Of a stretch of DNA of 64,000 nucleotides, positions 1 to 64,000 are shown piece after piece. Within the stretch, counting starts at the first letter, position 1. Each line of letters starts with the position of its first letter. The notes below the pieces were generated by a model. The model did no database searches. It was given only the letters and a program-made list of their open reading frames with translations, and was not told the origin of the DNA. The DNA comes from Halarcobacter anaerophilus (GTDB taxonomy: Bacteria > Campylobacterota > Campylobacteria > Campylobacterales > Arcobacteraceae). The position numbers and the translations under genes are program-made. Location: positions 1,488,001 to 1,552,000 of the forward strand of contig NZ_CP041070.1 in NCBI RefSeq assembly GCF_006459125.1, in the 5' to 3' direction.

Positions 1-17
1 TTTTTCAATCTCGCTCA

Positions 18-1385
18 TTATATTGTTTTACTAAACCTTCTTTTATTTTCGGGAACTTTTTTCAAATATGCGTCAAAAGGCATACAAATGTTCCTAATTA
101 GCATGGCTCCTGTAGGAGATACTTCTATTTTGTCATTTTGTATTGAAACCAAATCAGCCTCTACAAACTCATCTAAAGCTTTTAAGTCCTCTTTAAAGTA
201 GTCATAAAAATCTATATTAAATCTCTCTTCTACTCTTTTTATATTAAGACTGAAATTACTCATTAATTCCATAATAACATATTGTCTTAACATATCATCA
301 TCACTTAGTTTATACCCTTTAAAAGTAGGCAGTTTACCTTCATCTAAAGCTTCTTCGTAATGTTTTAAATCTTTATAGTTTTGGGCATAATAATCAACAC
401 CGTTTCCAATAGAAGTAACACCTATTCCTATTAAATCCGCTCCGCCTTTTGTTGTATAACCTTGGAAATTTCTATGAAGTTCGCCTTTTTGTATAGCTTT
501 AAATAGTTCATCCTCAGGTTTTGCAAAGTGATCCATTCCTACCATTTTATAACCGTTACTTGTAAAAAAGTCGATTGTATCTTTTAATATCTCAAGTTTT
601 TCAGTAGGCGGTGCAAAAGTTGATTCATCAAATTTTCTCATTGTTTTCATAAGCCAAGGTACATGGGCATAATTAAATACGGCAAGTCTGTCGGGATTTA
701 ATTTAATTACTTTTTCTATTGTTTCATGAAAAGTCTTTTTGTTTTGGTGAGGCAGACCGTAAATTAAATCAATATTTATTGAATGAATACCTGCATCTCT
801 TGCAATATTCATAACATTTTGGGTTGTCTCATAAGGCTGAATTCTGTGGATTGTTTTTTGAACATCTTCATTTAAATCTTGAACACCGAAACTAAGTCTG
901 TTAAAACCTGCCGCTTTTAATACATCCATATGCTCTTTTGTAAAATATCTAGGATCTACTTCACATGAAATTTCAGCATCGGCACTAAAATTAGGAAAAG
1001 TCTCTTTTATCATTGAAATTACTGTTTCAAGTTGTTTTGGAGAGAAGTATGTAGGTGTTCCTCCTCCAAAGTGCATTTGAGTTACTGTTCTGTTCGTATT
1101 TAGAGCATCTTTTAATAAAGCAAGTTCTTTTTTTAGATATTCGAGATATCTAACTTTTTTATCCTCTTTTGAAGTAAAAATTACATTACAACCACAGAAA
1201 TAACAGGCACTTCTGCAAAAAGGCAAATGAATATATAAGGATAAAGTTCTGTCATCGCTTTGGTTTTTGTAGTATTTTTTTAGATCTTCTTGTGTAAATT
1301 CTTCCGTAAATTCCGGAGCCGTAGGATAAGAAGTATACCTAGGTCCGGGTCTTGAGTATTTCTCAAATTTTTTAAAATCAATCAT
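18..1385 (-). CDS. hemN: Oxygen-independent coproporphyrinogen III oxidase
   Basis: Radical-SAM enzyme that decarboxylates coproporphyrinogen III to protoporphyrinogen IX without oxygen, in cytoplasmic heme synthesis. The 455-residue length is normal for HemN. The N-terminal stretch has the cluster motif C57-x3-C61-x2-C64 followed by C66, after the typical YIHLPFC lead. A GGGTPT segment (SAM binding) and a HemN C-terminal domain follow. It lies 9 bp downstream of argF on the same strand, so the two are probably co-transcribed. Recognition is by motif and length; the assignment is secure, although HemN-like paralogues such as HemW are shorter and lack the C66 residue. Confidence 0.95.
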   Translation of the reverse strand: MIDFKKFEKYSRPGPRYTSYPTAPEFTEEFTQEDLKKYYKNQSDDRTLSLYIHLPFCRSACYFCGCNVIFTSKEDKKVRYLEYLKKELALLKDALNTNRTVTQMHFGGGTPTYFSPKQLETVISMIKETFPNFSADAEISCEVDPRYFTKEHMDVLKAAGFNRLSFGVQDLNEDVQKTIHRIQPYETTQNVMNIARDAGIHSINIDLIYGLPHQNKKTFHETIEKVIKLNPDRLAVFNYAHVPWLMKTMRKFDESTFAPPTEKLEILKDTIDFFTSNGYKMVGMDHFAKPEDELFKAIQKGELHRNFQGYTTKGGADLIGIGVTSIGNGVDYYAQNYKDLKHYEEALDEGKLPTFKGYKLSDDDMLRQYVIMELMSNFSLNIKRVEERFNIDFYDYFKEDLKALDEFVEADLVSIQNDKIEVSPTGAMLIRNICMPFDAYLKKVPENKRRFSKTI

Positions 1386-1394
1386 CTTTTATTC

Positions 1395-2321
1395 TTATTT
1401 TTTGTTTTGTCTATCTAACCAGACCATTACACCTTTTTGTGCATGAAGTCTGTTTTCTGCCTCTTCAAATATTAAACTCTGTTTTCCTTCAATTACGCTT
1501 TGACTTACTTCATAACCTCTGTAAGCAGGTAAACAGTGTAGGAATATTGCATTTGAGGCACCTAATTTCATCATCTCATCATCTACAATATATCCGTTAA
1601 AATCTTTTACTCTTTTCTCTTTCTCATCTTCTTGTCCCATAGAAACCCAAGTGTCCGTAGTAACTACTGTTGCACCTTTTACAGCCTCTTTAGGATCATT
1701 TGTAATGACTATTTTAGCACCTGACTCTTTTGCAAAGCTTAATGCATCATTTAATATTTTTTCATCAACTTCATAACCTTTAGGTGTTGCAATTCTTAGT
1801 TCAAAACCTAATTTTGAAGCCAGCATCAGCCATGAATGAGCCATATTATTTCCATCACCTACATAAGCTGCAATTAAATTGTTTTCTAATCCTGCTTCTT
1901 GAATAGTTAAATAATCAGCCATAAGCTGAACAGGGTGATATTCATCTGTTAAACCATTTATTACAGGAACTTTTGAATATTTTGCAAACTCTTCAAGTTT
2001 TGTCTGCTCAAAAGTTCGGATCATTACCATATCTACCATTCTAGAAATCACTCTTGCCGTGTCGCTCATAGGCTCTCCACGACCTAGTTGTATATCATTT
2101 GATGATAAAAAGAGTCCTATCCCGCCTAATTGATAGATTCCCGTTTCAAAGCTTACTCTTGTTCTTGTACTGCTTTTTTCAAAAATCATACCTAATGTAT
2201 ATCTAGGCAAATAATCTTTATAAACTCTATTTTTAGTCTCTTTTTTGATTTTTGCTGCAAGAGTGAGTATCTCTAAAATCTCTTCTTTAGTATAATCTCT
2301 TAATGTTAAAAAATGTCTCAT
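1395..2321 (-). CDS. argF: Ornithine carbamoyltransferase
   Basis: Makes citrulline from ornithine and carbamoyl phosphate in arginine synthesis. The carbamoyl-phosphate loop SSTRTR is at residues 50-55, the ornithine-side HCLPAYRG motif is near residue 263, and HPVQ is present in the middle. The 308-residue length is standard. The gene is divergent from nrdD across a 200-bp gap and is followed closely by hemN. An aspartate carbamoyltransferase is excluded by the HCLPA motif. Confidence 0.96.
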
Positions 2322-2521
2322 GATTTAACCTTTCATTTTAAAAAAGAATCAATTTTAACTAAAAACAATTTACTATCCACTTAAAAAAATTAATTTTTAT
2401 TAAAAGTGCTTTAAAAAATTATTAAACTTCCCACAAAGCCCTATAAGTGACATATATGTGACTTTTCATATTATTATTTTTTAAGAGATATCACTCTATC
2501 ATTTCTTCTGAAAGGATTACT

Positions 2522-4633
2522 ATGATAGAAAATATTCTCAAACGTGACGGTTCATATGAAAAATTTCAAGCTTTTAAAATCAAAGACGTAATAAAAAAGG
2601 CTTTTGAAAGTGTTCATGTTACATATGACGCTATTGTTTATCTAAATGTATTGGAAAAATTAGATGAAAAAAGAGTCATTGCCGTGGAAGATGTGCAAGA
2701 TAATATAGAAAAAGAGTTATACAAAGCTAGATATTTTGATGTTATGAGATCTTTTATGCTTTACAGGCATATGCATAAAATGCAAAGAGAACAGATTCTC
2801 GGACTAAATGAAGATACAACTTATATAAATTCAACCCAAACAATAGAAGAGTATATAAACGGTACGGATTGGAGAATAAATGCAAACTCTAATACGGGAT
2901 ACTCTCATGCGGGTTTAATAAATAACAGTGCAGGTAAAATAATTGCAAATTATTGGTTAGATAGAATTTACTCAAAAGAGGAAGGTTATGCCCATAGAAA
3001 TGCAGATTATCATATACATGATTTGGATTGTTTAAGCGGATATTGTGCAGGTTGGAGTTTAAGAGTATTATTAGATGAAGGATTTAACGGAGTAAGAGGA
3101 AGAGTTGAAAGCAATGCTCCAAGTCATTTTAGAGAAGCTTTGGGGCAAATGGCAAACTTTTTGGGAATATTACAAAGCGAATGGGCAGGTGCACAGGCTT
3201 TTTCATCTTTTGATACATATTTAGCTCCTTATATTTTTAAAGATAGTTTATCTTTTACCGAAGTTAAAAAAAATATAAGAAGTTTTATCTATAATTTAAA
3301 TGTTCCCGCACGATGGGGACAGAGTCCTTTTACCAATATAACTATAGATTGGACGGTTCCAAATGATTTAAAAGATCAAACGCCTACAAAAAACCAAAAA
3401 CATCTGTTTACTGATATTAACGATGACAAGCTTCTTAAAGAGGCTAATAACAGAGGATATAAAGCTTTAACCCATATGACATATAAAGCCTTTCAAAAAG
3501 AGATGAATATGATAAATAAAGCCTATTATGAAGTAATGACCGAAGGAGATAAAACAGGACAGCCTTTCACTTTCCCTATACCGACCGTAAATATAACCGA
3601 AGATTTCGACTGGTACGGAGAAAATACCGATCTTCTTTTTGAAAATACTGCAAAAATAGGTTCTTCATATTTTCAAAATTTTATAGGAAGCCAATATACA
3701 AAAGATGAAAACGGAAAATTGATTCCTAATGAAAGTGCTTATAAACCAGGACATGTAAGAAGTATGTGTTGTAGATTGCAACTTGATTTAAGAGAGCTTT
3801 TAAAAAGAGGAGGGGGACTCTTCGGAAGTGCTGAAATGACTGGAAGTATCGGTGTTGTTACGATAAATATGGCAAGATTGGGCTTTTTGTATAAAAAAGA
3901 CAAAGAGGCTCTCTTTGAAAGATTAAAAGAATTAATGGACTTGGCAAAATCAACTTTAGAGAAAAAAAGAGTTTTTGTAAATGATTTATATGAAAGAGGT
4001 TTATTCCCTTATACAAAAAGATATTTACCTGGTTTTAATAACCATTTTTCAACTATAGGGGTAAACGGTATAAATGAGATGATAGTCAATTTTACGGAAA
4101 AAGAGTTTGATATATCAAAAAAAGAGGGAATCTCTTTTGCTATTGAAATTTTAAACTTTATGAGAAATAAAATGGTTGAATATCAAGAAGAGACAGGAAA
4201 TTTATACAATCTTGAAGCAACACCGGCTGAAGGTACTACTTATAGATTTGCCAAAGAGGATAAAAAAAGATTCCCTCAAATACATCAAGCAGGATTCGGT
4301 AAAAATATTTTTTATACGAATTCTTCGCAGCTTCCCGTTGATTTTACGGATGATGTTTTTCAAGCTCTTGATTTGCAAGATGAATTACAAGGTAAATATA
4401 CGGGAGGAACGGTTCTGCATCTTTATATGAGAGAGAAGTTAAGTTCAATAGAAGCTTGTAGAAAATTGGTTAAAAACGTAATAACAAATTTTACTTTGCC
4501 TTATATTACGATTACACCTGTATTTTCAATTTGTCCAAAACACGGATACATTAGCGGAGAATATGAGTATTGTCCTTTATGTGATGAAGAAATTTTAGAA
4601 GAGGAGTTAAAAAATGAAAAGCTTAGAGCCTAG
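2522..4633 (+). CDS. nrdD: Anaerobic ribonucleoside-triphosphate reductase, large part lacking the glycyl-radical tail
   Basis: Class III ribonucleotide reductase, which makes dNTPs without oxygen. An N-terminal ATP-cone (about residues 1-95) precedes the catalytic barrel. A Cys-rich metal site (CPKHG ... CPLCDEE) lies near the C-terminus. The ORF stops right after this site, so the usual glycyl-radical segment is missing from this 703-residue protein. That segment is encoded by the next small ORF, which overlaps it by 20 bp in another frame. nrdG follows. A GGATT ribosome site precedes the ATG. The family call is firm; whether the split is natural or a sequencing frameshift cannot be settled here. 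Confidence 0.93.
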   Translation: MIENILKRDGSYEKFQAFKIKDVIKKAFESVHVTYDAIVYLNVLEKLDEKRVIAVEDVQDNIEKELYKARYFDVMRSFMLYRHMHKMQREQILGLNEDTTYINSTQTIEEYINGTDWRINANSNTGYSHAGLINNSAGKIIANYWLDRIYSKEEGYAHRNADYHIHDLDCLSGYCAGWSLRVLLDEGFNGVRGRVESNAPSHFREALGQMANFLGILQSEWAGAQAFSSFDTYLAPYIFKDSLSFTEVKKNIRSFIYNLNVPARWGQSPFTNITIDWTVPNDLKDQTPTKNQKHLFTDINDDKLLKEANNRGYKALTHMTYKAFQKEMNMINKAYYEVMTEGDKTGQPFTFPIPTVNITEDFDWYGENTDLLFENTAKIGSSYFQNFIGSQYTKDENGKLIPNESAYKPGHVRSMCCRLQLDLRELLKRGGGLFGSAEMTGSIGVVTINMARLGFLYKKDKEALFERLKELMDLAKSTLEKKRVFVNDLYERGLFPYTKRYLPGFNNHFSTIGVNGINEMIVNFTEKEFDISKKEGISFAIEILNFMRNKMVEYQEETGNLYNLEATPAEGTTYRFAKEDKKRFPQIHQAGFGKNIFYTNSSQLPVDFTDDVFQALDLQDELQGKYTGGTVLHLYMREKLSSIEACRKLVKNVITNFTLPYITITPVFSICPKHGYISGEYEYCPLCDEEILEEELKNEKLRA

Positions 4634-4772
4634 TAAATTACAAGAAAAAAGAACAAAATGTATTGTTTATACAAGAGTTATGGGATACCACAGACCTGTT
4701 GAGAGTTTTAATATCGGTAAAAAAGGTGAACATAAACAAAGGGTGAAATTCGTTGAAAAAAATTATCTATGA
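4614..4772 (+). CDS. Separate glycyl-radical segment of anaerobic ribonucleotide reductase
   Basis: A 52-residue ORF, too short for usual gene callers. It contains RVMGYHRPVESFNIGKKGEH, which matches the glycyl-radical region (R-V-x-G-Y-x-R-P-V) that normally ends NrdD; the radical glycine would be G24. It starts inside the end of nrdD (20-bp overlap, different frame) and its end overlaps nrdG by 20 bp. It could be a separate subunit completing the active site, or the tail of one NrdD made by frameshifting, or the result of a one-base sequence error. The intact motif, own ATG and tight coupling favour a real product. Confidence 0.8.
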   Translation: MKSLEPSKLQEKRTKCIVYTRVMGYHRPVESFNIGKKGEHKQRVKFVEKNYL

Positions 4773-5433
4773 TATAACGCCTTTTACAACTGTTGATTAT
4801 AAAGATCATTTATCTTGTATTGCATGGTTTATATCATGCAATATGAGATGTCTTTATTGCTATAACCCCAATATTGTAAACTCAAAAAGCGGGGAATATA
4901 CGATTGAAGATTTAATTGATTTTCTGAAAAAAAGAGTAGGGTTGCTTGATGCCGTAGTTTTAAGTGGAGGAGAAGCGACAAATCATAATTTGGTTGATAT
5001 TTGCAATTTAATTAAAGAGTTGGGATATAAGATAAAACTCGATACTAACGGTTTTAATCCAAAAATGGTAGAGAAGCTTATATCTTTTGATTTAATAGAT
5101 TATATAGCACTTGATTATAAAGCTCCTGCTTATAAATTTAAAGAGATAACAAAAACGACTTTTAACGAAAAATTTTTTGATACTTTAGATTTGTTGGTTG
5201 ATAAGAATTTTGCTTTTGAAGTTAGAACTACGGTTCATTCTAATTTATTAAATGAAAATGATATAAATAAAATTATATTGGATTTAAAAAACAGAGAGTA
5301 TCAAGGAATCTATTATTTGCAAAAATATCTGCATGTTGATGATACTTTGGGCTTTACAAATGAAGCTACAAATATTTTTGATAAAACTCTTTTATTTAAA
5401 GATTTGATTCCAATAGAGTTTAGAAATTATTAA
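4753..5433 (+). CDS. nrdG: Anaerobic ribonucleotide reductase activating radical-SAM enzyme
   Basis: Generates the glycyl radical on the reductase using SAM and a 4Fe-4S cluster. The cluster motif CNMRCLYC (C-x3-C-x2-C) is at about residues 29-36, followed by a GGEAT SAM-binding segment. The 226-residue length suits NrdG. The start shown is a TTG inside the preceding small ORF; no in-frame ATG lies before the cluster motif, so TTG is the best choice. It is coupled to the split reductase genes. Confidence 0.88.
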   Translation: MKKIIYDITPFTTVDYKDHLSCIAWFISCNMRCLYCYNPNIVNSKSGEYTIEDLIDFLKKRVGLLDAVVLSGGEATNHNLVDICNLIKELGYKIKLDTNGFNPKMVEKLISFDLIDYIALDYKAPAYKFKEITKTTFNEKFFDTLDLLVDKNFAFEVRTTVHSNLLNENDINKIILDLKNREYQGIYYLQKYLHVDDTLGFTNEATNIFDKTLLFKDLIPIEFRNY

Positions 5434-5465
5434 AAATACTATTTAAAGATGAAGAGAAATTAAAA

Positions 5466-6104
5466 TTACTCTTCATCAACTTCTACTCCGTATCTTTTGT
5501 ATTTTTGTTGAACTTCTTCTTTTTTCTCTTCCATTTTATCTTTGTATATGCTATATTCAGGTTTATAATAATTTAGAAAATTACGTAAACCTTTATGCCC
5601 CGCATCAAAGTGGCAAGAAGCACATTTTATCTCTTTTTTTGTACCTTTTAGTTTTTTATAATGTTTATGCATTTTTTGAGCCTGTTTTGAAGAAGATGAA
5701 AGTGTATTATCTAATACATTTCCATGACATTGTAAACATCCCGAGTCATAAACATAAAATTGACGATGATATCTTTTTTCCTGCCAATCAATTTCATCTA
5801 AATTTCCTAAAAAGTGAACTCCAACCTCAGCTAAACCTGTGGTAGCTTTAGTATAAATATAGTTAACTAAACTGTCATGAGGCAGGTGACAATCCACACA
5901 TCTGGCACTAGCACCTAATTCTCCTTTTCCACCGTGTACATCATCTTTGTATGACATAACTACAGAATCCATTTCATGGCATGAAACACAAAAGTTTTCA
6001 CTTCCTGTTTTATTAATTCCGTAATAAGTCCCATAAGAGATGCTAACTCCTATTAATACCCCGATTATTATTAACAATAGTATAAATATTATAGGTCTTT
6101 TCAT
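5466..6104 (-). CDS. fccC: NapC/NirT-type tetraheme quinol dehydrogenase (FccC-like)
   Basis: Membrane-anchored cytochrome c that passes electrons from the quinol pool to periplasmic partners. An N-terminal membrane helix is followed by four CxxCH sites (CVSCH, CVDCH, CLQCH, CASCH). The start at 6104 is chosen because its ATG overlaps the stop of the upstream gene (ATGA) and has an AAGG site 7 bp upstream; a longer reading exists to 6122. It is the third gene of a flavoprotein, tetraheme, NapC-type operon, the order known for Wolinella fccABC. Confidence 0.88.
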   Translation of the reverse strand: MKRPIIFILLLIIIGVLIGVSISYGTYYGINKTGSENFCVSCHEMDSVVMSYKDDVHGGKGELGASARCVDCHLPHDSLVNYIYTKATTGLAEVGVHFLGNLDEIDWQEKRYHRQFYVYDSGCLQCHGNVLDNTLSSSSKQAQKMHKHYKKLKGTKKEIKCASCHFDAGHKGLRNFLNYYKPEYSIYKDKMEEKKEEVQQKYKRYGVEVDEE

Positions 6105-6562
6105 GGTGTAGCCTTCATCCATATATTGTTTTTAATCTCTTTTAAATGACATTCTGAACACATATTAACCGAAGGTTCATGCTCTCTATGGCACTCATCA
6201 CAATATAGATTTGGTCCATCATGTACAGAATTATGAGGATTTGCCTTTAAAGTATCCATAAATTCAAGTCTTTTTGCAAGATATAGTTTTGATTTATGAC
6301 AGGCTAAACAAACCTCTTCATCAGGAGCCTCAAAATTTTCGGGATTATTGCCTTGCCCCTCATGACAAAAGATACAATCAAAATATAACTGCGCATGTAC
6401 AGGTTTCAAATGATATTTTTCTTTCTGTTCAGGCGTAACTTTTATTTTTGCATCACTATTAGAAGAGAGCGTTGTGCTCTCTTCTTGCTGAGAATTTGCA
6501 TATAAACAAGATAAAAGTAAAAAAAAGCAAAATAGAAAAGTTGCTTTAACTTTAGTTTTCAT
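6101..6562 (-). CDS. fccB: Periplasmic tetraheme cytochrome c, electron donor to the flavoprotein (FccB-like)
   Basis: The 153-residue protein begins with a signal peptide (charged start, then a run of F/L, ending near YANSQ). Four CxxCH heme sites follow (CIFCH, CLACH, CDECH, CSECH). It probably relays electrons from the NapC-type protein to the flavoprotein encoded just upstream. Spacing to the flavoprotein gene is 3 bp and its stop overlaps the next start, so the three genes are one operon. Confidence 0.88.
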   Translation of the reverse strand: MKTKVKATFLFCFFLLLSCLYANSQQEESTTLSSNSDAKIKVTPEQKEKYHLKPVHAQLYFDCIFCHEGQGNNPENFEAPDEEVCLACHKSKLYLAKRLEFMDTLKANPHNSVHDGPNLYCDECHREHEPSVNMCSECHLKEIKNNIWMKATP

Positions 6563-6565
6563 GAT

Positions 6566-8095
6566 TTATATATTTTCTCCTGCTATCATACCAAATACCA
6601 AACAATCAGGGATAGAACAACTTCCCAATCTACTTGCTCCGTGAGTTCCTCCTGTTATTTCACCCGCTGCGTATAATCCCGGTATCGGTTCTTTTGTTTT
6701 TGTTGATATAACTTGGGCTTTAGTATTGATTTTTAAACCACCCATTGTATGGTGAAGTTTAGGAACGCCTTTTGTACCGTAAAACGGCGCTTTAGCAATT
6801 TGTACGCCATCTGCTTTATCAACAGGTTTACCAAAGTCAGGATCTTTTCCTGCTTTAACATAATTATTGTATTGTTTAATAGTCTCTTTTAGTTCTTTAA
6901 GCGGAATACCGTATGCTGCCGCTAAATCTTCAATAGTGTTATATTTTTTTACAACACCTGCTTTTAGTGCTTTTTCTGCAAGTTCAGGAATAATATTGTC
7001 AACTGCTGTTTGATCACAAATATTAATAGGATAATTTTTGTTATCGTTTACAAGTTTAAACATCGCAGTAGCTCTTGTACGTCTGTCTGCAAGTTCATTC
7101 ATATATCTTTTACCTGTTTTTGCATTAACGGAAATACCGTATCTAAAAGTAGCATTGATATTAAAGTTTGAGGCTGCTCCGAAACCTTTTTCATCAGGAC
7201 AAGCCCAAGGTCCAAATTGAATCCAAGAAACATGAACCGGAACAGCTCCTACTTCAAATGCTTTTAATAAAGCTCCTGCTGTAGCTCCAGGTTGATTTGT
7301 AGAATCGGCATCATCCGAAATTCTAGGGTCTTGTTGTTTTCTATAGAAAATATCTCTACTAAAACCGCCGCTTGCCATAACTACGCCTTTTTTAGCTTTA
7401 TAATATTTTTCTTTTCCTGTTTTGTTTTCTCTGTCGTCATCTTTTAATTTACTGTCAAATCTATATTTTTCTTTAGCTAAAATACCGACTACACTGCCTG
7501 TGTCATCTAAAATAAATTCCTCGAATTTTGTTCTTCTTTTAATTGTTACGTTAGGCATTTTTTTTAAATAATTAAACATAGGAATTACAATTCCCGAACC
7601 GCTACCGTTTGCCGATAAATATGTTCTTGGAACTGAATGTCCTCCCAAGTGAGAAAGTTTATCATAAAATTTTGCTCCGCATTTTTGCACTAAATTTAGG
7701 GCATCATTACTACGTGTTGCTATAACTTTTAATAGTTCAGGATGATTTATATTTCTTCCTGCTTTCATACTATCTTTCATATATAATTCAACAGAATCTT
7801 GCACCCCTTCAGCTTTTTGTTTGGGACTATGGACAACAGCTAAAAGCCCGCCGTTAATAACGGAGTTACCACCGATACGTCCCATTTTTTCAACTATAAC
7901 AACTTTATTTCCTTTTTCGGCAGAAGTAATTGCAGCAGATAAAGCGGCAAACCCTGAACCGATAATTACAACATCATACTCTTCATCATATTTTACTTTT
8001 TTTGTATCAGCATTTGCAGCTGTACTTCCTAGAGCAATCATTCCGGCCCCAACAGCACCAATTTTAAAAAAATTACGTCTTGAAACATTAGCCAT
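6566..8095 (-). CDS. fccA: Periplasmic FAD-dependent fumarate-reductase-like flavoprotein (FccA-like)
   Basis: Reduces an unsaturated carboxylate in the periplasm. A Tat signal (SRRNFF, then a hydrophobic stretch) is at residues 5-25, which fits export of a folded FAD protein. The dinucleotide motif GSGFAA lies near residue 47, and GGTHGASRLGS near the C-terminus matches the family's substrate and FAD region. The 509-residue form has no hemes; these are on FccB. Family members reduce fumarate, methacrylate or urocanate, and the sequence does not decide the substrate. The C-terminal segment RLGSCSIPD differs from the classical fumarate reductase RLGGNA. Confidence 0.88.
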   Translation of the reverse strand: MANVSRRNFFKIGAVGAGMIALGSTAANADTKKVKYDEEYDVVIIGSGFAALSAAITSAEKGNKVVIVEKMGRIGGNSVINGGLLAVVHSPKQKAEGVQDSVELYMKDSMKAGRNINHPELLKVIATRSNDALNLVQKCGAKFYDKLSHLGGHSVPRTYLSANGSGSGIVIPMFNYLKKMPNVTIKRRTKFEEFILDDTGSVVGILAKEKYRFDSKLKDDDRENKTGKEKYYKAKKGVVMASGGFSRDIFYRKQQDPRISDDADSTNQPGATAGALLKAFEVGAVPVHVSWIQFGPWACPDEKGFGAASNFNINATFRYGISVNAKTGKRYMNELADRRTRATAMFKLVNDNKNYPINICDQTAVDNIIPELAEKALKAGVVKKYNTIEDLAAAYGIPLKELKETIKQYNNYVKAGKDPDFGKPVDKADGVQIAKAPFYGTKGVPKLHHTMGGLKINTKAQVISTKTKEPIPGLYAAGEITGGTHGASRLGSCSIPDCLVFGMIAGENI

Positions 8096-8215
8096 AATTA
8101 AACTCCTTAAATTAATATTTATAAATTATATTAATATAAAAAAGTAATTAAAAAGTAATTTTAGAAAGAAAAAAGAAGTAAAATTTAATCTTTTTATAAA
8201 AAAAGTAAGAATTTT

Positions 8216-8908
8216 TTATTTATAACTATTGATTCTGTAACCGCAACCTGAAATATTTTCTATAATATTGCAATAAGTTTTATGTCTAATCTCTTTTATT
8301 CTCATTCTTAAAGCTTTTATACTCATACTTCTGTTTTGCCAAACATAATTTTCAATTGTTGAATACTCTACTATTTTATTTATATTTGAAATTAACAGAT
8401 GCAATAACTCTTTTTCCAACTTTGTAAGAGGGACTTCATTTTTATCTGCTGTAAAAAGCAGTTTAGACTCTTTGTCGTATATAAATCCTTTATCTAAATA
8501 GATTTTTGAATTATAGATATTTTTTGCAGCCAATAATAAAGCTATTTGAAGCTCTTCTATTGCTATAGGTTTTCTTAAATAGGTGTAAACACCTTGTTTT
8601 ATACTCTCTAAAATGTTTTTTGATGAGTCGTTGGCTGTAGCAATTATAACAGGTATGCTAGGAGAAATTTCATGTATTAAGTGTACCATTTCCAAACCGT
8701 TTAGCTCAGGTAGATTAATATCCGAAATAATCACATCAGGTCTGTTTCTTTGAAAAAGTTCAAAACCTTCTATTCCGTCTTTTGCAAAGTAGACATTTTT
8801 ACAATATAAACTTAAAGCATTTTTTAATTTTTGTATGGTTATTTTATTGCTGTCTACAACTAAAACATTGATTTTTGAAAGTTTTTTTAAGATACTTATA
8901 TCTAGCAT
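8216..8908 (-). CDS. OmpR-type response regulator
   Basis: Receiver domain (about residues 12-125) with the phospho-acceptor in PDVIISDINLPELNG, followed by a C-terminal winged-helix DNA-binding domain ending GCGYRI. It lies 120 bp upstream of fccA on the same strand, which suggests but does not prove control of the fcc operon. No histidine kinase is directly adjacent; the nearest one is 0.8 kb upstream and coupled to another regulator. Confidence 0.88.
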   Translation of the reverse strand: MLDISILKKLSKINVLVVDSNKITIQKLKNALSLYCKNVYFAKDGIEGFELFQRNRPDVIISDINLPELNGLEMVHLIHEISPSIPVIIATANDSSKNILESIKQGVYTYLRKPIAIEELQIALLLAAKNIYNSKIYLDKGFIYDKESKLLFTADKNEVPLTKLEKELLHLLISNINKIVEYSTIENYVWQNRSMSIKALRMRIKEIRHKTYCNIIENISGCGYRINSYK

Positions 8909-9040
8909 TTATTTTATGCTCCTTCGATATAACTTAATGAAAATAAAATAATTGTAATTAAAATTATACTCTTATTTTAATTTCAGATATCTGAAATTAA
9001 AAATTATTTATTGTTTAAACAAATTTATTTAGAAGTGTTT

Positions 9041-9730
9041 TTAAATAGTGTCGGATATGATTAGATATCCTTGTCCCGCAATATTTTTTATCAACTCTTT
9101 TGAGGTTTTTTTTCGTAATCTTTTTATAAAAGTTCTTACTCTTTCATCAGAGATTTCTTCTTCTTCCCAAAGAGTCTCTTTTAATTCATCTACGCTTGTG
9201 ATATCATTTTTATTTTTTATTAATAGATTAATAAAACTCTTTTCTCTTTTTGTTATATTCACTAAAACATTATCTTCATAAAGATTATTTGTATTTCTAT
9301 CAAAGCTAAAGTTTTTATTTAGATAAACAATTCTGTTTTTATTCAGTTTTTTCGCTATGGCACATAAATACTCCAAAACTTCTTCAGGATCAAAGGGTTT
9401 TATAAAATATTTGGTAATACCTATATCTATAGCTTTTAAAAGTTTTTCTTTATCTGAAAAGGCACTAAGTACGATAATAGGAATAGTTTCATTTTCTTCT
9501 CTTATTCTTTTAGTCATTTCCAAACCGTCTAATTTGGGCATCATTATATCAGTAATTATGATATCAGGATTGATTTTTTTATATTTTTCCAAGCCCTCTT
9601 CACCGTTATTTGCAATAGTAAAAGAGAAAAAATAGTCAGCTAAAGCATCTTTTAAAAGTTTTGAGATATTAATCTCATCCTCTACAAATAAAATTTTAAG
9701 CTCTTTTAAAATTTTTTCTTTATTATTCAA
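9041..9730 (-). CDS. OmpR-type response regulator
   Basis: Receiver domain with acidic pocket LFVEDE and phospho-acceptor PDIIITDIMMPKLDG, then a winged-helix domain ending GQGYLI. The start lies 1 bp after the stop of the PAS histidine kinase, so the two form a cognate pair in one transcript. It is similar in layout to the regulator at 8216-8908, which suggests an old duplication. Confidence 0.9.
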   Translation of the reverse strand: MNNKEKILKELKILFVEDEINISKLLKDALADYFFSFTIANNGEEGLEKYKKINPDIIITDIMMPKLDGLEMTKRIREENETIPIIVLSAFSDKEKLLKAIDIGITKYFIKPFDPEEVLEYLCAIAKKLNKNRIVYLNKNFSFDRNTNNLYEDNVLVNITKREKSFINLLIKNKNDITSVDELKETLWEEEEISDERVRTFIKRLRKKTSKELIKNIAGQGYLIISDTI

Positions 9731-9731
9731 A

Positions 9732-10934
9732 CTACTCTCCTAAAGGAATTTTGATTATAAATTCTAAGCCGCTATCGCTGTTTAACGCTTCAATTTCACC
9801 GTCTAAACTCTTTTCAATAATCATTTTTGACATAAATAATCCAAGTCCGGTTCCGTTACTTTGATGTTTTGTCGTAAAATAAGGTTCAAATATCTTTTCT
9901 AAATCTTTCTTTTTTACGCCGCCTGCATTATCTTTAAATATTATTAATACTTTGTTGTCTTTTTTTTCTGTTTTTATTAAAATTTTTTTATCTTCTATAT
10001 TATTAAGTTTAAAAGCTTCGCTTGAATTTTGAATAAGATTAATAATAACTTGTGAAAATTCATTTAAAACTCCAAAAACTTCAATCTCTTGAAACTCTTT
10101 TTTTATAAAAATATTCTCTTTTTGAAGAAGTTTTTTTGTTATAAGAAGAGATTCATTAATAGCATCACAAAGTAAAAATTTCTCTTTTGGTTTATTTGGA
10201 TTAAAAAAGTTTGAAAAATCATCTATAGTTTGAGACATATTATCTATTATAATCAAAGAGTCTTTATAATATTCATCAAGTTTTTTTAAGTCAGAACTTT
10301 TTGCACTTTTTTTGATATTAAACATAGTAAGGCTAAGTTCTGTTAAGGGTTGTCTCCATTGGTGTGCAATATTTGCAAGCATTTGACCTAAACTTGCCAT
10401 TCTAGATTGCCAGAAGAGCATTTTTTGCTTCTCTTCATTTTTTGCAATCTCCTCTTCAACTCTTTGTTCCAAAGTCTGATTTAGTTCGATTAATTGAGCA
10501 GTTTGTTCTAAAACTCTTTGTTCTAAAGTTTTATTTAAAAGTTCTAACTCTTCTTCTTTTTTTTGAAGAGTCTCTTTTAATTCAACCTCTTTTGTTACAT
10601 CATATCTAATAGCAATAAACTCTTTTACATTTTCTTCTTCATCCAAAATAGGGGTTATTGTAGTATTTAAGTATACTGTTGAACCGTCTTTGCATTTATT
10701 CTTTACAGTAGTTTTGTAGGGTTTTTTACTTAAAATAGTGTCCCAAAGAAGAGTAAAATTCTCTTTTGGGACATCCGGATGTCTTACTATATTATGGTTA
10801 CTTCCAATAAGTTCCTCTTTTGTAAACCCGGAAATTTTACAAAATTCATCATTTACAAAAGTTATTACACCGTCAACATCCGTTTTTGATACGATGTTGG
10901 AATTTTCAATAGCTTCTTGGTAAGTTTTTCCCAT
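9732..10934 (-). CDS. Cytoplasmic PAS-domain sensor histidine kinase
   Basis: An N-terminal PAS domain (about residues 5-115, Aer-like, with GSNHNIVRHPD) precedes a long coiled coil (about 120-175), a phospho-acceptor helix (NIAHQWRQPL) and an ATPase domain with NAGG and GTGLGL boxes. No membrane helix is visible, so it should sense an intracellular signal. The PAS type often binds FAD or heme for redox or oxygen sensing, but the ligand here is inference. Confidence 0.88.
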   Translation of the reverse strand: MGKTYQEAIENSNIVSKTDVDGVITFVNDEFCKISGFTKEELIGSNHNIVRHPDVPKENFTLLWDTILSKKPYKTTVKNKCKDGSTVYLNTTITPILDEEENVKEFIAIRYDVTKEVELKETLQKKEEELELLNKTLEQRVLEQTAQLIELNQTLEQRVEEEIAKNEEKQKMLFWQSRMASLGQMLANIAHQWRQPLTELSLTMFNIKKSAKSSDLKKLDEYYKDSLIIIDNMSQTIDDFSNFFNPNKPKEKFLLCDAINESLLITKKLLQKENIFIKKEFQEIEVFGVLNEFSQVIINLIQNSSEAFKLNNIEDKKILIKTEKKDNKVLIIFKDNAGGVKKKDLEKIFEPYFTTKHQSNGTGLGLFMSKMIIEKSLDGEIEALNSDSGLEFIIKIPLGE

Positions 10935-10945
10935 AATATTTATTT

Positions 10946-11920
10946 CTATTTTTTATCTAATAATTCACAAGCCTCTTTTGCATGATAAGTAATAATCATA
11001 TCAGCACCCGCTCTTTTGAAACCTGTCAAAGTCTCCATCATAACTCTTTCATAATCTATCAATCCTGCTATTCCTGCATGTTTTAACATTGCATATTCAC
11101 CGCTTACGTTATATGCACAAACAGGAAGATTTGTACTGTTTCTTAAATCTCTTAATACATCCATAAATGCTAAAGCCGGTTTAACCATCAAAATATCTGC
11201 ACCTTGTCTCTCATCTTCTAATGATTCTTCTAAAGCTTCAAGTCTATTTGCAGGATTCATTTGATAAGATCTTCTATCTCCAAATGACGGAGTAGATTCT
11301 GCAACATCTCTAAACGGTCCGTAATAAGCACTTGCAAATTTAGTTGAATATGCCATAATAGGAAGATCTTTAAATCCGTTTTCATCTAATGCAGTTCTTA
11401 AAGTTTCAATAATTCCGTCCATCATTCCCGAAGGTGCAATCATATCAGCACCCGCTTTTGCATGAACAATTGCTTGTTGAGCCGAAATTTCCAAAGTTTT
11501 ATCATTGTCCACTGTTTGTGTTTTGGGATCCAAAATTCCGCAATGTCCGTGATCTGTATATTCACAAAAACATAAATCGGTTGAAATAAACATATCAGGA
11601 AATTTTGCTTTAATTGCTCTTATTGTTCTAGCTATTATACTGTCTTCACATAAACATTCACTTCCTACAGAGTCTTTTACATCAGGAATACCGAATAAAA
11701 TAATTGATTTTAATCCTATTGATCTAATATATTCGCACTCTTTTAAAATCTCATCAATACTCATTTGGAAAACACCCGGCATTGATTTAACTTCTTCTTT
11801 TATATTTTCACCTTCTCTAACGAAAAGTGGATAAATAAAATCATTTTTTGTTAATACGGTTTCTTGTACCAGATTTCTTAGAGTCTCATTAATTCTTAAT
11901 CTTCTAAATCTTTTAAACAT
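10946..11920 (-). CDS. hemB: Delta-aminolevulinic acid dehydratase (porphobilinogen synthase)
   Basis: Condenses two aminolevulinate molecules to porphobilinogen in heme synthesis. The Schiff-base lysines are in AYSTKFAS and MVKPALAF, and the metal site [12 protein letters not shown] is Cys-rich, indicating the zinc form. The 324-residue length is normal. It lies 11 bp upstream of the kinase gene on the same strand and is divergent from ribA. Confidence 0.96.
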
Positions 11921-11979
11921 AAAATTTACCTTTGTTTGTTATAATCACGGCATTTTAACAATTTAAGGTTTAAAAGGAT

Positions 11980-12555
11980 ATGAATATAGAAAAATCAAAT
12001 ATTGCAAATCTACCTACAAGATACGGAAAATTTAAAATAAGAGCTTACAAACAAGATCACCAAGAACACTTAGCAATTATGAGTCAAGATTTTGAGACTT
12101 TAGCTGCACCTTATGTAAGAATTCACTCTGAATGTTTAACAGGAGATACATTAGGAAGTTTAAAATGTGATTGCCAAAATCAATTGGATTTAGCTCTTAA
12201 ATTTATAGCGCAAAACGGTGGATTAGTAATTTATCACAGACAAGAAGGAAGAAATATAGGTCTTCTAAATAAGGTAAATGCCTATGCATTACAAGATCAA
12301 GGAAGAAATACTATTGAAGCTAATTTAGAACTTGGTTTTGGAGAAGATGACAGGGATTACGGCATAGTTGAAGAGATATTTAAAGATTTGAATATAAAAA
12401 AACTAAAACTAATAACAAATAATCCGGAAAAGATTAAATATGTTGAATCTTTAGGTGTTGAAATTGTAGAAAGAATTCCTGCAATTACAAAATCAAATAA
12501 ATATAATGAAAATTATATAAACACTAAAAAAGAGAAAATGGGGCATATGTTTTAA
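11980..12555 (+). CDS. ribA: GTP cyclohydrolase II
   Basis: First step of riboflavin synthesis, opening the GTP ring. The zinc site (HSECLTGDTLGSLKCDCQ) carries the three conserved Cys, and the catalytic segment RQEGRNIGLLNK is present. At 191 residues it is a stand-alone RibA rather than a RibBA fusion. Its stop overlaps the rsmG start by one base, so the genes are coupled. Confidence 0.95.
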   Translation: MNIEKSNIANLPTRYGKFKIRAYKQDHQEHLAIMSQDFETLAAPYVRIHSECLTGDTLGSLKCDCQNQLDLALKFIAQNGGLVIYHRQEGRNIGLLNKVNAYALQDQGRNTIEANLELGFGEDDRDYGIVEEIFKDLNIKKLKLITNNPEKIKYVESLGVEIVERIPAITKSNKYNENYINTKKEKMGHMF

Positions 12556-13133
12556 TGGCTCTTGAAAAACTTTTAAAAGAGATTAATGTAGATAAAGAGT
12601 TTGAAAAAAGATGTGAAGTTTTTATATCACTACTTCAAAAATGGGGTAGAGTTCATAACTTAAGCGGAAGATTATCTACAGAAGATATAAAGGAGAATAT
12701 AGAAGATTCTATCTCTCCTTTAAAATTTATTGATTCATATGAAAGTTTTGCCGATATTGGAACGGGTGCCGGTTATCCGGGATTGATACTTGCAATGGCA
12801 AACTCAAAAGCAAAAGCTTATTTAATTGAACCAAGACAAAAAAGAGTCTCTTTTTTAAATTTCGTTAAAAACTCTTTAGGACTTGAAAATATAGATATAA
12901 TTGCAAAAAGAGTTGAAACAGTTGATAATATAAAAGTCGACTTGATAACTTCAAGAGCAGTAACAAATACAAAACTACTTTTAAGTTTAACAGAAGGTAT
13001 AAAAAAAGATAATACCTCTTATCTCTTTTATAAAGGTTCTTTATTAAAAGAGGAAATTGAAGAGATAAAATTAAATAACTACAGCGTTGTAAATAGAAAT
13101 GAAAGAAACTATTTATATATAAAAGGAAATTAA
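12555..13133 (+). CDS. rsmG: 16S rRNA (guanine-527-N7) methyltransferase
   Basis: SAM-dependent methyltransferase acting on 16S rRNA. The N-terminal WGRVHNL segment and the SAM loop FADIGTGAGYPGL are typical of the RsmG/GidB family. The 192-residue length is slightly short but normal for Campylobacterota. It overlaps ribA and the next gene by one base each. Confidence 0.93.
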   Translation: MALEKLLKEINVDKEFEKRCEVFISLLQKWGRVHNLSGRLSTEDIKENIEDSISPLKFIDSYESFADIGTGAGYPGLILAMANSKAKAYLIEPRQKRVSFLNFVKNSLGLENIDIIAKRVETVDNIKVDLITSRAVTNTKLLLSLTEGIKKDNTSYLFYKGSLLKEEIEEIKLNNYSVVNRNERNYLYIKGN

Positions 13134-13354
13134 TGATTTTTAAAATACTTTCGATTCTTGCAGTTATTTTTCTTGTTTATTTGGTATTTTTTAAAAAAGA
13201 TAGAGAAAAAAGTGTTAAAGTAGATGAAGAAAAAATAGAAGACGAAATGGTCGAATGTCCTACATGCGGAACTTATGTTTCTAAAAAAGAGGGTATTTTA
13301 AGCAATGGTTATTACTATTGTTCAAAAGAGTGTTTAGAAAAGAAAAAGAGGTAA
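13133..13354 (+). CDS. Small membrane protein with Cys-rich zinc-binding tail
   Basis: A 73-residue protein with one N-terminal membrane helix (residues 2-19), a charged linker, and a tail with CPTCG ... CSKEC, a four-cysteine zinc-ribbon arrangement. It resembles PP0621-type small proteins. It is coupled to rsmG by a one-base overlap. The tail faces the cytoplasm if the charged linker does. Function unknown. Confidence 0.75.
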   Translation: MIFKILSILAVIFLVYLVFFKKDREKSVKVDEEKIEDEMVECPTCGTYVSKKEGILSNGYYYCSKECLEKKKR

Positions 13355-13360
13355 CTTAAT

Positions 13361-13738
13361 ATGATTTTAATAGGTGATAAAATAGTTCCCTATGAAACTT
13401 GTTTTTTCATTGATGCAAAAGAAAAAATAGAAAATACAGAACCAAACTCTACACTTATATTCAATTATAATGAAGAGCTTCTTATTTTTTGCAAAGAAAA
13501 TAACATCACTTGTGCAGTAATTGTAACTAATATAAAAGAGGCTGTATATTGCAATGCCTTAAATTCAAAATATATTATTTGTAAAAAAAATATTGCCAAA
13601 AGTATTCAAAAAGTTGCAGAGAACTATATGTTTGATTCTAAAGTTTTGGCTGTTATTAAAAAAAGTGATGAAATAGAAGAAATTGCTTTAGCTGAAATAG
13701 ACGGTGTAATTTACTCTCATTTATTGAATAAAATTTAG
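13361..13738 (+). CDS. Hypothetical protein of 125 residues
   Basis: Soluble, predicted alpha/beta protein with several cysteines and alternating hydrophobic strands (TLIFNYNEELLIFC, CAVIVTNIKEAVYC, KVLAVIKK). It lies 6 bp after the previous gene and probably ends the ribA-rsmG transcript. I do not recognise the family; the strand-helix periodicity and downstream position are all that can be said. Confidence 0.65.
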   Translation: MILIGDKIVPYETCFFIDAKEKIENTEPNSTLIFNYNEELLIFCKENNITCAVIVTNIKEAVYCNALNSKYIICKKNIAKSIQKVAENYMFDSKVLAVIKKSDEIEEIALAEIDGVIYSHLLNKI

Positions 13739-13853
13739 GGAAAAACAAAAAGATAATCTCTCTTCAAGCTTAATAAAACTTTAAAAAATAAAACTAACAA
13801 ATATTTAACATTAAAACTTTATAATTCCTTACAATTTTTGATAAGGAGGCTTT

Positions 13854-15191
13854 ATGGATATAATAGGGCAATTTCCGTTGTTTTATTTTCCTGAGTACGG
13901 AAGTGCTTGGATGATGGGTATGACAGGTACAATACATATACTTGTATCTCATACTTCTGTTGGTGCGGCAATGCTTTTTGCGTTTTTAGCTTACAAAGCA
14001 TATAAAGAAAATAGAACGGATTTATATCCGTATATGAAAAAGTACGGAATGTTTTTACTCATTTTCTCTTATGTAGTCGGTTCGATTACAGGTCCGGGGA
14101 TATGGTATACGGCAACGGCGGCAAGTCCAAGGGGAATTAGTGCATTAATACACAATTTCGTTTGGGTCTGGGCTACAGAATGGGTATTCTTTGTTTATGA
14201 GGTTATCGGTGTATTTGTTCTTGTCTATTTTATAGATAAAATAGATAAAAAAACACATCTTAAATTAACTTATACTTTTGCTATTGCTTCTGTAGGAACG
14301 TTAGCTTTGATTATCGGTATTATCAGTTTTATGATGTGGCCTGGAACTGCTGCTTATTATGCAACAGGAAGTGCAAGTGATGCATTCTTCGGTATTAATA
14401 CTTTTCCACATATGTTTTTAAGAATTGGTTTTATGATAATGATGTCAGGTGTTATCGGACTTGTTATTTCGAGTGCAATGAAAAAAGAGAATGCAGAACT
14501 TTCACAAGAACTAACTAAAAAAATGGGTTATATCAGTTTATTCGGCGGCTTTGTAACGATGTTCTTCTTTATGTGGTACATGGGAACGCTACCTGATAAT
14601 GCTCATGCAGTATTTAATATTACAAAAGGTTCGGTAATTCAAACTAGAATTATTTTAGCTATTGTTTTCTCTGCATATTTCTTAATCGCTATTTTAAGAC
14701 CAAAAATAATAAATACTCCAATTGCGTCAATTATGATTGCAGTTATTTTACTTGCCGGATTATGGCCTGGAGAAAAACTTAGAGAATCTATGAGAAAACC
14801 TTATGTTGCAGGTCAATATATCTACTCAAATCAAATAATAAGTAGAGATGTTGAAGGAAAAGGTATAAAAAGTGAACTTCCTTTAATAGCCCAAAAAGGT
14901 CTTTTAAAAGTTAATCCTTTTGTCCCTGAAAGATTAAGAGTTATCACAGATGAGAATAAACTTGAAGTAGGAGAACTTTTAACTAAAATGTCATGCTCAA
15001 ACTGCCACTCTTTGGAAAAAACAGGAGTATATAGACCGTTAAAAGATAGATTAACAGGTATGGATAAAGAGGGTGTTAAAGCTATTCTTTATGCAATAGG
15101 AAATGGTGGGATGCCTTATATGCCTACTTTAAAATTACCAGATGAAGAATATGATGCAATTGCCGAATATATTGCATCTTTGAAATATTAA
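13854..15191 (+). CDS. Cytochrome bd subunit I-like membrane protein with C-terminal c-type heme
   Basis: About nine membrane helices in a CydA-like arrangement, with an N-terminal His segment (HILVSHTSVG) and GPGIWYTATAA, are followed by a periplasmic cytochrome c domain with CSNCH near residue 383 and a distal Met region (GGMPYMP). The large quinol-binding loop of classical CydA is not obvious. It is followed 9 bp later by a second membrane subunit. This suggests a bd-superfamily complex that exchanges electrons with a cytochrome c. The terminal acceptor (oxygen or other) is unknown. A strong AAGGAGG site precedes the ATG. Confidence 0.78.
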   Translation: MDIIGQFPLFYFPEYGSAWMMGMTGTIHILVSHTSVGAAMLFAFLAYKAYKENRTDLYPYMKKYGMFLLIFSYVVGSITGPGIWYTATAASPRGISALIHNFVWVWATEWVFFVYEVIGVFVLVYFIDKIDKKTHLKLTYTFAIASVGTLALIIGIISFMMWPGTAAYYATGSASDAFFGINTFPHMFLRIGFMIMMSGVIGLVISSAMKKENAELSQELTKKMGYISLFGGFVTMFFFMWYMGTLPDNAHAVFNITKGSVIQTRIILAIVFSAYFLIAILRPKIINTPIASIMIAVILLAGLWPGEKLRESMRKPYVAGQYIYSNQIISRDVEGKGIKSELPLIAQKGLLKVNPFVPERLRVITDENKLEVGELLTKMSCSNCHSLEKTGVYRPLKDRLTGMDKEGVKAILYAIGNGGMPYMPTLKLPDEEYDAIAEYIASLKY

Positions 15192-15200
15192 GGAGGATTT

Positions 15201-16394
15201 ATGGACGCATCTGTACTACTAGCTCTTAGAGATCCTGCGGGGATACCTTTTTATCCTGTCGTATTTCAAGCGCTTTATATTTTGACATGGGCATTACATG
15301 CCGCTTTTGTTTTATTAGCTTTAGGTTCTATGGGATTATCAATTTACGGAACATTTAAACAAAAAGATGATTCTCATTGGAAAATTTTAACTCCTCATTT
15401 AATTCAAACGGGGAAATTAAGTATTTCGATACTTATTGTATTAGGTGTTGCACCTTTACTTTTTACTCAAGTAATTTATGATCCAAACTGGTATGTGGCA
15501 AATACACTATCTGGTATGTGGGTATTTATTTTTATTTATACTTTGCTTGTAGGTTATATTCTTTATTATTGGTATTATTATGCAAATAAAGCAAAAGAGG
15601 GTGGCGGAAAACTTGTTGGAATAGTCTCTTTTTTGGTTTTGGTTTTTGCAGGAATTTTAATGCACAACTTTGCAGTAACATCAATTATGCCAAACGAGTG
15701 GATGAATATGTATGCACCTAACGGTGTTGTCGATACTAGCGGGTTAACTTTTAATATGGATATACCTAGATTAGTATTTTTAGTCAGTTTAGCTATTCCT
15801 GTTGTCGGTATTTTTTTACAAAATTACAGTAGATTTTTGAGTACAAGAGAAGATTTTAGTGAAGATTTTGTTAAATATTGTGCAATCTTAGGTACTAAAA
15901 TAGGAGCTGTGGGATTGGTTATTAGTGCTGTTACTTTTATTATTTGGATGATAGAAGTAGGGTATTTGATGAATCCTCTTACAATTGCAACTATTATCGG
16001 TGTATTAATACTTCTTTATATGGTATATACAAACGTAAACAGTTATATTACAACAGGCGTATTAGTTGTTGTTGCACTTTTAATTTCATCAATCAGAGAA
16101 CTAATAAGATTTGATATTATGACAGGTTTGGGATACAATATTTATGATTATCCTGTTAATTTGGAACTTCCATCAATTACTATGTTCTTGCTTACTTTTG
16201 TAATTATGGGATTTATAGGGGTTGCATATCTTCTTACAATGGCTTGGAAAGTCGGTAAAACGCAAGGTGTTTTTGACGGTTCTAAAGATAAAGCCGTAAC
16301 TAGATTAGGTAATTATACACTTTTTATTATGTCAATTTGGATGGTTATCTATTTTGGCTGGGGTATGGTTACACTATTTAAAAACATCCTTTAA
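15201..16394 (+). CDS. Polytopic membrane partner of the cytochrome bd-like protein
   Basis: The 397-residue protein has about nine to ten hydrophobic helices and no heme c motif. It follows the heme-bearing subunit by 9 bp with its own AGGAGG site, and is followed by a strong terminator, so the pair is a two-gene operon. It takes the position CydB has next to CydA, but the similarity I can see is in topology only. Confidence 0.72.
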   Translation: MDASVLLALRDPAGIPFYPVVFQALYILTWALHAAFVLLALGSMGLSIYGTFKQKDDSHWKILTPHLIQTGKLSISILIVLGVAPLLFTQVIYDPNWYVANTLSGMWVFIFIYTLLVGYILYYWYYYANKAKEGGGKLVGIVSFLVLVFAGILMHNFAVTSIMPNEWMNMYAPNGVVDTSGLTFNMDIPRLVFLVSLAIPVVGIFLQNYSRFLSTREDFSEDFVKYCAILGTKIGAVGLVISAVTFIIWMIEVGYLMNPLTIATIIGVLILLYMVYTNVNSYITTGVLVVVALLISSIRELIRFDIMTGLGYNIYDYPVNLELPSITMFLLTFVIMGFIGVAYLLTMAWKVGKTQGVFDGSKDKAVTRLGNYTLFIMSIWMVIYFGWGMVTLFKNIL

Positions 16395-16415
16395 AAATAA
16401 ATTTTCTATCCTTTC

Positions 16416-16450
16416 AATAAGAGTCCAAAATAAAGCTTTGGACTCTTATT
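16416..16450. terminator. Rho-independent terminator after the bd-like pair
   Basis: A perfect 14-bp inverted repeat (AATAAGAGTCCAAA and its complement) with a 7-base loop lies 22 bp after the stop at 16394. A/T-rich arms give T-tracts on both strands. It ends the bd-like operon and separates it from the downstream genes. Confidence 0.85.
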
Positions 16451-16539
16451 TATTCACTTCTTATCATAGTTTTACTAATCAAAAAATAAGCAATATTTCG
16501 ATAATATAATTACCTTTTAATACAATTATTAGGATAGAT

Positions 16540-16698
16540 GTGAAAGATATTTTAGACATTATTATAATTGCTTTATTTGTTTTTATGATCTTTATGTTTA
16601 TAAAAGGTTTCAATAAACAACAAATAGAAAAACATACAAAAAAAGTAGAAGAGAATGAGAAGATAAAGAACTCTACGAAGGATAAAACTGATGAATAA
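16540..16698 (+). CDS. Small single-pass membrane protein upstream of glyS
   Basis: A 52-residue ORF with a GTG start, an N-terminal hydrophobic helix (IIIIALFVFMIFMFI) and a highly charged Lys/Glu tail. It overlaps the glyS start by 8 bp, which supports translation. Function unknown. Confidence 0.6.
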   Translation: MKDILDIIIIALFVFMIFMFIKGFNKQQIEKHTKKVEENEKIKNSTKDKTDE

Positions 16699-18706
16699 AC
16701 CGCTGTTAATAGAGATTGGTGTTGAAGAATTACCTGCTATTCCATTTTTAAAAGAGCTTCCGAATATAGAAAAAAAATGGGAAAAAATATTAGAAGAGAA
16801 TAGATTATTATGTGAATTTGATTTTTTTTATACACCTAGAAGATTGGTACTTTGGCATAGAGAGTTTCAATTAAAACAAGAAGATTCAATCCAAGAAATG
16901 TATGGAGCTCCCGTTAAAATTGCTTTCAAAGAGGGAAAACCTACAAATGCTGCAATAGGATTTGCTAAAAAATGTGGTATAAGTGTAGAAGAACTCGATA
17001 AAAAAGATCAAGGCAAAGGTGAAGTTTTATACTATAAAAAAGAGGTTACTGGAACCGCTTCTAAAGAGTTGTTAAATGATATGATTAATGAATTTGTAAA
17101 TTCATTGAACTTCGGAAAGTCTATGAGATGGGCAGATAGAAGTGACAGTTTTATAAGACCTATTAGAAGTCTGGCTGTATTATTAGGTGAAGAAGTAGTA
17201 GAGGCAGAACTTTTCGGGGTAAAATCTTCAAATCACTCTTTTTCTCATAGAATGGTTTCTTATACTCCTTTCTCTTTTGATTTTGCCGGAGATTATTTTT
17301 GTAAATTGGATAAAAACGGTGTGATTCTTTATCCTGATGAAAGAAGAAAACTTATTTTAGAGCAAATGAAACAAATAGAAGCTAAAAACGGTGTTAAAAT
17401 TGAAATAGATAAAGAACTTTTAGAAGAAGTTGTTGCAATTACCGAGTATCCTACAGCTTTGATAGGAAGTTTTGATAAAGAGTTTTTAGAACTTCCCGAA
17501 GAAGTAATTGTAAGTTCAATGAAAGAACATCAAAGATATTTTGCAGTTTATAAAGATGAACAACTGACAAATAATTTTATAGTTGTTTCAAACTCAAAAA
17601 CTGAGGATTTTTCACAAATAATTGCAGGTAATGAAAAAGTTTTAAGACCAAGACTTGCCGATGCAATGTTCTTTTATAAAAATGATATAAAAAACGGACT
17701 GTCAAATGAAGGACTTAAAAAACTTGTTTTTGTTGAAGGTCTTGGTTCAATGTATGACAAATGTGAAAGAGAGGCAATTATTGCCGATTATTTAGCAGAT
17801 CTTTTTAATGTAAAAGAGAAAGATTTAGTAAAAAAAGCCGTAATGCTGAGTAAAGCAGATTTAATGTCCGAAATGGTTTATGAATTTACGGATTTACAAG
17901 GAATTATGGGATACTACTATGCAAAAATTGCACAAGAAGATGAATTAGTATATACAGCAATAAAAGAGCAATATCTACCTGACGGAGAGGATTCTGAATT
18001 ACCTTCAAATACCTTTTCTTCAATAATTGCACTTTCATATAAAATTGATAATTTAATGGGACTTTTTAGCGTAGGTAAAATTCCGACAGGTTCAAAAGAT
18101 CCTTTTGGTCTTAGACGTGCTGCAGCAGGAATTGTTAAAATTGCAATTGAACATAAATTACCTGTTGATTTAAGTGTGATTATTGATACCTTAGGTTCAA
18201 GCTATAAAGGATTGGATAAAAAACAATTAATTGATTTTTTCAATGAAAGATTATTTAAAATTTTTGATGTAAATCCATCTGTTTTAAAAGCAGTTTTAGG
18301 AAGTAAAGAAGAGAATATTTATGAAATCTCTCAAAAACTTTGTGCTTTAAATCCAATCGTATTAAGTGATAATTTTAAAGAGTATAGTACAACGTTTAAA
18401 AGAGTTGCAAATATAATTAAAGATATTGATGTAGAAACACAACTAAATATAGATGAGACACTATTAGAAGACAAAGAAGAAAAAGAGTTAGTTGTAAAAT
18501 TTAATGAAGTCATTTCTAAAAATTATGTAACATATGAAGAGGAGTTAGATGCACTATTTGGGTTGAAACCTCAATTAGATAACTTCTTTGACAATGTTTT
18601 TGTAAATCATGAAAATGAGAAAATAAAAACTAATAGAAAAAATATTATCGGAAAAGTATATCAAGCTTTTAGAAAAATTGCCGATATAAAAGAGATAACT
18701 ATATAA
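16691..18706 (+). CDS. glyS: Glycine--tRNA ligase beta subunit
   Basis: Beta chain of the two-subunit glycyl-tRNA synthetase; it holds the anticodon-binding and tRNA-contact regions. The N-terminal LLIEIGVEELPA and internal FGKSMRW, VVSNSKT and PTGSKDPFGLRRAAAG segments are diagnostic. The 671-residue length is normal. The alpha subunit gene is not adjacent in this window. Confidence 0.96.
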   Translation: MNKPLLIEIGVEELPAIPFLKELPNIEKKWEKILEENRLLCEFDFFYTPRRLVLWHREFQLKQEDSIQEMYGAPVKIAFKEGKPTNAAIGFAKKCGISVEELDKKDQGKGEVLYYKKEVTGTASKELLNDMINEFVNSLNFGKSMRWADRSDSFIRPIRSLAVLLGEEVVEAELFGVKSSNHSFSHRMVSYTPFSFDFAGDYFCKLDKNGVILYPDERRKLILEQMKQIEAKNGVKIEIDKELLEEVVAITEYPTALIGSFDKEFLELPEEVIVSSMKEHQRYFAVYKDEQLTNNFIVVSNSKTEDFSQIIAGNEKVLRPRLADAMFFYKNDIKNGLSNEGLKKLVFVEGLGSMYDKCEREAIIADYLADLFNVKEKDLVKKAVMLSKADLMSEMVYEFTDLQGIMGYYYAKIAQEDELVYTAIKEQYLPDGEDSELPSNTFSSIIALSYKIDNLMGLFSVGKIPTGSKDPFGLRRAAAGIVKIAIEHKLPVDLSVIIDTLGSSYKGLDKKQLIDFFNERLFKIFDVNPSVLKAVLGSKEENIYEISQKLCALNPIVLSDNFKEYSTTFKRVANIIKDIDVETQLNIDETLLEDKEEKELVVKFNEVISKNYVTYEEELDALFGLKPQLDNFFDNVFVNHENEKIKTNRKNIIGKVYQAFRKIADIKEITI

Positions 18707-18719
18707 AAAAGGAGATAAA

Positions 18720-18887
18720 ATGAGAGTATTTTTATTTTTAATAATCTCTCTTTTTTTTCTAAGTGGTTGTGCTACTTGGAAAGGTATAAAAAAAGATTCT
18801 TCTGATGCGTGGAATGCCACAAAAGAGACTTCAAGCGAAGTTTATGACTCAACTAAAAAAGCTATTCATAACGCAACTTCAGATTAA
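18720..18887 (+). CDS. Small entericidin-like lipoprotein
   Basis: A 55-residue ORF with a signal peptide ending in the lipobox LSGC (Cys at 17), then a short charged, Ser/Thr/Lys-rich mature part containing two Trp. AAGGAG lies 7 bp before the ATG. It follows glyS by 13 bp. The size and composition resemble entericidin-type lipoproteins, but the function is not established by this. Confidence 0.75.
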   Translation: MRVFLFLIISLFFLSGCATWKGIKKDSSDAWNATKETSSEVYDSTKKAIHNATSD

Positions 18888-18898
18888 AAATTAAAAGG

Positions 18899-18975
18899 TG
18901 GAGCTGGTGAAGGGAGTTGAACCCCCGACCTGCTGATTACAAATCAGCTGCTCTAGCCAACTGAGCTACACCAGC
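18899..18975 (-). tRNA. tRNA-Thr (anticodon TGT)
   Basis: On the minus strand the gene folds as a full cloverleaf: acceptor GCTGGTG/CACCAGC, D-arm AGCTCAGTTGGCTAGAGC, anticodon stem CTGAT/ATCAG around TTTGTAA, T-arm GGGGGTTCAACTCCC, and an encoded CCA. The loop gives anticodon TGT. Confidence 0.95.
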
Positions 18976-19051
18976 ATAAAATTTTAAAATTAAAATAATA
19001 TTTAAATAGGGGAATGATATCTAAACCACCTGACGATTTCAGGTTATTAAA

Positions 19052-19097
19052 TGGTGTCAAGAGAGAGACTTGAACTCTCGACCTCCGGCTTATGAGA
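19052..19097 (-). tRNA. 3' fragment of a CAT-anticodon tRNA; left attachment site of the prophage
   Basis: The minus strand reads anticodon loop CTCATAA, 3' anticodon strand GCCGG, variable loop, T-arm GAGAG/CTCTC, acceptor TCTTGAC, A and CCA. The 5' half (acceptor GTCAAGA, D-arm) is absent: the + strand after 19097 shows no TCTTGAC and the anticodon stem pairing breaks. This is the expected leftover when a phage inserts in a tRNA gene and supplies a new 3' end at the other junction. The tRNA is elongator Met or Ile2. The intact gene should lie right of 64 kb. Confidence 0.82.
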
Positions 19098-19265
19098 CCA
19101 TGGCGACATATTTCGATGGAATTTTATCAAAACAAACTTACAAACAGCTAAAACACGGTAAAGCACTTAATATAGGCACTTCTACACATAAAAAAATAAA
19201 GAAGCACTTACACTTGATTTCACACTTTTTTTCACTAAAACTAGGACTAAAAAGGGAAAATATTT

Positions 19266-19315
19266 GCCGAGTTTTTGCCGACCTAATTAATGGTCGGCAA
19301 AGGCTCGGCTTTTTT
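19266..19315 (+). terminator. Strong terminator just inside the left end of the prophage
   Basis: Nested arms GCCGAG...CTCGGC and TTGCCGACC...GGTCGGCAA make a long GC-rich stem with an AT loop, followed by six T on the + strand. In the excised circular phage it would end transcripts coming through attP from the right end. The gap 19098-19463 otherwise holds only this stem, a palindromic site and an inverted repeat; no gene is convincing. Confidence 0.85.
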
Positions 19316-19326
19316 CGTTGACGAAA
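19313..19326. promoter_or_regulatory. Dispersed palindrome site 1 (candidate parS)
   Basis: TTTCGTTGACGAAA, intergenic, directly after the terminator stem at the left end of the prophage. It belongs to a set of eight matches to TTTCGYYRRCGAAA. Confidence 0.6.
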
Positions 19327-19345
19327 AATAAAAGTCAATTTATAT

Positions 19346-19423
19346 GAGTACCTATTTAGATAAATAATTATTCCTTTGTATGATAATTACATCTTGTTCC
19401 TCCTTAAAACTAAATAGGTGCTC
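19346..19423. repeat. Inverted repeat upstream of the left-end variable gene
   Basis: Arms GAGTACCTATTTAG (19346-19359) and CTAAATAGGTGCTC (19410-19423) match at 13 of 14 positions across a 50-bp AT-rich spacer. It lies 40 bp before the 19464 start. It could be a regulator site or an integrase arm-type site; neither is shown. Confidence 0.5.
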
Positions 19424-19463
19424 TTATAAGTTGATTTAAAAACAACAACTAAAAGGAAATAAG

Positions 19464-20657
19464 ATGACAAAATTAAATATAAAAATGAGAGATACTGAAG
19501 TTTCAGTAGAAACTGATTTTGGTGCAAATGATATTGTAAAACTTATTACTGGGATAGAACAATCAAAAAATATTATTCCAATAGTAACCTTAACTACTGA
19601 AATGACTAAACAAGAAGAAATTTATAGTATTGGTAAAGTTGGAACTAAAGGATTTGGTGTAGCTGCTATTGAAGATACTTATCTTCCAAAAGGATTTAAA
19701 AAGTTAAAAGGCCATGATGATATAGATAGCGATAACTATGGAAATGTTCTTGACAACAATGGCTCTCAATTAGTTTGGATTCCAAGATTTTATTTTAAAT
19801 GGACCAGTAAAAATAAATGTAAAATATCAGATTATCAAAAAGAAGGTTATGCTCTGCATGAAATGTTTTATGATGGTGGTATGCAATTAAGGGGAATATT
19901 TGTAGATAAGTATGAGTGCGGAAATATAGACGGCATATTTGCAAGCAAAGAAGGTATAGAACCTTGTTCTACAAGAGGAAATAATTCTATCACTGATTTA
20001 AAAAATAATCCTTCAGAAACATATGGTGGTCTATACAAAGCTGTAAAAACAAGAGGTCAGAACTACAATCTAACTACACTATTTACTTATAATGGCTTAT
20101 CTATGCTTATGTTTGCAAACAATAATAATTCTCTTGAAAAAATAAAATATCACAACAATCAAAAATGTGGCGTATTTTGGATAGATCCATACAGATATGA
20201 AGTTGCAAGTGGATTTATAAAACTAAATAACAATGATAGTATTTTCAAAGTTATTTCAAAAGATGTAAAAATCAAAGATTTCAAAGATGATAAAGATGCT
20301 TACAATCCAGACTTTTATGATGATATCGATTTAAGTGGTGTAGTTGATGGTGATGATTTTTGGGTTTTCTTGGATGATAAAGTACAGACATTTAGTATGG
20401 AAGATACTAAAAAGACTTGTTTAGGAATACCAAGAGCGGAAGCTTTAAGCAGTGAAAGTAATGATACCTATGCAAATGCTGGAATGTACAGATATCTAAG
20501 AGATGAAATGGCACCGATTGTTGGTACTTGGGGTGACTCGTCTGCTGCTGGTGCTTTTGCCATGAATCTGTACTATAGCCGTACTTACTCGTATTACTAT
20601 GTGGGTGGTCGAGCCTCTTTTAATGTTCCTATGTCGGGAACGAACGACAGTGAGTGA
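19464..20657 (+). CDS. Second DGR target protein, C-type-lectin/FGE-like, variable C-terminus
   Basis: The 397-residue protein is a paralogue of the tail-end target at 58999-60324: both share YGNV, PRFYFK/PKFYFK, VDKYxCGN, PCST, TYGGLY, AVKTRG and a C-terminal RYLRDEMA block. Its residues about 354-383 form the variable repeat, with AGAFAMN and VGGRAS framework and aromatic or Ser residues where the template has Asn. The fold is expected to be the C-type-lectin/formylglycine-enzyme type used by DGR targets. It lies at the left end of the prophage, 40 kb from the reverse transcriptase. It may be an alternative receptor-binding or host-surface protein. Confidence 0.82.
   Translation: MTKLNIKMRDTEVSVETDFGANDIVKLITGIEQSKNIIPIVTLTTEMTKQEEIYSIGKVGTKGFGVAAIEDTYLPKGFKKLKGHDDIDSDNYGNVLDNNGSQLVWIPRFYFKWTSKNKCKISDYQKEGYALHEMFYDGGMQLRGIFVDKYECGNIDGIFASKEGIEPCSTRGNNSITDLKNNPSETYGGLYKAVKTRGQNYNLTTLFTYNGLSMLMFANNNNSLEKIKYHNNQKCGVFWIDPYRYEVASGFIKLNNNDSIFKVISKDVKIKDFKDDKDAYNPDFYDDIDLSGVVDGDDFWVFLDDKVQTFSMEDTKKTCLGIPRAEALSSESNDTYANAGMYRYLRDEMAPIVGTWGDSSAAGAFAMNLYYSRTYSYYYVGGRASFNVPMSGTNDSE
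20523..20611 (+). repeat. DGR variable repeat 2 (VR2)
   Basis: Aligned without gaps to template 60808-60896 (89 bp). I count 13 mismatches: 12 at template adenines (for example AAC to TAC, AAT to TAT, AAT to GCT) and one T-to-G at 20540. Adenine-restricted change is the hallmark of mutagenic retrohoming. Confidence 0.9.
20641..20656 (+). promoter_or_regulatory. Conserved element after VR2 (candidate mutagenic-homing initiation signal)
   Basis: CGAACGACAGTGAGTG lies 29 bp after VR2 and recurs with one change 20 bp after VR1, but is absent after the template. Here it is coding; after VR1 it is past the stop codon, so its conservation is at DNA level. A short GTTCC/GGAAC hairpin precedes it. 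Confidence 0.6.
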
Positions 20658-20687
20658 AATACTATATAACATATAAAAGGAACTAAG

Positions 20688-21050
20688 ATGGGTAAAAATG
20701 AAAACCACTTTGATATAAGTGAATTGGATGCAAAAAGATTAGCAGTGAAAAATGCTGCTATTGATGAAGCTTTAGATTTAAGAAATTGTGATGATTTAAC
20801 AGCAGATGATTTTGACAATATAAATACAAAAGCAGTAAGAATTTTACAATATGCGATGTTAAACATAATGAAAGAGTGTAAGTACACTGGAAGCGAATCT
20901 ATTATTCAAGAGAGTGCAAGTGGAAACTTAACTTGTAGATATTCTTTTGTTTCTCTTATGGAAGCTGCATGCGAAGATTTAGATAAGGATTTAGCATGTT
21001 TAACACAATTGAAAAGAAGGAAACAACATGGAAATTATAGTTTATCATAA
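20688..21050 (+). CDS. Hypothetical phage protein of 120 residues
   Basis: Acidic, mostly helical protein with no recognised domain. An AAGGAAC site precedes the ATG and the 3' end overlaps the DHH gene by 23 bp, so it is translated with it. It is the first gene after the left variable protein. Confidence 0.65.
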   Translation: MGKNENHFDISELDAKRLAVKNAAIDEALDLRNCDDLTADDFDNINTKAVRILQYAMLNIMKECKYTGSESIIQESASGNLTCRYSFVSLMEAACEDLDKDLACLTQLKRRKQHGNYSLS

Positions 21051-21948
21051 AAATTGCATGGATGGTTTAGCAAGTGCTTTTATAGCAAAAGATGCTTTAT
21101 TAAAAAAGGCTATTGCACATGAAGAGGATATTTTAACAGTACCTTTACAATATGGAGATGAAGATAAGTTTTTTGAAGATTTGGCTGCATTAATAGAACA
21201 AAGAGAAAAAAAATTAAATGTCTATTTTGTTGATTTTTCATTTAAAAGAGACAATATGACAAAACTTTTAAATATATCTAGTATTGAAAAAGTTACTGTA
21301 ATAGATCATCATAAAACCGCATTTAGTGAATTATGTGATTTAAACTACGACTTTAAAAACTTTGAATTTATTTATGATGAATCAAAATCAGGTGCAGGGC
21401 TTTGTTATGATTACTTTGAATCAAATCTAAATAAAAAGATGTTTGCTTATATTGAAGATAGAGATTTATGGAATTGGAAACTATTAAACTCAAAAGAGAT
21501 AAATGCATATCTTCAAACTTTTATAGAACCAAACGATATTGATTCTTTTAATACAGAGTATGAAAATTTTGACTATAACTATTCACTAGATATAGGAAAA
21601 GCTTTAATCAAAAAACAAGAACAGCAAGTAAAAAGTAAAACTAAAAAAGTAAATACTATCAAAATACAACATGTTGAGTTCAACTATGTAAATGCAACTG
21701 AAAATATATCAGAGATTGGAAATGAAATTTGCAATAAATACCAAACCCCAGCTCTAGTATTTTTTGTAAATGACAAAAAAGAGTATGTTTGCTCTTTAAG
21801 GAGTTTAGATAATTTAGCTGATGTAAGTGAAGTTGCTAAGTCTTTTGGTGGTGGAGGTCATAGAAATGCAGCAGGATTTACACTAAGCAAAGAAGAGTTT
21901 TATACTTTATTTTATAGTGGGTACAAGAATATCCCTAGAAAAACTTAA
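21028..21948 (+). CDS. DHH-family phosphoesterase
   Basis: The 306-residue protein has the DHH superfamily motifs: HKNCMDGLASA (motif I with Asp), VDFSFKRD (II), VIDHHKTA (III) and EDRDLW, plus a DHHA1 tail with GGGGHRNAAGF. Relatives degrade nanoRNA, cyclic dinucleotides or nucleotides. In a phage early region it may recycle short oligonucleotides or remove a signalling dinucleotide; the substrate is not readable. Confidence 0.85.
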   Translation: MEIIVYHKNCMDGLASAFIAKDALLKKAIAHEEDILTVPLQYGDEDKFFEDLAALIEQREKKLNVYFVDFSFKRDNMTKLLNISSIEKVTVIDHHKTAFSELCDLNYDFKNFEFIYDESKSGAGLCYDYFESNLNKKMFAYIEDRDLWNWKLLNSKEINAYLQTFIEPNDIDSFNTEYENFDYNYSLDIGKALIKKQEQQVKSKTKKVNTIKIQHVEFNYVNATENISEIGNEICNKYQTPALVFFVNDKKEYVCSLRSLDNLADVSEVAKSFGGGGHRNAAGFTLSKEEFYTLFYSGYKNIPRKT

Positions 21949-22025
21949 AATCTTAGAAAGGCAACATGATTAATTTTAGGTATCTATTATGCAGTAGATA
22001 AATTTTTAATTGATAAGGATCAATA

Positions 22026-22085
22026 ATGTCAAATAATGAAGAAATAAAATTAACCCTTAAGAATCTGTTCTTTGAGGGGGGGTAA
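22026..22085 (+). CDS. Possible 19-residue leader-type ORF
   Basis: ATG with an AAGGATC site upstream, 19 codons, ending just 2 bp before the next small ORF. It is too short to judge from composition, and could be a leader peptide or chance. Confidence 0.25.
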   Translation: MSNNEEIKLTLKNLFFEGG

Positions 22086-22087
22086 CT

Positions 22088-22210
22088 ATGAGTAAAGAGT
22101 CATTTATACAAATACTACAACATGCTTTAGATAAAGATTTTGTGACAGTTTCAAAGAAGAAAGGTAGATTTATAGTATCTGAGAAAAAGAAAGATAGGGA
22201 AACAAAATGA
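22088..22210 (+). CDS. Small basic phage protein of 40 residues
   Basis: Its ATG is preceded by a long G-run, and its stop overlaps the dUTPase start as ATGA. Lys-rich, with no recognised family. The coupling supports a real gene. Confidence 0.5.
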   Translation: MSKESFIQILQHALDKDFVTVSKKKGRFIVSEKKKDRETK

Positions 22211-22866
22211 TTTTTAAACAAATGGTAGAACTACAAAATGAATTTAATAAAAGAGTACATCCCCAATGGCAAGAACAAAACTACAACTGGATGAGTGCAA
22301 TTATTGTAGAGAGTGGAGAACTTCTTGAAAGTCTTGGCTATAAGTGGTGGAAACATCAAGAACCAGATATGAATAATGTAAAAGTAGAAGCTATTGATTT
22401 ACTTCACTTTTTAATATCTTATCAAATTGAAGTTAATTATCAGCATCCTAAGATTAAAGATTTTAATGAAGCAATAAAATTAACAATTGATAGATTTGAA
22501 AGATGCTTTACAGAGGAAGAGGAAGACAATATTAAAGATGAATCTATTGAAATGCTTGTTAAATCTTTAATCGTATTTTGGGGTTTTGGCAAATTCAATG
22601 CTATGAAAGCAATTTTCAATAGACTAAATATGTCAAATGAAGATATCTACTTAGCATATGTTATTAAAAACTGCCTAAATGAATTTAGACAAAAACATGG
22701 ATATAAAGAGGGAACTTATATAAAAAATTGGAATGGAAAAGAAGACAATAAAGTTGCATATGAGATAGCGGATGAATGGGGTGCAGAAGATTTAACATAT
22801 GAACAATTATATATTGATCTTGAAGCAGCTTATGAAGAAGTAGAAAAGAAGCATAAAATATCATGA
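22207..22866 (+). CDS. Dimeric dUTPase (all-alpha NTP pyrophosphohydrolase)
   Basis: Hydrolyses dUTP to dUMP and PPi, keeping uracil out of phage DNA and feeding dTMP synthesis. Conserved acidic helices IVESGELLESLG and VEAIDLLHF carry the metal-binding Glu and Asp of the MazG/dUTPase-2 superfamily. The 219-residue length fits dimeric dUTPase. It is coupled to its neighbours on both sides by ATGA overlaps. Confidence 0.82.
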   Translation: MIFKQMVELQNEFNKRVHPQWQEQNYNWMSAIIVESGELLESLGYKWWKHQEPDMNNVKVEAIDLLHFLISYQIEVNYQHPKIKDFNEAIKLTIDRFERCFTEEEEDNIKDESIEMLVKSLIVFWGFGKFNAMKAIFNRLNMSNEDIYLAYVIKNCLNEFRQKHGYKEGTYIKNWNGKEDNKVAYEIADEWGAEDLTYEQLYIDLEAAYEEVEKKHKIS

Positions 22867-24404
22867 GTAAAACACCATACCAATTTAAACTAGACTTTGA
22901 CAAAGAACTTATTGTCAATTTATTTGCAGGAGGTGGTGGAACTTCTTGTGGTATAGAAATGGCTTTAGGTGTGAGTCCTGATATTGCTATTAACCATGAC
23001 CCTGAAGCAATTGCACTACACCAGGAGAACCATCCAAAAACATTACACTTTATAAATGATGTATTTGAGATAAACCCTGCAACTGTTGCAATAGGGAGAA
23101 GAATAGGTTTATTATGGTTAAGCCCAGATTGTAAACACTTTTCAAAAGCAAAAGGTGGAAAACCTAAGAGTAAAAAAATACGTTCTCTTGCATGGGTCGG
23201 TATTAAATGGGCAAAAGCTAAAAGACCAAGAGTTGTTATCCTTGAAAACGTTGAGGAGTTTAAAGATTGGGGTCCTATATGTAAAGAGGGAAAACCAATA
23301 GAACATAAAAAAGGTCAAACATTTAAAAAATTTGTTAGAGAGTTTAATCGGCTAGGATATAAAGTAGAATGGAAAGAGTTAAGAGCGTGTGATTATGGAG
23401 CACCTACGATTAGAAAAAGATTTTTTATGATTGCAAGATGTGACGGTGAAGAGATTGTTTGGCCGAAACCTACACATGGAGAAGGCAAAAACCTAAAACC
23501 ATATAGAACAGCAGCAGAGATTATTGACTGGTCTATTCCTTCATACTCAATATTTATGGATAAAGAAGAAGCTAAAAAATATGGAGTTAGACGTCCCCTT
23601 AGTAAAAATACAATGGATAGAATAGGAAAGGGATTTAAAAAATTTGTTCTTGATTCACCGGAGCCTTTTATCGTAAAAAATATGAATAGTAATGTTCCTA
23701 GACCTATAAGTTCACCATTATCTACGATACTAACAGGCAATCATCATTATTTAGCAGTCCCTTATATAGGGAAGGCATATTCTACAAAGAATAATACAGA
23801 TGTTCACCCCGGACATTCTATTCAAGATCCAATTCACACGATCACCGTAAGAAATAATCTTTCACTTATAACACCTTTTATTTCTCAACTTAATAAAAGT
23901 TCTATTGGTTGCAAAATTAACAAACCTATTACAACGATTACGGGAGTAAATAAACACTGTATAGTTGCTCCATTTATAGCAAAACACTACACAGGAGCTA
24001 CAGGCTTTAAAGTAGATGAACCTATGCACACAATCACTACACAAGATCATCATAGTGTTATAGTTGCTTTTATTCATAAATATTACGGTGTTGAAGAACG
24101 ACAAAAAATGACAGATCCCTTGCATACTATTACCACAAAAGATAGATTTGGATTAGTTGAGATTAAAGGAGTTGAATATCAGGTTATGGATATAGGATTT
24201 AGAATGTTAACTCCAAGAGAGCTTTATAGAGGACAAGGTTTCCCGGATAGTTATAAAATCAATTTTTTAAAATCAGACGGTAAACCTCTTCCTAAATCTG
24301 CACAAGTTAGAATGTGTGGAAATAGTGTTCCTCCACCACTTGCAAAGGCTTTAGTTGAAGCAAATTATAAAGTCAAAGTTTTAGAAAAAGTGAAAGTTGC
24401 GTAA
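22863..24404 (+). CDS. DNA (cytosine-5) methyltransferase
   Basis: Modifies cytosine C5 in phage DNA, probably against host restriction. SAM motif FAGGGGTSCG, catalytic loop SPDCKHFSKAKGG (PDC in place of the usual PPC), LENVEEF, the RACDYGAPTIRKRFF block, and C-terminal RELYRGQGFP and CGNSVPPPLA are all present. The middle (about residues 275-435) holds about five short repeats of the TIT/TIL type where the target-recognition domain lies. The 513-residue length is long for the family because of these repeats. Confidence 0.92.
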   Translation: MSKTPYQFKLDFDKELIVNLFAGGGGTSCGIEMALGVSPDIAINHDPEAIALHQENHPKTLHFINDVFEINPATVAIGRRIGLLWLSPDCKHFSKAKGGKPKSKKIRSLAWVGIKWAKAKRPRVVILENVEEFKDWGPICKEGKPIEHKKGQTFKKFVREFNRLGYKVEWKELRACDYGAPTIRKRFFMIARCDGEEIVWPKPTHGEGKNLKPYRTAAEIIDWSIPSYSIFMDKEEAKKYGVRRPLSKNTMDRIGKGFKKFVLDSPEPFIVKNMNSNVPRPISSPLSTILTGNHHYLAVPYIGKAYSTKNNTDVHPGHSIQDPIHTITVRNNLSLITPFISQLNKSSIGCKINKPITTITGVNKHCIVAPFIAKHYTGATGFKVDEPMHTITTQDHHSVIVAFIHKYYGVEERQKMTDPLHTITTKDRFGLVEIKGVEYQVMDIGFRMLTPRELYRGQGFPDSYKINFLKSDGKPLPKSAQVRMCGNSVPPPLAKALVEANYKVKVLEKVKVA

Positions 24405-24423
24405 ATATGAAAGGAGAAAGCAA

Positions 24424-24903
24424 ATGAGAGACATTAAGTTTAGATCATGGGATAAAAGTACAAAAAATATGAGTAGACCTTATAATATTGGGAGACAACC
24501 AGTATTTGATAGTACATATAATGGTGAACCATGTACTTGCACGATAAGACCTTCTCAATGGCTAGGATTTGATAGTTCATCAGAAAATGAAAGACAAATA
24601 GCAATGCAATACACTGGACAAATAGATAAAAATAGGAAAGAAGTTTATGAAGGCGATATCTTACACTGCTGGGGAGAAGATGATAGTTATATAGATGATA
24701 ATGACAATGAAATTTTTAACAAACAAATTGGTGTAGTTAAATGGGGAGGTAATGAATATCCTGCGTTTGATATTTATACCAAAGTACATGACCAATATAT
24801 TGATAGTTTATCTGATGATTATAATTCTTTTGCCGATGGTTATTATCACTATGAAGTAATTGGAAATATCTACGAAAATCCTGAATTATTAGAAGGAAAC
24901 TAA
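24424..24903 (+). CDS. YopX-family phage protein
   Basis: Begins MRDIKFRSWDK and has MQYTGQIDKNRKEVYEGDIL and GVVKWG, the signature of YopX proteins found in phages. The start at 24424 is chosen because of the AAGGAG site 8 bp upstream; the reading frame extends further to 24397 without a good site. Function unknown in the family. Confidence 0.85.
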   Translation: MRDIKFRSWDKSTKNMSRPYNIGRQPVFDSTYNGEPCTCTIRPSQWLGFDSSSENERQIAMQYTGQIDKNRKEVYEGDILHCWGEDDSYIDDNDNEIFNKQIGVVKWGGNEYPAFDIYTKVHDQYIDSLSDDYNSFADGYYHYEVIGNIYENPELLEGN

Positions 24904-24904
24904 T

Positions 24905-25039
24905 ATGACACCAATAACAGTAAAACAAGCAAAAGAAAGAGTATGTCCATTTATGAGCCTACCTCCAGACTTTGTAAATGGTGATGAACTAGCCGATGAA
25001 GACAAAGAGGGTTTATGTATGAGGATAGTTAGAAGATGA
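24905..25039 (+). CDS. Small phage protein of 44 residues
   Basis: Starts 2 bp after the YopX stop and its stop overlaps the next ATG as ATGA. It has two separated Cys and an acidic centre. No family recognised; gene overlap supports it. Confidence 0.55.
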   Translation: MTPITVKQAKERVCPFMSLPPDFVNGDELADEDKEGLCMRIVRR

Positions 25040-25542
25040 CCCTCCTAGACAATAGAAAGCTAAAGTTTATATGTGTATGTGCATATCTACACAATGAAAT
25101 ACTTATACTAGAAAGAGCAGAGAGAGAAAACACTGGTATAAAAGTTCTTGATGATAAAGATGAGTTTCTAAAAAACACTATTATGTCTATAAAAAGTATC
25201 ATAGAAGAAAATAGATTTACATATGAGGATATAAAAATATTATATAAATTCTTTCCACAGGTAAAAAGATTTTATGACTTAATTGGAAAGACAATTAGCA
25301 ATCATATCAAGATAGGTGCCGAATGGCTTCCAGGTCTTGTCATTTTATCAGTTTTACAAGAGTTTACTCTAAGAGGATATAAACACTTTGAATATATCCC
25401 TTTTACAGATGCAATTGACAAGTTCATAGTAGAAAAGAAAATCAACAGCAGCAGATATCTAAAAATAGCTGGTGATATTTATGAGTCAGTTGTCAGTTAT
25501 GAGTACAAACGACCCAAAAAGAATAAAAGGAAAAAAAGATGA
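25036..25542 (+). CDS. Hypothetical phage protein of 168 residues
   Basis: Largely helical with a basic tail (RPKKNKRKKR). No known motif. It overlaps the genes on both sides by 4 bp and sits between YopX and the primase, so a role in early DNA metabolism is plausible but unproven. Confidence 0.65.
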   Translation: MTLLDNRKLKFICVCAYLHNEILILERAERENTGIKVLDDKDEFLKNTIMSIKSIIEENRFTYEDIKILYKFFPQVKRFYDLIGKTISNHIKIGAEWLPGLVILSVLQEFTLRGYKHFEYIPFTDAIDKFIVEKKINSSRYLKIAGDIYESVVSYEYKRPKKNKRKKR

Positions 25543-25733
25543 TATCAAGTATTACAGCGATGGGTTTATTTTATAAACATGAGATACAAATCCCAAAGAT
25601 GCCTAAAGAGTTTGTTTGTGAGAGATTGGGTTTAGAAATGACAGAGAAAAACATCAAAGATTTTTCTAAAGATCACAATGTAACTTATACATTAGACTAT
25701 ATAAATAAAACGGTAGTTTTTGAAGATAGATAA
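25539..25733 (+). CDS. Hypothetical phage protein of 64 residues
   Basis: Short protein directly upstream of the primase (next ATG follows immediately) and overlapping the previous gene by 4 bp. No family recognised. Confidence 0.55.
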   Translation: MISSITAMGLFYKHEIQIPKMPKEFVCERLGLEMTEKNIKDFSKDHNVTYTLDYINKTVVFEDR

Positions 25734-27338
25734 ATGATTACAAAAAGTTCGTTAGATGCATTAAAAGACCAAATAGATATTATAGATGTTATTAGCAATT
25801 CAATAGAGATTAGAAAAGCCGGAGCAAACTTCAAAGCTTGCTGCCCTTTTCATGGAGAAGATACTCCCTCTTTTGTAATTTCGCCAACGAAACAAATATA
25901 TCACTGTTTTGGTTGTGGAGTCGGTGGAGATGCTATCAAGTTTGTACAAGAGTATGATAAGTTAAACTTTCAAGAAGCTGTAGAAAAAATAGCAGATGAT
26001 ATGAACTTCACTCTTGAATATGAGTCAAATACTACCCATACAGACTATAAAGCCACTATGGAAACTATCAATAGCTTTTATGAAGCCAATTTAGTTGATA
26101 AAAAACTTCAGTATTTACTTGACAGAGGAATCACAAAAGAGAGTATAAAAACTTTTGAGATAGGTTATGCCCCAAGAAGTGATGTACAGGTCCAGCTGCT
26201 AAAAGATAATTATCTAAATCTAAATGATGCAATAGAAGCTGGTGTTCTAGCTCAAGACAAAGAAAACATTTATGCAAGACTAAGAGAGAGAATTACATTC
26301 CCTATAAGAAACCATGCAAATAAGCTTATAGGTTTTGGTGGAAGAACTTTAAGACAGTCAGAAGGAATAGCAAAGTATCTAAACTCACCAGATACAAAGC
26401 TTTTTAACAAAAGTAGAAACCTATATGGATTTAATCTAGCAAAAGAGCATATCTACAAAAAAGGCACTATGGTAGTAACAGAGGGATATCTTGATGTAGT
26501 TATGATGCATCAAGCAAATATCAAAACAGCAGTTGCCACTATGGGAACAGCACTAACTCAACAACACATCCCAATAATCAAAAAGTGTAATTGCAGAGTT
26601 TTACTATGCTACGATGGAGACAATGCAGGAAAAACAGCAGCCCACAGAGCAGCAGTGTTACTAAGCCAACATGAAGTTGACGGCGGTGTTATAATCTTTG
26701 AGGACAACCTTGACCCGGCAGATATGGTAAAAGATGGAAAGATAGAACAACTATACGAAATGCTTAAAAACCCTATGCCACTTATAGAGTATGTTTTAAG
26801 ACATATTATAAAAGACTATGATTTAGATAACCCACACAATAAAAACCAAGCTCTAAGTGCATGTATAAGTTATCTTAAAACTATAAATCTTCTAGTTGCA
26901 GAAGAGTACAAAGGTGTACTTTCAAAGCTTTTAAATATAGCATCTCATCATATAACACTGGGCCAAACAACAATAAAAAAAGACTTTACAATACAAAGTT
27001 CAAAAACTGTAAGCAAAGCAGATGAGAAGTTTTTTAAAACAATTATTGAAAAACCTGATTACTTAGATCTATTGTTTGGTAACTTGGATTATGAAGTATA
27101 TGAAAACAACACTGTATTTGAAGATATATTATCTGGTAAAAATAATAGTGATGCTATAAGACCTCTTCTTATTAGAGACGATATCGTTATTTATAACAAA
27201 GAAGATTTCATAAGAGCATGTAAGTTAAAACAAAAAAGTTATCTATCTGAAAAACTAAAACAATTATCTACAAGCTTAGATGATGATGTGTTTGAACAGA
27301 TGGACAAAGTACAAAAAAGATTGAATGAGATTGGATAA
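25734..27338 (+). CDS. DnaG-type DNA primase
   Basis: Makes RNA primers for phage replication. The N-terminal zinc ribbon is C37-x2-H40 ... C58-x2-C61 (CPFHGEDTPSF, YHCFGCG). The RNA-polymerase core has GFGGR, and the TOPRIM catalytic residues are in TEGYLDVVM and CYDGDNAGKTA. The 534-residue length is close to bacterial DnaG. No helicase domain is fused; the helicase is separate at 44962-46227. A palindrome site lies in its zinc-domain coding region. Confidence 0.92.
   Translation: MITKSSLDALKDQIDIIDVISNSIEIRKAGANFKACCPFHGEDTPSFVISPTKQIYHCFGCGVGGDAIKFVQEYDKLNFQEAVEKIADDMNFTLEYESNTTHTDYKATMETINSFYEANLVDKKLQYLLDRGITKESIKTFEIGYAPRSDVQVQLLKDNYLNLNDAIEAGVLAQDKENIYARLRERITFPIRNHANKLIGFGGRTLRQSEGIAKYLNSPDTKLFNKSRNLYGFNLAKEHIYKKGTMVVTEGYLDVVMMHQANIKTAVATMGTALTQQHIPIIKKCNCRVLLCYDGDNAGKTAAHRAAVLLSQHEVDGGVIIFEDNLDPADMVKDGKIEQLYEMLKNPMPLIEYVLRHIIKDYDLDNPHNKNQALSACISYLKTINLLVAEEYKGVLSKLLNIASHHITLGQTTIKKDFTIQSSKTVSKADEKFFKTIIEKPDYLDLLFGNLDYEVYENNTVFEDILSGKNNSDAIRPLLIRDDIVIYNKEDFIRACKLKQKSYLSEKLKQLSTSLDDDVFEQMDKVQKRLNEIG
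25879..25892. promoter_or_regulatory. Dispersed palindrome site 2 (candidate parS)
   Basis: TTTCGCCAACGAAA inside the primase gene, read in frame as tcg-cca-acg, a different frame from most other coding sites. Confidence 0.55.
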
Positions 27339-27354
27339 TTAAAAAAGGATTAAT

Positions 27355-27642
27355 ATGACAAAAAAAATGATTACTTCAAAAAAACCTTATCCTTTAAGAA
27401 AAGAGGTTGTAGAAGATTTATCAACTTTAGATGATGGTATTCATCAAATGTGGGATGAACAAGATAGGCTTTATCAAGGTATTGTAAAAGATAAAAAAGT
27501 CTTATTTTTTGTTACTCCTTTAGGAGTAGTTTATCAAGATAATGGTTTTACTAAAGATTTAGAACAAGAGTTTAAAGAGGTTGGAGGTTTAAGTTCTCCT
27601 GATGATTTTAAAACTATTGCAAAATTTAACAAGTGGATATAA
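27355..27642 (+). CDS. Hypothetical phage protein of 95 residues
   Basis: AAAGGAT precedes the ATG. The residues suggest a small beta-rich fold (QGIVKDKKVLFFVTPLGVVYQD). No family recognised. Confidence 0.6.
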   Translation: MTKKMITSKKPYPLRKEVVEDLSTLDDGIHQMWDEQDRLYQGIVKDKKVLFFVTPLGVVYQDNGFTKDLEQEFKEVGGLSSPDDFKTIAKFNKWI

Positions 27643-27663
27643 AAATATACAAATATAAAGGAT

Positions 27664-28131
27664 ATGACTATGGTAGCACACTTAAGAAAGTCTTGTTTAA
27701 ATGCACAATTTGAAGTTATAAAAAAGCGATTGACAGAAAAGTATTCTTACTATAATACTAAAGAAAAATTAATCGAATATTATCCTGATAGTGTTGGTTT
27801 TTTTCCTCAAGATGTAAAACAAGTTGCATATAAAAGCAATGCAAAATTTCCTATTAAACAAGCTTCAAAAAAAGGTGATTTAATTCAAATTTGGAAAGCT
27901 GGTGAAGTAGCTAGATATGCTTTTCCTATTAAAATAGTTGAAAGTATGATAGACCAAATTTTAGAAAATGACAAAGATGGATATTGTATTGTAGATGGTA
28001 GTGACAATATCATATCAAAACCTTTTGATACACAAGAAGAAGCTCAAATAGAATTATTGAAAAATGATAGATATTTGAATGGTGGTGGATATGGTATTTT
28101 CTTTTTTAAAAAAGAAAATACATCAGCATAA
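27664..28131 (+). CDS. Hypothetical phage protein of 155 residues
   Basis: No known domain. An AAAGGA site precedes the ATG at 27664; a second in-frame ATG lies two codons on. It lies in a run of five small unknown genes between the primase and the first late promoter-like element. Confidence 0.6.
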   Translation: MTMVAHLRKSCLNAQFEVIKKRLTEKYSYYNTKEKLIEYYPDSVGFFPQDVKQVAYKSNAKFPIKQASKKGDLIQIWKAGEVARYAFPIKIVESMIDQILENDKDGYCIVDGSDNIISKPFDTQEEAQIELLKNDRYLNGGGYGIFFFKKENTSA

Positions 28132-28154
28132 ATTTTATGCAATAAGGAGCTTTA

Positions 28155-28472
28155 ATGTTTGAAATAAAAACAACACAGGATAAACCAGTAACTTTTGATA
28201 TGAAAATTGATGATGTAAAAGAGTATGGAGATTTTATTAATTATCTCATGGTAAAAGCAATTAAAAATATTGTTAAATATACTAACTATTCTTTTGAAGG
28301 TATTTTAAAAGAAGATTATAGTTTTGATCACTTTTATTTTGAAATTTGTAAAAACTTTGATTTAGAAAAAGAAGAAGATTATACAGATAGTAAGTACCTA
28401 CAAGATCAATTAAAAAGATTTGGTACTAAATACATTAGACAAACAGAATATAACATATATTTAATAATGTAG
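28155..28472 (+). CDS. Hypothetical phage protein of 105 residues
   Basis: Acidic, Tyr/Phe-rich, probably alpha-helical. A clear AAGGAGC site precedes the ATG. No family recognised. Confidence 0.6.
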   Translation: MFEIKTTQDKPVTFDMKIDDVKEYGDFINYLMVKAIKNIVKYTNYSFEGILKEDYSFDHFYFEICKNFDLEKEEDYTDSKYLQDQLKRFGTKYIRQTEYNIYLIM

Positions 28473-28501
28473 CTAGAAATAAATAAAATTAGGAGAAAAA
28501 A

Positions 28502-29026
28502 TTGAAAAAGAATAATCAAGTAAAAGATTCAAAAGGAAATATCTTAAAAGAAGATGATTGGTGCTATTTTTGGAATGATAATAATGTAAAAGTAAGATAT
28601 CAATTTTATTCATTATCCAAAAGAGAACTTCCTTATATCTCAATTGATAAATCTGACAATAATGATTTAAGTTGGTGGAAACATTGTGAAAAAATAGATA
28701 AAGAAGTTAGCATGGAATTAGAAACTGTAGATGAAAGAGCTAAAAGAGAGTGTCAAGAACTTGGTAACTTATTTAATAAGTCTGTAGATAGATTAGCAGA
28801 GCTTGAAAAGTTAGTATTAGATAAATTAGTTGAACAAGGTTATATAATAGGTAGTGGAGATTGGGGATTTAAAGTTGAAATAAATTCAACTTGGAAACAA
28901 AAATCTTTAAATGTTTTATTAAAAGATAAAGAAGGTATTAGACCTATTTTTACAATAACAAAAGAAAAATTAGAACAAATGTACGATGAAGCAGAAATGT
29001 TTTTTCATAGTGATTTTAGGGAGTAA
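28502..29026 (+). CDS. Hypothetical phage protein of 174 residues
   Basis: TTG start with a TTAGGAG site 8 bp upstream. The first 50 residues are rich in Asp, Lys and Trp (DWCYFW, LSWW), followed by a helical part. No family recognised. Confidence 0.6.
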   Translation: MKKNNQVKDSKGNILKEDDWCYFWNDNNVKVRYQFYSLSKRELPYISIDKSDNNDLSWWKHCEKIDKEVSMELETVDERAKRECQELGNLFNKSVDRLAELEKLVLDKLVEQGYIIGSGDWGFKVEINSTWKQKSLNVLLKDKEGIRPIFTITKEKLEQMYDEAEMFFHSDFRE

Positions 29027-29035
29027 AGGTTTATT

Positions 29036-29239
29036 ATGAAGATTTTAATAACAAAAGAATTTGATAATGAAGATGAATATGAAAAATATATTGCAGAACA
29101 AGAGAGTTTGAAAAGAAGGTTAGAATATTTAACATCAATACACGACAAGTACAAATTAATAAAAAAATGTGTAGAAACAAAATGTGGACGAATTGAATAT
29201 TCTTTTATAAATAATGATATAGAAGTAGTGATGGATTAG
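29036..29239 (+). CDS. Hypothetical phage protein of 67 residues
   Basis: Highly charged helical N-terminal half, with a short C-terminal part containing CGRIEYSF. Last gene of the early block; a 243-bp gap with a late-promoter-like element follows. Confidence 0.5.
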   Translation: MKILITKEFDNEDEYEKYIAEQESLKRRLEYLTSIHDKYKLIKKCVETKCGRIEYSFINNDIEVVMD

Positions 29240-29416
29240 CAGACCAAAAACTGCTATTTGTTACGGTTGCCGAGAGATTTCATCCCATAAATGATACAAG
29301 TCATTCGCTCCGATGGTTTTGTGAGGATATAAATATCTCAATTGAAAATTTATCTAAAATAAACTGTAAGTAAAATAAAACATATTTTTCTTTACTTAGC
29401 TTTATACTAGTAAAAT

Positions 29417-29434
29417 AAATACCCACCTAGTTTC
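29417..29434 (+). promoter_or_regulatory. Phage late-promoter-like element, copy 1
   Basis: AAATACCCACCTAGTTTC, identical to copies at 50461 and 57510. It lies 48 bp before the start of the virion gene at 29483. It is followed by a hairpin in the leader (AAACCTTTTT ... AAAAAGGTTT, about 29439-29478). No sigma-70 -10 box follows at normal spacing. Confidence 0.65.
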
Positions 29435-29482
29435 AAATAAACCTTTTTAGTAACATCTTTAAAATGTTAAAAAGGTTTATTT

Positions 29483-30997
29483 ATGAGTAATTCCAATAGA
29501 TTTAAACTTGACCCAAATATTGTAAATATGGTAAGCCAAAGCAAAGCCACAAATGCTGGGCAAGCTATATCTAAAATGTTTACCGATTTAGGAACAATAG
29601 AAAATCAAAAAGCCAATCAAGAACTAGCACAAGTACAAGCAGATACAAAAAAACTACAGTACCAAAGTGTTGCAGATACTATGTCTGACCAAAAGCTAGC
29701 AAGTGAATATATGCAAAGTGATTCGGCAGATTTAAACACTTGGTTAGAAGACAATAACAAATCATTTAAAACTCCAGAGTGGCAATTAAAAGCACAAACA
29801 ATCAGCGATGGTAAGATGGACAAAGTTTATGATGACAGTTTAGCTGCACATGAAAACTACTTAAAAGAGCAGGGGCTTTATACAAATACTGATGGAACAG
29901 TAAATATCGCAGAGATTAGAAAACAACTTGCAAAGGACCCACAAAATATCTACCTAGCACAAGCCTTTGAGAGAAAATATGGAACCAAACTTAATAAACC
30001 AAGAGAAGAGTTATCTTTACAAGATAAACTAGACTTACAAAAAACTCAATCAGAAATAGATAAAAATAAAGCTCAAGCAGATAAATATAATAGAGATACG
30101 GGTAGTTCCAATAAAGATAAGTTTGTTCAAAACTTAGATTATCTTGTTTTAAAAGGTAAAATAACTCAAGAAAGAGCAGATGATTTAAGACTTCAATATG
30201 CAACAAAAGAAACTCAACCAAACTTGACAGCTCTTGCAAAAGATATTGAAACTGCAAATAGCCAAACAGATGATTTTATTAAATATCTAGGTAATAAGGA
30301 TATCAATAAATACAATCTTTCAACAGCTGATGTAAGAGAGTTTAATCCGGAACAAAAAGCACAAGCTGAAAGATTAGCAAATATTATTATAAGGGCAGAA
30401 AAACCAGCTATGAAAGAAGCCATTGCAAAAGATATGGCTGATTTATCAGTAATGCAGTCTCAATTAAATGATAGTATCAACTATACAATAAGTGCAATAA
30501 ATGAAGGTAGAGATATTAATACTGTAGATAAAGTTCAAAGAGAGTATCTAAATAAATACTTAGGTATGACTGATAATCAACTTGAAACTGCTTTCAGAGA
30601 CAGTAGGTTTCAAAGTGCATCAAACACTCTTTTAAAAGTCATGAGTGGTACTGCTGTAAGTGGTCAAGAGTGGGAAAGATTCAAACAAGCAACAGGAACA
30701 CTATACCAAACAAATGAAACCTTAGTAAACGGTATGCTTAGTATGGTTAGAGACCAAAAAAATAGAATGAGAAGTATGTCAAACTCTATGGGTGGAACGG
30801 CTTTCAATCTTAAATATGGTTCTACATATAGAGATATTTTAGATATGGAACAGACTTTAATAGATTCAAGGGATACAAAAAAAACTGAAGAAGAAGCAGC
30901 TTCTAATCCAATCTATGACCCAAGCAAAAATAACAACACAACAGAACCAACTACTACTCCACAAAATAAACCATCATGGAGAGATTATGCAAATTGA
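29483..30997 (+). CDS. Virion protein, probably internal or injection protein
   Basis: The 504-residue protein is polar, Gln/Asn/Lys-rich and predicted mostly coiled coil, without membrane segments. It is the first gene after a late-promoter-like element and is followed by the giant protein and the portal. This position and composition match internal virion proteins of podoviruses; no specific family is recognised. Its end overlaps the giant gene by 11 bp. Confidence 0.6.
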   Translation: MSNSNRFKLDPNIVNMVSQSKATNAGQAISKMFTDLGTIENQKANQELAQVQADTKKLQYQSVADTMSDQKLASEYMQSDSADLNTWLEDNNKSFKTPEWQLKAQTISDGKMDKVYDDSLAAHENYLKEQGLYTNTDGTVNIAEIRKQLAKDPQNIYLAQAFERKYGTKLNKPREELSLQDKLDLQKTQSEIDKNKAQADKYNRDTGSSNKDKFVQNLDYLVLKGKITQERADDLRLQYATKETQPNLTALAKDIETANSQTDDFIKYLGNKDINKYNLSTADVREFNPEQKAQAERLANIIIRAEKPAMKEAIAKDMADLSVMQSQLNDSINYTISAINEGRDINTVDKVQREYLNKYLGMTDNQLETAFRDSRFQSASNTLLKVMSGTAVSGQEWERFKQATGTLYQTNETLVNGMLSMVRDQKNRMRSMSNSMGGTAFNLKYGSTYRDILDMEQTLIDSRDTKKTEEEAASNPIYDPSKNNNTTEPTTTPQNKPSWRDYAN

Positions 30998-33900
30998 TAT
31001 TTTTAATAACAAAGAGTTTCAAGCTCTTCCCCAAGAAGAAAAACAAACTATAGTCACAAACTATTTCAACAAAGAGTTAGCGGATGACGAATACAAATCT
31101 TTAGCAGACGATAAAAAATCTACTATTTTAAATAACTTTGTAAATAGCCAAATAAATCCTTTAGTTGAAAAAAAGGATGATAAAACTGAAACTGTACAAA
31201 ATGTTGATATCAATATAGAAAACAGTTTGAACAAGGAAGAAGTATTAAACAGAACTATTACTCCACCTGAAAATAATCAAGGTTATCAACAAATAGTAAA
31301 TCAAGACAAACCTTTAGAAACAGATGTTATACCTATCGTTGACAATGTACTAAATAGTGCTGCTGATGATGTTATCAACAGTATAAATCCAAAAGATGAA
31401 ACTCAAAAAGAGAAAAAAGCCACAGAGGTTTTATCTCATATTCAAAATGTACAATTTGCAAACAAAGACTTAGCTGATATGGTAAAAGGTTTTACTGGGG
31501 ATGATGAAGCTTTAAAAAATATCCAAGACAAAGCTTTACAAACAAACAAAGCAGTTGTAGATACGCTTTATTCAATCGGTATTAATGCAATAGTTGATGG
31601 AAACGGTGAAGTAAAGTTCAAAGACGATGATGGAAAATTTAAAACAGTAGGTGATGATTTTTGGGAGAGTCTAAAAGAAGATATCTCAAATAACAAATAT
31701 GAGATAGTAGGAGACATAGCTGGTGGAGCTGCTGGGAACAGACTTACAAAAAAATATCTGGATAGCATATCTTCGGCTGCTAAAATTGGTGGATGGAGAG
31801 GTAAAGTAGCAGAGTTTATCGGAACATTAGGTGGAGCAGCTATAGGAGCTTTTACAGGTCGTGCTGCTGATGTAGAAAATAGTAAAGATGAACTACTTAA
31901 CATGGTAGATGATTTACAAAAAGCTACAAATCTAAAAGAAGTGATAGATCAAAACCCAACATTACAAAAAGCACTTGATGGGGCAAATATGACTATCTAT
32001 GGTACAGCTATTACAAGTGCAGTTGCAGAACCTATTATAAAAGTTGGAGGAAGAGCAATAAGACTTCCTAAACAAGCAAAAGATTATGTAGTAAATGGAA
32101 ATATCAATGGTGCAAGAGATATCCTAAAAAAAGATTTAAAGATAGATGAACAATACATCGATGATGCTCTTAGACAAGCAAAAGAAAACTATCAAGAAGT
32201 AATAGACTACACAAATAATGCAATTACAGGTAAAACAAAACAACAAGAACAATTACTAGCAGCTACACTTGAAAAAGGTGATGCCAATATCATCAAGGGT
32301 GCGATTGCAAAAAATGAAACAGCAGCAAGAAATCTAAGTGATACAATAGATCAACGAACTACTACAATTCAAAAAAATCTTGATAACAACTCTTCAAAGA
32401 TTGGTGGAGAAGAGATTAAAAACTATCTTAATAACTATGAAAGTCAAGTTAAAAGTGATTTTATTGATATGAGAAAATCTTTTTCTGATGCTTTTAAAGA
32501 GACTAATTATAGATTTGATTTAGAAGATTTAAACTTAAACAGTGTTTTCAGAGATATGTCAAAAAGAGTACAGGACCCAGATGCTAAAAAAAGATTCCAA
32601 ACACTTCAAACTTCTATCAAAAATACAATCTATGATAGCAATGCACAAGTAGGAATTGATAGAGATATAAACGGCTTATTAGATTTAAGACAGCAGCTAA
32701 ATAGATTTTATGGCCAAAATGAAAAATATCTAACTAACAAAAAAGATAAAGATGTATTTAATTCACTAAAGGAAAATATAGATAATCAAATCCATAAAGC
32801 GGTAAATGACAATCTTCCAGAAGATGTAGGTACAAGACTACTTGATAGTTTTTCTAAATCTATGCAAGGTTATAGAGAGCTTGGAGCACTTAGTGACAAC
32901 AATGTTTTTAAAGGCATCATGGGAGATGCACAAAGTAGCGAATATAGAATGGATAAACTTATCAAACATATGGCAGATGATGATAGTTATGTTGATGATG
33001 TGTTATCTAAAATGTCACCAAATACTAGACAAACAGTCGAAGTAGCAGTTATAAGAGACATAACAGACTCATTTACAGCAAAAACAGCACAAGGGCAAAA
33101 AGCTATAGCCTTTGAAGATTTAGCCAAAAAACTAGAAGGTATTAAAAGAAATGTCAGAAGTCAACTCGGAAAAGAAACTATTGACAATCTTATAACATAT
33201 GCAGATAAGTTTGGTAACAAAGACTTGTTGTATCTTGATATGGCAAAAGGCATTAAAACAAAACCTAAACACAATATTGCAACAACACTTGAAGGTAAAA
33301 TCAAAATGGAAACTGCAAATATGTTTTTCCAATTTATCCAATCAATCAAACCTGGAGATGATGCAAAAAGATTAGCTCTACAAAGACACATCGCAAGTGC
33401 ATTAGAAAGAAGTAGAACTCCAAAAGAATTTGCAACAAGTGTATATGAATATCCTGAATTAGCTGATGATAGTAAACAAATTCTAAGAGGTCTAATAAAA
33501 GAAAACAATAAAATTCTAAATGCAAAAAATAACGTAGAAGCAGAAAGACTACTAAAAGAAGCAGAACAAGAAAAAAACAGACTATTTCAAATCCAACAAA
33601 AAATAGATGATGAGATAGCAAACTTTACAACTCCTTCAATAGCTGAAATAAGAGCAGTAGAATCTTATACTCCAGATGACAAATACGGTAGTTTCTCTCA
33701 AATGACAGCTAAAATCACAAGAGGAACAGCCACACCAAATGAGATAGAACAATATGTAAAAGCCAAAAACAAAATAGATCCAAAAGTTTTAGAAGCAAAA
33801 GTATTAGAAAATAGATATCCTATCTCAAATGAAGCCATTACAAAACTAGAAGATTTAAAAGCATTTGATAGTAATAAAGTAAATGAAATACTAAATGACA

Positions 33901-36164
33901 ATGAATTTAATAGTCTTATCTATAACCTAAAACAAAACAAACTACCAAACACTACAAAAACAATGGAAGATAAGTTTAGAGACAAATTTTATGAGTTAAA
34001 TAAACTATATGATAATTCAAAAGAGGATATCACTAAAGCTAAAAAAACAAAAGACAATTTAATCTTAGGTGAAAACAGATTAATTGAAAATAATACAGTG
34101 AATAATTATCTTGACAATGATTTTGATATTTATAGACACTTGCCATACAATGATGAAAATTGGGTAAAAGAATTTAATTTAAAATCAAAAGATGATACAG
34201 CAATAGTTAGAGATATTTTAGGAAATGAAGTAAAAATATCTAAAAATGCAGCTGATAAAATTGAAAAAAACAATAGAGAACATTATTTTGGATTAATTAA
34301 GCCAACTGTTGAAAATCCGACAATGATATTAAAACATAAAGATGCGGAAGTATATATAAAAAGGTTTTATGATGAAGAGATGAAAAAATATAGTATCTAT
34401 TCAGTTACAAAAGATTATGGGAATAACGAAGTTTATTTGAGTTCAATAGTTCACAGAAGAGATAATCAGTTAGTAAATAAAATAAGAGAGGGTGAAATAA
34501 CATATTTAAACCACGGCACTGTTGACGGTACTCCATCAAGCCGAGCTACTTCACCAATTCAGAGTACTGAATCTCTCAATGAAAACATTATACCAAATAA
34601 TACAGTAAAAAATCAAGAAATTGAATTACCAAGAGAACTTGTGGATGAAGGTTACACTATTAGTGATATAGGTGAGTTTATTGACCCAGAAGGTAAAGTT
34701 TTATTTTCAAATGCTGGAACTATATTAGCTGGAGGATTTACCGGAGGAAGTGAAACTGCATTTAATCAGCATGATTGGAACGGAGATGGAGAAGTAGACC
34801 AAACAGATATACTATACGGTACTATTGCAGGGGCTATTGGATTAACTACATTTAAAAAGAAGTTCCCAAAGCTTTTTGAAAATGGAAACAATAGTGATGC
34901 AGTCATTGGTTCCTTTGCTGGTAAAGCACCATTAGGGGCAATAGACAATCAAGGCTTTTACTCTACACTTGAAAAAGTAGTGGATGAAAAAGTTGGAGGA
35001 AAGATAGACTCAGTTTCGTTGACGAAAATGTTAGAGAAAAATTCAGTTAAGCAAGATGAACTAGAATGGTCAGGCCTTAAGGATCTTATAGAAAATAATG
35101 AGAAACTTACAAAAGAGCAAATTCAACAAACACTAGATGACAATAGACTTGTTATTGAAAAGCTTGATAATAAAAAAACTAAATATGGAGATTATAAAAT
35201 ATCTGGCGGTGAAAACTACAGAGAGCTACTTTTTAAAACTCCAAAAGTACCGGGTGATTATACTTCTCAACATTGGGATGAATCAAATATCATAACATTT
35301 ACAAGAGTTGATGATAGATCTATTGACAATAAAAAAACTCTTTTCTTAGAAGAGCTTCAAAGTGACTGGCATCAAGCAGGTAGAAAATATGGATATGAAG
35401 ATGATGCAAAGATTGCAGAAGTTGAAAGAAATACTGAAGATATTTTTACTAAATATGATATGAAATTCAATAATGAAATTACAAAAAAAGAACATAACCA
35501 ACTTATCAAAAAAGGTTTATCTGCAGAAGAAAATAATACTTTAAATGAATATATAAAAACAAGTGAAAATCTATTTGATATGGTTCCTGATGCACCTTTC
35601 AAAAAGAACTGGGCAGAGCTAGGGTTTAAAAGAATGATTCAAGAAGCTGTATCAAACGACTATGAAAAAATAGCATGGACAACTGGGCAACAACAGACAA
35701 AGAGGTACTCTCTTGAAAAACAGCTTGATACTATAGTTTACAACAAACAAACAGGTTATATCCAAGGAAGTAAAGCAGGAGATGAAGTAATATTTAAAAA
35801 AGTAGCTTCAGATAAAGAAGTAGAAGGATTATTAGGCAAAGAACTTACTCAAAGACTTATCGACCCTAAAAGCTCTACAAGAGATGAAATCTTTGTTTTA
35901 AAAGGCGATGAACTCAAATTTGGTGGAGATGGAATGAAAGGTTTCTACGACAATATAGTTCCTAATATTGCTAAAAAACTATTTAAAAAATATAAAGTAA
36001 AACCAAAAATGGAAGAATTGGACGATATAGAACAGATGGTATGGAGTATAGATATTACGCCAGCTATGAAAGAAGATATTAAAAAATACGGTCAACCTCT
36101 TTACATGATAGGTGGAACTGTAGTGGGACTTGAAGCATTAAATAATGGAGCTAAAGATGAATGA
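30987..36164 (+). CDS. Giant polyvalent virion protein with BECR-nuclease-like domain
   Basis: The 1725-residue protein is probably injected with the DNA. The start at 30987 is chosen because the longer frame to 30915 overlaps the previous gene heavily. Regions: N-terminal Asp/Glu-rich repeats (LPQEEKQ, SLADDKKS); a Gly/Ala-rich hydrophobic part (about 240-340); a long coiled coil (about 400-1000); a phage Barnase/EndoU/ColicinE5/RelE-like nuclease-type domain (about 1073-1182); an EF-hand-like loop DWNGDGEVDQTD (1263-1274); and a C-terminal domain with FLEELQSDWHQAG and WTTGQQQTKRY (about 1450-1678), typical of large polyvalent phage proteins. Domain calls are by eye. Confidence 0.7.
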   Translation: MQIDIFNNKEFQALPQEEKQTIVTNYFNKELADDEYKSLADDKKSTILNNFVNSQINPLVEKKDDKTETVQNVDINIENSLNKEEVLNRTITPPENNQGYQQIVNQDKPLETDVIPIVDNVLNSAADDVINSINPKDETQKEKKATEVLSHIQNVQFANKDLADMVKGFTGDDEALKNIQDKALQTNKAVVDTLYSIGINAIVDGNGEVKFKDDDGKFKTVGDDFWESLKEDISNNKYEIVGDIAGGAAGNRLTKKYLDSISSAAKIGGWRGKVAEFIGTLGGAAIGAFTGRAADVENSKDELLNMVDDLQKATNLKEVIDQNPTLQKALDGANMTIYGTAITSAVAEPIIKVGGRAIRLPKQAKDYVVNGNINGARDILKKDLKIDEQYIDDALRQAKENYQEVIDYTNNAITGKTKQQEQLLAATLEKGDANIIKGAIAKNETAARNLSDTIDQRTTTIQKNLDNNSSKIGGEEIKNYLNNYESQVKSDFIDMRKSFSDAFKETNYRFDLEDLNLNSVFRDMSKRVQDPDAKKRFQTLQTSIKNTIYDSNAQVGIDRDINGLLDLRQQLNRFYGQNEKYLTNKKDKDVFNSLKENIDNQIHKAVNDNLPEDVGTRLLDSFSKSMQGYRELGALSDNNVFKGIMGDAQSSEYRMDKLIKHMADDDSYVDDVLSKMSPNTRQTVEVAVIRDITDSFTAKTAQGQKAIAFEDLAKKLEGIKRNVRSQLGKETIDNLITYADKFGNKDLLYLDMAKGIKTKPKHNIATTLEGKIKMETANMFFQFIQSIKPGDDAKRLALQRHIASALERSRTPKEFATSVYEYPELADDSKQILRGLIKENNKILNAKNNVEAERLLKEAEQEKNRLFQIQQKIDDEIANFTTPSIAEIRAVESYTPDDKYGSFSQMTAKITRGTATPNEIEQYVKAKNKIDPKVLEAKVLENRYPISNEAITKLEDLKAFDSNKVNEILNDNEFNSLIYNLKQNKLPNTTKTMEDKFRDKFYELNKLYDNSKEDITKAKKTKDNLILGENRLIENNTVNNYLDNDFDIYRHLPYNDENWVKEFNLKSKDDTAIVRDILGNEVKISKNAADKIEKNNREHYFGLIKPTVENPTMILKHKDAEVYIKRFYDEEMKKYSIYSVTKDYGNNEVYLSSIVHRRDNQLVNKIREGEITYLNHGTVDGTPSSRATSPIQSTESLNENIIPNNTVKNQEIELPRELVDEGYTISDIGEFIDPEGKVLFSNAGTILAGGFTGGSETAFNQHDWNGDGEVDQTDILYGTIAGAIGLTTFKKKFPKLFENGNNSDAVIGSFAGKAPLGAIDNQGFYSTLEKVVDEKVGGKIDSVSLTKMLEKNSVKQDELEWSGLKDLIENNEKLTKEQIQQTLDDNRLVIEKLDNKKTKYGDYKISGGENYRELLFKTPKVPGDYTSQHWDESNIITFTRVDDRSIDNKKTLFLEELQSDWHQAGRKYGYEDDAKIAEVERNTEDIFTKYDMKFNNEITKKEHNQLIKKGLSAEENNTLNEYIKTSENLFDMVPDAPFKKNWAELGFKRMIQEAVSNDYEKIAWTTGQQQTKRYSLEKQLDTIVYNKQTGYIQGSKAGDEVIFKKVASDKEVEGLLGKELTQRLIDPKSSTRDEIFVLKGDELKFGGDGMKGFYDNIVPNIAKKLFKKYKVKPKMEELDDIEQMVWSIDITPAMKEDIKKYGQPLYMIGGTVVGLEALNNGAKDE
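35014..35027. promoter_or_regulatory. Dispersed palindrome site 3 (candidate parS)
   Basis: TTTCGTTGACGAAA inside the giant virion gene, read as tcg-ttg-acg-aaa; three codons rare in this AT-rich phage occur together here. Confidence 0.55.
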
Positions 36165-37989
36165 AAAACAAAGAAAAGATTGGTTACTTTTAGAAGAGCT
36201 AAAACAACAAGTAGATGAATCAACCTTTCATTTTAGAAAATCAAAAGATACAGCCAAAAGAGTAAACTCTTATATAAAAGGGGACCAATTACCACAAGAG
36301 GTAAAAGAACTATTAGCAGAACGTGACCAGCCTGAAATGTGGGAAAATATCTTCAAAAAAATAGATGCTAAGATATCCGGTCTTAAAATTACTTCAAAAC
36401 AAGAGATTAAAGCATTTGGAAGACAAAAAGGCGAAGATAGAGTTCAAGCAAATCTAATCACAAATATTCTTAAAACAACTATGGACTCTACCGAATGGTG
36501 GGCAAATAAAAAAAGAGCCGACCTAAGTCTAAGAAGTAGTGGAGTAAGTATTGTAGAAGCTAAGATAAAAAATACAGGCGAAAGAGATATCTTAGGAAAA
36601 AGAATAAAAGAGATAAGATACGAACATCTTCCAACTTCTCAATGTCATTTAGATCCATTTGCAATAAATCCAGACTATAGCGATGCTAGATATTTTCATA
36701 GAGAAAGATTACTTGTAATAGATGAACTATACAGATACTTTCCAAAAGAAAAAGTAGACAAACTAAGAGTATATACTCAAGAATACTACAATGAATACTC
36801 TTCGAAATCTACAAGCCAATATAGCAAAAGAGCAAAGATATATTATAGTTGGTTTAGAAAATGGAATCAAAGAAAGAAAAGAGATGTTATCTATTATGCT
36901 ATTTGGAGTGATGAAGTTATTTTAGAAACAAAAGAATCACCATATAATCTTAGAAGATTTCCTATAAGTATAAGAAGAATGGACGAGATAGATTATGAGG
37001 ACCCAGCAGATGTAAGAGGTTTATATTATAATCTTTTACCAATTCAAGATAGGATAAACAACTGCCACCTAAGAGCTATTCATATGATGGGTACAAACAA
37101 ACTTCTTTTTGAATCTGATGCTGTAGATGATGCTGAGACTTTTATAGAAGATTACTCTCAAGATAGTGCCGTTGTAGAAGTAAACAGCGGTGCAATTACC
37201 GGTAAAAAAATACAAGATATCAAACAATACAATGAAATAGCAAATTTAAGAAGCGAAATAGCCGACCTAAGGAACCAAGCTGAAGCAATAGTTGGTATGA
37301 ACAATGAGATTTTAGGTAGTGCAGTAAACAGACTAAGTGGAGCTGCTATCGAAAACAGACAAAATGCAGGTTTAGTAGGTCTTCAAGATTTTATAGATAC
37401 AAGTGCAGAACAAGATAAAGATTTAGCAGAGATATCTCTTGAATTGATACAACAGTACTTCACAGCTGAAACAGTTTATAAAATCACAGAGAAAAGTGAA
37501 GCTGATGCATACTTCATAGCAAATGAACTAGAAAGAGATGCAAACGGTGCAGTTATTAGAGAAGCTGGCCAACCAAAAAGAAAGAACAGTTTACAAATAG
37601 GAAGATATGATATCATCCTACAACAAATGCCATACAGCAGAGGTAGTACAGCAGAACGTCAAAAAGTATGGGCAGAGTATATCAAGGCTTTACAAACTAC
37701 TCATCCTCACCTGGTGCCAAGAATGATTGAGATGAGTTTATTAGATACAGATTCACCTGTAGCAATGCAAGTAAGTAAACTAATAGAAGAAGATAGACAA
37801 GCCCAAGAACAAAATGCAGGGCAAGCACAGCAAGCTCAACAATTTCAAATGCAAAAAATGCAGTTAGAAATGCAAAATATGATGGCTAAAATCGAAGAGA
37901 TGCAAAGTAAGGCTAATCTAAATAAAGCAAAAGAGGAAGAGATAAAATCTGATATAAATACACCAGCTAAAGTTGGAGCTACTGCTTAG
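36157..37989 (+). CDS. P22-type portal protein
   Basis: Forms the dodecameric ring at the capsid vertex for DNA packaging and exit. The 610-residue protein has the portal-like core (HLPTSQCHLDPFAINPDYSD, DPADVRGLYYNLLPIQDRIN) and a Gln/Met-rich helical barrel C-terminus. The start at 36157 has GGAG 7 bp upstream and overlaps the stop of the giant gene; a frame to 36145 exists. The terminase is 9 kb downstream rather than adjacent, which is unusual for packaging genes. Confidence 0.85.
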   Translation: MNEKQRKDWLLLEELKQQVDESTFHFRKSKDTAKRVNSYIKGDQLPQEVKELLAERDQPEMWENIFKKIDAKISGLKITSKQEIKAFGRQKGEDRVQANLITNILKTTMDSTEWWANKKRADLSLRSSGVSIVEAKIKNTGERDILGKRIKEIRYEHLPTSQCHLDPFAINPDYSDARYFHRERLLVIDELYRYFPKEKVDKLRVYTQEYYNEYSSKSTSQYSKRAKIYYSWFRKWNQRKKRDVIYYAIWSDEVILETKESPYNLRRFPISIRRMDEIDYEDPADVRGLYYNLLPIQDRINNCHLRAIHMMGTNKLLFESDAVDDAETFIEDYSQDSAVVEVNSGAITGKKIQDIKQYNEIANLRSEIADLRNQAEAIVGMNNEILGSAVNRLSGAAIENRQNAGLVGLQDFIDTSAEQDKDLAEISLELIQQYFTAETVYKITEKSEADAYFIANELERDANGAVIREAGQPKRKNSLQIGRYDIILQQMPYSRGSTAERQKVWAEYIKALQTTHPHLVPRMIEMSLLDTDSPVAMQVSKLIEEDRQAQEQNAGQAQQAQQFQMQKMQLEMQNMMAKIEEMQSKANLNKAKEEEIKSDINTPAKVGATA

Positions 37990-38182
37990 TAGCTTCGCTT
38001 ATTTTATTCTTATCAATGAAATTATCTATATATCTACTAAAATGATATAAACCTCTTGATACTTTATTTATATCTTGCAAATCCTTTGGACTAAATTCTT
38101 GTGAAAAGCCTAAACTATTCTTTTCATCTCTTATTTCAAGTCTGATACCGTCAGAAGTTGATCTAGTAGTTATATTAATCAT
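37979..38182 (-). CDS. Hypothetical protein in the parAB operon
   Basis: 67 residues, beta-then-helix prediction, no known family. It overlaps ParB's stop by 1 bp (same strand) and the portal gene's end by 11 bp (convergent). It may be a partition accessory or unrelated. Confidence 0.55.
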   Translation of the reverse strand: MINITTRSTSDGIRLEIRDEKNSLGFSQEFSPKDLQDINKVSRGLYHFSRYIDNFIDKNKISEATKQ

Positions 38183-39294
38183 TATATATCCTCATTAAGT
38201 TTTAAAAATTTTTGGTCATCTTCTTCATATAAACTTCTATTTGGAAGACTTTCTATTAAATTACAATTGTCTTCAGGGTTTAATTTACTACCCAATTCTA
38301 TGATTTTTTGTTTTGACTTATTTATTATATCTACTGCTTCTTTACAAGTAACAAAAACTGCATCTTTTTTATATTTAATATACACATTACTTTTGTTACT
38401 AGAGTCTATATATTCTATCTCTGGAATATCTTCATATTGCTCTATCAGTTTAGATAACTTTTCCTGAAATCTTTTTTGTTGCTCTTTTGACAAATGATTC
38501 CAAGTAAAGTTAAATTTTATATTCTTATCCGATATCGTATATGGTTCTTTACAATCATATTTATTTTTTTCCTCTTTTATAGCAGCTCTTATATCTGCAC
38601 CTTTAATCTCTCCAGCTTTATATTTAAAATATAAATCCTCTTGAGTCACACTGTTTTGTAATCTTTGTAAATCATTTAATATCTCTAAACCTATATTTGT
38701 TCTATCCTGGTGTAGATCATCCAATATTACAGTGGGTAATTTTAATACATTTTTACACTTTGATATAAAAGATGGTTTCTTACCAAGAGTTTCAGCCAAT
38801 TTACTCTCACTATCAAAAGCACCTGATGCAATAGCTTTATCAATTGCAAGTGCAGTTTCAAAATCACTTAGATTTTTTCTTTGAAGATTTTCAACTATAC
38901 TAAAAGTAACTAGCTGCGACTCATCTAATTTCACAATATTTGCTTTTATAGTTTTATGGCCAAGTCTTTTACAAGCTTTAAGTCTTCTATGCCCACCAAC
39001 ACAAATAAAGGTGCCATCATCACAAGGAGATACAATAATAGGTTGTAATAATCCATCTTCAGGTTTTATCTTAGACTCATCAAAATAATTTGTTTGAAGC
39101 AAGTCTTCATATGCACCTTTGATAGATTCCATAAGCTCCTCTACCTCTTCCTCATTTTCATAAAATCTAGGTTGATGTGGATTTCTTTTTACTAAAGAAA
39201 TATCAATACAAGAAGATGAATCAGAAACTAAATCCTTTACTATCTCACCATCAACTAAGATATCATTAAATCCTTCAAAATCTTTTTTACTCAT
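38182..39294 (-). CDS. ParB-like partition protein / DNA-binding CTPase
   Basis: The 370-residue protein has the ParB/Spo0J N-terminal domain (NPHQPR, GLLQPIIVSP, GGHRRLKACKRLG and ENLQRKNLS, the CTP-binding boxes) and a central HTH (KLAETLGKKPSFISK). It should load on parS-like palindromes and act with the adjacent ParA. In the prophage it could stabilise a plasmid-like state or act as a regulator. Eight dispersed palindromes in this prophage are candidate sites. Confidence 0.88.
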   Translation of the reverse strand: MSKKDFEGFNDILVDGEIVKDLVSDSSSCIDISLVKRNPHQPRFYENEEEVEELMESIKGAYEDLLQTNYFDESKIKPEDGLLQPIIVSPCDDGTFICVGGHRRLKACKRLGHKTIKANIVKLDESQLVTFSIVENLQRKNLSDFETALAIDKAIASGAFDSESKLAETLGKKPSFISKCKNVLKLPTVILDDLHQDRTNIGLEILNDLQRLQNSVTQEDLYFKYKAGEIKGADIRAAIKEEKNKYDCKEPYTISDKNIKFNFTWNHLSKEQQKRFQEKLSKLIEQYEDIPEIEYIDSSNKSNVYIKYKKDAVFVTCKEAVDIINKSKQKIIELGSKLNPEDNCNLIESLPNRSLYEEDDQKFLKLNEDI

Positions 39295-39295
39295 C

Positions 39296-39943
39296 TTACA
39301 CCTCCAATAGTTCTATAAGTTCACTTGCTAATGATTCTATTCTTTTACTAGCTTTTGATTCTTTATCTACTTCTATTACTCCAAGCCCGGAACTAAGTGA
39401 ATTATCAAAATCACTAACTCTTATGATATTTGTATTAAGAAAATCAAACTCACAACCAAGCTGCTTTTTGAAGCTGCTATAATCTTTATCTATCTTACAT
39501 CTTGGATGAGCTTGATTTATTATCATCTTAACCTTTTGAGTAGGAACACCAATACTCTCAACAACTCTTTTAAAAGTAGCAAAACCAATAAACTCAGTAG
39601 TACTAGGTGAAATAGGAGTAACCGATATATTCGACAACTCTATAGCTCTTCTTGTCAAAGCACAATCCACACCTGCAGTATCTATTAATGTAATACCATC
39701 AAAATCACTTGAACAAAAAGACTCAAGAGCAGCAACAGAACTTATAACTGTAGAGTCAAAACCTTTAAGCTTTTTATTCTTTGCACGTCTTCTACTTATA
39801 AAAGTAGTAACCTTATTTGGGTCACAATCAGCAACTCTAACCTTAAAACCTTTAAGTATAAGATATATTACAATTTGTACCAAAATCGTAGATTTACCCA
39901 CACCACCTTTTGTATGAGCTATTGTCAAAATTATATTTTTCAT
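39296..39943 (-). CDS. ParA-like partition ATPase
   Basis: Deviant Walker A ATPase: KGGVGKST near residue 14 with the signature Lys, DCDPN, and TLIDTAGVD. At 215 residues it is a small type Ib ParA without an N-terminal HTH. It is directly upstream of parB (1-bp gap). Confidence 0.9.
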   Translation of the reverse strand: MKNIILTIAHTKGGVGKSTILVQIVIYLILKGFKVRVADCDPNKVTTFISRRRAKNKKLKGFDSTVISSVAALESFCSSDFDGITLIDTAGVDCALTRRAIELSNISVTPISPSTTEFIGFATFKRVVESIGVPTQKVKMIINQAHPRCKIDKDYSSFKKQLGCEFDFLNTNIIRVSDFDNSLSSGLGVIEVDKESKASKRIESLASELIELLEV

Positions 39944-40019
39944 TTATTTACCTTTTTAAGAATTTTAGTTATAATCTCTCAAACGATAGCACCTGGTTAG
40001 ATGCTATCTATTGAAAAAT

Positions 40020-40157
40020 CTATTTTTTTAAGTGAGAGAAATTTTTCTCTAAATATTTATTGAACTCTTCAGCAGTTTTAAGATTATTCTCTATCGCCAA
40101 ATTTTGAATCTCTTGAAACTGCTCGAAGCTTTCAAACTGATACTTTCCAAAACTCAT
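40020..40157 (-). CDS. Small phage protein of 45 residues
   Basis: Helical, Gln/Glu/Asn-rich. Its ATG overlaps the stop of the upstream HTH gene (ATGA) and is preceded by AAGGAGG, the best ribosome site in this operon. Function unknown. Confidence 0.6.
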   Translation of the reverse strand: MSFGKYQFESFEQFQEIQNLAIENNLKTAEEFNKYLEKNFSHLKK

Positions 40158-40387
40158 AATATTATCCTCCTTTCATAGTTTGTTCCAAATACATAGTTAA
40201 GATTTATAATCCTCTCTTTGCAATAGTCAGTTACATTTTGAACAAAAGGACCGATTCCATTTTTTTGGTATTCATTGAAATCTATCTCCAGCTCTTTACA
40301 CAGCTGCTTATCATCTTTGATATTTGCAATCCTTTTTACAAAAGCCAATCCATACTTTTTGAAGTATTCAAGTCTATTTTCTTTCAT
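40154..40387 (-). CDS. Small CI/Cro-like HTH protein, first gene of the parAB operon
   Basis: 77 residues; LCKELEIDFNEYQ followed by VTDYCKERIINLNYVF resembles the phage CI-repressor N-terminal HTH pattern, also seen in the proteins at 42773 and 43865. Divergent from another HTH gene at 40539, with three ATCATT-type palindromes between them. A regulator of partition or of the adjacent genes is likely. Confidence 0.6.
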   Translation of the reverse strand: MKENRLEYFKKYGLAFVKRIANIKDDKQLCKELEIDFNEYQKNGIGPFVQNVTDYCKERIINLNYVFGTNYERRIIL

Positions 40388-40413
40388 AATATTCCTCCAT
40401 TTTATTCCTTTTA

Positions 40414-40525
40414 ATCATTATTAAATGATATTTAATCATAATATTATCATTATATAATTAAATTGTCAATACTTTTTATCATTTTATAATGATTTTATGA
40501 TAGAATAACATCATTATAAAATGAA
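40414..40525. promoter_or_regulatory. Operator region with three ATCATT palindromes
   Basis: Copies at 40414-40429 (ATCATTATTAAATGAT), 40478-40493 (ATCATTTTATAATGAT) and 40510-40525 (ATCATTATAAAATGAA), spaced 64 and 32 bp (helical multiples), lie between two divergent HTH genes. They are likely the binding sites of one of them. Confidence 0.65.
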
Positions 40526-40538
40526 TTTAGGTTATATT

Positions 40539-40748
40539 ATGGAAAAAGAAGAATTTAATGAGTTATTAAAAAAAGCATCATTATCAAAAAAAGAGTTTGC
40601 AAGTATTATAGGGATTAGTGTTGGTTCACTTAATAATTGGGGCAGTTCACAAGGAATACCATATTGGGTAGAATCTTGGCTAAATAACTATATTAAAGCC
40701 AAAGATATGGATAAGGTCGTAGAGGCTGTAAAACCTCATATAAAATAA
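40539..40748 (+). CDS. Small HTH regulator
   Basis: 69 residues; LSKKEFASIIGISVGSLNNW is a clear helix-turn-helix. The start at 40539 is taken over 40521, since the latter is within the third operator. Divergent from the parAB operon; probably binds the intervening palindromes. A YwrO-like or XRE assignment is not possible by eye. Confidence 0.65.
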   Translation: MEKEEFNELLKKASLSKKEFASIIGISVGSLNNWGSSQGIPYWVESWLNNYIKAKDMDKVVEAVKPHIK

Positions 40749-40818
40749 ATATCCTCACTTAATCCCTTTTTTAGTGAAATATAATTAAACTAGATATATT
40801 TATAAAAAAGGTCTTAAT

Positions 40819-41349
40819 GTGAAAAAATTACTATTTCTACTACTATTTACTAATTTCTTATTTGCAGAAAAATCAGAAATTGTTAACTATTTACTAAATG
40901 ATAAAGCAACAATGTGGGATATTGGGATATTAAAAACAAAAAATATGCATGAGCTAGCTACTGATATAACAAAAAATAGAGTCAATAATACATACACAAC
41001 AGGAACTGTTTACTATGATGAATTTGATAATAAAATAAAAATACATATAAACATCTATAATCAAGACAAAAAAACAAATAATGAATTAGAAAATTTATGC
41101 AAAAGAGAATTGAATAATTTAAAACACATATATACAATGAATAGTGATTATATAAACAACTTCAAACATAGTGGTTTCATAAAAAGAGATGAACCAAAAC
41201 AGTTTGAATTAAAATTAAAAAAAATTACATATTTAGAAATTTGGCTTATGAAAGATACATTGATTCATAAAGCCGAAAATATATTGTTTGAGTGCAGTAC
41301 AAACCTACTAAAAAATTCTAAGATTATAATTATTAAATCAAATAAATGA
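40819..41349 (+). CDS. Exported hypothetical protein
   Basis: 176 residues with an N-terminal signal peptide (MKKLLFLLLFTNFLFA). GTG start with AAGG upstream. The mature part is Lys/Asn-rich with two to three Cys. In the lysogeny region between repressor genes, it may be a lysogen-expressed exported protein. Confidence 0.6.
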   Translation: MKKLLFLLLFTNFLFAEKSEIVNYLLNDKATMWDIGILKTKNMHELATDITKNRVNNTYTTGTVYYDEFDNKIKIHINIYNQDKKTNNELENLCKRELNNLKHIYTMNSDYINNFKHSGFIKRDEPKQFELKLKKITYLEIWLMKDTLIHKAENILFECSTNLLKNSKIIIIKSNK

Positions 41350-41441
41350 ACTTCAAACACCTAAAATACAGATTCATCGTAAGTGGAATATTATGGACCA
41401 TACTAATAATTTGTTATTCAATTTATTCATATTTTAAATAA
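41346..41441 (+). CDS. Small single-pass membrane protein
   Basis: 31 residues with one hydrophobic helix (IVSGILWTILIICYSIYSYF). ATG overlaps the stop of the exported protein (ATGA). Could act at the membrane with its neighbour. Confidence 0.4.
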   Translation: MNFKHLKYRFIVSGILWTILIICYSIYSYFK

Positions 41442-41444
41442 AAA

Positions 41445-42050
41445 TTAAAACCTATCAAAAGCCATATCTAAGCACGAATTACCTATATTATCTTCCGCTC
41501 TTTTAGGATATGGTCTTTTGCCCCCATTAAAAATATTTGTAAATTGCAGTCCTTTATTTATCTCTTCAAGTGCTAAATTTTTATCAATTTCTTTTAATTC
41601 AATATGTGGATCAACAGGATTCATCCCCTTATTCAATAAAGGAACAAAAGTAAAAAATTTAAGGGCAGCTTTTACATCAAAAGTTGTATCAGGTTTTAAT
41701 ATATAAATTTCTCCTTTTTTAACCTCTATTACATAAGGAACAGCATCTTCTCTTTCTCCTACCATATTTGTTCCATTATTCTTTAATAAAAACTTATATT
41801 TCCCCTCATCCAGAGACTGATAAGAATATTGAGAATAACAAACTAACATATCTTTTTTTAGCCTATCAGATTCTATAATATATTTATATTCCATTTGATA
41901 TCCCATCTCTGTTTCATTATTTACCAAATAAACATTTGCTTTATCTTTATCATAAAAAGGTAAAGCTTTAATAGGCTCAATAGATATTTTATTTGCTACG
42001 CATCCACTAAAAATAAGAAATAATATCCCACTAATTAATATCTTTATCAT
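41445..42050 (-). CDS. Phage-region lipoprotein
   Basis: About 201 residues; signal with lipobox FSGC, then a beta-rich mature part containing a DUF2846-like pattern (VYLVNNETEM, VKKGEIYILKP). The start at 42050 has GGAGGAG 8 bp upstream; a longer frame to 42086 is less likely. A lysogenic conversion or exclusion role is inference. Confidence 0.65.
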   Translation of the reverse strand: MIKILISGILFLIFSGCVANKISIEPIKALPFYDKDKANVYLVNNETEMGYQMEYKYIIESDRLKKDMLVCYSQYSYQSLDEGKYKFLLKNNGTNMVGEREDAVPYVIEVKKGEIYILKPDTTFDVKAALKFFTFVPLLNKGMNPVDPHIELKEIDKNLALEEINKGLQFTNIFNGGKRPYPKRAEDNIGNSCLDMAFDRF

Positions 42051-42772
42051 GTTAAAACTCCTCCAAAAGAAAGATATTTTACACAAAATAACATTTCAAT
42101 AAATTTAGCTAAGATTCAAAAGTAATAAGACCAACCAAAAAACCGCGCCCCCATTTGACGAAAATTTGGTAAGTTAAGAGATAAAAAAATACAAATAAAA
42201 ACAAAAATTTAAAATCTAAGGGTATTTTTGCACGTCATTCCTATTTTTTTGAGGAATTAGGAATATATTTACAAAAATATCAAAGAGTAGAAACAATATT
42301 TCGTCAACGAAAACAAAAATCAAATTCTTTAAAGTACAGGAACCAAAGTGCAATCATACTTGTATTTTATGTACTCCTCCCATTTAGACCAACGGACAAA
42401 AACAAACTAACCCCATAACTTAGGTATATAAAAAAATATATACCAACCAACTCGGCAAAAGTCAGCAATAAAACTATAAATTTTATTATAAATCTTTCAC
42501 CAGGAACAGCAGCACTATCTAAAAATAAAAGCTGGAGTTCAAGACCTGGGTTTATTTTTAAGGGGTCCCCATTCCCCCAACCCAGCAATTCCCAAAATCA
42601 CCATGGCTATTTTTGTATGTTCCTATATATAAAAATAGTAATCATACATACTCTCAAAAATTTTTAAAATTTATTTTCAAGAATTAGGATAAACCAAGCT
42701 TTTAATTTGATTTTCTAAATTCCTAATATCTAAATTTTAAAAACAAACGAGGGCGGGGCGGCGGAGCCGCAA
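42051..42772. other. 722-bp gap with no convincing gene
   Basis: Holds palindrome site 4 at 42299, a half-match at 42157, several GAATTAGGA-like words in both orientations (42253, 42681, 42718) and an unusual GC-rich stretch at 42750-42771 with stem GCGGC/GCCGC next to the repressor stop. The only ORF (minus, 42367-42588) has no plausible start or composition. Origin, centromere or small RNA are possible readings. Confidence 0.5.
42299..42312. promoter_or_regulatory. Dispersed palindrome site 4 (candidate parS)
   Basis: TTTCGTCAACGAAA, intergenic, 2.4 kb upstream of the parA start; it is the closest site to parAB among the eight. Confidence 0.6.
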
Positions 42773-43552
42773 CTATTCTATATTTCCTAAAGATAGAGAA
42801 TCTATCACTTGGCCAATTATAAAAACATCTTCTTTTTTTGCAGTTATTGTATTATAAGCAATATTATCAGATCTTAGAAGTATATAATCTTCTAGCTCTT
42901 CTAATCTTTTAATATAAACTTCATCTTCATATCGTACAACATATACAGATGCATTTTTTAGTTTTTTCTTTGATAAATCAACAAAAATTATAGAATCAGG
43001 TTTTATATTTGGAGCCATAGAATCACCATCTACTTTTAATGCATTTATATTTTTGCCTTTTATCATATTCTTTGGCAGAACTATAAAATCTGGTTCTTCA
43101 TTTTCTTCATTAATATAACCATTCCCGGCACTTGCTTTTATATCACTAAAATACGGGATAGCAACAGTATCTTCGGTAATGGATTCTTTTATATAGTGTT
43201 TTTGAACTATTTTTGCTACTTTTTCTTCACTACTGTTGTGAATTGGTAAATTACCGTTAAATACCCAATTCAAATTCAAATTATCTTTAATAGCCAATTC
43301 TATGAATTGATGATAAAGAGCATTTGAATAATGTTTTTGTTTACTATTAGATATTGCTTTTTTTAGTAATTCTTTTTTTATAGGATTTTTTTCCGTTTCT
43401 AATTCTTTGATTTTATTAAAGTCATTTTTTGCTTTAATCCTATTATCATAAAAGGTATTTTTAGGCATGCCTAATAAATTAGCTGTATCTGCAATTGATT
43501 TACAATCATATAGCTCTTCTATTCTTAAAAGAGCTTCATATATAGTTGACAT
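42773..43552 (-). CDS. CI-like prophage repressor with S24 autoprotease
   Basis: Maintains lysogeny and is removed by RecA-stimulated self-cleavage. N-terminal HTH (TANLLGMPKNTFYDN) and C-terminal LexA-type peptidase: cleavage site A142-G143, catalytic S178 in GDSMAP, and K215 in VYIKRLE. 259 residues. Divergent from the Cro-like gene, with three repeated operators between them. This predicts induction by DNA damage. Confidence 0.9.
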   Translation of the reverse strand: MSTIYEALLRIEELYDCKSIADTANLLGMPKNTFYDNRIKAKNDFNKIKELETEKNPIKKELLKKAISNSKQKHYSNALYHQFIELAIKDNLNLNWVFNGNLPIHNSSEEKVAKIVQKHYIKESITEDTVAIPYFSDIKASAGNGYINEENEEPDFIVLPKNMIKGKNINALKVDGDSMAPNIKPDSIIFVDLSKKKLKNASVYVVRYEDEVYIKRLEELEDYILLRSDNIAYNTITAKKEDVFIIGQVIDSLSLGNIE

Positions 43553-43646
43553 AAAATCACCTTGTTAAATTTTTATAAATTATAACATAAAAACAATAAT
43601 TATCCGATAATCCGTAAAAAAACAAGAAAATTATTATATTTTACCA

Positions 43647-43736
43647 TTTACCCAAAATGAGTAAAAGCATTAAATCAATATGAGTATTATTTCTACCCAA
43701 AATGAGTAAATGTTAGATATTCCCAAAATGAGTAAA
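43647..43736. promoter_or_regulatory. Lysogeny switch operators (three copies)
   Basis: Three sites share CCCAAAATGAGTAAA: 43647-43665 (TTTACCCAAAATGAGTAAA, an almost perfect dyad TTTACYCA/TGRGTAAA), 43692-43710 and 43718-43736. Extra half-sites lie at 43639 and 43678. They occupy the 312-bp gap between the CI-like and Cro-like genes, so they are the likely repressor operators. Confidence 0.78.
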
Positions 43737-43864
43737 ACTAAACAGAAGAATACCATTAGATTACACAAAAATAAATATACATTTATTCTTTATTGTATTC
43801 GGATTAACATAATTTTAAGATTTATAAGAGTAAAGTTTCATCATAAAAGTTTTTGGAGTTACAA

Positions 43865-44077
43865 ATGATGATCAATAAATTTAATGAGTTTATATCAAAA
43901 TTTAAATTCATTACACACCTTAATACAGATATTGATGTTGCACGAGAACTAAAAATAGACAATTCTACTTTTGCAACAATGAAGAGAAACGATAGAATTC
44001 CCTATGAGCAGGTTATTAACTACTGTAAAGATAAATGTATTGACCTTAATTGGATTATTAATATAAAAAATAATTAG
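43865..44077 (+). CDS. Cro/CI-type HTH protein
   Basis: 70 residues; DVARELKIDNSTFATMKRNDRIPYEQVINYC is the phage CI-N HTH pattern. The start at 43865 has GGAG 7 bp upstream. First gene of the rightward replication operon; the Cro-like counterpart of the repressor. Confidence 0.75.
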   Translation: MMINKFNEFISKFKFITHLNTDIDVARELKIDNSTFATMKRNDRIPYEQVINYCKDKCIDLNWIINIKNN

Positions 44078-44086
44078 TGGTAATTA

Positions 44087-44965
44087 GTGAATTATTTAGT
44101 AGAAAAAACTAAGCTTACCATAGAACCAAATCTTGCAAAAGAGATCGGATTAAATGAAGCAATATTTATTAAGCAACTAGATTATTGGTTAAAAAAATCT
44201 ACTAAGCTAATTGATGATAAAAAATGGGTTTTTAATACAGTGGACCAGTGGCAAATTCAATTTCCTTTTTGGTCTAAAAATACAGTCATAAGGACAATCG
44301 AAAAACTTAAAAAAAATGGTTGTATTTATGTAAAACAACTTGATACTAATTTGTTAAACCGTACAAATTGGTATTCAATCAACTATGAAAAAATTGAAGA
44401 ACTTAAACTTAAAATAAATAAAGAAAAACCTCTTCCTAAGAGTGAAAAAAAGGTAGAAAAACTTCAAAAAAAATTACCAAATGAAGGGGCGGAAAGATAT
44501 TCAAAAGAGTTCTTAGCATTTTGGGAATTTTACCCTAAAAAATATGGGAAAAGAGGTGCATACAATGAATTTAAACAACTCAATCAAAAATTACAAGCTC
44601 AGGCAATATATGGGGCTCAAAAGTATTCACTGCAAACATCACAAACAGAGGAAAAATTTATCAAAATTGCTAAAAAATGGCTTTCTGAAGGTTATTATGA
44701 GGATTATGAAATTAAATCCACAGACATAGTACAGCGGCAAAGCCAAGACACAGTTGCAGTTCTAAATCAAAAAATTACCGAACTTATAAAGATAACAGAT
44801 TTAGCAGAAGTTGAAATTTGGAACCAAATGAGGGGCAAAAATTATATTTTTTCATCTAATGAACAAAGTATTTTAAAAAATTTGGGGAATGATATTGACG
44901 CATACAAAGAGATGGAATTTAGACCAGGAGAAATAAAAGCATATCTTAGGGGAGTATTAGAATGA
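44087..44965 (+). CDS. Phage replication initiator-like protein (winged helix)
   Basis: 292 residues. The N-terminal part (EIGLNEAIFIKQLDYWL, WSKNTVIRTIEKLKKNGCIY) is a winged-helix seen in phage replication/DnaD-like proteins; the C-terminal part with FLAFWEFYPKKYGKRGAYNEF is also common in such proteins. GTG start. Located between Cro-like and helicase genes, as expected for an origin-binding or helicase-loading protein. Confidence 0.75.
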   Translation: MNYLVEKTKLTIEPNLAKEIGLNEAIFIKQLDYWLKKSTKLIDDKKWVFNTVDQWQIQFPFWSKNTVIRTIEKLKKNGCIYVKQLDTNLLNRTNWYSINYEKIEELKLKINKEKPLPKSEKKVEKLQKKLPNEGAERYSKEFLAFWEFYPKKYGKRGAYNEFKQLNQKLQAQAIYGAQKYSLQTSQTEEKFIKIAKKWLSEGYYEDYEIKSTDIVQRQSQDTVAVLNQKITELIKITDLAEVEIWNQMRGKNYIFSSNEQSILKNLGNDIDAYKEMEFRPGEIKAYLRGVLE

Positions 44966-46227
44966 TAGAAAATTTAGCAAATTTAGATCTAGAAAGGAAT
45001 TTTCTAGCATCTATAATCAAAACTGATAATTTTAGTGATATTAGTGAGATTATAAAAACTGAACACTTTACTTTAGAATCACATAAACAAATTTTGCAAG
45101 CAATTAAGAATTTGGACGAAACAGATAGAAATTTATCGATCGTAGCAGTTGGAGAAGAACTTAGAAAAATTGATCCGGAACATTTGACCGCTCTTAAACT
45201 TGTGGGAGCAGAAGATGCGATAAGTGATTTAAAAATTACAGCAATTGAGTTAATTGAATGGAATAACAAAAGAGAACTCTATAAACTTTCACTGAAAATC
45301 CAAGAAGAGTTAAATTTAAGAAAAAGCAGCTCCTCTGTAGTTAAGATAATTGAAGATTCAACAATTAATCTTGATGTTGCGATTGGCTCAAGAGCAAAAA
45401 GCTACGAACAGTGGGAAAAAGAGATTGAAGCAATGAAACCTCTTCCTATTTTTGAAACGGGGGTTAGTTTTATCGATGATTATTTAAAAGGCGGTGTTAC
45501 AGCTGGGCAACTTATCTTGGTTATGGGTGACCCGGAAGCAGGAAAAACAATTTTATCTACACAAGTACTTCACAATGTATCAAATGGTTTTCCAACTCTA
45601 TTTTTCCCTTTTGAATTTACAGTAAGAGATTATATTCAAAATAATAAAAAAAGAAAAAAGAATATAAACAAAAAAAATCTTTTCATCATAAATGATGGGT
45701 ATGACCTTAGCGATGTAACTAGAGAGATAAAAATATTTGCCAAAAGAGGGGGGCGTTTTGTATGTATTGACTCTCAAATGAGGGTGGAGAATGTAGAAAA
45801 CAAAGGAACTGCCGAGCAGATGGAATCTGAAAAGTTTAGCAAACTTGCAAAACTTGCTCATAAATTAGAGCTAGTAATACTTTTCATAGCTCAACAGGGT
45901 AAAGAAGACACAAAAGGCGGTACTCATACACCAATGGGTACAAAAAAAGGTGCTCACGAGGCTAGTCAAATCTGGTACATCCATAAACTAAAACCCAAAT
46001 ATGAAGATGGAAATGATATTGATTCAAATGCACATAAAAGACTTCTTGAAGTTTCAAAAAATAAACAAAATGGACGACACTTTAAAACAGAAATATCACT
46101 AAATCCGGTGCTCCTTGAATTTAATAGAAAGTACCAAAGAGGAGAAGGACCTTTGCCTGAAGAGAGTGCCGAATTTGTTTCAGATGGTGAAAATACAAAT
46201 ATTGAAATTCCGGAGATGAATCTATGA
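44962..46227 (+). CDS. DnaB-family replicative helicase
   Basis: 421 residues. A DnaB N-terminal-like helical domain (about 1-110) is followed by a RecA-like core: Walker A GDPEAGKT (189-196), Walker B near FVCIDSQMRVE, and IAQQGKE (motif H4-like). Unwinds DNA at the fork with the phage primase. ATGA overlap with the initiator gene. Confidence 0.88.
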   Translation: MIENLANLDLERNFLASIIKTDNFSDISEIIKTEHFTLESHKQILQAIKNLDETDRNLSIVAVGEELRKIDPEHLTALKLVGAEDAISDLKITAIELIEWNNKRELYKLSLKIQEELNLRKSSSSVVKIIEDSTINLDVAIGSRAKSYEQWEKEIEAMKPLPIFETGVSFIDDYLKGGVTAGQLILVMGDPEAGKTILSTQVLHNVSNGFPTLFFPFEFTVRDYIQNNKKRKKNINKKNLFIINDGYDLSDVTREIKIFAKRGGRFVCIDSQMRVENVENKGTAEQMESEKFSKLAKLAHKLELVILFIAQQGKEDTKGGTHTPMGTKKGAHEASQIWYIHKLKPKYEDGNDIDSNAHKRLLEVSKNKQNGRHFKTEISLNPVLLEFNRKYQRGEGPLPEESAEFVSDGENTNIEIPEMNL

Positions 46228-46430
46228 GTAATTATGGGTTGAAAGAGTGTCAAGAATTTTGGTGTATTTTTAAAACCACGGAAAGAGGTCAAACCTATTG
46301 GTTAAATAAAGACAAAAAATGGACTAGCCTAGTAGGACAAAGAGCCGGGATAAGAAATTATGAAAAAGCATTAGAAACAATGGTGGCAGAAATCAAAAAA
46401 GGAGAAACAAATGAAAACAAAAATAAATAA
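46224..46430 (+). CDS. Hypothetical small phage protein of 68 residues
   Basis: Aromatic-rich N-terminal half (CQEFWCIFKTTERGQTYWL) and charged tail. Overlaps the helicase stop by 4 bp. No family recognised. Confidence 0.6.
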   Translation: MSNYGLKECQEFWCIFKTTERGQTYWLNKDKKWTSLVGQRAGIRNYEKALETMVAEIKKGETNENKNK

Positions 46431-46602
46431 TTCAAAAACGAAAGCAAAAATAAGATGGGATGATGGAAATCTATTTGCAAAAATAAAATTTATAGATGAA
46501 GATTTATTTACAATTAAAATTGTTGATACAGAATATACTATTGAAGACATGGATCTTTTAGTTAGGGAAATCAAAAAAATAATGGAGATAAAAAATGTTT
46601 AA
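46411..46602 (+). CDS. Hypothetical small phage protein of 63 residues
   Basis: AAGGAG 8 bp before ATG; overlaps genes on both sides. Lys-rich with a small strand-rich pattern. No family recognised. Confidence 0.55.
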   Translation: MKTKINNSKTKAKIRWDDGNLFAKIKFIDEDLFTIKIVDTEYTIEDMDLLVREIKKIMEIKNV

Positions 46603-46945
46603 CAAAATAGTCATGGTAGGAAATCTTACAAGAGATATAGAACTAAGATACACACCAGGTGGTTTAGCTCTTGCAAAAAGTAGTATTGCAACTTCTCATA
46701 AATATAAAACTCAAACCGGAGAGCAGAAAGAAGAAGTATGCTTTCTAGAATTTACCATCATGGGAAAGATGGGTGAAACTGCAAACCAATATTTAAGAAA
46801 AGGCTCAAAAGTATTGCTTGAAGGAAGATTAGTTTTTGAACAATGGACAGCACAAGATGGAACCAACAGAAGTAAACATACCTTAAGAGTTGAGACTATG
46901 AAGATGCTAGACAGTAAACCATCCTCAGAAACTCAACAGTACTAA
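46595..46945 (+). CDS. ssb: Single-stranded DNA-binding protein
   Basis: OB-fold SSB: MFNKIVMVGNLTRDIELRYTP start, FLEFTIMGKMGE, YLRKGSKVLLEGRL and W residues. 116 residues, short, lacking the acidic C-terminal tip that recruits host proteins (ends SSETQQY). Ends the replication operon. Confidence 0.93.
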   Translation: MFNKIVMVGNLTRDIELRYTPGGLALAKSSIATSHKYKTQTGEQKEEVCFLEFTIMGKMGETANQYLRKGSKVLLEGRLVFEQWTAQDGTNRSKHTLRVETMKMLDSKPSSETQQY

Positions 46946-46954
46946 GAAAAACAG

Positions 46955-47053
46955 ATGTTATCTTTTTTTAGATTTTTTGAAAGATTATTAAATATAAAAA
47001 CATGGGATAAACCTTTTCAACGGGATAGAAAATGGAAAAAGAACAAATACTAG
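46955..47053 (+). CDS. Possible 32-residue basic peptide upstream of terminase
   Basis: ATG to TAG, Phe/Lys/Arg-rich; overlaps the terminase start by 22 bp. No clear ribosome site. Uncertain. Confidence 0.3.
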   Translation: MLSFFRFFERLLNIKTWDKPFQRDRKWKKNKY

Positions 47054-48669
47054 AACAGCAGCGACTCAAAGTATTAAAGCTCAAAGAAACAAAAGAGCTT
47101 AAACAAAGAGTTATAAAAGCTAAGATAAGAAAAGGTGGATGGGAAGGTTTTAGACTCTACATTCATGGAGTATTTGAAAAGGTCTATGGACGTTCTTTTG
47201 AAGAATATTGGTACCATGAACTAATCATAAGAGTTTTATGGAACGTAATAATAGGCAAAGAAAAAAGAGTGATTATAGAACTTGCCCCAAGGTTTGCTAA
47301 AACTGAACTTACTGTAAGACAGTTTTTATCATATGTTCAAGGAATAATGGATTTTGTAAAAAATCAATACTTTACTTATGGAGCAGAACTAACAGAAGAT
47401 ACAAGCGTTGATGTAAAAACTATTATGAAAAGTGATTATTTCAAAGACCTATTCCCAAAGAAAAAATTTAGTGACGACCAAAACAAAAAAGCAAACTGGA
47501 AACTCACAGACGGTAGTGAATATTTTGGCTCATCAATTGGTGGAGCTGCTACAGGTAAAGGTTCACATATAACAGTTATCGATGATAGTTTAAAAGCTGA
47601 TGATTCAGATAGTAAAGCTGAAAAAGACAAAGCATGGAAGTTTATACAAAATTCAGTTTTTACAAGACTTGAAAATGGCGGTGCAGTTATAAACATCATG
47701 CAAAGACTAGCTGAAGATGATGCAACAGGTAGATTTATGAAAGAGCAGGGTGTAAAAAATCATATCGGTGGAAATCTTGCAAGTGATAATGGAATGTGGA
47801 CAGTTATTACTCTACCTTTGATAACCGATGAAGATATTCTTTATGAATACGAAGATTTTAAATACTTTAGAGCTGCTGGTGAGATACTTCCAAATAGAAA
47901 CTACAAAACTAAAGAAGAAATAGATCTACTAAAAAGAGGTGTTTCAGAAAAAGAGTTTGAAAAACAATATAATCAAAATGTAAGCAGAGCAAAAACTGGC
48001 CATTTTAAAGAAGAGGATATCACTTACATAGCGGATATAGACCTACCCGAACAAAATTTTTATATTTTAGTTGATAATGCAGAGTCAACTAATGAAGGAG
48101 CAGATGATAGAGCTATTGCTTGTGAAGGATGGAGCATAGATGATAATAAAATAGAAATGTGTGTGATTATGGATGGTAAAAGGGGTAAATGGGATGTTTA
48201 TGGAACATCAAGACAACTCATTGAAATGATGATTAAGTTTCCTGAAGCTGCTGTATGGATAGAAGAAGCTGGAGGAGGAATTACCTTAATTGTTGTTTTA
48301 AAAAAAGAGCTACTGATTGAAAACACAAAAAGAAGAGCAAAAGGTAAACCTCCAATCAAAAACTCAATAAATGGATTTAAACCACCAAGAGAAATAAGTA
48401 AACAAGCAAAAATCAAAGACTATATGACAGCACCACATGAACAACACCAAATCAAAATATATAAAGGGTGCGATATAGATTTTCAAAAACAATACAAAAA
48501 AGAGCTATTAAGATTTGACCCAAGTAAAAAACAACAAACAGATAACTGTATAGATGCAGTTTCATCCGGTTGGTTAGTTGCAGTTCCTAAAAAAACTGTA
48601 ATCAAAGTAGTTAAAAAAGTAGCAAAAAGAAAAAAACCTAAAAAAGCTGGTAAATGGAGAGGAGTATAA
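47032..48669 (+). CDS. terL: Terminase large subunit
   Basis: Packaging ATPase and nuclease. ATPase: Walker A-like IIELAPRFAKTEL (83-92; A replaces the usual G), Walker B VIDDS and a coupling region. The nuclease part begins at ILVDNAESTNEGADDRA with further acidic residues (EEAGG, DNCIDAVS). 545 residues with a very basic tail (KKVAKRKKPKKAGK). Separated by 9 kb from the portal gene. Confidence 0.88.
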   Translation: MEKEQILEQQRLKVLKLKETKELKQRVIKAKIRKGGWEGFRLYIHGVFEKVYGRSFEEYWYHELIIRVLWNVIIGKEKRVIIELAPRFAKTELTVRQFLSYVQGIMDFVKNQYFTYGAELTEDTSVDVKTIMKSDYFKDLFPKKKFSDDQNKKANWKLTDGSEYFGSSIGGAATGKGSHITVIDDSLKADDSDSKAEKDKAWKFIQNSVFTRLENGGAVINIMQRLAEDDATGRFMKEQGVKNHIGGNLASDNGMWTVITLPLITDEDILYEYEDFKYFRAAGEILPNRNYKTKEEIDLLKRGVSEKEFEKQYNQNVSRAKTGHFKEEDITYIADIDLPEQNFYILVDNAESTNEGADDRAIACEGWSIDDNKIEMCVIMDGKRGKWDVYGTSRQLIEMMIKFPEAAVWIEEAGGGITLIVVLKKELLIENTKRRAKGKPPIKNSINGFKPPREISKQAKIKDYMTAPHEQHQIKIYKGCDIDFQKQYKKELLRFDPSKKQQTDNCIDAVSSGWLVAVPKKTVIKVVKKVAKRKKPKKAGKWRGV

Positions 48670-48670
48670 A

Positions 48671-49420
48671 ATGAGCAATGAAAAAGAAATTAGAGAAGCA
48701 TTTAAAAAATTGCTAGATAGTAAATTTCCAAAAGGTTTTACTTTTGATGAATTTAGTGGAGGTGCATTAAGAACTAGACCTGACTTAGCAACATTCCTAC
48801 CAAATCATATAGTTTTCACAGAAATAAAATCCAATAAAGATAATCTTTCACGATTAGATAACCAAACTGGAGACTATACCAAATTTGCTGATCATGTGTA
48901 TGTGATATTAGATGAAAAACATCATAAACAATGGTGGAGTAAATATAGAGATAAATATACTACGGAAACAGTTTATTTTTATAAAAATGAAAATTTTTAC
49001 TATGCAAATGAAAAATTAGATAGAGAAATTGAAGAGCTTTATTTTTATGAATATCCTAGCAATAATTCAAAAATATTAACTTTTTTATGGAAAGAAGAAA
49101 AATACCCATTTACCAGCTTTATTAAGGGGCGAACAAAAATATTAAATGATGAATTAGTCATTCAATCTTTATATACAGAAAGAGAAATAATTGATATGAG
49201 TCACTACATTCTTTATGACAGAGCAAAGAATAGAGCAGGTAGCAAATCAGGGAAAGCAATGACATATAATTGTGGATGGTATGATAGAAATATTCCATAT
49301 AAAGAACATAGACAATCATTATTTAATCAAATCAATTGTGAAAAAGCAAAAAAATTGAATAAAAAAGAACAAAAAATTAAACATAAATCTAGCAAAGATT
49401 CATTCCCATGGATAAATTAA
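48671..49420 (+). CDS. PD-(D/E)XK nuclease-like protein
   Basis: 249 residues with P37-D38 ... E51-x-K53 (RPDLA, VFTEIKS) followed by RLDNQ, the core of the restriction-type nuclease fold. The rest is unassigned. Located between terL and the likely small terminase, so a role in DNA maturation or exclusion is possible. Confidence 0.65.
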   Translation: MSNEKEIREAFKKLLDSKFPKGFTFDEFSGGALRTRPDLATFLPNHIVFTEIKSNKDNLSRLDNQTGDYTKFADHVYVILDEKHHKQWWSKYRDKYTTETVYFYKNENFYYANEKLDREIEELYFYEYPSNNSKILTFLWKEEKYPFTSFIKGRTKILNDELVIQSLYTEREIIDMSHYILYDRAKNRAGSKSGKAMTYNCGWYDRNIPYKEHRQSLFNQINCEKAKKLNKKEQKIKHKSSKDSFPWIN

Positions 49421-49430
49421 AGGAAATAAA

Positions 49431-50018
49431 ATGGCAACAGACCCAACACTAAAACTTGAAATACGAGCAGTTTATGAAGCAAACAATCTTAGCGTTGCAA
49501 AGGTTCTTGATAGATTCCCTAATTGTGAAGTCTCAGCAAAGACAGTTGAAAGCTGGGTAAATAACAAAAATGACCCATGGCAAAAGAATCGTTTCGTTGA
49601 CGAAAAAACAGCAATAGCAACTTTAGTTGAAGATACTCTTCCTATTGAAGATGCAAAAGAGATTGTAAAAAGTAAATTACTAACTACCCAAGAACCTCAA
49701 AAAAGCTCTACGGATATTGATTTTGAAGAGTATGGGAAGATTGTAGCAAAAGAGATTTGTTTTGATGTATTAAGTGCAAAAAATCTTCAAGCTCTTATGG
49801 GAGAAAACCTTTTAAGAGCTAAAAGGTTTGCTGATAAATCAAAAAATATAGGTACAAATGCAACTTATCACAATATGTTAACCACTACAGTAAAAACCTT
49901 ATATGGAGAAATCAAGCACATAAATCCAGGAACCAATAAAAAAGTTTATACAGATGAAGAATTAGAACAAAAAACACCTGAAGAGCTAGATATTATCTTA
50001 GAAGAGTTAGGAAATTAA
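49431..50018 (+). CDS. Likely terminase small subunit
   Basis: 195 residues. An N-terminal HTH-type segment (NLSVAKVLDRFPNCEVSAKTVESWV) suggests DNA recognition, followed by helices. Position between terL and capsid genes supports a small terminase. Similarity is weak. Confidence 0.5.
   Translation: MATDPTLKLEIRAVYEANNLSVAKVLDRFPNCEVSAKTVESWVNNKNDPWQKNRFVDEKTAIATLVEDTLPIEDAKEIVKSKLLTTQEPQKSSTDIDFEEYGKIVAKEICFDVLSAKNLQALMGENLLRAKRFADKSKNIGTNATYHNMLTTTVKTLYGEIKHINPGTNKKVYTDEELEQKTPEELDIILEELGN
49592..49605. promoter_or_regulatory. Dispersed palindrome site 5 (candidate parS)
   Basis: TTTCGTTGACGAAA in the likely small terminase gene, read as ttc-gtt-gac-gaa, a different frame from site 3. Confidence 0.55.
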
Positions 50019-50019
50019 C

Positions 50020-50433
50020 ATGACAAAGATATCTAAACACTATGGAAAAAGAACATGTATCTATGATGAAAATGAAGATAGAAGAGTTAGATGTCCTGAT
50101 TGGAGTTTTACAACTGGTTTTATAAAAAGATTAGAAGAGGGTGCAAAAGAAAATAAAGTTAGCAAATCAAAATACTTTGAATCTGTAGTACAAAATTTTT
50201 TTATACTAGAAAACCCAAATTTAATAATCGCTTCAAAAAGAGACTACAACCAAGTATACAAAAAGAAAAGGTCTCCAAATATGACTCTTCATCCACAAAT
50301 CATAGATGATATCAATGAATACTCTTCAAAATCAAGCCCAAGTGCTAGCAAATATATAGAACTGTTATTTTCTAGATACAATTCAAAATATGGATATGAA
50401 ATAGAGCTAAAAAACCTATTAAAATTTATATAA
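50020..50433 (+). CDS. Hypothetical phage protein of 137 residues
   Basis: Two similar helical halves with Ser-Lys-x-Lys-Tyr/Phe-x-Glu motifs (VSKSKYFES, SPSASKYIEL), suggesting a duplicated small DNA-binding-like unit. Follows the likely small terminase by 1 bp. No family recognised. Confidence 0.55.
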   Translation: MTKISKHYGKRTCIYDENEDRRVRCPDWSFTTGFIKRLEEGAKENKVSKSKYFESVVQNFFILENPNLIIASKRDYNQVYKKKRSPNMTLHPQIIDDINEYSSKSSPSASKYIELLFSRYNSKYGYEIELKNLLKFI

Positions 50434-50460
50434 ATAGTAGCTACTGAATATGATTTTTTA

Positions 50461-50478
50461 AAATACCCACCTAGTTTC
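50461..50478 (+). promoter_or_regulatory. Phage late-promoter-like element, copy 2
   Basis: AAATACCCACCTAGTTTC, identical to copies at 29417 and 57510, 52 bp before the scaffold gene start. A leader hairpin follows (TTTTTACAATTTC ... GAAATTAAAAAGG). Confidence 0.65.
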
Positions 50479-50530
50479 TTTTTTAAAATCTTTTTACAAT
50501 TTCCAAACTTGAAATTAAAAAGGACTAAGA

Positions 50531-51244
50531 ATGGCAGGTGAACAACCAAATCAAAACCAACCAGACCCAGCTACTACTTCAACTCCTAATAATACTACTC
50601 CACCTGAAAACAATCAAGGTGCAGATGAAAATCTTGATATAGCAACTATTGAAGATGGTATTAGAAAAGATGAAGCAAGACTTACAATTATGCAAGAGCA
50701 GTTTACAACTGCAACAGACAAAATCAATGATGAATTTGAAAGTACACTTGCATCAAATCCTAATTCACTTTTTTCAGATGAGGAACTTGAAAAATTAGCA
50801 AGTGATTCAAATATTGTTGAAAAAAATAAAATGCTAAGAAATAGATTTGAAAAATTCAGAGATGAAAAACTAACAGCAAAAAGAGAAGAGATTGGAAACT
50901 TTGAAAAACAGCTACAAGGAAGAAGAGGACAATTTGACATCTTAAGCGAATCAAATAAATTTTCAAAAGAAAATCCTGATGTAGATATGGAAGCTCTTGC
51001 AGAATATATCCAAGAAGATTTAAGTCCTAGAAAGAAAAAAGAGCTAAGAGATCAAGCTAAAACAAAATTTGATTTTCTAACTCTTGCAAATGAAGAATTC
51101 AAAAAAGCAAACCCTCCTGAAAATGAAGAAGATAAAAATTTACCACCAGATTTAAGCGGTGTAAATGGGGCTTCAGGAAACAACTCTTATTCAGATGACA
51201 TAGACAGAGAAAAATATCTTAAGTCAATCGGAATTGGGAGATGA
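50531..51244 (+). CDS. Probable scaffolding protein
   Basis: 237 residues, acidic, Pro/Asn-rich start then long coiled coil, directly upstream of the major capsid gene. C-terminus DREKYLKSIGIGR. Position and composition fit a scaffold that leaves the prohead. The motif TPPENNQG near the start recurs in the giant virion protein. Confidence 0.65.
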   Translation: MAGEQPNQNQPDPATTSTPNNTTPPENNQGADENLDIATIEDGIRKDEARLTIMQEQFTTATDKINDEFESTLASNPNSLFSDEELEKLASDSNIVEKNKMLRNRFEKFRDEKLTAKREEIGNFEKQLQGRRGQFDILSESNKFSKENPDVDMEALAEYIQEDLSPRKKKELRDQAKTKFDFLTLANEEFKKANPPENEEDKNLPPDLSGVNGASGNNSYSDDIDREKYLKSIGIGR

Positions 51245-51247
51245 TAA

Positions 51248-51442
51248 ATGGGCAATGGAATAACTCCTGAAGAAGATAGATGGGAATTAGAAAGAGATTT
51301 TGAGACTTTGACTAGAGCCGGTGAAATCATTGGTGATAAAAAAAGACTTGAAAAGGTGCAAAAGTTTGCAAAAGAGAAAAAAGACGAAGCTGACAAGATA
51401 CTTGATACTGACTATTTAAAGAAAATCGGCATCGGTAGATAA
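51248..51442 (+). CDS. Small virion-region protein sharing the scaffold C-terminus
   Basis: 64 residues, highly charged helix, ending DYLKKIGIGR, nearly the same as the scaffold's last residues. Lies 3 bp after the scaffold gene and 20 bp before the capsid gene. It could be a minor scaffold or capsid-binding peptide. Confidence 0.6.
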   Translation: MGNGITPEEDRWELERDFETLTRAGEIIGDKKRLEKVQKFAKEKKDEADKILDTDYLKKIGIGR

Positions 51443-51462
51443 ATTAATATAAAGGAAAAAAA

Positions 51463-52659
51463 ATGGCATCATGGGCAGAAACAGATCCAAAAGTATTACT
51501 AAAATATGGTAGAACAATCACGGCAAAAACAGTAGAGCTAAACTGGTGGAATAAATTTATGAACAATGACGAAGGTGCAGTTATTATGACTGACCTTAGA
51601 ACTGAAACACCAAACGAAGAAGGTGGTACGGTTAGAGTTTATTTTAGAGACCACATTGAGGGTGATGGTATTACAGGTAATCAAGATTTTGAAGATAATA
51701 TTGGTAGTCAAAATACTCTGTACCAAGATGTTGATTATGGAATCTTCGGTCAATCGTTGAAATCAAAAGCAAAAAAACTTGAATCTAAAATGGCAACAGA
51801 AACATTTAGAAGTAAAGCTCACAAAGATTTACCAAAATGGTTAGGTTTAAGAGACGATAGAATCATCACTTCAAAATTAAGTGAAGCTTGCACAAATGTT
51901 GTAGCTTGTAGTGCTGCTGACGGAGTTTATCCTGTAAATGTTACAGACTCTATTGGCGCAGTAGATTATTTTTCAACGGCAGCTATTGCTGAAGCTAAAA
52001 AAAGAGCAAAAAACGGTGTAGACGGTAATGGTGATGAGCACCCAATCGTAGAACCTTTTGTACTTAAAACAGTTACAAGAGAAGGTGGAATTACTGATTA
52101 TGTAGAGTTTTTCTTACTTGTTGTTGGTTCAAATGCTGCTAGACAGTTAAAAGAGGACCCATTATGGATTGAAGCTCAAAAAATGGCAAACAAAAGAGGT
52201 AGTGATAACCCAATTTTCACGGGTGCTCTTGGAGAATATGATGGTGTTATCGTATTTGAAAGAAGTAACTGGAATGCTAGAAAATCAGGGATTATTACAA
52301 CTGATAAATTAACTTCATATTCAGTAACAGTTGATGGTGAAACTACAACTTATGCAACAGGTTTTGATTCTTATAAAGGGACTGAAACATTTACAGATTC
52401 AGGAGTTGCAACTGAAACAGAGATTAACTTATTCTTAGGTGCAACTGCGGGGCTTAAACCTTTTGATGAAGGTTTCGATTATTATGAGGACCCAAAAGAG
52501 GGTGGTAGAAAACTTCTTATTGGTGCTGATAGAGGTACTGGTTTTGCTAAAACAAAATTTGTTGGTAAAACTACAGCAGAACAAGAGAGTGAATATCACA
52601 ATAAAGACTTTGGTGTTATTGCTATTGTTTGTGCTATTGATGGACAACCAGCAGCATAA
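51463..52659 (+). CDS. Major capsid protein
   Basis: 398 residues, resembling N4 gp56/DUF4043-type capsid proteins: TVRVYFRDHIEGDGITG near the start, KSKAKKLESKMATE, and DYVEFFLLVVG. AAGGAAAAA site. Next to the scaffold and upstream of head-completion genes, as expected for an HK97-fold coat protein. Confidence 0.8.
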   Translation: MASWAETDPKVLLKYGRTITAKTVELNWWNKFMNNDEGAVIMTDLRTETPNEEGGTVRVYFRDHIEGDGITGNQDFEDNIGSQNTLYQDVDYGIFGQSLKSKAKKLESKMATETFRSKAHKDLPKWLGLRDDRIITSKLSEACTNVVACSAADGVYPVNVTDSIGAVDYFSTAAIAEAKKRAKNGVDGNGDEHPIVEPFVLKTVTREGGITDYVEFFLLVVGSNAARQLKEDPLWIEAQKMANKRGSDNPIFTGALGEYDGVIVFERSNWNARKSGIITTDKLTSYSVTVDGETTTYATGFDSYKGTETFTDSGVATETEINLFLGATAGLKPFDEGFDYYEDPKEGGRKLLIGADRGTGFAKTKFVGKTTAEQESEYHNKDFGVIAIVCAIDGQPAA

Positions 52660-52673
52660 AATAAAGGATAACT

Positions 52674-53246
52674 ATGAGTAACAAAATTCATACTCCCAAT
52701 CTTAGAGCACTAAGATACAAAGGAGACTTTAGCAAAAAACTTTTCGAGGTTAGAGCAGATAAACTGCCTATCCTTGAAAAAGGTGATTTTGTTATTGTAG
52801 ATAAAATGACCTCAGTTTCTTTAAAAAGAAGAGGATTATTTGAAGAAGTTGAAATCTCTGATGTTTTCGTTGGCGAAAATAAAACATCTTTTAATTTTGA
52901 TGAATTAACTGATGAACAATTAGTAGAATTAGTTGAAGTATTAACTGATAGAGGAATCTTAAAGACTCAATCTTTAGTTCCAGAACAAGAAAATCAAGAT
53001 GATAATCCTTCAGCAGATGAAACTTTAGATGATATATCTGATGTTCCTGGTGATACAAAAACTGATACAAAAGATGAAGATAGTTTAGATGAAATTCCAG
53101 CTATACCAACAAAAGATGAAATCGACTCATTAAGTGATGATGATATAAAAAAATGGTGTACTCACTTTGGTATCACAATTGGTAGAAAACAAGTTGCTAC
53201 TTTAAAAGGACTTCTTTTACCATATCTTGCCGATACACAGGAGTAA
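52674..53246 (+). CDS. Head-region hypothetical protein of 190 residues
   Basis: Small N-terminal beta part, then a very acidic linker (about 85-150) and a short C-terminal helix-extended-helix (DDDIKKWCTHFGITIGRKQ) like SAP/LEM-type modules. Lies between capsid and adaptor genes; probably a head-decoration or head-tail protein. Confidence 0.55.
   Translation: MSNKIHTPNLRALRYKGDFSKKLFEVRADKLPILEKGDFVIVDKMTSVSLKRRGLFEEVEISDVFVGENKTSFNFDELTDEQLVELVEVLTDRGILKTQSLVPEQENQDDNPSADETLDDISDVPGDTKTDTKDEDSLDEIPAIPTKDEIDSLSDDDIKKWCTHFGITIGRKQVATLKGLLLPYLADTQE
52865..52878. promoter_or_regulatory. Dispersed palindrome site 6 (candidate parS)
   Basis: TTTCGTTGGCGAAA in the 52674 gene, read as ttc-gtt-ggc-gaa. 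Confidence 0.55.
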
Positions 53247-53252
53247 TAAAAT

Positions 53253-53873
53253 ATGCAAGCAAATGACATCTTATTAGCAGTTAGAAGTAGATTAAACGAT
53301 ACTACTGCAAAAGCTTACAGATGGAGTGATGAAGAGTTGATAGATATGATTAACTCTTCACTTGCAAATATGTCGGGGGAACTATTACTTTTTTCTCACC
53401 AAGAGATTTATACTATAAAAGAAAATGTAAATAGATATAAGCTACCTGAAAAATGTGTGAAAGTAATATCTGTAAATTTAGATAATCAACCGGTTATAAT
53501 AAAAAGCTTTGATTGGATGAGTAGAAATAAAAACACAATAGATGATGATAACTATTATGTTTGTATGGATGAACAAAGTTTTTTCTTGTATCCTGAAAAA
53601 CTATTAAAAGAGGATATGAAAGTTGAAGTTAATTATAACTTCATAGAACAAGTACTTACAAAGAAAGATAATATACCAATATCTTTAGTTGCAAAAAATG
53701 CACTACTTTTTTATACTATGCATTTAGCTTATCAAATTTATACAAGTGATAAAAACACTGGGAAATCAACACACTATTTAAATTTATACGGTAAAGAAAT
53801 TATTAGATTAAAAGCACTTTATTATAAAAATAGACACTCAAGAGGATTAAGAACTCCTTTTAGAAAGGTATAA
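53253..53873 (+). CDS. Phage head-tail adaptor protein (DUF6682-like)
   Basis: 206 residues; starts with a helical segment (RLNDTTAKAYRWSDEELIDMINSS) and a beta part (YKLPEKCVKVISV), typical of adaptor-like proteins that bind below the portal in podoviruses. Confidence 0.7.
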   Translation: MQANDILLAVRSRLNDTTAKAYRWSDEELIDMINSSLANMSGELLLFSHQEIYTIKENVNRYKLPEKCVKVISVNLDNQPVIIKSFDWMSRNKNTIDDDNYYVCMDEQSFFLYPEKLLKEDMKVEVNYNFIEQVLTKKDNIPISLVAKNALLFYTMHLAYQIYTSDKNTGKSTHYLNLYGKEIIRLKALYYKNRHSRGLRTPFRKV

Positions 53874-53874
53874 C

Positions 53875-54642
53875 ATGGCAGTAGTATTAAGTAATATATT
53901 AGATGATATAGATTCAATATCCGAAAAATTAAATACCAATGTCTTCTTAAAGACAGCAAGAGAATCATTTAAAGAAAATATTGAAGAGTATGATGTAGCT
54001 CCAGATGAAAAAGCAAAGATGATAGCTACTTATGAAGCTCAAGTATCTGTAGGTATGATTAGTGAAATAATTAAACTAGCTAAAGAGATGCCAGAACTTA
54101 TTGTAAGAGAAGAAAATATCAATAAAGATACAGAATTCAAAGAAGAGCAGAAAAACTTAACTATAGAACAAACAAAAGAAGTAACTGCACAAACTGCAAA
54201 TATCAATAAAGATACAGAAATCAAAGAAGAGCAGAAAAAAGTAACTGCACAGCAAGTACTTACCGAAAAAGGTAAAACATTACATATTGCAGAACAAATT
54301 ATGACTGAGAAATATAGACATAGAGATTTAAGAGCATCTACGGCAGTTAAAACAGCAAGTATGGAAGTTACTAAACAGCAAGCAAAATTTGAAGAAGCAA
54401 GAAGGTTTATTGCATTAAAAGCGAATACACAAAATGCATATATGAAAAAAGCAGATTATAAAGTACAAAATATGCAAGCCTTAGCAACAGATGATGATGT
54501 AACAATTAGTGCAGAACAAATGTCAGATGCAAAAACTACGATTGATAATATTCCTACAGATGCAATAACTTATACAACTGAAGTAAATATATCAGACTCA
54601 GGTATTGAAACAACAACTATATCACAAGTTGTAATCTCTTAA
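53875..54642 (+). CDS. Coiled-coil virion protein with internal repeat
   Basis: 255 residues, mostly helix. An internal 28-residue repeat (NINKDTE(F/I)KEEQK) arises from two 41-bp copies at 54115 and 54199 with one mismatch, period 84 bp. Sits between adaptor and ACP genes. No known family. Confidence 0.6.
   Translation: MAVVLSNILDDIDSISEKLNTNVFLKTARESFKENIEEYDVAPDEKAKMIATYEAQVSVGMISEIIKLAKEMPELIVREENINKDTEFKEEQKNLTIEQTKEVTAQTANINKDTEIKEEQKKVTAQQVLTEKGKTLHIAEQIMTEKYRHRDLRASTAVKTASMEVTKQQAKFEEARRFIALKANTQNAYMKKADYKVQNMQALATDDDVTISAEQMSDAKTTIDNIPTDAITYTTEVNISDSGIETTTISQVVIS
54115..54239 (+). repeat. 84-bp-period direct repeat in coiled-coil gene
   Basis: Copies 54115-54155 and 54199-54239 differ at one base in 41; a short GTAACTGCACA word follows each at the same distance. 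In frame, so it extends the coiled coil by four heptads. Confidence 0.75.
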
Positions 54643-54651
54643 AGGTTTATT

Positions 54652-54885
54652 ATGAGTGAAATTATTGAAACTATAAATAGAATATTAGTTGAAGAAAATG
54701 CCAAGCCTTTAAAAAATGAAAATGATTTACTAATTGACAGTGAACTTGACAGCTTTGGGTATGCAATTTTATGGATTGAATTGAATGAAGAATATAAGTG
54801 CTTCCCAGTTGAATATGTAAATGAAATAGACTATGAAACATATAAATTAAAAGATTTAATTGAAAGAATACAAAATGCAAGTTAA
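54652..54885 (+). CDS. Acyl carrier protein
   Basis: 77 residues with the ACP pattern: ENDLLIDSELDSFGYAILWIELNEEY, in which S34 of DSFG is the likely phosphopantetheine site. Helix lengths match classical ACP. It carries acyl chains as thioesters for partner enzymes. AAAGGT ribosome site. Its end overlaps the ketosynthase-like gene. A host ACP would not be expected inside a phage head-tail gene cluster, so this is a phage-borne copy. Confidence 0.82.
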   Translation: MSEIIETINRILVEENAKPLKNENDLLIDSELDSFGYAILWIELNEEYKCFPVEYVNEIDYETYKLKDLIERIQNAS

Positions 54886-55744
54886 AAAGTATTTTTATAA
54901 AACTGCTGACTTTTTCAATAAAGATAAAAAAGCAAGATATATTAGTGAAACACTTGGAAATAGAAACTCATATATGAATGAAGTTTTTTATAAACTTTAC
55001 AAAAAAGAGATAGAGAGTTTAAAAACAACAGGCAATACAGCACTTCTTTATATAGCTGGAGCTTGTGAACATCATTCAGCATCAAGAGACTGTATACAAG
55101 TTTTAAAAGGAGCTATGCCAGTTAAATCGCAGCTAGGCTATATTGCAAGTAAAACAGCAAAAAGAATGGGAAATATTTCATATCTTTCAATAAATGCAAA
55201 TGCATGTGCAAGTAGTCTATATGCACTAAAAGAAGCAAAAGAACTTTTAAATCAAGGCTTTGATGATGTTTTAATTTATGGAGAGGAATGGGTAGAAGAA
55301 GTAGAGCTTATGCTATTCAAACAACTAAATATAGATTTAGTATGTAGTGATGGATTTTTTATTCTTCAGTTAACTAATAATTGTAACAATCCAATAGCAA
55401 CAATAGAAAATGTAAATTGGATTTGGAATAATGATAAATCACCTTTTGAAGTAACTAAAGAGGGCTATATAAATTCTATGTTACCTTTTAAAGACAAGCA
55501 AATAGATTTAATAAAAATGCATGGTTCAGGAACTGCCCAAAATGATAAAGCTGAACTTGAAGCTATTAATGAACTATTTGAAAATATAGCAAGGATTGAA
55601 TACAAAAGTCAAATAGGACATTCACAAGGTGTTAGTACCGGTGTTGAATTATGTAAACTACTAGAAGAGCAGAAAGATAAGTCAGTTTTAGTAAATGCAT
55701 CCGGGCTTGGTAATTTTTATGGAAGCTGTTATGTTAGATTATAA
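54875..55744 (+). CDS. Beta-ketoacyl-ACP-synthase-like protein
   Basis: 289 residues, thiolase fold. The catalytic triad positions are visible: C111 in NANACASSL, H216 in MHGSGTAQNDKAE, and H249 in YKSQIGHSQG with K244. It is shorter than normal synthases (about 400), so loops or part of the dimer cap may be lost. It probably condenses or transfers acyl groups from the adjacent ACP. Start at the ATG 54875 inside the ACP end; a TTG at 54860 also exists. Substrate unknown. Confidence 0.8.
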   Translation: MQVKKYFYKTADFFNKDKKARYISETLGNRNSYMNEVFYKLYKKEIESLKTTGNTALLYIAGACEHHSASRDCIQVLKGAMPVKSQLGYIASKTAKRMGNISYLSINANACASSLYALKEAKELLNQGFDDVLIYGEEWVEEVELMLFKQLNIDLVCSDGFFILQLTNNCNNPIATIENVNWIWNNDKSPFEVTKEGYINSMLPFKDKQIDLIKMHGSGTAQNDKAELEAINELFENIARIEYKSQIGHSQGVSTGVELCKLLEEQKDKSVLVNASGLGNFYGSCYVRL

Positions 55745-56150
55745 AATTACTCCTATATCTGAAAATGATGCATATACTATAAATAAAACTCTGTTGAAAG
55801 AGCTAAAAGATAAAAGACTATTTAAAAACATCCTAATGCATATTAGAAAAGGTATAGCTATTAAACTAGAAGACAATAGTGAAATAGCCGGGTTTTGTTT
55901 AGCAAAAGAGTTTAATACACATTTTAGTCTAAGTTACTATTACATATATGAAAAACATAGAAAAAAAATTGGTTCTTTTTTCTTTTTTTCTCATTGTTTA
56001 ACTAAGATGAAAAACAAACCTATATATGTACAAAAAAATAAAAACTACAAAATGTATGAAAGATATTTTAATACTACTACACAAAAAGGAATTATTAGAT
56101 TTAAAGGATTAAGAGAGGACTCACAATGGGTGGAGTTGTTAAAAAAATAG
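55731..56150 (+). CDS. GNAT-like acyltransferase
   Basis: 139 residues; central strand-helix pattern GFCLAKEFNTHFSLSYYYIYEKHRKKIGSFFFFSHCL resembles the GNAT acyl-CoA/ACP site, with the conserved helix after the bulge. Overlaps the ketosynthase-like stop by 14 bp and the following virion gene by 25 bp. GGAAG precedes the ATG. It could transfer an acyl group from the ACP to a protein or other acceptor. Confidence 0.65.
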   Translation: MLDYKITPISENDAYTINKTLLKELKDKRLFKNILMHIRKGIAIKLEDNSEIAGFCLAKEFNTHFSLSYYYIYEKHRKKIGSFFFFSHCLTKMKNKPIYVQKNKNYKMYERYFNTTTQKGIIRFKGLREDSQWVELLKK

Positions 56151-57019
56151 TCGATACAGTTAAAAACGTAGTTGATGAAGTGGTGGATTTTGTTGATGAA
56201 ACCGTTGATAAAACAATTGATTTTGTTAGCAATGTAGTTGAAGGCGTTGCTAAAAATGTTCAGAATATGGTAAAGGGAATTGCTTCCGGAGATTGGAACC
56301 AATTTAGAGATTCATTTATTTCCCTCGGCACAACAACTCTCTATGTTGTGGCTGGAGTTGTAGGTGCAGTATCAGGACAAGCTTGGCTAGTAGCAGCTTC
56401 AGTTGTTGCCCTTGATGGACAATATAATCAAGGACAATTAGCTGCACATGTAGTTTCTACAGTAGGGAAAGTAGAAAGAGAATTATTTGGTTCTACTTTA
56501 ATCCTGGATAATATAGATATGATAACTACAGCAATAGTAGTAGCAGGTAGTATCTATGCAGGAGGAAAAGGTTTTGGTATTATAGCTGATGCTGCAGGAG
56601 TATCAAGCTATTTATCTTCTACAAGTTTCCAAATAAGTTCAGGAGCCTATTCAGTATATAATGCATATACTCAATGGCAAGATGCATTAAGTCTTTATGA
56701 TGAATTAATGGCAAATTATCAACAATGGCTGCAAGAAACATATGCAGAAATTGCAAGATTCAATAACCTGTGGGATTTAGTTTACGGTGATATTAATATT
56801 TTATATGAAGCACAACCAGGAGGATATCTTTTTAATTCAGAAGCTGGGAGTGATGAATATAGTATCAGTTCAATACATGAACAATGTTCTTATTTATTAG
56901 GTTTAAATCCTCACAAAGATGTTGATTTAGATAAGATGATGACTGATATATCCGATATAGACTATGTATCATTAAATTTTAATGATATTTTACCAGATGT
57001 AATAAGATATGAAAATTAA
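56126..57019 (+). CDS. Membrane-active virion protein (probable injection protein)
   Basis: 297 residues. The start MGGVVKKIVDTVKNVVDEVVDFVDETVDKTIDFV is an amphipathic repeat, followed by Ala/Val/Gly-rich hydrophobic stretches (TTTLYVVAGVVGAVSG, AGSIYAGGKGFGIIA). Such proteins form channels for DNA entry in podoviruses. Coupled to the ACP/ketosynthase/GNAT trio, so it is a candidate target for acylation. Confidence 0.55.
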   Translation: MGGVVKKIVDTVKNVVDEVVDFVDETVDKTIDFVSNVVEGVAKNVQNMVKGIASGDWNQFRDSFISLGTTTLYVVAGVVGAVSGQAWLVAASVVALDGQYNQGQLAAHVVSTVGKVERELFGSTLILDNIDMITTAIVVAGSIYAGGKGFGIIADAAGVSSYLSSTSFQISSGAYSVYNAYTQWQDALSLYDELMANYQQWLQETYAEIARFNNLWDLVYGDINILYEAQPGGYLFNSEAGSDEYSISSIHEQCSYLLGLNPHKDVDLDKMMTDISDIDYVSLNFNDILPDVIRYEN

Positions 57020-57030
57020 AAGGAGACAAA

Positions 57031-57465
57031 ATGGCAACAGATAGTAATACATTTTTAGATTGGGCAAATGGCCTAGATTTTTCAAATAGTTTATCCTCAA
57101 CAACAGAGGATGCAACTACAGCATTAAATTTTGATACTAACAATATAATGAATAAAAGCCTAGGAAATAATACAGGCCAAAGTTATACTGATATGTATTT
57201 TAATAATAACCCTTCAATTGAAACAAATGCAAATGCAAATACTGAAAATGGTTTTGATTTTTCAAATATGTTTACAAGTGAAAATCTTGGAGGCACACTT
57301 AAAGGTATTGGTGCTGTTGGTGGAGCTTTAGCAAGTATATATGGAGCATCTCAACAAAAGAAATTTAATGAAGACATGTTAGACATGGAGAAAAAAAGAG
57401 TTAATCGTGAATATGCGAAAGCTGATGCACAACAAGCCGAATATGACGCAGTATGGAAATCTTAA
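57031..57465 (+). CDS. Small virion protein of 144 residues
   Basis: Asn/Thr-rich flexible N-terminal part, a Gly/Ala-rich helix (LKGIGAVGGALASIYGASQQ) and a charged coiled tail. This layout is common in internal virion proteins. Ends the second late block before a terminator. Confidence 0.55.
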   Translation: MATDSNTFLDWANGLDFSNSLSSTTEDATTALNFDTNNIMNKSLGNNTGQSYTDMYFNNNPSIETNANANTENGFDFSNMFTSENLGGTLKGIGAVGGALASIYGASQQKKFNEDMLDMEKKRVNREYAKADAQQAEYDAVWKS

Positions 57466-57469
57466 ATTT

Positions 57470-57493
57470 AAAGGCTAAAACTTTTTAGCCTTT
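57470..57493 (+). terminator. Rho-independent terminator ending the head block
   Basis: Stem AAAGGCTAAAA/TTTTAGCCTTT with a 2-base loop starts a few bases after the stop at 57465; T-rich downstream. Closes the transcript before the next late-promoter-like element. Confidence 0.75.
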
Positions 57494-57509
57494 ACTCTTT
57501 AAATTAAAT

Positions 57510-57527
57510 AAATACCCACCTAGTTTC
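57510..57527 (+). promoter_or_regulatory. Phage late-promoter-like element, copy 3
   Basis: AAATACCCACCTAGTTTC directly after the terminator and 28 bp before the start of the tail-fibre block. Terminator then element strongly suggests a transcription start. Confidence 0.7.
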
Positions 57528-57555
57528 ATATAACATATTTAAATAGTATTTCCAC

Positions 57556-58092
57556 ATGAGAACAATAACTGGAAATATAAAAATCTTAGCAGATCAAGAT
57601 TATGCATCAAAAACACTTGAATTTATTTTATGTAATAAATATGGTAATCAATTAAGTGCTCTCGATGTAGATGGTCAAATAGCTACTAAAAAAACAGTCG
57701 CTACAGATACTTCAGGAAACTTCACTGTAATACTTTATGAAACAGAAGAAGCAGAAATCCCAATGTTTTACAAAATGGTTTTTGTAGAGAATGAGGATAT
57801 TGAAGATATTAAACTTTTTATCCAAAGTGGAGATAGTGATATCGACTTTTTAAATCTTATATTTCCTATGCCAGAACTTAATATGTTCTATGAAGATATT
57901 AATGGGGCAATTGTCTTCAAAGATATTGTATTTGATATTTTTGAAAGATTTTTCGTCAACGAAAATATATTTATTAACAATGATGAAAAAAATTTAATAG
58001 AAGAATTTATTAAATATGCAGATAACACTAGAGATAGTGAAATAATTGAAAAGCTGGATCAATATTTAGCAACATTATTACCAAAGGAGTAA
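57556..58092 (+). CDS. Tail-fibre-region protein of 178 residues
   Basis: Beta-rich N-terminal half (MRTITGNIKILADQDYA, DTSGNFTVILYETEEA) like fibre-base domains, followed by a helical tail. First gene of the fibre/DGR block. Specific family not recognised. Confidence 0.6.
   Translation: MRTITGNIKILADQDYASKTLEFILCNKYGNQLSALDVDGQIATKKTVATDTSGNFTVILYETEEAEIPMFYKMVFVENEDIEDIKLFIQSGDSDIDFLNLIFPMPELNMFYEDINGAIVFKDIVFDIFERFFVNENIFINNDEKNLIEEFIKYADNTRDSEIIEKLDQYLATLLPKE
57951..57964. promoter_or_regulatory. Dispersed palindrome site 7 (candidate parS)
   Basis: TTTCGTCAACGAAA in the 57556 gene, read as ttc-gtc-aac-gaa. Confidence 0.55.
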
Positions 58093-58096
58093 ACTA

Positions 58097-58999
58097 ATGG
58101 AAGAACAATCTTTTATTCAAAATGTCAATGCTGTTGCGGCACAGCTTGGAGTTTTGATTAATCTAAACAACAATATGTCAAAGATAGCTCTTGAACCAGC
58201 AGAGGTGACAGCTATTATTGAAGTTAAAAAACAGTTAGATGAGATATTGCTTGTAACCCAAAAAGAGGAATCGGTATCTTTAAAGCATCAAGAGGTGCTT
58301 ATAAATGCACAAGCAGTATTGTCTCAATACAATACTATTCTTAATCTAAAGCAACAAATAGATACAGAACACAATGAGGTGTTGCAAAAGCATAGCGAAG
58401 TAGTAACTTTAGCACAGCAAGTCAATCTTAAAAACAGTGAAATTAAAAACTTATCAGTTGTTCTACTGCTACTTGATGAAAATGAAGCACCATATCAAGA
58501 CTATAACGCTATTTCTGGGAAACTCACTATTGCTATACCTCGTGGCAAAACTGGGGATAAAGGGGATGAATTTAGGATAGATGAATACGGACTTGCATCT
58601 GAACAAAGTGATTATGATGGTATGTCAAAAGGTTTTAGCTTTTTTGCTATGGATAGTGAGCTTTTATATTTTAAGCTTTCAGGTACTACTGCGGATTGGA
58701 GTGGTGGTATCTCTTTTGGAAAAGGTGCAAAAGGTGATGATCTGGAAATATCTTCTATAGATGATAATGGTGACGGCACTTTTACATGGCACTTTAGTGA
58801 TGGTACTGATTACCTTACTCCATCCCTTGAAGGTGCAAAAGGAGATAAAGGAGATGCCCCAGAGCATGAATGGGTAGGATCAACTGCAATTAGATTTAAA
58901 AATCCCGATGGAACATGGGGCGATACAGTTGATGTAGGTGCTGTAATAGCAGATGAGCAAGATATGAATTACACATTAAATTTAACGGGAGCGATATAA
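58097..58999 (+). CDS. Collagen-like tail fibre protein
   Basis: 300 residues: a coiled coil (about 1-130), then G-x-Y segments (GKTGDKGDE, GKGAKGDD, GAKGDKGDAP) and short beta-rich blocks with SIDDNGDGTFTWHFSDG and AIRFKNPDGTWGD, typical of phage fibres. Its stop overlaps the start of the diversified gene, so the two probably form one tail tip, fibre plus variable adhesin. Confidence 0.75.
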   Translation: MEEQSFIQNVNAVAAQLGVLINLNNNMSKIALEPAEVTAIIEVKKQLDEILLVTQKEESVSLKHQEVLINAQAVLSQYNTILNLKQQIDTEHNEVLQKHSEVVTLAQQVNLKNSEIKNLSVVLLLLDENEAPYQDYNAISGKLTIAIPRGKTGDKGDEFRIDEYGLASEQSDYDGMSKGFSFFAMDSELLYFKLSGTTADWSGGISFGKGAKGDDLEISSIDDNGDGTFTWHFSDGTDYLTPSLEGAKGDKGDAPEHEWVGSTAIRFKNPDGTWGDTVDVGAVIADEQDMNYTLNLTGAI

Positions 59000-60324
59000 T
59001 GGGAATTAAAACAGAGCTGCTATCAAAAGCAAATGACATTGTTGCAAGCAGTACAGATGCAAAAGAGTTGGCACTTGCAAGTGCTATAGTTAAAAATGTA
59101 GCGGAAGCTGAGGGTGTGGTAGATGAAGAGATTTATACAATAGGTACTGCTGGATCTGTAGGCTTTGGTGTAGGAGCTGTAAGAGATTGGCAGATGCCAG
59201 CAGGCTTTATAAAACTAGCAGGTCACGATAATCCAGTAAGTGAAAACTATGGTAATGTAACAGATATGAACGGATCGGTTATGGTAGCTATTCCAAAGTT
59301 CTACTTCAAGATAGAAACAAACAATGTTCTTATATCAAGCAAACTAAAAGCTGGGTATGTAGTACACAGAGCTTTTATCAATGAGGGGAAAGAGCATGAC
59401 TATATATTTGTTGATAAATACGGGTGTGGAAATGTAGGCGGAGTATTTACTTCAAAAGCTGGACTTGATCCGTGTTCTACTCATGCAGATCATAACCCTA
59501 TAGCAAGTTTAAAAAACACTCCATCGAATACCTATGGAGGACTGTATAGTGCTGTTAAAACAAGAGGAGATAAACACTTCTTAACTTCCAAGTTTATATA
59601 CAGTGCTTTAGCTATGTTGGCTTTTGCACATGGTAAAGCTGCTACAACTACAAGTGCGTGTGCATTTATAGATGTAGACCCAAAGATGCCAAAGGGAAAT
59701 CTAAACAGTGCACTATCAGATGTAAACGATACAAGTGTGGTGTTTAGTCCAAGCGGATATAGCAACTGTGCATTAACTGGAAGTGGTAGCCCTTTTGCAA
59801 AAACAACTCACAACGGTCAAGAGTGCGGTATCGCAGACCTAAATGGTAATATGTGGGAAGTTGCAAGTGGATTCATAAGGACAGATGCAAACGGATTCTT
59901 GATACTAAAAGAGTCTGTAGACATTACAAACATATCTAGTGATGATACCACTCAAGCAGTAGGAGGAGCTTATGATATAGATCTATATGATGTAATAGAT
60001 ATAAGTGATGTAGTAAATGCAAATGACGGATGGACTTATCTTGGAAATGGTGCAAATCAAGTTTTTGCCATGAGTACAGACAGAACATCAGCGGATTATA
60101 AAAGAACTGCACTTGGTATACCTCTTGCTACTGGACACAGTGCCACAGGTACTATAGAGTTTGGAAATGATGGGGTCTATAGATACCTAAGAGATGAAAT
60201 GGCTTGTCGGTGCGGTGGTAGTTGGGGTTACTCTTCTGGTGCTGGTGCTTTTGCCATGTATCTGGGCAGTTACCGTACTCACTCGAATGACAGTGTGGGT
60301 GGTCGTGCTTCTGTGCTTGTGTAA
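58999..60324 (+). CDS. DGR target adhesin, C-type-lectin/FGE-like, at tail tip
   Basis: 441 residues. Framework motifs YGNVTDMNGS, PKFYFK, DLNGNMWEVASG (formylglycine-enzyme/C-type-lectin-like) and C-terminal RYLRDEMACRCGGSWGYSSGAGAFAM. The last about 37 residues hold the variable repeat. Immediately upstream of Avd and RT. As the last tail-fibre gene it is the likely receptor-binding protein. Its paralogue is at 19464-20657. Confidence 0.88.
   Translation: MGIKTELLSKANDIVASSTDAKELALASAIVKNVAEAEGVVDEEIYTIGTAGSVGFGVGAVRDWQMPAGFIKLAGHDNPVSENYGNVTDMNGSVMVAIPKFYFKIETNNVLISSKLKAGYVVHRAFINEGKEHDYIFVDKYGCGNVGGVFTSKAGLDPCSTHADHNPIASLKNTPSNTYGGLYSAVKTRGDKHFLTSKFIYSALAMLAFAHGKAATTTSACAFIDVDPKMPKGNLNSALSDVNDTSVVFSPSGYSNCALTGSGSPFAKTTHNGQECGIADLNGNMWEVASGFIRTDANGFLILKESVDITNISSDDTTQAVGGAYDIDLYDVIDISDVVNANDGWTYLGNGANQVFAMSTDRTSADYKRTALGIPLATGHSATGTIEFGNDGVYRYLRDEMACRCGGSWGYSSGAGAFAMYLGSYRTHSNDSVGGRASVLV
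60200..60307 (+). repeat. DGR variable repeat 1 (VR1)
   Basis: Aligned to the template 60791-60898 (108 bp, no gaps). I count 15 mismatches and all 15 lie at template adenines (examples AAC to TAC, AAT to GGT, AAC to GGC). This is direct evidence of adenine-specific mutagenic transfer. Confidence 0.95.
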
Positions 60325-60327
60325 GAG

Positions 60328-60343
60328 CGAACGATAGTGAGTG
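60328..60343 (+). promoter_or_regulatory. Conserved element after VR1 (candidate mutagenic-homing initiation signal)
   Basis: CGAACGATAGTGAGTG lies 20 bp after VR1, past the stop codon, and matches the element after VR2 at 15 of 16 bases. No copy follows the template, which fits the target-only homing signal. A short GCTT/AAG hairpin precedes it. Confidence 0.6.
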
Positions 60344-60355
60344 GAGAGAAATAAA

Positions 60356-60751
60356 ATGGGGATACATTCTGAAGCAATATTAAATCGTAAATATATGGAG
60401 ATGATTAAGCTATTAAATATATATCTTAATCACTTTCCAAAATTTGAGAAATATGCCTTATCTAATAATATTAGAAATACCGCATATGAAGTTTACGATT
60501 TGATAACAGAGTGTCAAAAAAGATACTTCAAAAAGACTTCACTTACTTCTCTTGATGTTACACATCAAAAACTAAGAATGCAAATATATCTAGCAAACGA
60601 GCTTGGATATTTTGCATTTAAAGATGGAAGAAAAGATACTAAGGTAAATCCTCAAAAAAGATTTTTAGCTATTACAAAAGTAATAGATGAGATAGGCAAG
60701 ATTATCGGAGCTTGGATCAATAAGCTAAAAGATAAAGGTAATTTCAAGTGA
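60356..60751 (+). CDS. avd: DGR accessory variability protein (Avd-like)
   Basis: 131 residues, all-alpha, with regular hydrophobic heptads (IRNTAYEVYDLITECQKRYF, LRMQIYLANELGYF) and a basic surface, as in the pentameric four-helix Avd that binds the RT and template RNA. The ATG at 60356 is preferred over GTG at 60341. Its stop overlaps the RT reading frame as GTGA. Confidence 0.88.
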   Translation: MGIHSEAILNRKYMEMIKLLNIYLNHFPKFEKYALSNNIRNTAYEVYDLITECQKRYFKKTSLTSLDVTHQKLRMQIYLANELGYFAFKDGRKDTKVNPQKRFLAITKVIDEIGKIIGAWINKLKDKGNFK

Positions 60752-62025
60752 AAAGTTTAGGTCAATATAACAATATGAAAAATGACAGCGTGGCTTGTCA
60801 ATGCGGTGGTAATTGGAGTAACTCTTCTAATGCTGGTGCTTTTGCCATGAATCTGAACAATAACCGTACTAACTCGAATAACAATGTGGGTGGTCGTGAC
60901 TGTGAATCCAAACCTGAAACTGCAATGGTAGATACTGGATTCAGAGGGGTATGTTGTCCTGCACTAAGCGAAATCAATACTTTAAAAAGTCTTTCAAGTA
61001 GCAATATCGAAAGTCAGACTAAAACAAGTAAAAGAATAGGATATCTATTCGATAAAACTTTCACTGTGGATAACCTTTATGAAGCTTTTTTGGTAGCAAG
61101 AAAAGGTAAAAGAAATAAAAGAACCACACTAAAGTTTGAGATGAATTTAGGTGCGGAACTTCAATCTTTACACGATGAACTACATAGTGGTACTTACAGA
61201 CCAAGAGCATACAGTCAGTTTAAAGTGTATGAACCAAAAGAGAGAATAATAAATGCTCCAGCATTTAGAGATCTTGTAGTACAACATTGCATCTATAAAG
61301 CTATATATGAAATATTTGATAATAGTTTTATAGATACATCTTATGCGTGTAGAAAAGGCGGCGGAACTCATAAGGCTAGTGAATATACACAAAAACAGAT
61401 GAGGAAATATAGTGGAGAGCTATACTATGCAAAACTTGATATAAAAAAGTTTTTCTATTCAATAGATAGAGATATATTAAAAAAGCTTTTTGAAAAGAAG
61501 ATCAAAGATAAAAGGCTTGTAGATCTTATGTGTGAGTTCACACAGATGAACGGAGATAAGGGAATACCGATAGGAAATTTACTATCTCAACTATATGCAC
61601 TTATATATCTTAACCCTTTGGATCACTTCATCAAAAGAGTACTAAAAGTAAAGAGCTATGTGAGATATGTGGATGACTTTGTGATGATAGGTCTTGCCCT
61701 GGAACAAGCCAAAGAGTTTAAAAATAGATGTGAGAAGTTTGTACAAGATGAGCTAAAGCTTGAGTTATCACACTGGCATATTCAAAAGATTAAAAAGGGT
61801 ATTAATTTTGTAGGGTACAGAACTTGGAAACGAATCAAGTTTGTTAGAAAACACAGTATGTATAAAATGAAAAAAGCGATAAAGAAATTTAAAATTGAGT
61901 CAATAATCTCTTTAATAGGTCATGCAAAAGGTACTGGTAGCATAGCTTATTTTAGAAAACTATTGATTGAATTTCAAATTTTAAATTTATTACCAATAAG
62001 GAGTGTAAGATGGTTAAATATGTAG
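60748..62025 (+). CDS. DGR reverse transcriptase, with template repeat in its 5' coding part
   Basis: 425-residue frame from a GTG coupled to avd. RT motifs: fingers about residues 125-180, IGNLLSQ (275-281, DGR-type SQ rather than group II SP), catalytic YVDD (307-310) and a GYRTWKR thumb region. The canonical RT start by alignment should be near residue 90, after the template, and an ATG at 60928 (residue 61) is an alternative start. The AAAGG site before the GTG makes the long form plausible, so the template would be translated. It copies template RNA into mutated cDNA with adenine errors. Confidence 0.9.
   Translation: MKSLGQYNNMKNDSVACQCGGNWSNSSNAGAFAMNLNNNRTNSNNNVGGRDCESKPETAMVDTGFRGVCCPALSEINTLKSLSSSNIESQTKTSKRIGYLFDKTFTVDNLYEAFLVARKGKRNKRTTLKFEMNLGAELQSLHDELHSGTYRPRAYSQFKVYEPKERIINAPAFRDLVVQHCIYKAIYEIFDNSFIDTSYACRKGGGTHKASEYTQKQMRKYSGELYYAKLDIKKFFYSIDRDILKKLFEKKIKDKRLVDLMCEFTQMNGDKGIPIGNLLSQLYALIYLNPLDHFIKRVLKVKSYVRYVDDFVMIGLALEQAKEFKNRCEKFVQDELKLELSHWHIQKIKKGINFVGYRTWKRIKFVRKHSMYKMKKAIKKFKIESIISLIGHAKGTGSIAYFRKLLIEFQILNLLPIRSVRWLNM
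60791..60898 (+). repeat. DGR template repeat (TR)
   Basis: Master copy for both variable repeats. Rich in AAC/AAT (Asn) codons, about fifteen of them, at the positions that vary in VR1 and VR2. It lies inside the 5' part of the RT reading frame, in the same frame as the variable repeats. Confidence 0.93.
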
Positions 62026-62426
62026 AGTTTGACAAAGTTAATATGGAGCATACTGTATTAGAGTTTAGAGGTGGAAGTGAAAATGTGGTTGTTACAGGTT
62101 TCACGGGGGAAAATGTAGTGGTTAATGTTGTATCTATTGCAAGTGATGATGAATCAAAGATTGATGAGCTTATAGCTTCACAGCCGAGTGAAATCAACTG
62201 TAGAGAAATCCTTCAAGACGAATTCAGAACTTTAGTTAAAGATAGCGAACAAATTAAAAATATCAATAGGCAAATAAAAAATACGATTGCTAAAAAATAT
62301 GATTTCGCCGACGAAATTGCAATGGGTAAAAGAGCAACAGATGATTCAAAAAGAATCGAATACGATACTTTTGTAGCGGATGCATTAGCTAAGGGAGATG
62401 AAATAAAGGCATCTATAGGCTACTAA
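62010..62426 (+). CDS. Hypothetical phage protein of 138 residues
   Basis: Small beta N-terminal part, then helical. AAGGAG precedes the ATG; overlaps the RT end by 16 bp. Carries palindrome site 8. No family recognised; possible tail-related chaperone from position. Confidence 0.6.
   Translation: MVKYVEFDKVNMEHTVLEFRGGSENVVVTGFTGENVVVNVVSIASDDESKIDELIASQPSEINCREILQDEFRTLVKDSEQIKNINRQIKNTIAKKYDFADEIAMGKRATDDSKRIEYDTFVADALAKGDEIKASIGY
62303..62316. promoter_or_regulatory. Dispersed palindrome site 8 (candidate parS)
   Basis: TTTCGCCGACGAAA in the 62010 gene, read as ttc-gcc-gac-gaa. Confidence 0.55.
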
Positions 62427-62427
62427 A

Positions 62428-62697
62428 ATGACACTAGAACATCTAAATAAAAACTATATTTATAAAACAGATAAAGAGCAGTACGGAGTACCTGAATATT
62501 GGGAAGAGATGAAGCCTGATAGCAAAGGTAAGTTTATCGGAGATTGTTGCAAGGGTCATGACAAATCTTGTAGTACATCTAAGTTTTTTAAATGTTTAAA
62601 ATCAAAATTGGGATGGTTTCATGCTTCATATATAACAGCAGGTGGTGCTATTGGGTGTTGGGTTAAATATACAAAAAAGATATTTAAAAGAATTTAG
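62428..62697 (+). CDS. Small Cys-rich lysis-region protein
   Basis: 89 residues with GDCCKGHDKSC, a CC-x2-HD-x2-C pattern that recalls phospholipase A2-like active sites, then a Gly/Ala hydrophobic segment (YITAGGAIGCWV). Located just before the holin. Function unknown; an enzymatic role is only suggested by the His-Asp pair. Confidence 0.6.
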   Translation: MTLEHLNKNYIYKTDKEQYGVPEYWEEMKPDSKGKFIGDCCKGHDKSCSTSKFFKCLKSKLGWFHASYITAGGAIGCWVKYTKKIFKRI

Positions 62698-62718
62698 GCA
62701 GCAGGAAGGATAAGAAGA

Positions 62719-63159
62719 ATGATAACAGAACATGGAATAGGTGGAGTTGTTACTTATAATGGTTCAGCCATAGCGGTTAGCTCTTTTTTTGTATATTTAG
62801 GTTTAGATAAAGAAGCTATTTTATTTTTTGCAGTGCTTTTACTTATCGATTATATTACAGGATTAGGTAAAGCTCTTGCAATAAAAGAATCTATCACATC
62901 TAATAAGATGAAATATGGAATCTTATCTAAACTATCTTTACTAATTATTCCTATTACTGTTGCAATAGCTGGTAAGTCTGCAAATGTTGATATGACATAT
63001 ATTATCTATGCATCTATGAATGTATTAGTTTTAAGTGAAGTATATTCAATAATTGCAAATATCTATTCTATGCGAACTCATAAAGAGCTGCCTGAGTTTG
63101 ATGTAACAAGATTATTAGCTAGAAAGATAAAAGTAATACTTTTGAGTTGGGCTGAATAA
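62719..63159 (+). CDS. Phage holin
   Basis: 146 residues with about three membrane helices (AVSSFFVYLGL, ILFFAVLLLIDYITGLGKAL, SLLIIPITVAIAG) and the LLIDYITGLGKAL segment common to toxin-secretion/phage-lysis holins. Makes the membrane pore that releases the endolysin. Confidence 0.85.
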   Translation: MITEHGIGGVVTYNGSAIAVSSFFVYLGLDKEAILFFAVLLLIDYITGLGKALAIKESITSNKMKYGILSKLSLLIIPITVAIAGKSANVDMTYIIYASMNVLVLSEVYSIIANIYSMRTHKELPEFDVTRLLARKIKVILLSWAE

Positions 63160-63356
63160 TGTATTCTGATTATAAAACTACAACAACATATTTTATAGTA
63201 ATTATTGCTTTTGTATATGCTGTATATATGGATAAACCAATATTAGTCAATACAATTATTATACCTATGATTATCATGTGGATAATTTTGAAAACAAATT
63301 CAAAAGAGCTTATGAAAGATTTGATAAGTGTATTAAAAGATAAATGGAGTAAATAA
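63159..63356 (+). CDS. Small two-helix membrane protein of the lysis cassette
   Basis: 65 residues with two hydrophobic helices and a charged tail. Overlaps the holin stop by 1 bp. May be a second holin or antiholin. Confidence 0.6.
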   Translation: MYSDYKTTTTYFIVIIAFVYAVYMDKPILVNTIIIPMIIMWIILKTNSKELMKDLISVLKDKWSK

Positions 63357-63357
63357 G

Positions 63358-63684
63358 ATGTTTGATAGTTCTAAAATATATATTTATATTGCAATTTCTG
63401 TAGGGATATTATCACTATTAGGTTATGGATATTATTTAAAATCTGAAAATGAGATATTAACTTTAAATAATCAAACTTTAAAAGTAAATCAAAAGCAGAT
63501 TATAAGTGCGTATGAACAATCCATAAAAGTTCTTGAACAAAAAGCTTTTGAAGAGGGATTAAATAAACAAAGTGCAAAAACAGCCGAAGAGCTAAATAGA
63601 AAAGTAGCTGAACTATCTAAGAAGAGAGGGGAAATAAATGAAAAAGATATTGATTCTAATGTTTATGTTATTACTTCTTTTTAG
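63358..63684 (+). CDS. Rz-like inner-membrane spanin
   Basis: 108 residues: N-terminal membrane anchor (IYIYIAISVGILSLLGYGYYL) and a long periplasmic coiled coil. Together with the overlapping lipoprotein it should fuse inner and outer membranes at lysis. Overlap of 47 bp with the lipoprotein gene. Confidence 0.78.
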   Translation: MFDSSKIYIYIAISVGILSLLGYGYYLKSENEILTLNNQTLKVNQKQIISAYEQSIKVLEQKAFEEGLNKQSAKTAEELNRKVAELSKKRGEINEKDIDSNVYVITSF

Positions 63685-63898
63685 TGGTTGTTCTCAAAAA
63701 GAACCACAAATAGTTAAAGAACCAGAGTTTATATGTGTCAAGCAAGAGTTATATCCTTATGGTAATGAAATAAAACTAAGAGTACATCCAGATGATTTAT
63801 CTTTGTTTGAGAAAAGAAAAGAATATTATAAAAAAAGAGCTAAACACTATGAAGAACAAGTTCTTAGAAATAATGAAAGATGTAAGGAAAATAAATAA
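63638..63898 (+). CDS. Rz1-like outer-membrane spanin lipoprotein
   Basis: 86 residues: signal peptide with lipobox FSGC (Cys near 18), then a Lys/Arg/Glu-rich short tail. Starts inside the spanin-like coiled-coil gene in another frame, the classic Rz/Rz1 arrangement. Confidence 0.75.
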   Translation: MKKILILMFMLLLLFSGCSQKEPQIVKEPEFICVKQELYPYGNEIKLRVHPDDLSLFEKRKEYYKKRAKHYEEQVLRNNERCKENK

Positions 63899-63987
63899 TG
63901 TATGACCTAAGACAAAAAGAAGATGTGAGATGTTTGTTTCCTAAAGCAGGATATATTATTAAGAGAATACTTGAAAGGGTATCATAA
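63898..63987 (+). CDS. Possible 29-residue small protein
   Basis: ATG overlaps the lipoprotein stop by one base, and its own TAA overlaps the next ATG by one base. The coupling supports translation; composition is unremarkable. Confidence 0.4.
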   Translation: MYDLRQKEDVRCLFPKAGYIIKRILERVS

Positions 63988-64000
63988 TGACAAATATAAA
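63987..64000 (+). CDS. Start of a gene cut by the window end
   Basis: ATG ACA AAT ATA follows the previous stop by overlap. Only four codons are visible. By position in the lysis cassette, an endolysin would be expected, but nothing in the sequence shows it. Confidence 0.3.

Follow-up and report, generated by a model that had tools for sequence, protein, structure and literature searches.

Two-target phage DGRs are already known, as are distal, non-structural second targets in gut phages. In Quimbyvirus, the open-access text describes a second C-lectin target outside the structural module, judged to be non-structural (PMC8008677) and 'nested within defense-related genes' (PMC8008677, Benler et al. 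2021). For four gut prophage species, the accessible text of another report places a distal second VR near counter-defence genes and proposes an arms-race role (PMC12629997, Nature 2025). In Lagaffe_CP and CP11, both VRs are reported to vary among related genomes (PMC11792537), and two targets are also described for Bacuni phages (PMC8143477) and for nd4/nd12 (PMC10743442). The VR of Bordetella phage BPP-1 sits in a tail protein (PMC3240598, PMC8144416), and according to the text of Roux et al., viral targets of three clades are mostly tail proteins (PMC8144416). These accounts follow the open-access literature text, in which we found no statement that a second target in an early recombination/replication operon is the rule.

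The prophage analyzed here carries one DGR and, far from it, a second target gene. The window (the whole stretch of 64,000 nucleotides that was analyzed, to which coordinates refer) contains the following DGR components.

58999 to 60324, plus strand: main DGR target gene, 441 aa, adjoining the DGR
60200 to 60307, plus strand: VR1, changed at 15 of 27 TR adenines and 0 of 81 other bases
60356 to 60751, plus strand: Avd accessory protein (Pfam bAvd)
60791 to 60898, plus strand: TR, from repeat comparison with VR1 and VR2
60901 to 62025, plus strand: DGR reverse transcriptase (RT; RVT_1), putative start; the open frame runs from 60748, ahead of TR
19464 to 20657, plus strand: second DGR target gene, 397 aa, an ORF matching the DGR variable protein TaqVP (5vf4) by profile
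20522 to 20611, plus strand: VR2, changed at 12 of 25 TR adenines and 1 of 65 other bases

An earlier note on this DNA had claimed a second DGR target 40 kb away, in a paralog of the main target gene, with 13 mismatches to TR of which 12 are at adenines. Our recount, over 90 bp, gives the same numbers. Between VR2 (20522-20611) and TR (60807-60896), 12 mismatches fall on the 25 TR adenines and one (T to G) on the 65 other bases, leaving 64 of 65 non-adenine positions matched. The differences are thus nearly confined to TR adenines (12 of 13), the pattern that marks a DGR target; over the same 90 bp, VR1 is changed at 13 of 25 adenines and at none of the 65 other bases. The two target genes are paralogs that share 47% amino acid identity in the part before the VR, where 79 of 154 conserved codons (51%) have the same third base, whereas inside the VR it is the same in 14 of 15 codons, which indicates copying from a shared template and not ordinary divergence. 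The match between TR and VR2 exceeds both chance and ordinary paralogy. A genome-wide search with TR (E-value threshold 0.001) found three sites, TR, VR1 and VR2, and no further copy. The relation of VR2 to TR is adenine-specific, and judged by sequence VR2 is a genuine second target of the prophage's single DGR.

RT and Avd are encoded together at 60.3-62.0 kb, in the same prophage as VR2 and about 40 kb from it. A search of the genome with the RT (E-value threshold 0.001) gave one match only, the prophage's own RT, in agreement with the proposal of the earlier note that VR2 is served in trans. The VR1 protein matched 2 of 104 family genomes, its own and G080, in which there are RT matches as well.

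The prophage is 47.6 kb long from attL to attR. The right site lies beyond the window, at 66671-66724 in the extended coordinates, where it overlaps the end of an intact tRNA-Met (L004:2676-2752). The integrase gene (L004:1375-2583), also beyond the window, stands just ahead of it. At the left end, the order of features is as follows.

19047 to 19100, no strand: attL, a 54-bp exact repeat identical to attR
19266 to 19309, plus strand: strong terminator-like hairpin separating attL from the VR2 gene, 18 pairs and a T run
19332 to 19437, plus strand: inverted repeat with 28-nt arms (19332-19359 and 19410-19437) in the VR2 gene leader
20688 to 21050, plus strand: gene of 120 aa directly 3' of the VR2 gene, no PHROG match
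21028 to 21948, plus strand: DHH phosphoesterase, RecJ-like (domain/PHROG match)
22207 to 22866, plus strand: dUTPase or NTP pyrophosphohydrolase (domain/PHROG match)
22863 to 24404, plus strand: DNA methyltransferase, type II, cytosine (PHROG; PADLOC matches type II methyltransferases)
25734 to 27338, plus strand: DNA primase (PHROG)

The VR2 gene starts 0.36 kb inside attL and heads a same-strand block formed by the 120-aa, DHH, dUTPase, methyltransferase and primase genes, with the integrase gene as its neighbor across the att site. Three positional statements of the earlier note hold in this map: the gene stands beside the attachment site, whose perfect 54-bp repeat recurs at the tRNA-Met; it lies outside the tail block; and it comes closer to the DGR in the excised circle, since by coordinate arithmetic the distance from the end of TR to VR2 falls from about 40 kb in the prophage to 5.8 + 1.5 = 7.3 kb. 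Portal (36.1 kb), capsid (51.5 kb) and DGR (60.3-62.0 kb) are all far from VR2. An Mtd-type target would be found in the tail or late block, which by position is true of the VR1 gene and not of the VR2 gene.

Adjoining the P22-like portal gene, positions 30915-36164 encode a 1749-aa protein that contains a nuclease domain of the PBECR2 toxin-like kind. Lipid or polyketide-type enzymes appear amid virion genes at 54652-56150, where the late structural block includes a ketosynthase-like gene (Pfam Ketoacyl-synt_C) and, both identified by eye, a small carrier-protein-like gene and an acetyltransferase-like gene of 151 aa that has no Pfam match.

Target recognition by a DGR also involves sequences just past the VR. 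In the available text of PMC3240598, BPP-1 requires a hairpin after VR, and the loops of phage DGR hairpins are 4 nt long and of the form GRNA. At VR2, the GTGGGTGGTCG core of the IMH is kept and is followed by a hairpin motif of this kind, with a counterpart after VR1.

20638 to 20657, plus strand: post-VR hairpin motif after VR2, with tandem G-A pairs and a GACA loop of the GRNA type
60325 to 60344, plus strand: post-VR hairpin motif after VR1, with a GATA loop

Allowing up to three mismatches, the motif CGAACGATAGTGAGTG occurs in the 64 kb only at these two sites, against 0.13 expected, and 2 of 100 shuffles reached two sites. A GRNA-loop hairpin motif is found at the same site in VR1 and VR2 of three phages (this phage and two relatives, G130 and G140, described below). 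It lies about 18-27 nt past the IMH core, is of the type GTGAAC-GATA-GTGAGC, and has two ordinary pairs followed by a tandem G-A step and, in most cases, by more pairs. Among 36 post-VR stretches, two pairs plus the G-A step were seen in 23, near-forms in 2, plain stems at a comparable site in 4 and nothing clear in 7 (including both VRs of the phage record L058), a comparative count in which the motif was defined on the same sequences in which it is counted. Inner pairs change in step (C-G/A-T, C-G/G-C, T-A/G-C). The tandem G-A step around a GRNA loop appears in the post-VR stretches of L029, L093 and the window alike, and in some relatives the arms swap sides (GTGAGT/ACGAAC).

Folding of single sequences gave little signal. 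Shuffles of single sequences reached p < 0.05 in only 7 of the 36 stretches; in the three phages with VR2-type genes, the six sites gave p values of 0.027 to 0.317, two of them below 0.05, and one of three controls downstream of TR reached score 10 by chance. No signal came from DNA folding of the 79 nt that follow VR1, VR2 and TR (z -0.35 to 0.09), and a scan of 14 post-VR stretches for perfect stems of at least 6 pairs found none. Since the energy fold of single sequences shows no significant structure, the case for the hairpin rests on conservation, and by that comparison the post-VR element is preserved at VR2.

In order to follow VR2 in other phages, we collected 45 RT-bearing viral records, 40 of them with a TR/VR pair. 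A VR2-type protein, a class that we assigned from identity and length, was present in 3 of the 45, own included, many of the records being fragments. The two relatives carry it at the following positions.

G130, 3097 to 4131: VR2-type gene, 344 aa
G140, 6706 to 7749, minus strand: VR2-type gene

In a tree built without the VR part (19 rows, midpoint root), the three VR2-type proteins fall on one side of a branch with support 100/100, the G130 protein being flagged for unusual composition. At 14 diagnostic sites, chosen because the three TRs are not all alike there and no TR has an A, the VR2s match their own TR at 13, 14 and 14 of 14 sites, and foreign TRs at 2-10 of 14. The one non-adenine mismatch of VR2 in this phage is at a diagnostic site. 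These sites separate G140 well; this phage and G130 differ at four of them, and both have their own state at all four. Each VR2 thus tracks its own TR, which indicates rewriting from the local template, separately in each of the three lineages. Outside the VR, the orthologs share 58-62% amino acid identity and agree in 50-62% of third bases at conserved residues, as expected under purifying selection.

In both relatives, the genes neighboring the VR2-type gene are those of regulators, of replication or partition proteins, or of an integrase. In G130, a CI-like repressor gene on the opposite strand is followed by a small gene (cro by position), a CII-like gene and the VR2 gene, which overlaps the CII-like gene by 8 bp and precedes genes for an O-like initiator and a DnaC-like loader. 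In G140, the VR2 gene begins 14 bp after a 189-aa gene and lies ahead of a small gene beside the integrase gene (excisionase-like by eye, no PHROG match), with ParA and ParB genes upstream on the same strand (ParA by eye). ParA- and ParB-like genes are present within our integrated prophage as well (38182-39943), a ParB gene thus being found both here and near the G140 VR2 gene. As a sign of circularity, we looked for a terminal repeat of 20-599 bp in the G140 record and found none.

Wider searches returned few relatives. With TR adenines set to N, the degenerate TR pattern was found in viral_contigs in the own record alone and not in genome_contigs, where in addition none of 69 pattern matches to profile A2 was confirmed. 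The VR2 protein matched none of 59 other relatives, no plasmid, and 6 of 397 phylum genomes, own included (E-value threshold 10-10). The other five share 34-40% identity in the best piece, have frames of 457-654 aa and more, and on these figures look like the main-target type. Neither the pattern nor the protein searches turned up a second isolate of this phage. Matches among phages were to Campylobacter phages (15 of 17), plus a Helicobacter prophage.

The VR2 protein has no Pfam match. Its best sequence-profile match is to TaqVP (E-value 10-5), which was also the sole Foldseek match with an E-value below 0.001 (6.5 × 10-4). The identity to TaqVP is 13% and the TM-score low (0.29), for a model of moderate quality that is poor in the VR part. 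The mean pLDDT of the AlphaFold model is 64, and residues 299-378, most of the VR part, are below 50. The 19-residue hydropathy maximum is 0.88, and a simple hydropathy scan (not SignalP) revealed neither a signal peptide nor a membrane helix, one or the other of which would be expected in a surface protein of the lysogen. PADLOC gave no defence model for the protein. Our tentative reading is that the gene encodes a soluble protein whose variable domain would be a C-type lectin of the FGE type.

Together, the above observations lead us to propose, with a probability of roughly 0.6, that VR2 is a DGR target in an early, intracellular protein. We infer early expression and a cytoplasmic product from gene order and protein sequence, and our best guess is a variable binder that acts early inside the cell. 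The mechanism would be as follows. cDNA of TR, made at the DGR, would rewrite VR2 in trans, at a distance of 40 kb or, in the circle, about 7.3 kb. The RT, encoded beside tail genes, would diversify both VRs in replicating genomes, so that every progeny genome would hold its own VR2 variant. With the VR2 gene among the early, non-structural genes of the phage, this variant would be made early in the next infected cell, before the virion genes, and the link between genotype and phenotype would thereby be kept. The tail variant would act at the surface of the next cell and the VR2 variant inside the same cell, where it would most likely bind variable host factors, in counter-defence or superinfection control. 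The ligand and the counter-defence role are guesses, and we put the use in counter-defence at somewhat less than an even chance.

It is also conceivable, but in our judgment unlikely, that VR2 belongs to a second receptor-binding or decoration protein that is carried on the virion even though its gene lies in the early region. The gene is a paralog of the target in the tail block, and the protein weakly matches a 'tail protein' family in a PHROG scan (phrog_5302, E-value 9 × 10-9), through the shared variable-type domain. It has about 50 extra N-terminal residues, which are unlike the N terminus of the VR1 protein except for a short ANDIV match. Receptor binding is, moreover, assumed for the comparable second target of nd4/nd12 in the text available (PMC10743442), and is suggested for the Lagaffe pair by the authors of PMC11792537 in its accessible text. 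The orthologs speak against such a role, as the G130 and G140 proteins (two of the three) start at the variable-type domain, without the N-terminal segment by which tail-type targets would be attached, and their genes stand in early-type operons. Promoter signals point the same way. A 17-bp motif, AATACCCACCTAGTTTC, has three exact copies in the window, at 29418-29434, 50462-50478 and 57511-57527 (against 0.23 expected within three mismatches), and these lie 29-53 bp ahead of genes at 29483, 50531 and 57556. It is a candidate late promoter or activator site, and this putative late motif is absent upstream of the VR2 gene. The second receptor-binding protein suggested in the earlier note is weakened by the same three observations.

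Somewhat less probable still is a cargo gene beside attL that is expressed in the lysogen and encodes a variable cytoplasmic factor of superinfection immunity. The unit lies directly inside attL, and the VR2 gene is set between a strong terminator and the next genes, behind a leader with an inverted repeat of 28-nt arms. This repeat has a 50-nt loop and an RNA fold z-score of -5.85 relative to shuffles; with one copy in the genome, it is not a dispersed element. Control by the prophage repressor was considered as well.

42773 to 43552, minus strand: S24 (CI/LexA-type) repressor (domain match)

Upstream of the repressor gene, the operator-like repeat CCCAAAATGAGTAAA occurs in three exact copies (43651, 43696, 43722), besides one degenerate copy within 43640-43740. 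No CCCAAAATGAGTAAA-like repeat was found near the VR2 leader within three mismatches, so that repressor control of the VR2 gene through such repeats was rejected; a gene that escapes the repressor would suit expression in the lysogen. Promoter hexamers in 18900-22300 were not in excess (21 versus 17.9 in shuffles). In G130, however, the ortholog overlaps the CII-like gene downstream of the CI-like repressor gene, and such a unit is expected to be shut in the lysogen. The version of this idea put forward in the earlier note, a surface protein expressed by the lysogen, is disfavored further, as the simple hydropathy scan gave no signal peptide or membrane helix.

Finally, VR2 could be a relic, an old target that is no longer rewritten, for which its one departure from TR outside the adenines, at a diagnostic site, might be cited, but we regard this as very improbable, because 64 of 65 non-adenine TR positions match although the gene has only 47% amino acid identity to the VR1 gene, the hairpin motif is kept, and the tracking of the own TR across three phages argues against it, so that VR2 is no obvious relic.

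An early, intracellular target may not be peculiar to this prophage. We scanned 22 phage records that we chose among the matches listed (121 and 120 records with RT matches), Brigit over 60,000 of its 61,716 bases. A distal VR (more than 5 kb from TR) was found in nine, Lelie, Toutatis, Lagaffe, Shimadzu, Brigit, nd4, Dulem 34, Magia and MT835491, but 9 of 22 is no frequency, because the records were chosen by us and include phages already known to have two targets. Twelve records have a single VR, and LPPA56 has a near second VR only.

In all nine, genes for recombination, replication or regulators are found no more than 3 kb from the distal target. The order is integrase, three HTH genes, target, exonuclease, RecT and replisome organizer in Brigit; integrase, HTH, target, exonuclease, Gam, ERF and SSB in Lagaffe; and methyltransferases, target, Erf, SSB and DnaC in Shimadzu. 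The distal target of Magia has repressor and Cro on one side and nuclease and RecT on the other. In nd4, methyltransferase and Erf genes are downstream of the target; a methyltransferase and a rep gene are neighbors in Dulem 34; in MT835491, a primase gene is 0.4 kb before and an SSB gene 2.7 kb after; and in Toutatis and Lelie, a replication gene is 2.6 kb downstream, the other neighbors being mostly hypothetical. The rule is not a clean one, for the distal targets of Dulem 34 and Shimadzu also have, at a distance of 1.7-1.9 kb, a gene for a lytic transglycosylase or cell-wall hydrolase. L058, outside the 22, is a further case, with serine integrase, repressor, nuclease and helicase as neighbors (by eye). 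In Burkholderia phage Magia, three VRs derive from a single TR; two of them adjoin the RT, and the third is in a 126-aa gene (L186:4306-4683) annotated with a lectin fold, next to repressor and Cro.

A membrane-length hydrophobic segment was found in none of 13 distal targets; the highest 19-residue mean was 1.18, and the Brigit target reached 1.75 over 11 residues near its N terminus in this crude hydropathy scan. The survey records are not independent, as five distal targets share phrog_9958, a family with no known function (Lelie, Toutatis, Brigit, nd4 and L058, that is records L179, L180, L183, L184 and L058), which MT835491 matches weakly. The targets of Shimadzu and Dulem 34 belong to phrog_21980, and Pfam DUF6273 is common to most members of the two families. 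The Lagaffe distal target is FGE-type, and that of Magia has a weak Lcl_C match below the Pfam cut-off. Four Firmicutes-type early targets match phrog_10993, a Hoc-like head-decoration family. As the distal targets belong to differing protein families, the arrangement seems to have arisen more than once.

As a tentative generalization, early targets of unlike protein families, DUF6273 (phrog_9958, phrog_21980) and FGE-type (Lagaffe, VR2), with the lectin-like protein of Magia perhaps as another, repeatedly stand beside genes for recombination, replication or repressors. It is plausible, though we would not yet bet on it, that in several lineages of temperate phages one DGR diversifies the receptor binder of the virion together with an early cytoplasmic protein, which would encounter variable defence proteins of the host, or proteins of competitors, inside the cell. 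The rule offered, distal targets among early genes, would separate a second surface grip from a variable weapon inside the cell. It suggests that some viruses may diversify a protein used inside the infected cell, besides the one that grips its surface. If so, phages would aim targeted hypermutation at intracellular defences, and the second target would be an intracellular, antibody-like counter-defence effector.

Compared with known systems, the DGR resembles that of BPP-1 (Mtd) in RT, Avd, TR, VR, IMH and GRNA-loop hairpin, with VR1 as the counterpart of the Bordetella phage VR, which was the only one in our scan of BPP-1. It differs in having VR2 outside the tail block and a hairpin motif with tandem G-A mismatches. 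TaqVP of Thermus aquaticus (PDB 5vf4) is the best fold and profile match of the VR2 protein, but at the low identity and TM-score given above. Faecalibacterium phages Lelie, Lagaffe and CP11 and Roseburia phage Shimadzu have two VRs, as here, according to the text available (PMC11792537), and in our scan the distal targets of Lelie, Lagaffe and Shimadzu are near replication or recombination genes; their target families differ (DUF6273, FGE-sulfatase). For the four gut prophage species, the likeness is one of published description (PMC12629997, open-access text). In arrangement, the prophage resembles Quimbyvirus, which in the text consulted likewise has two VRs and a second target near nuclease and DNA methyltransferase genes. 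Here, too, the second VR is far from the RT and outside the structural module, and its neighbors include a nuclease-type gene (DHH/RecJ-like, 21028-21948) and a methyltransferase gene (22863-24404). Quimbyviruses differ, as described there, in being phages of Bacteroides and kin in the gut, and in the place of their target, which lies within a defence-related island and is encoded on the opposite strand. Measured against the literature text available, in which such targets come from gut phages, our prophage indicates that a distal, non-structural second DGR target is present in another phage lineage too; here the target is the first gene inside attL, and a VR2-type clade, kept with its own orthologs and its own cis signals, can be traced through three phages.
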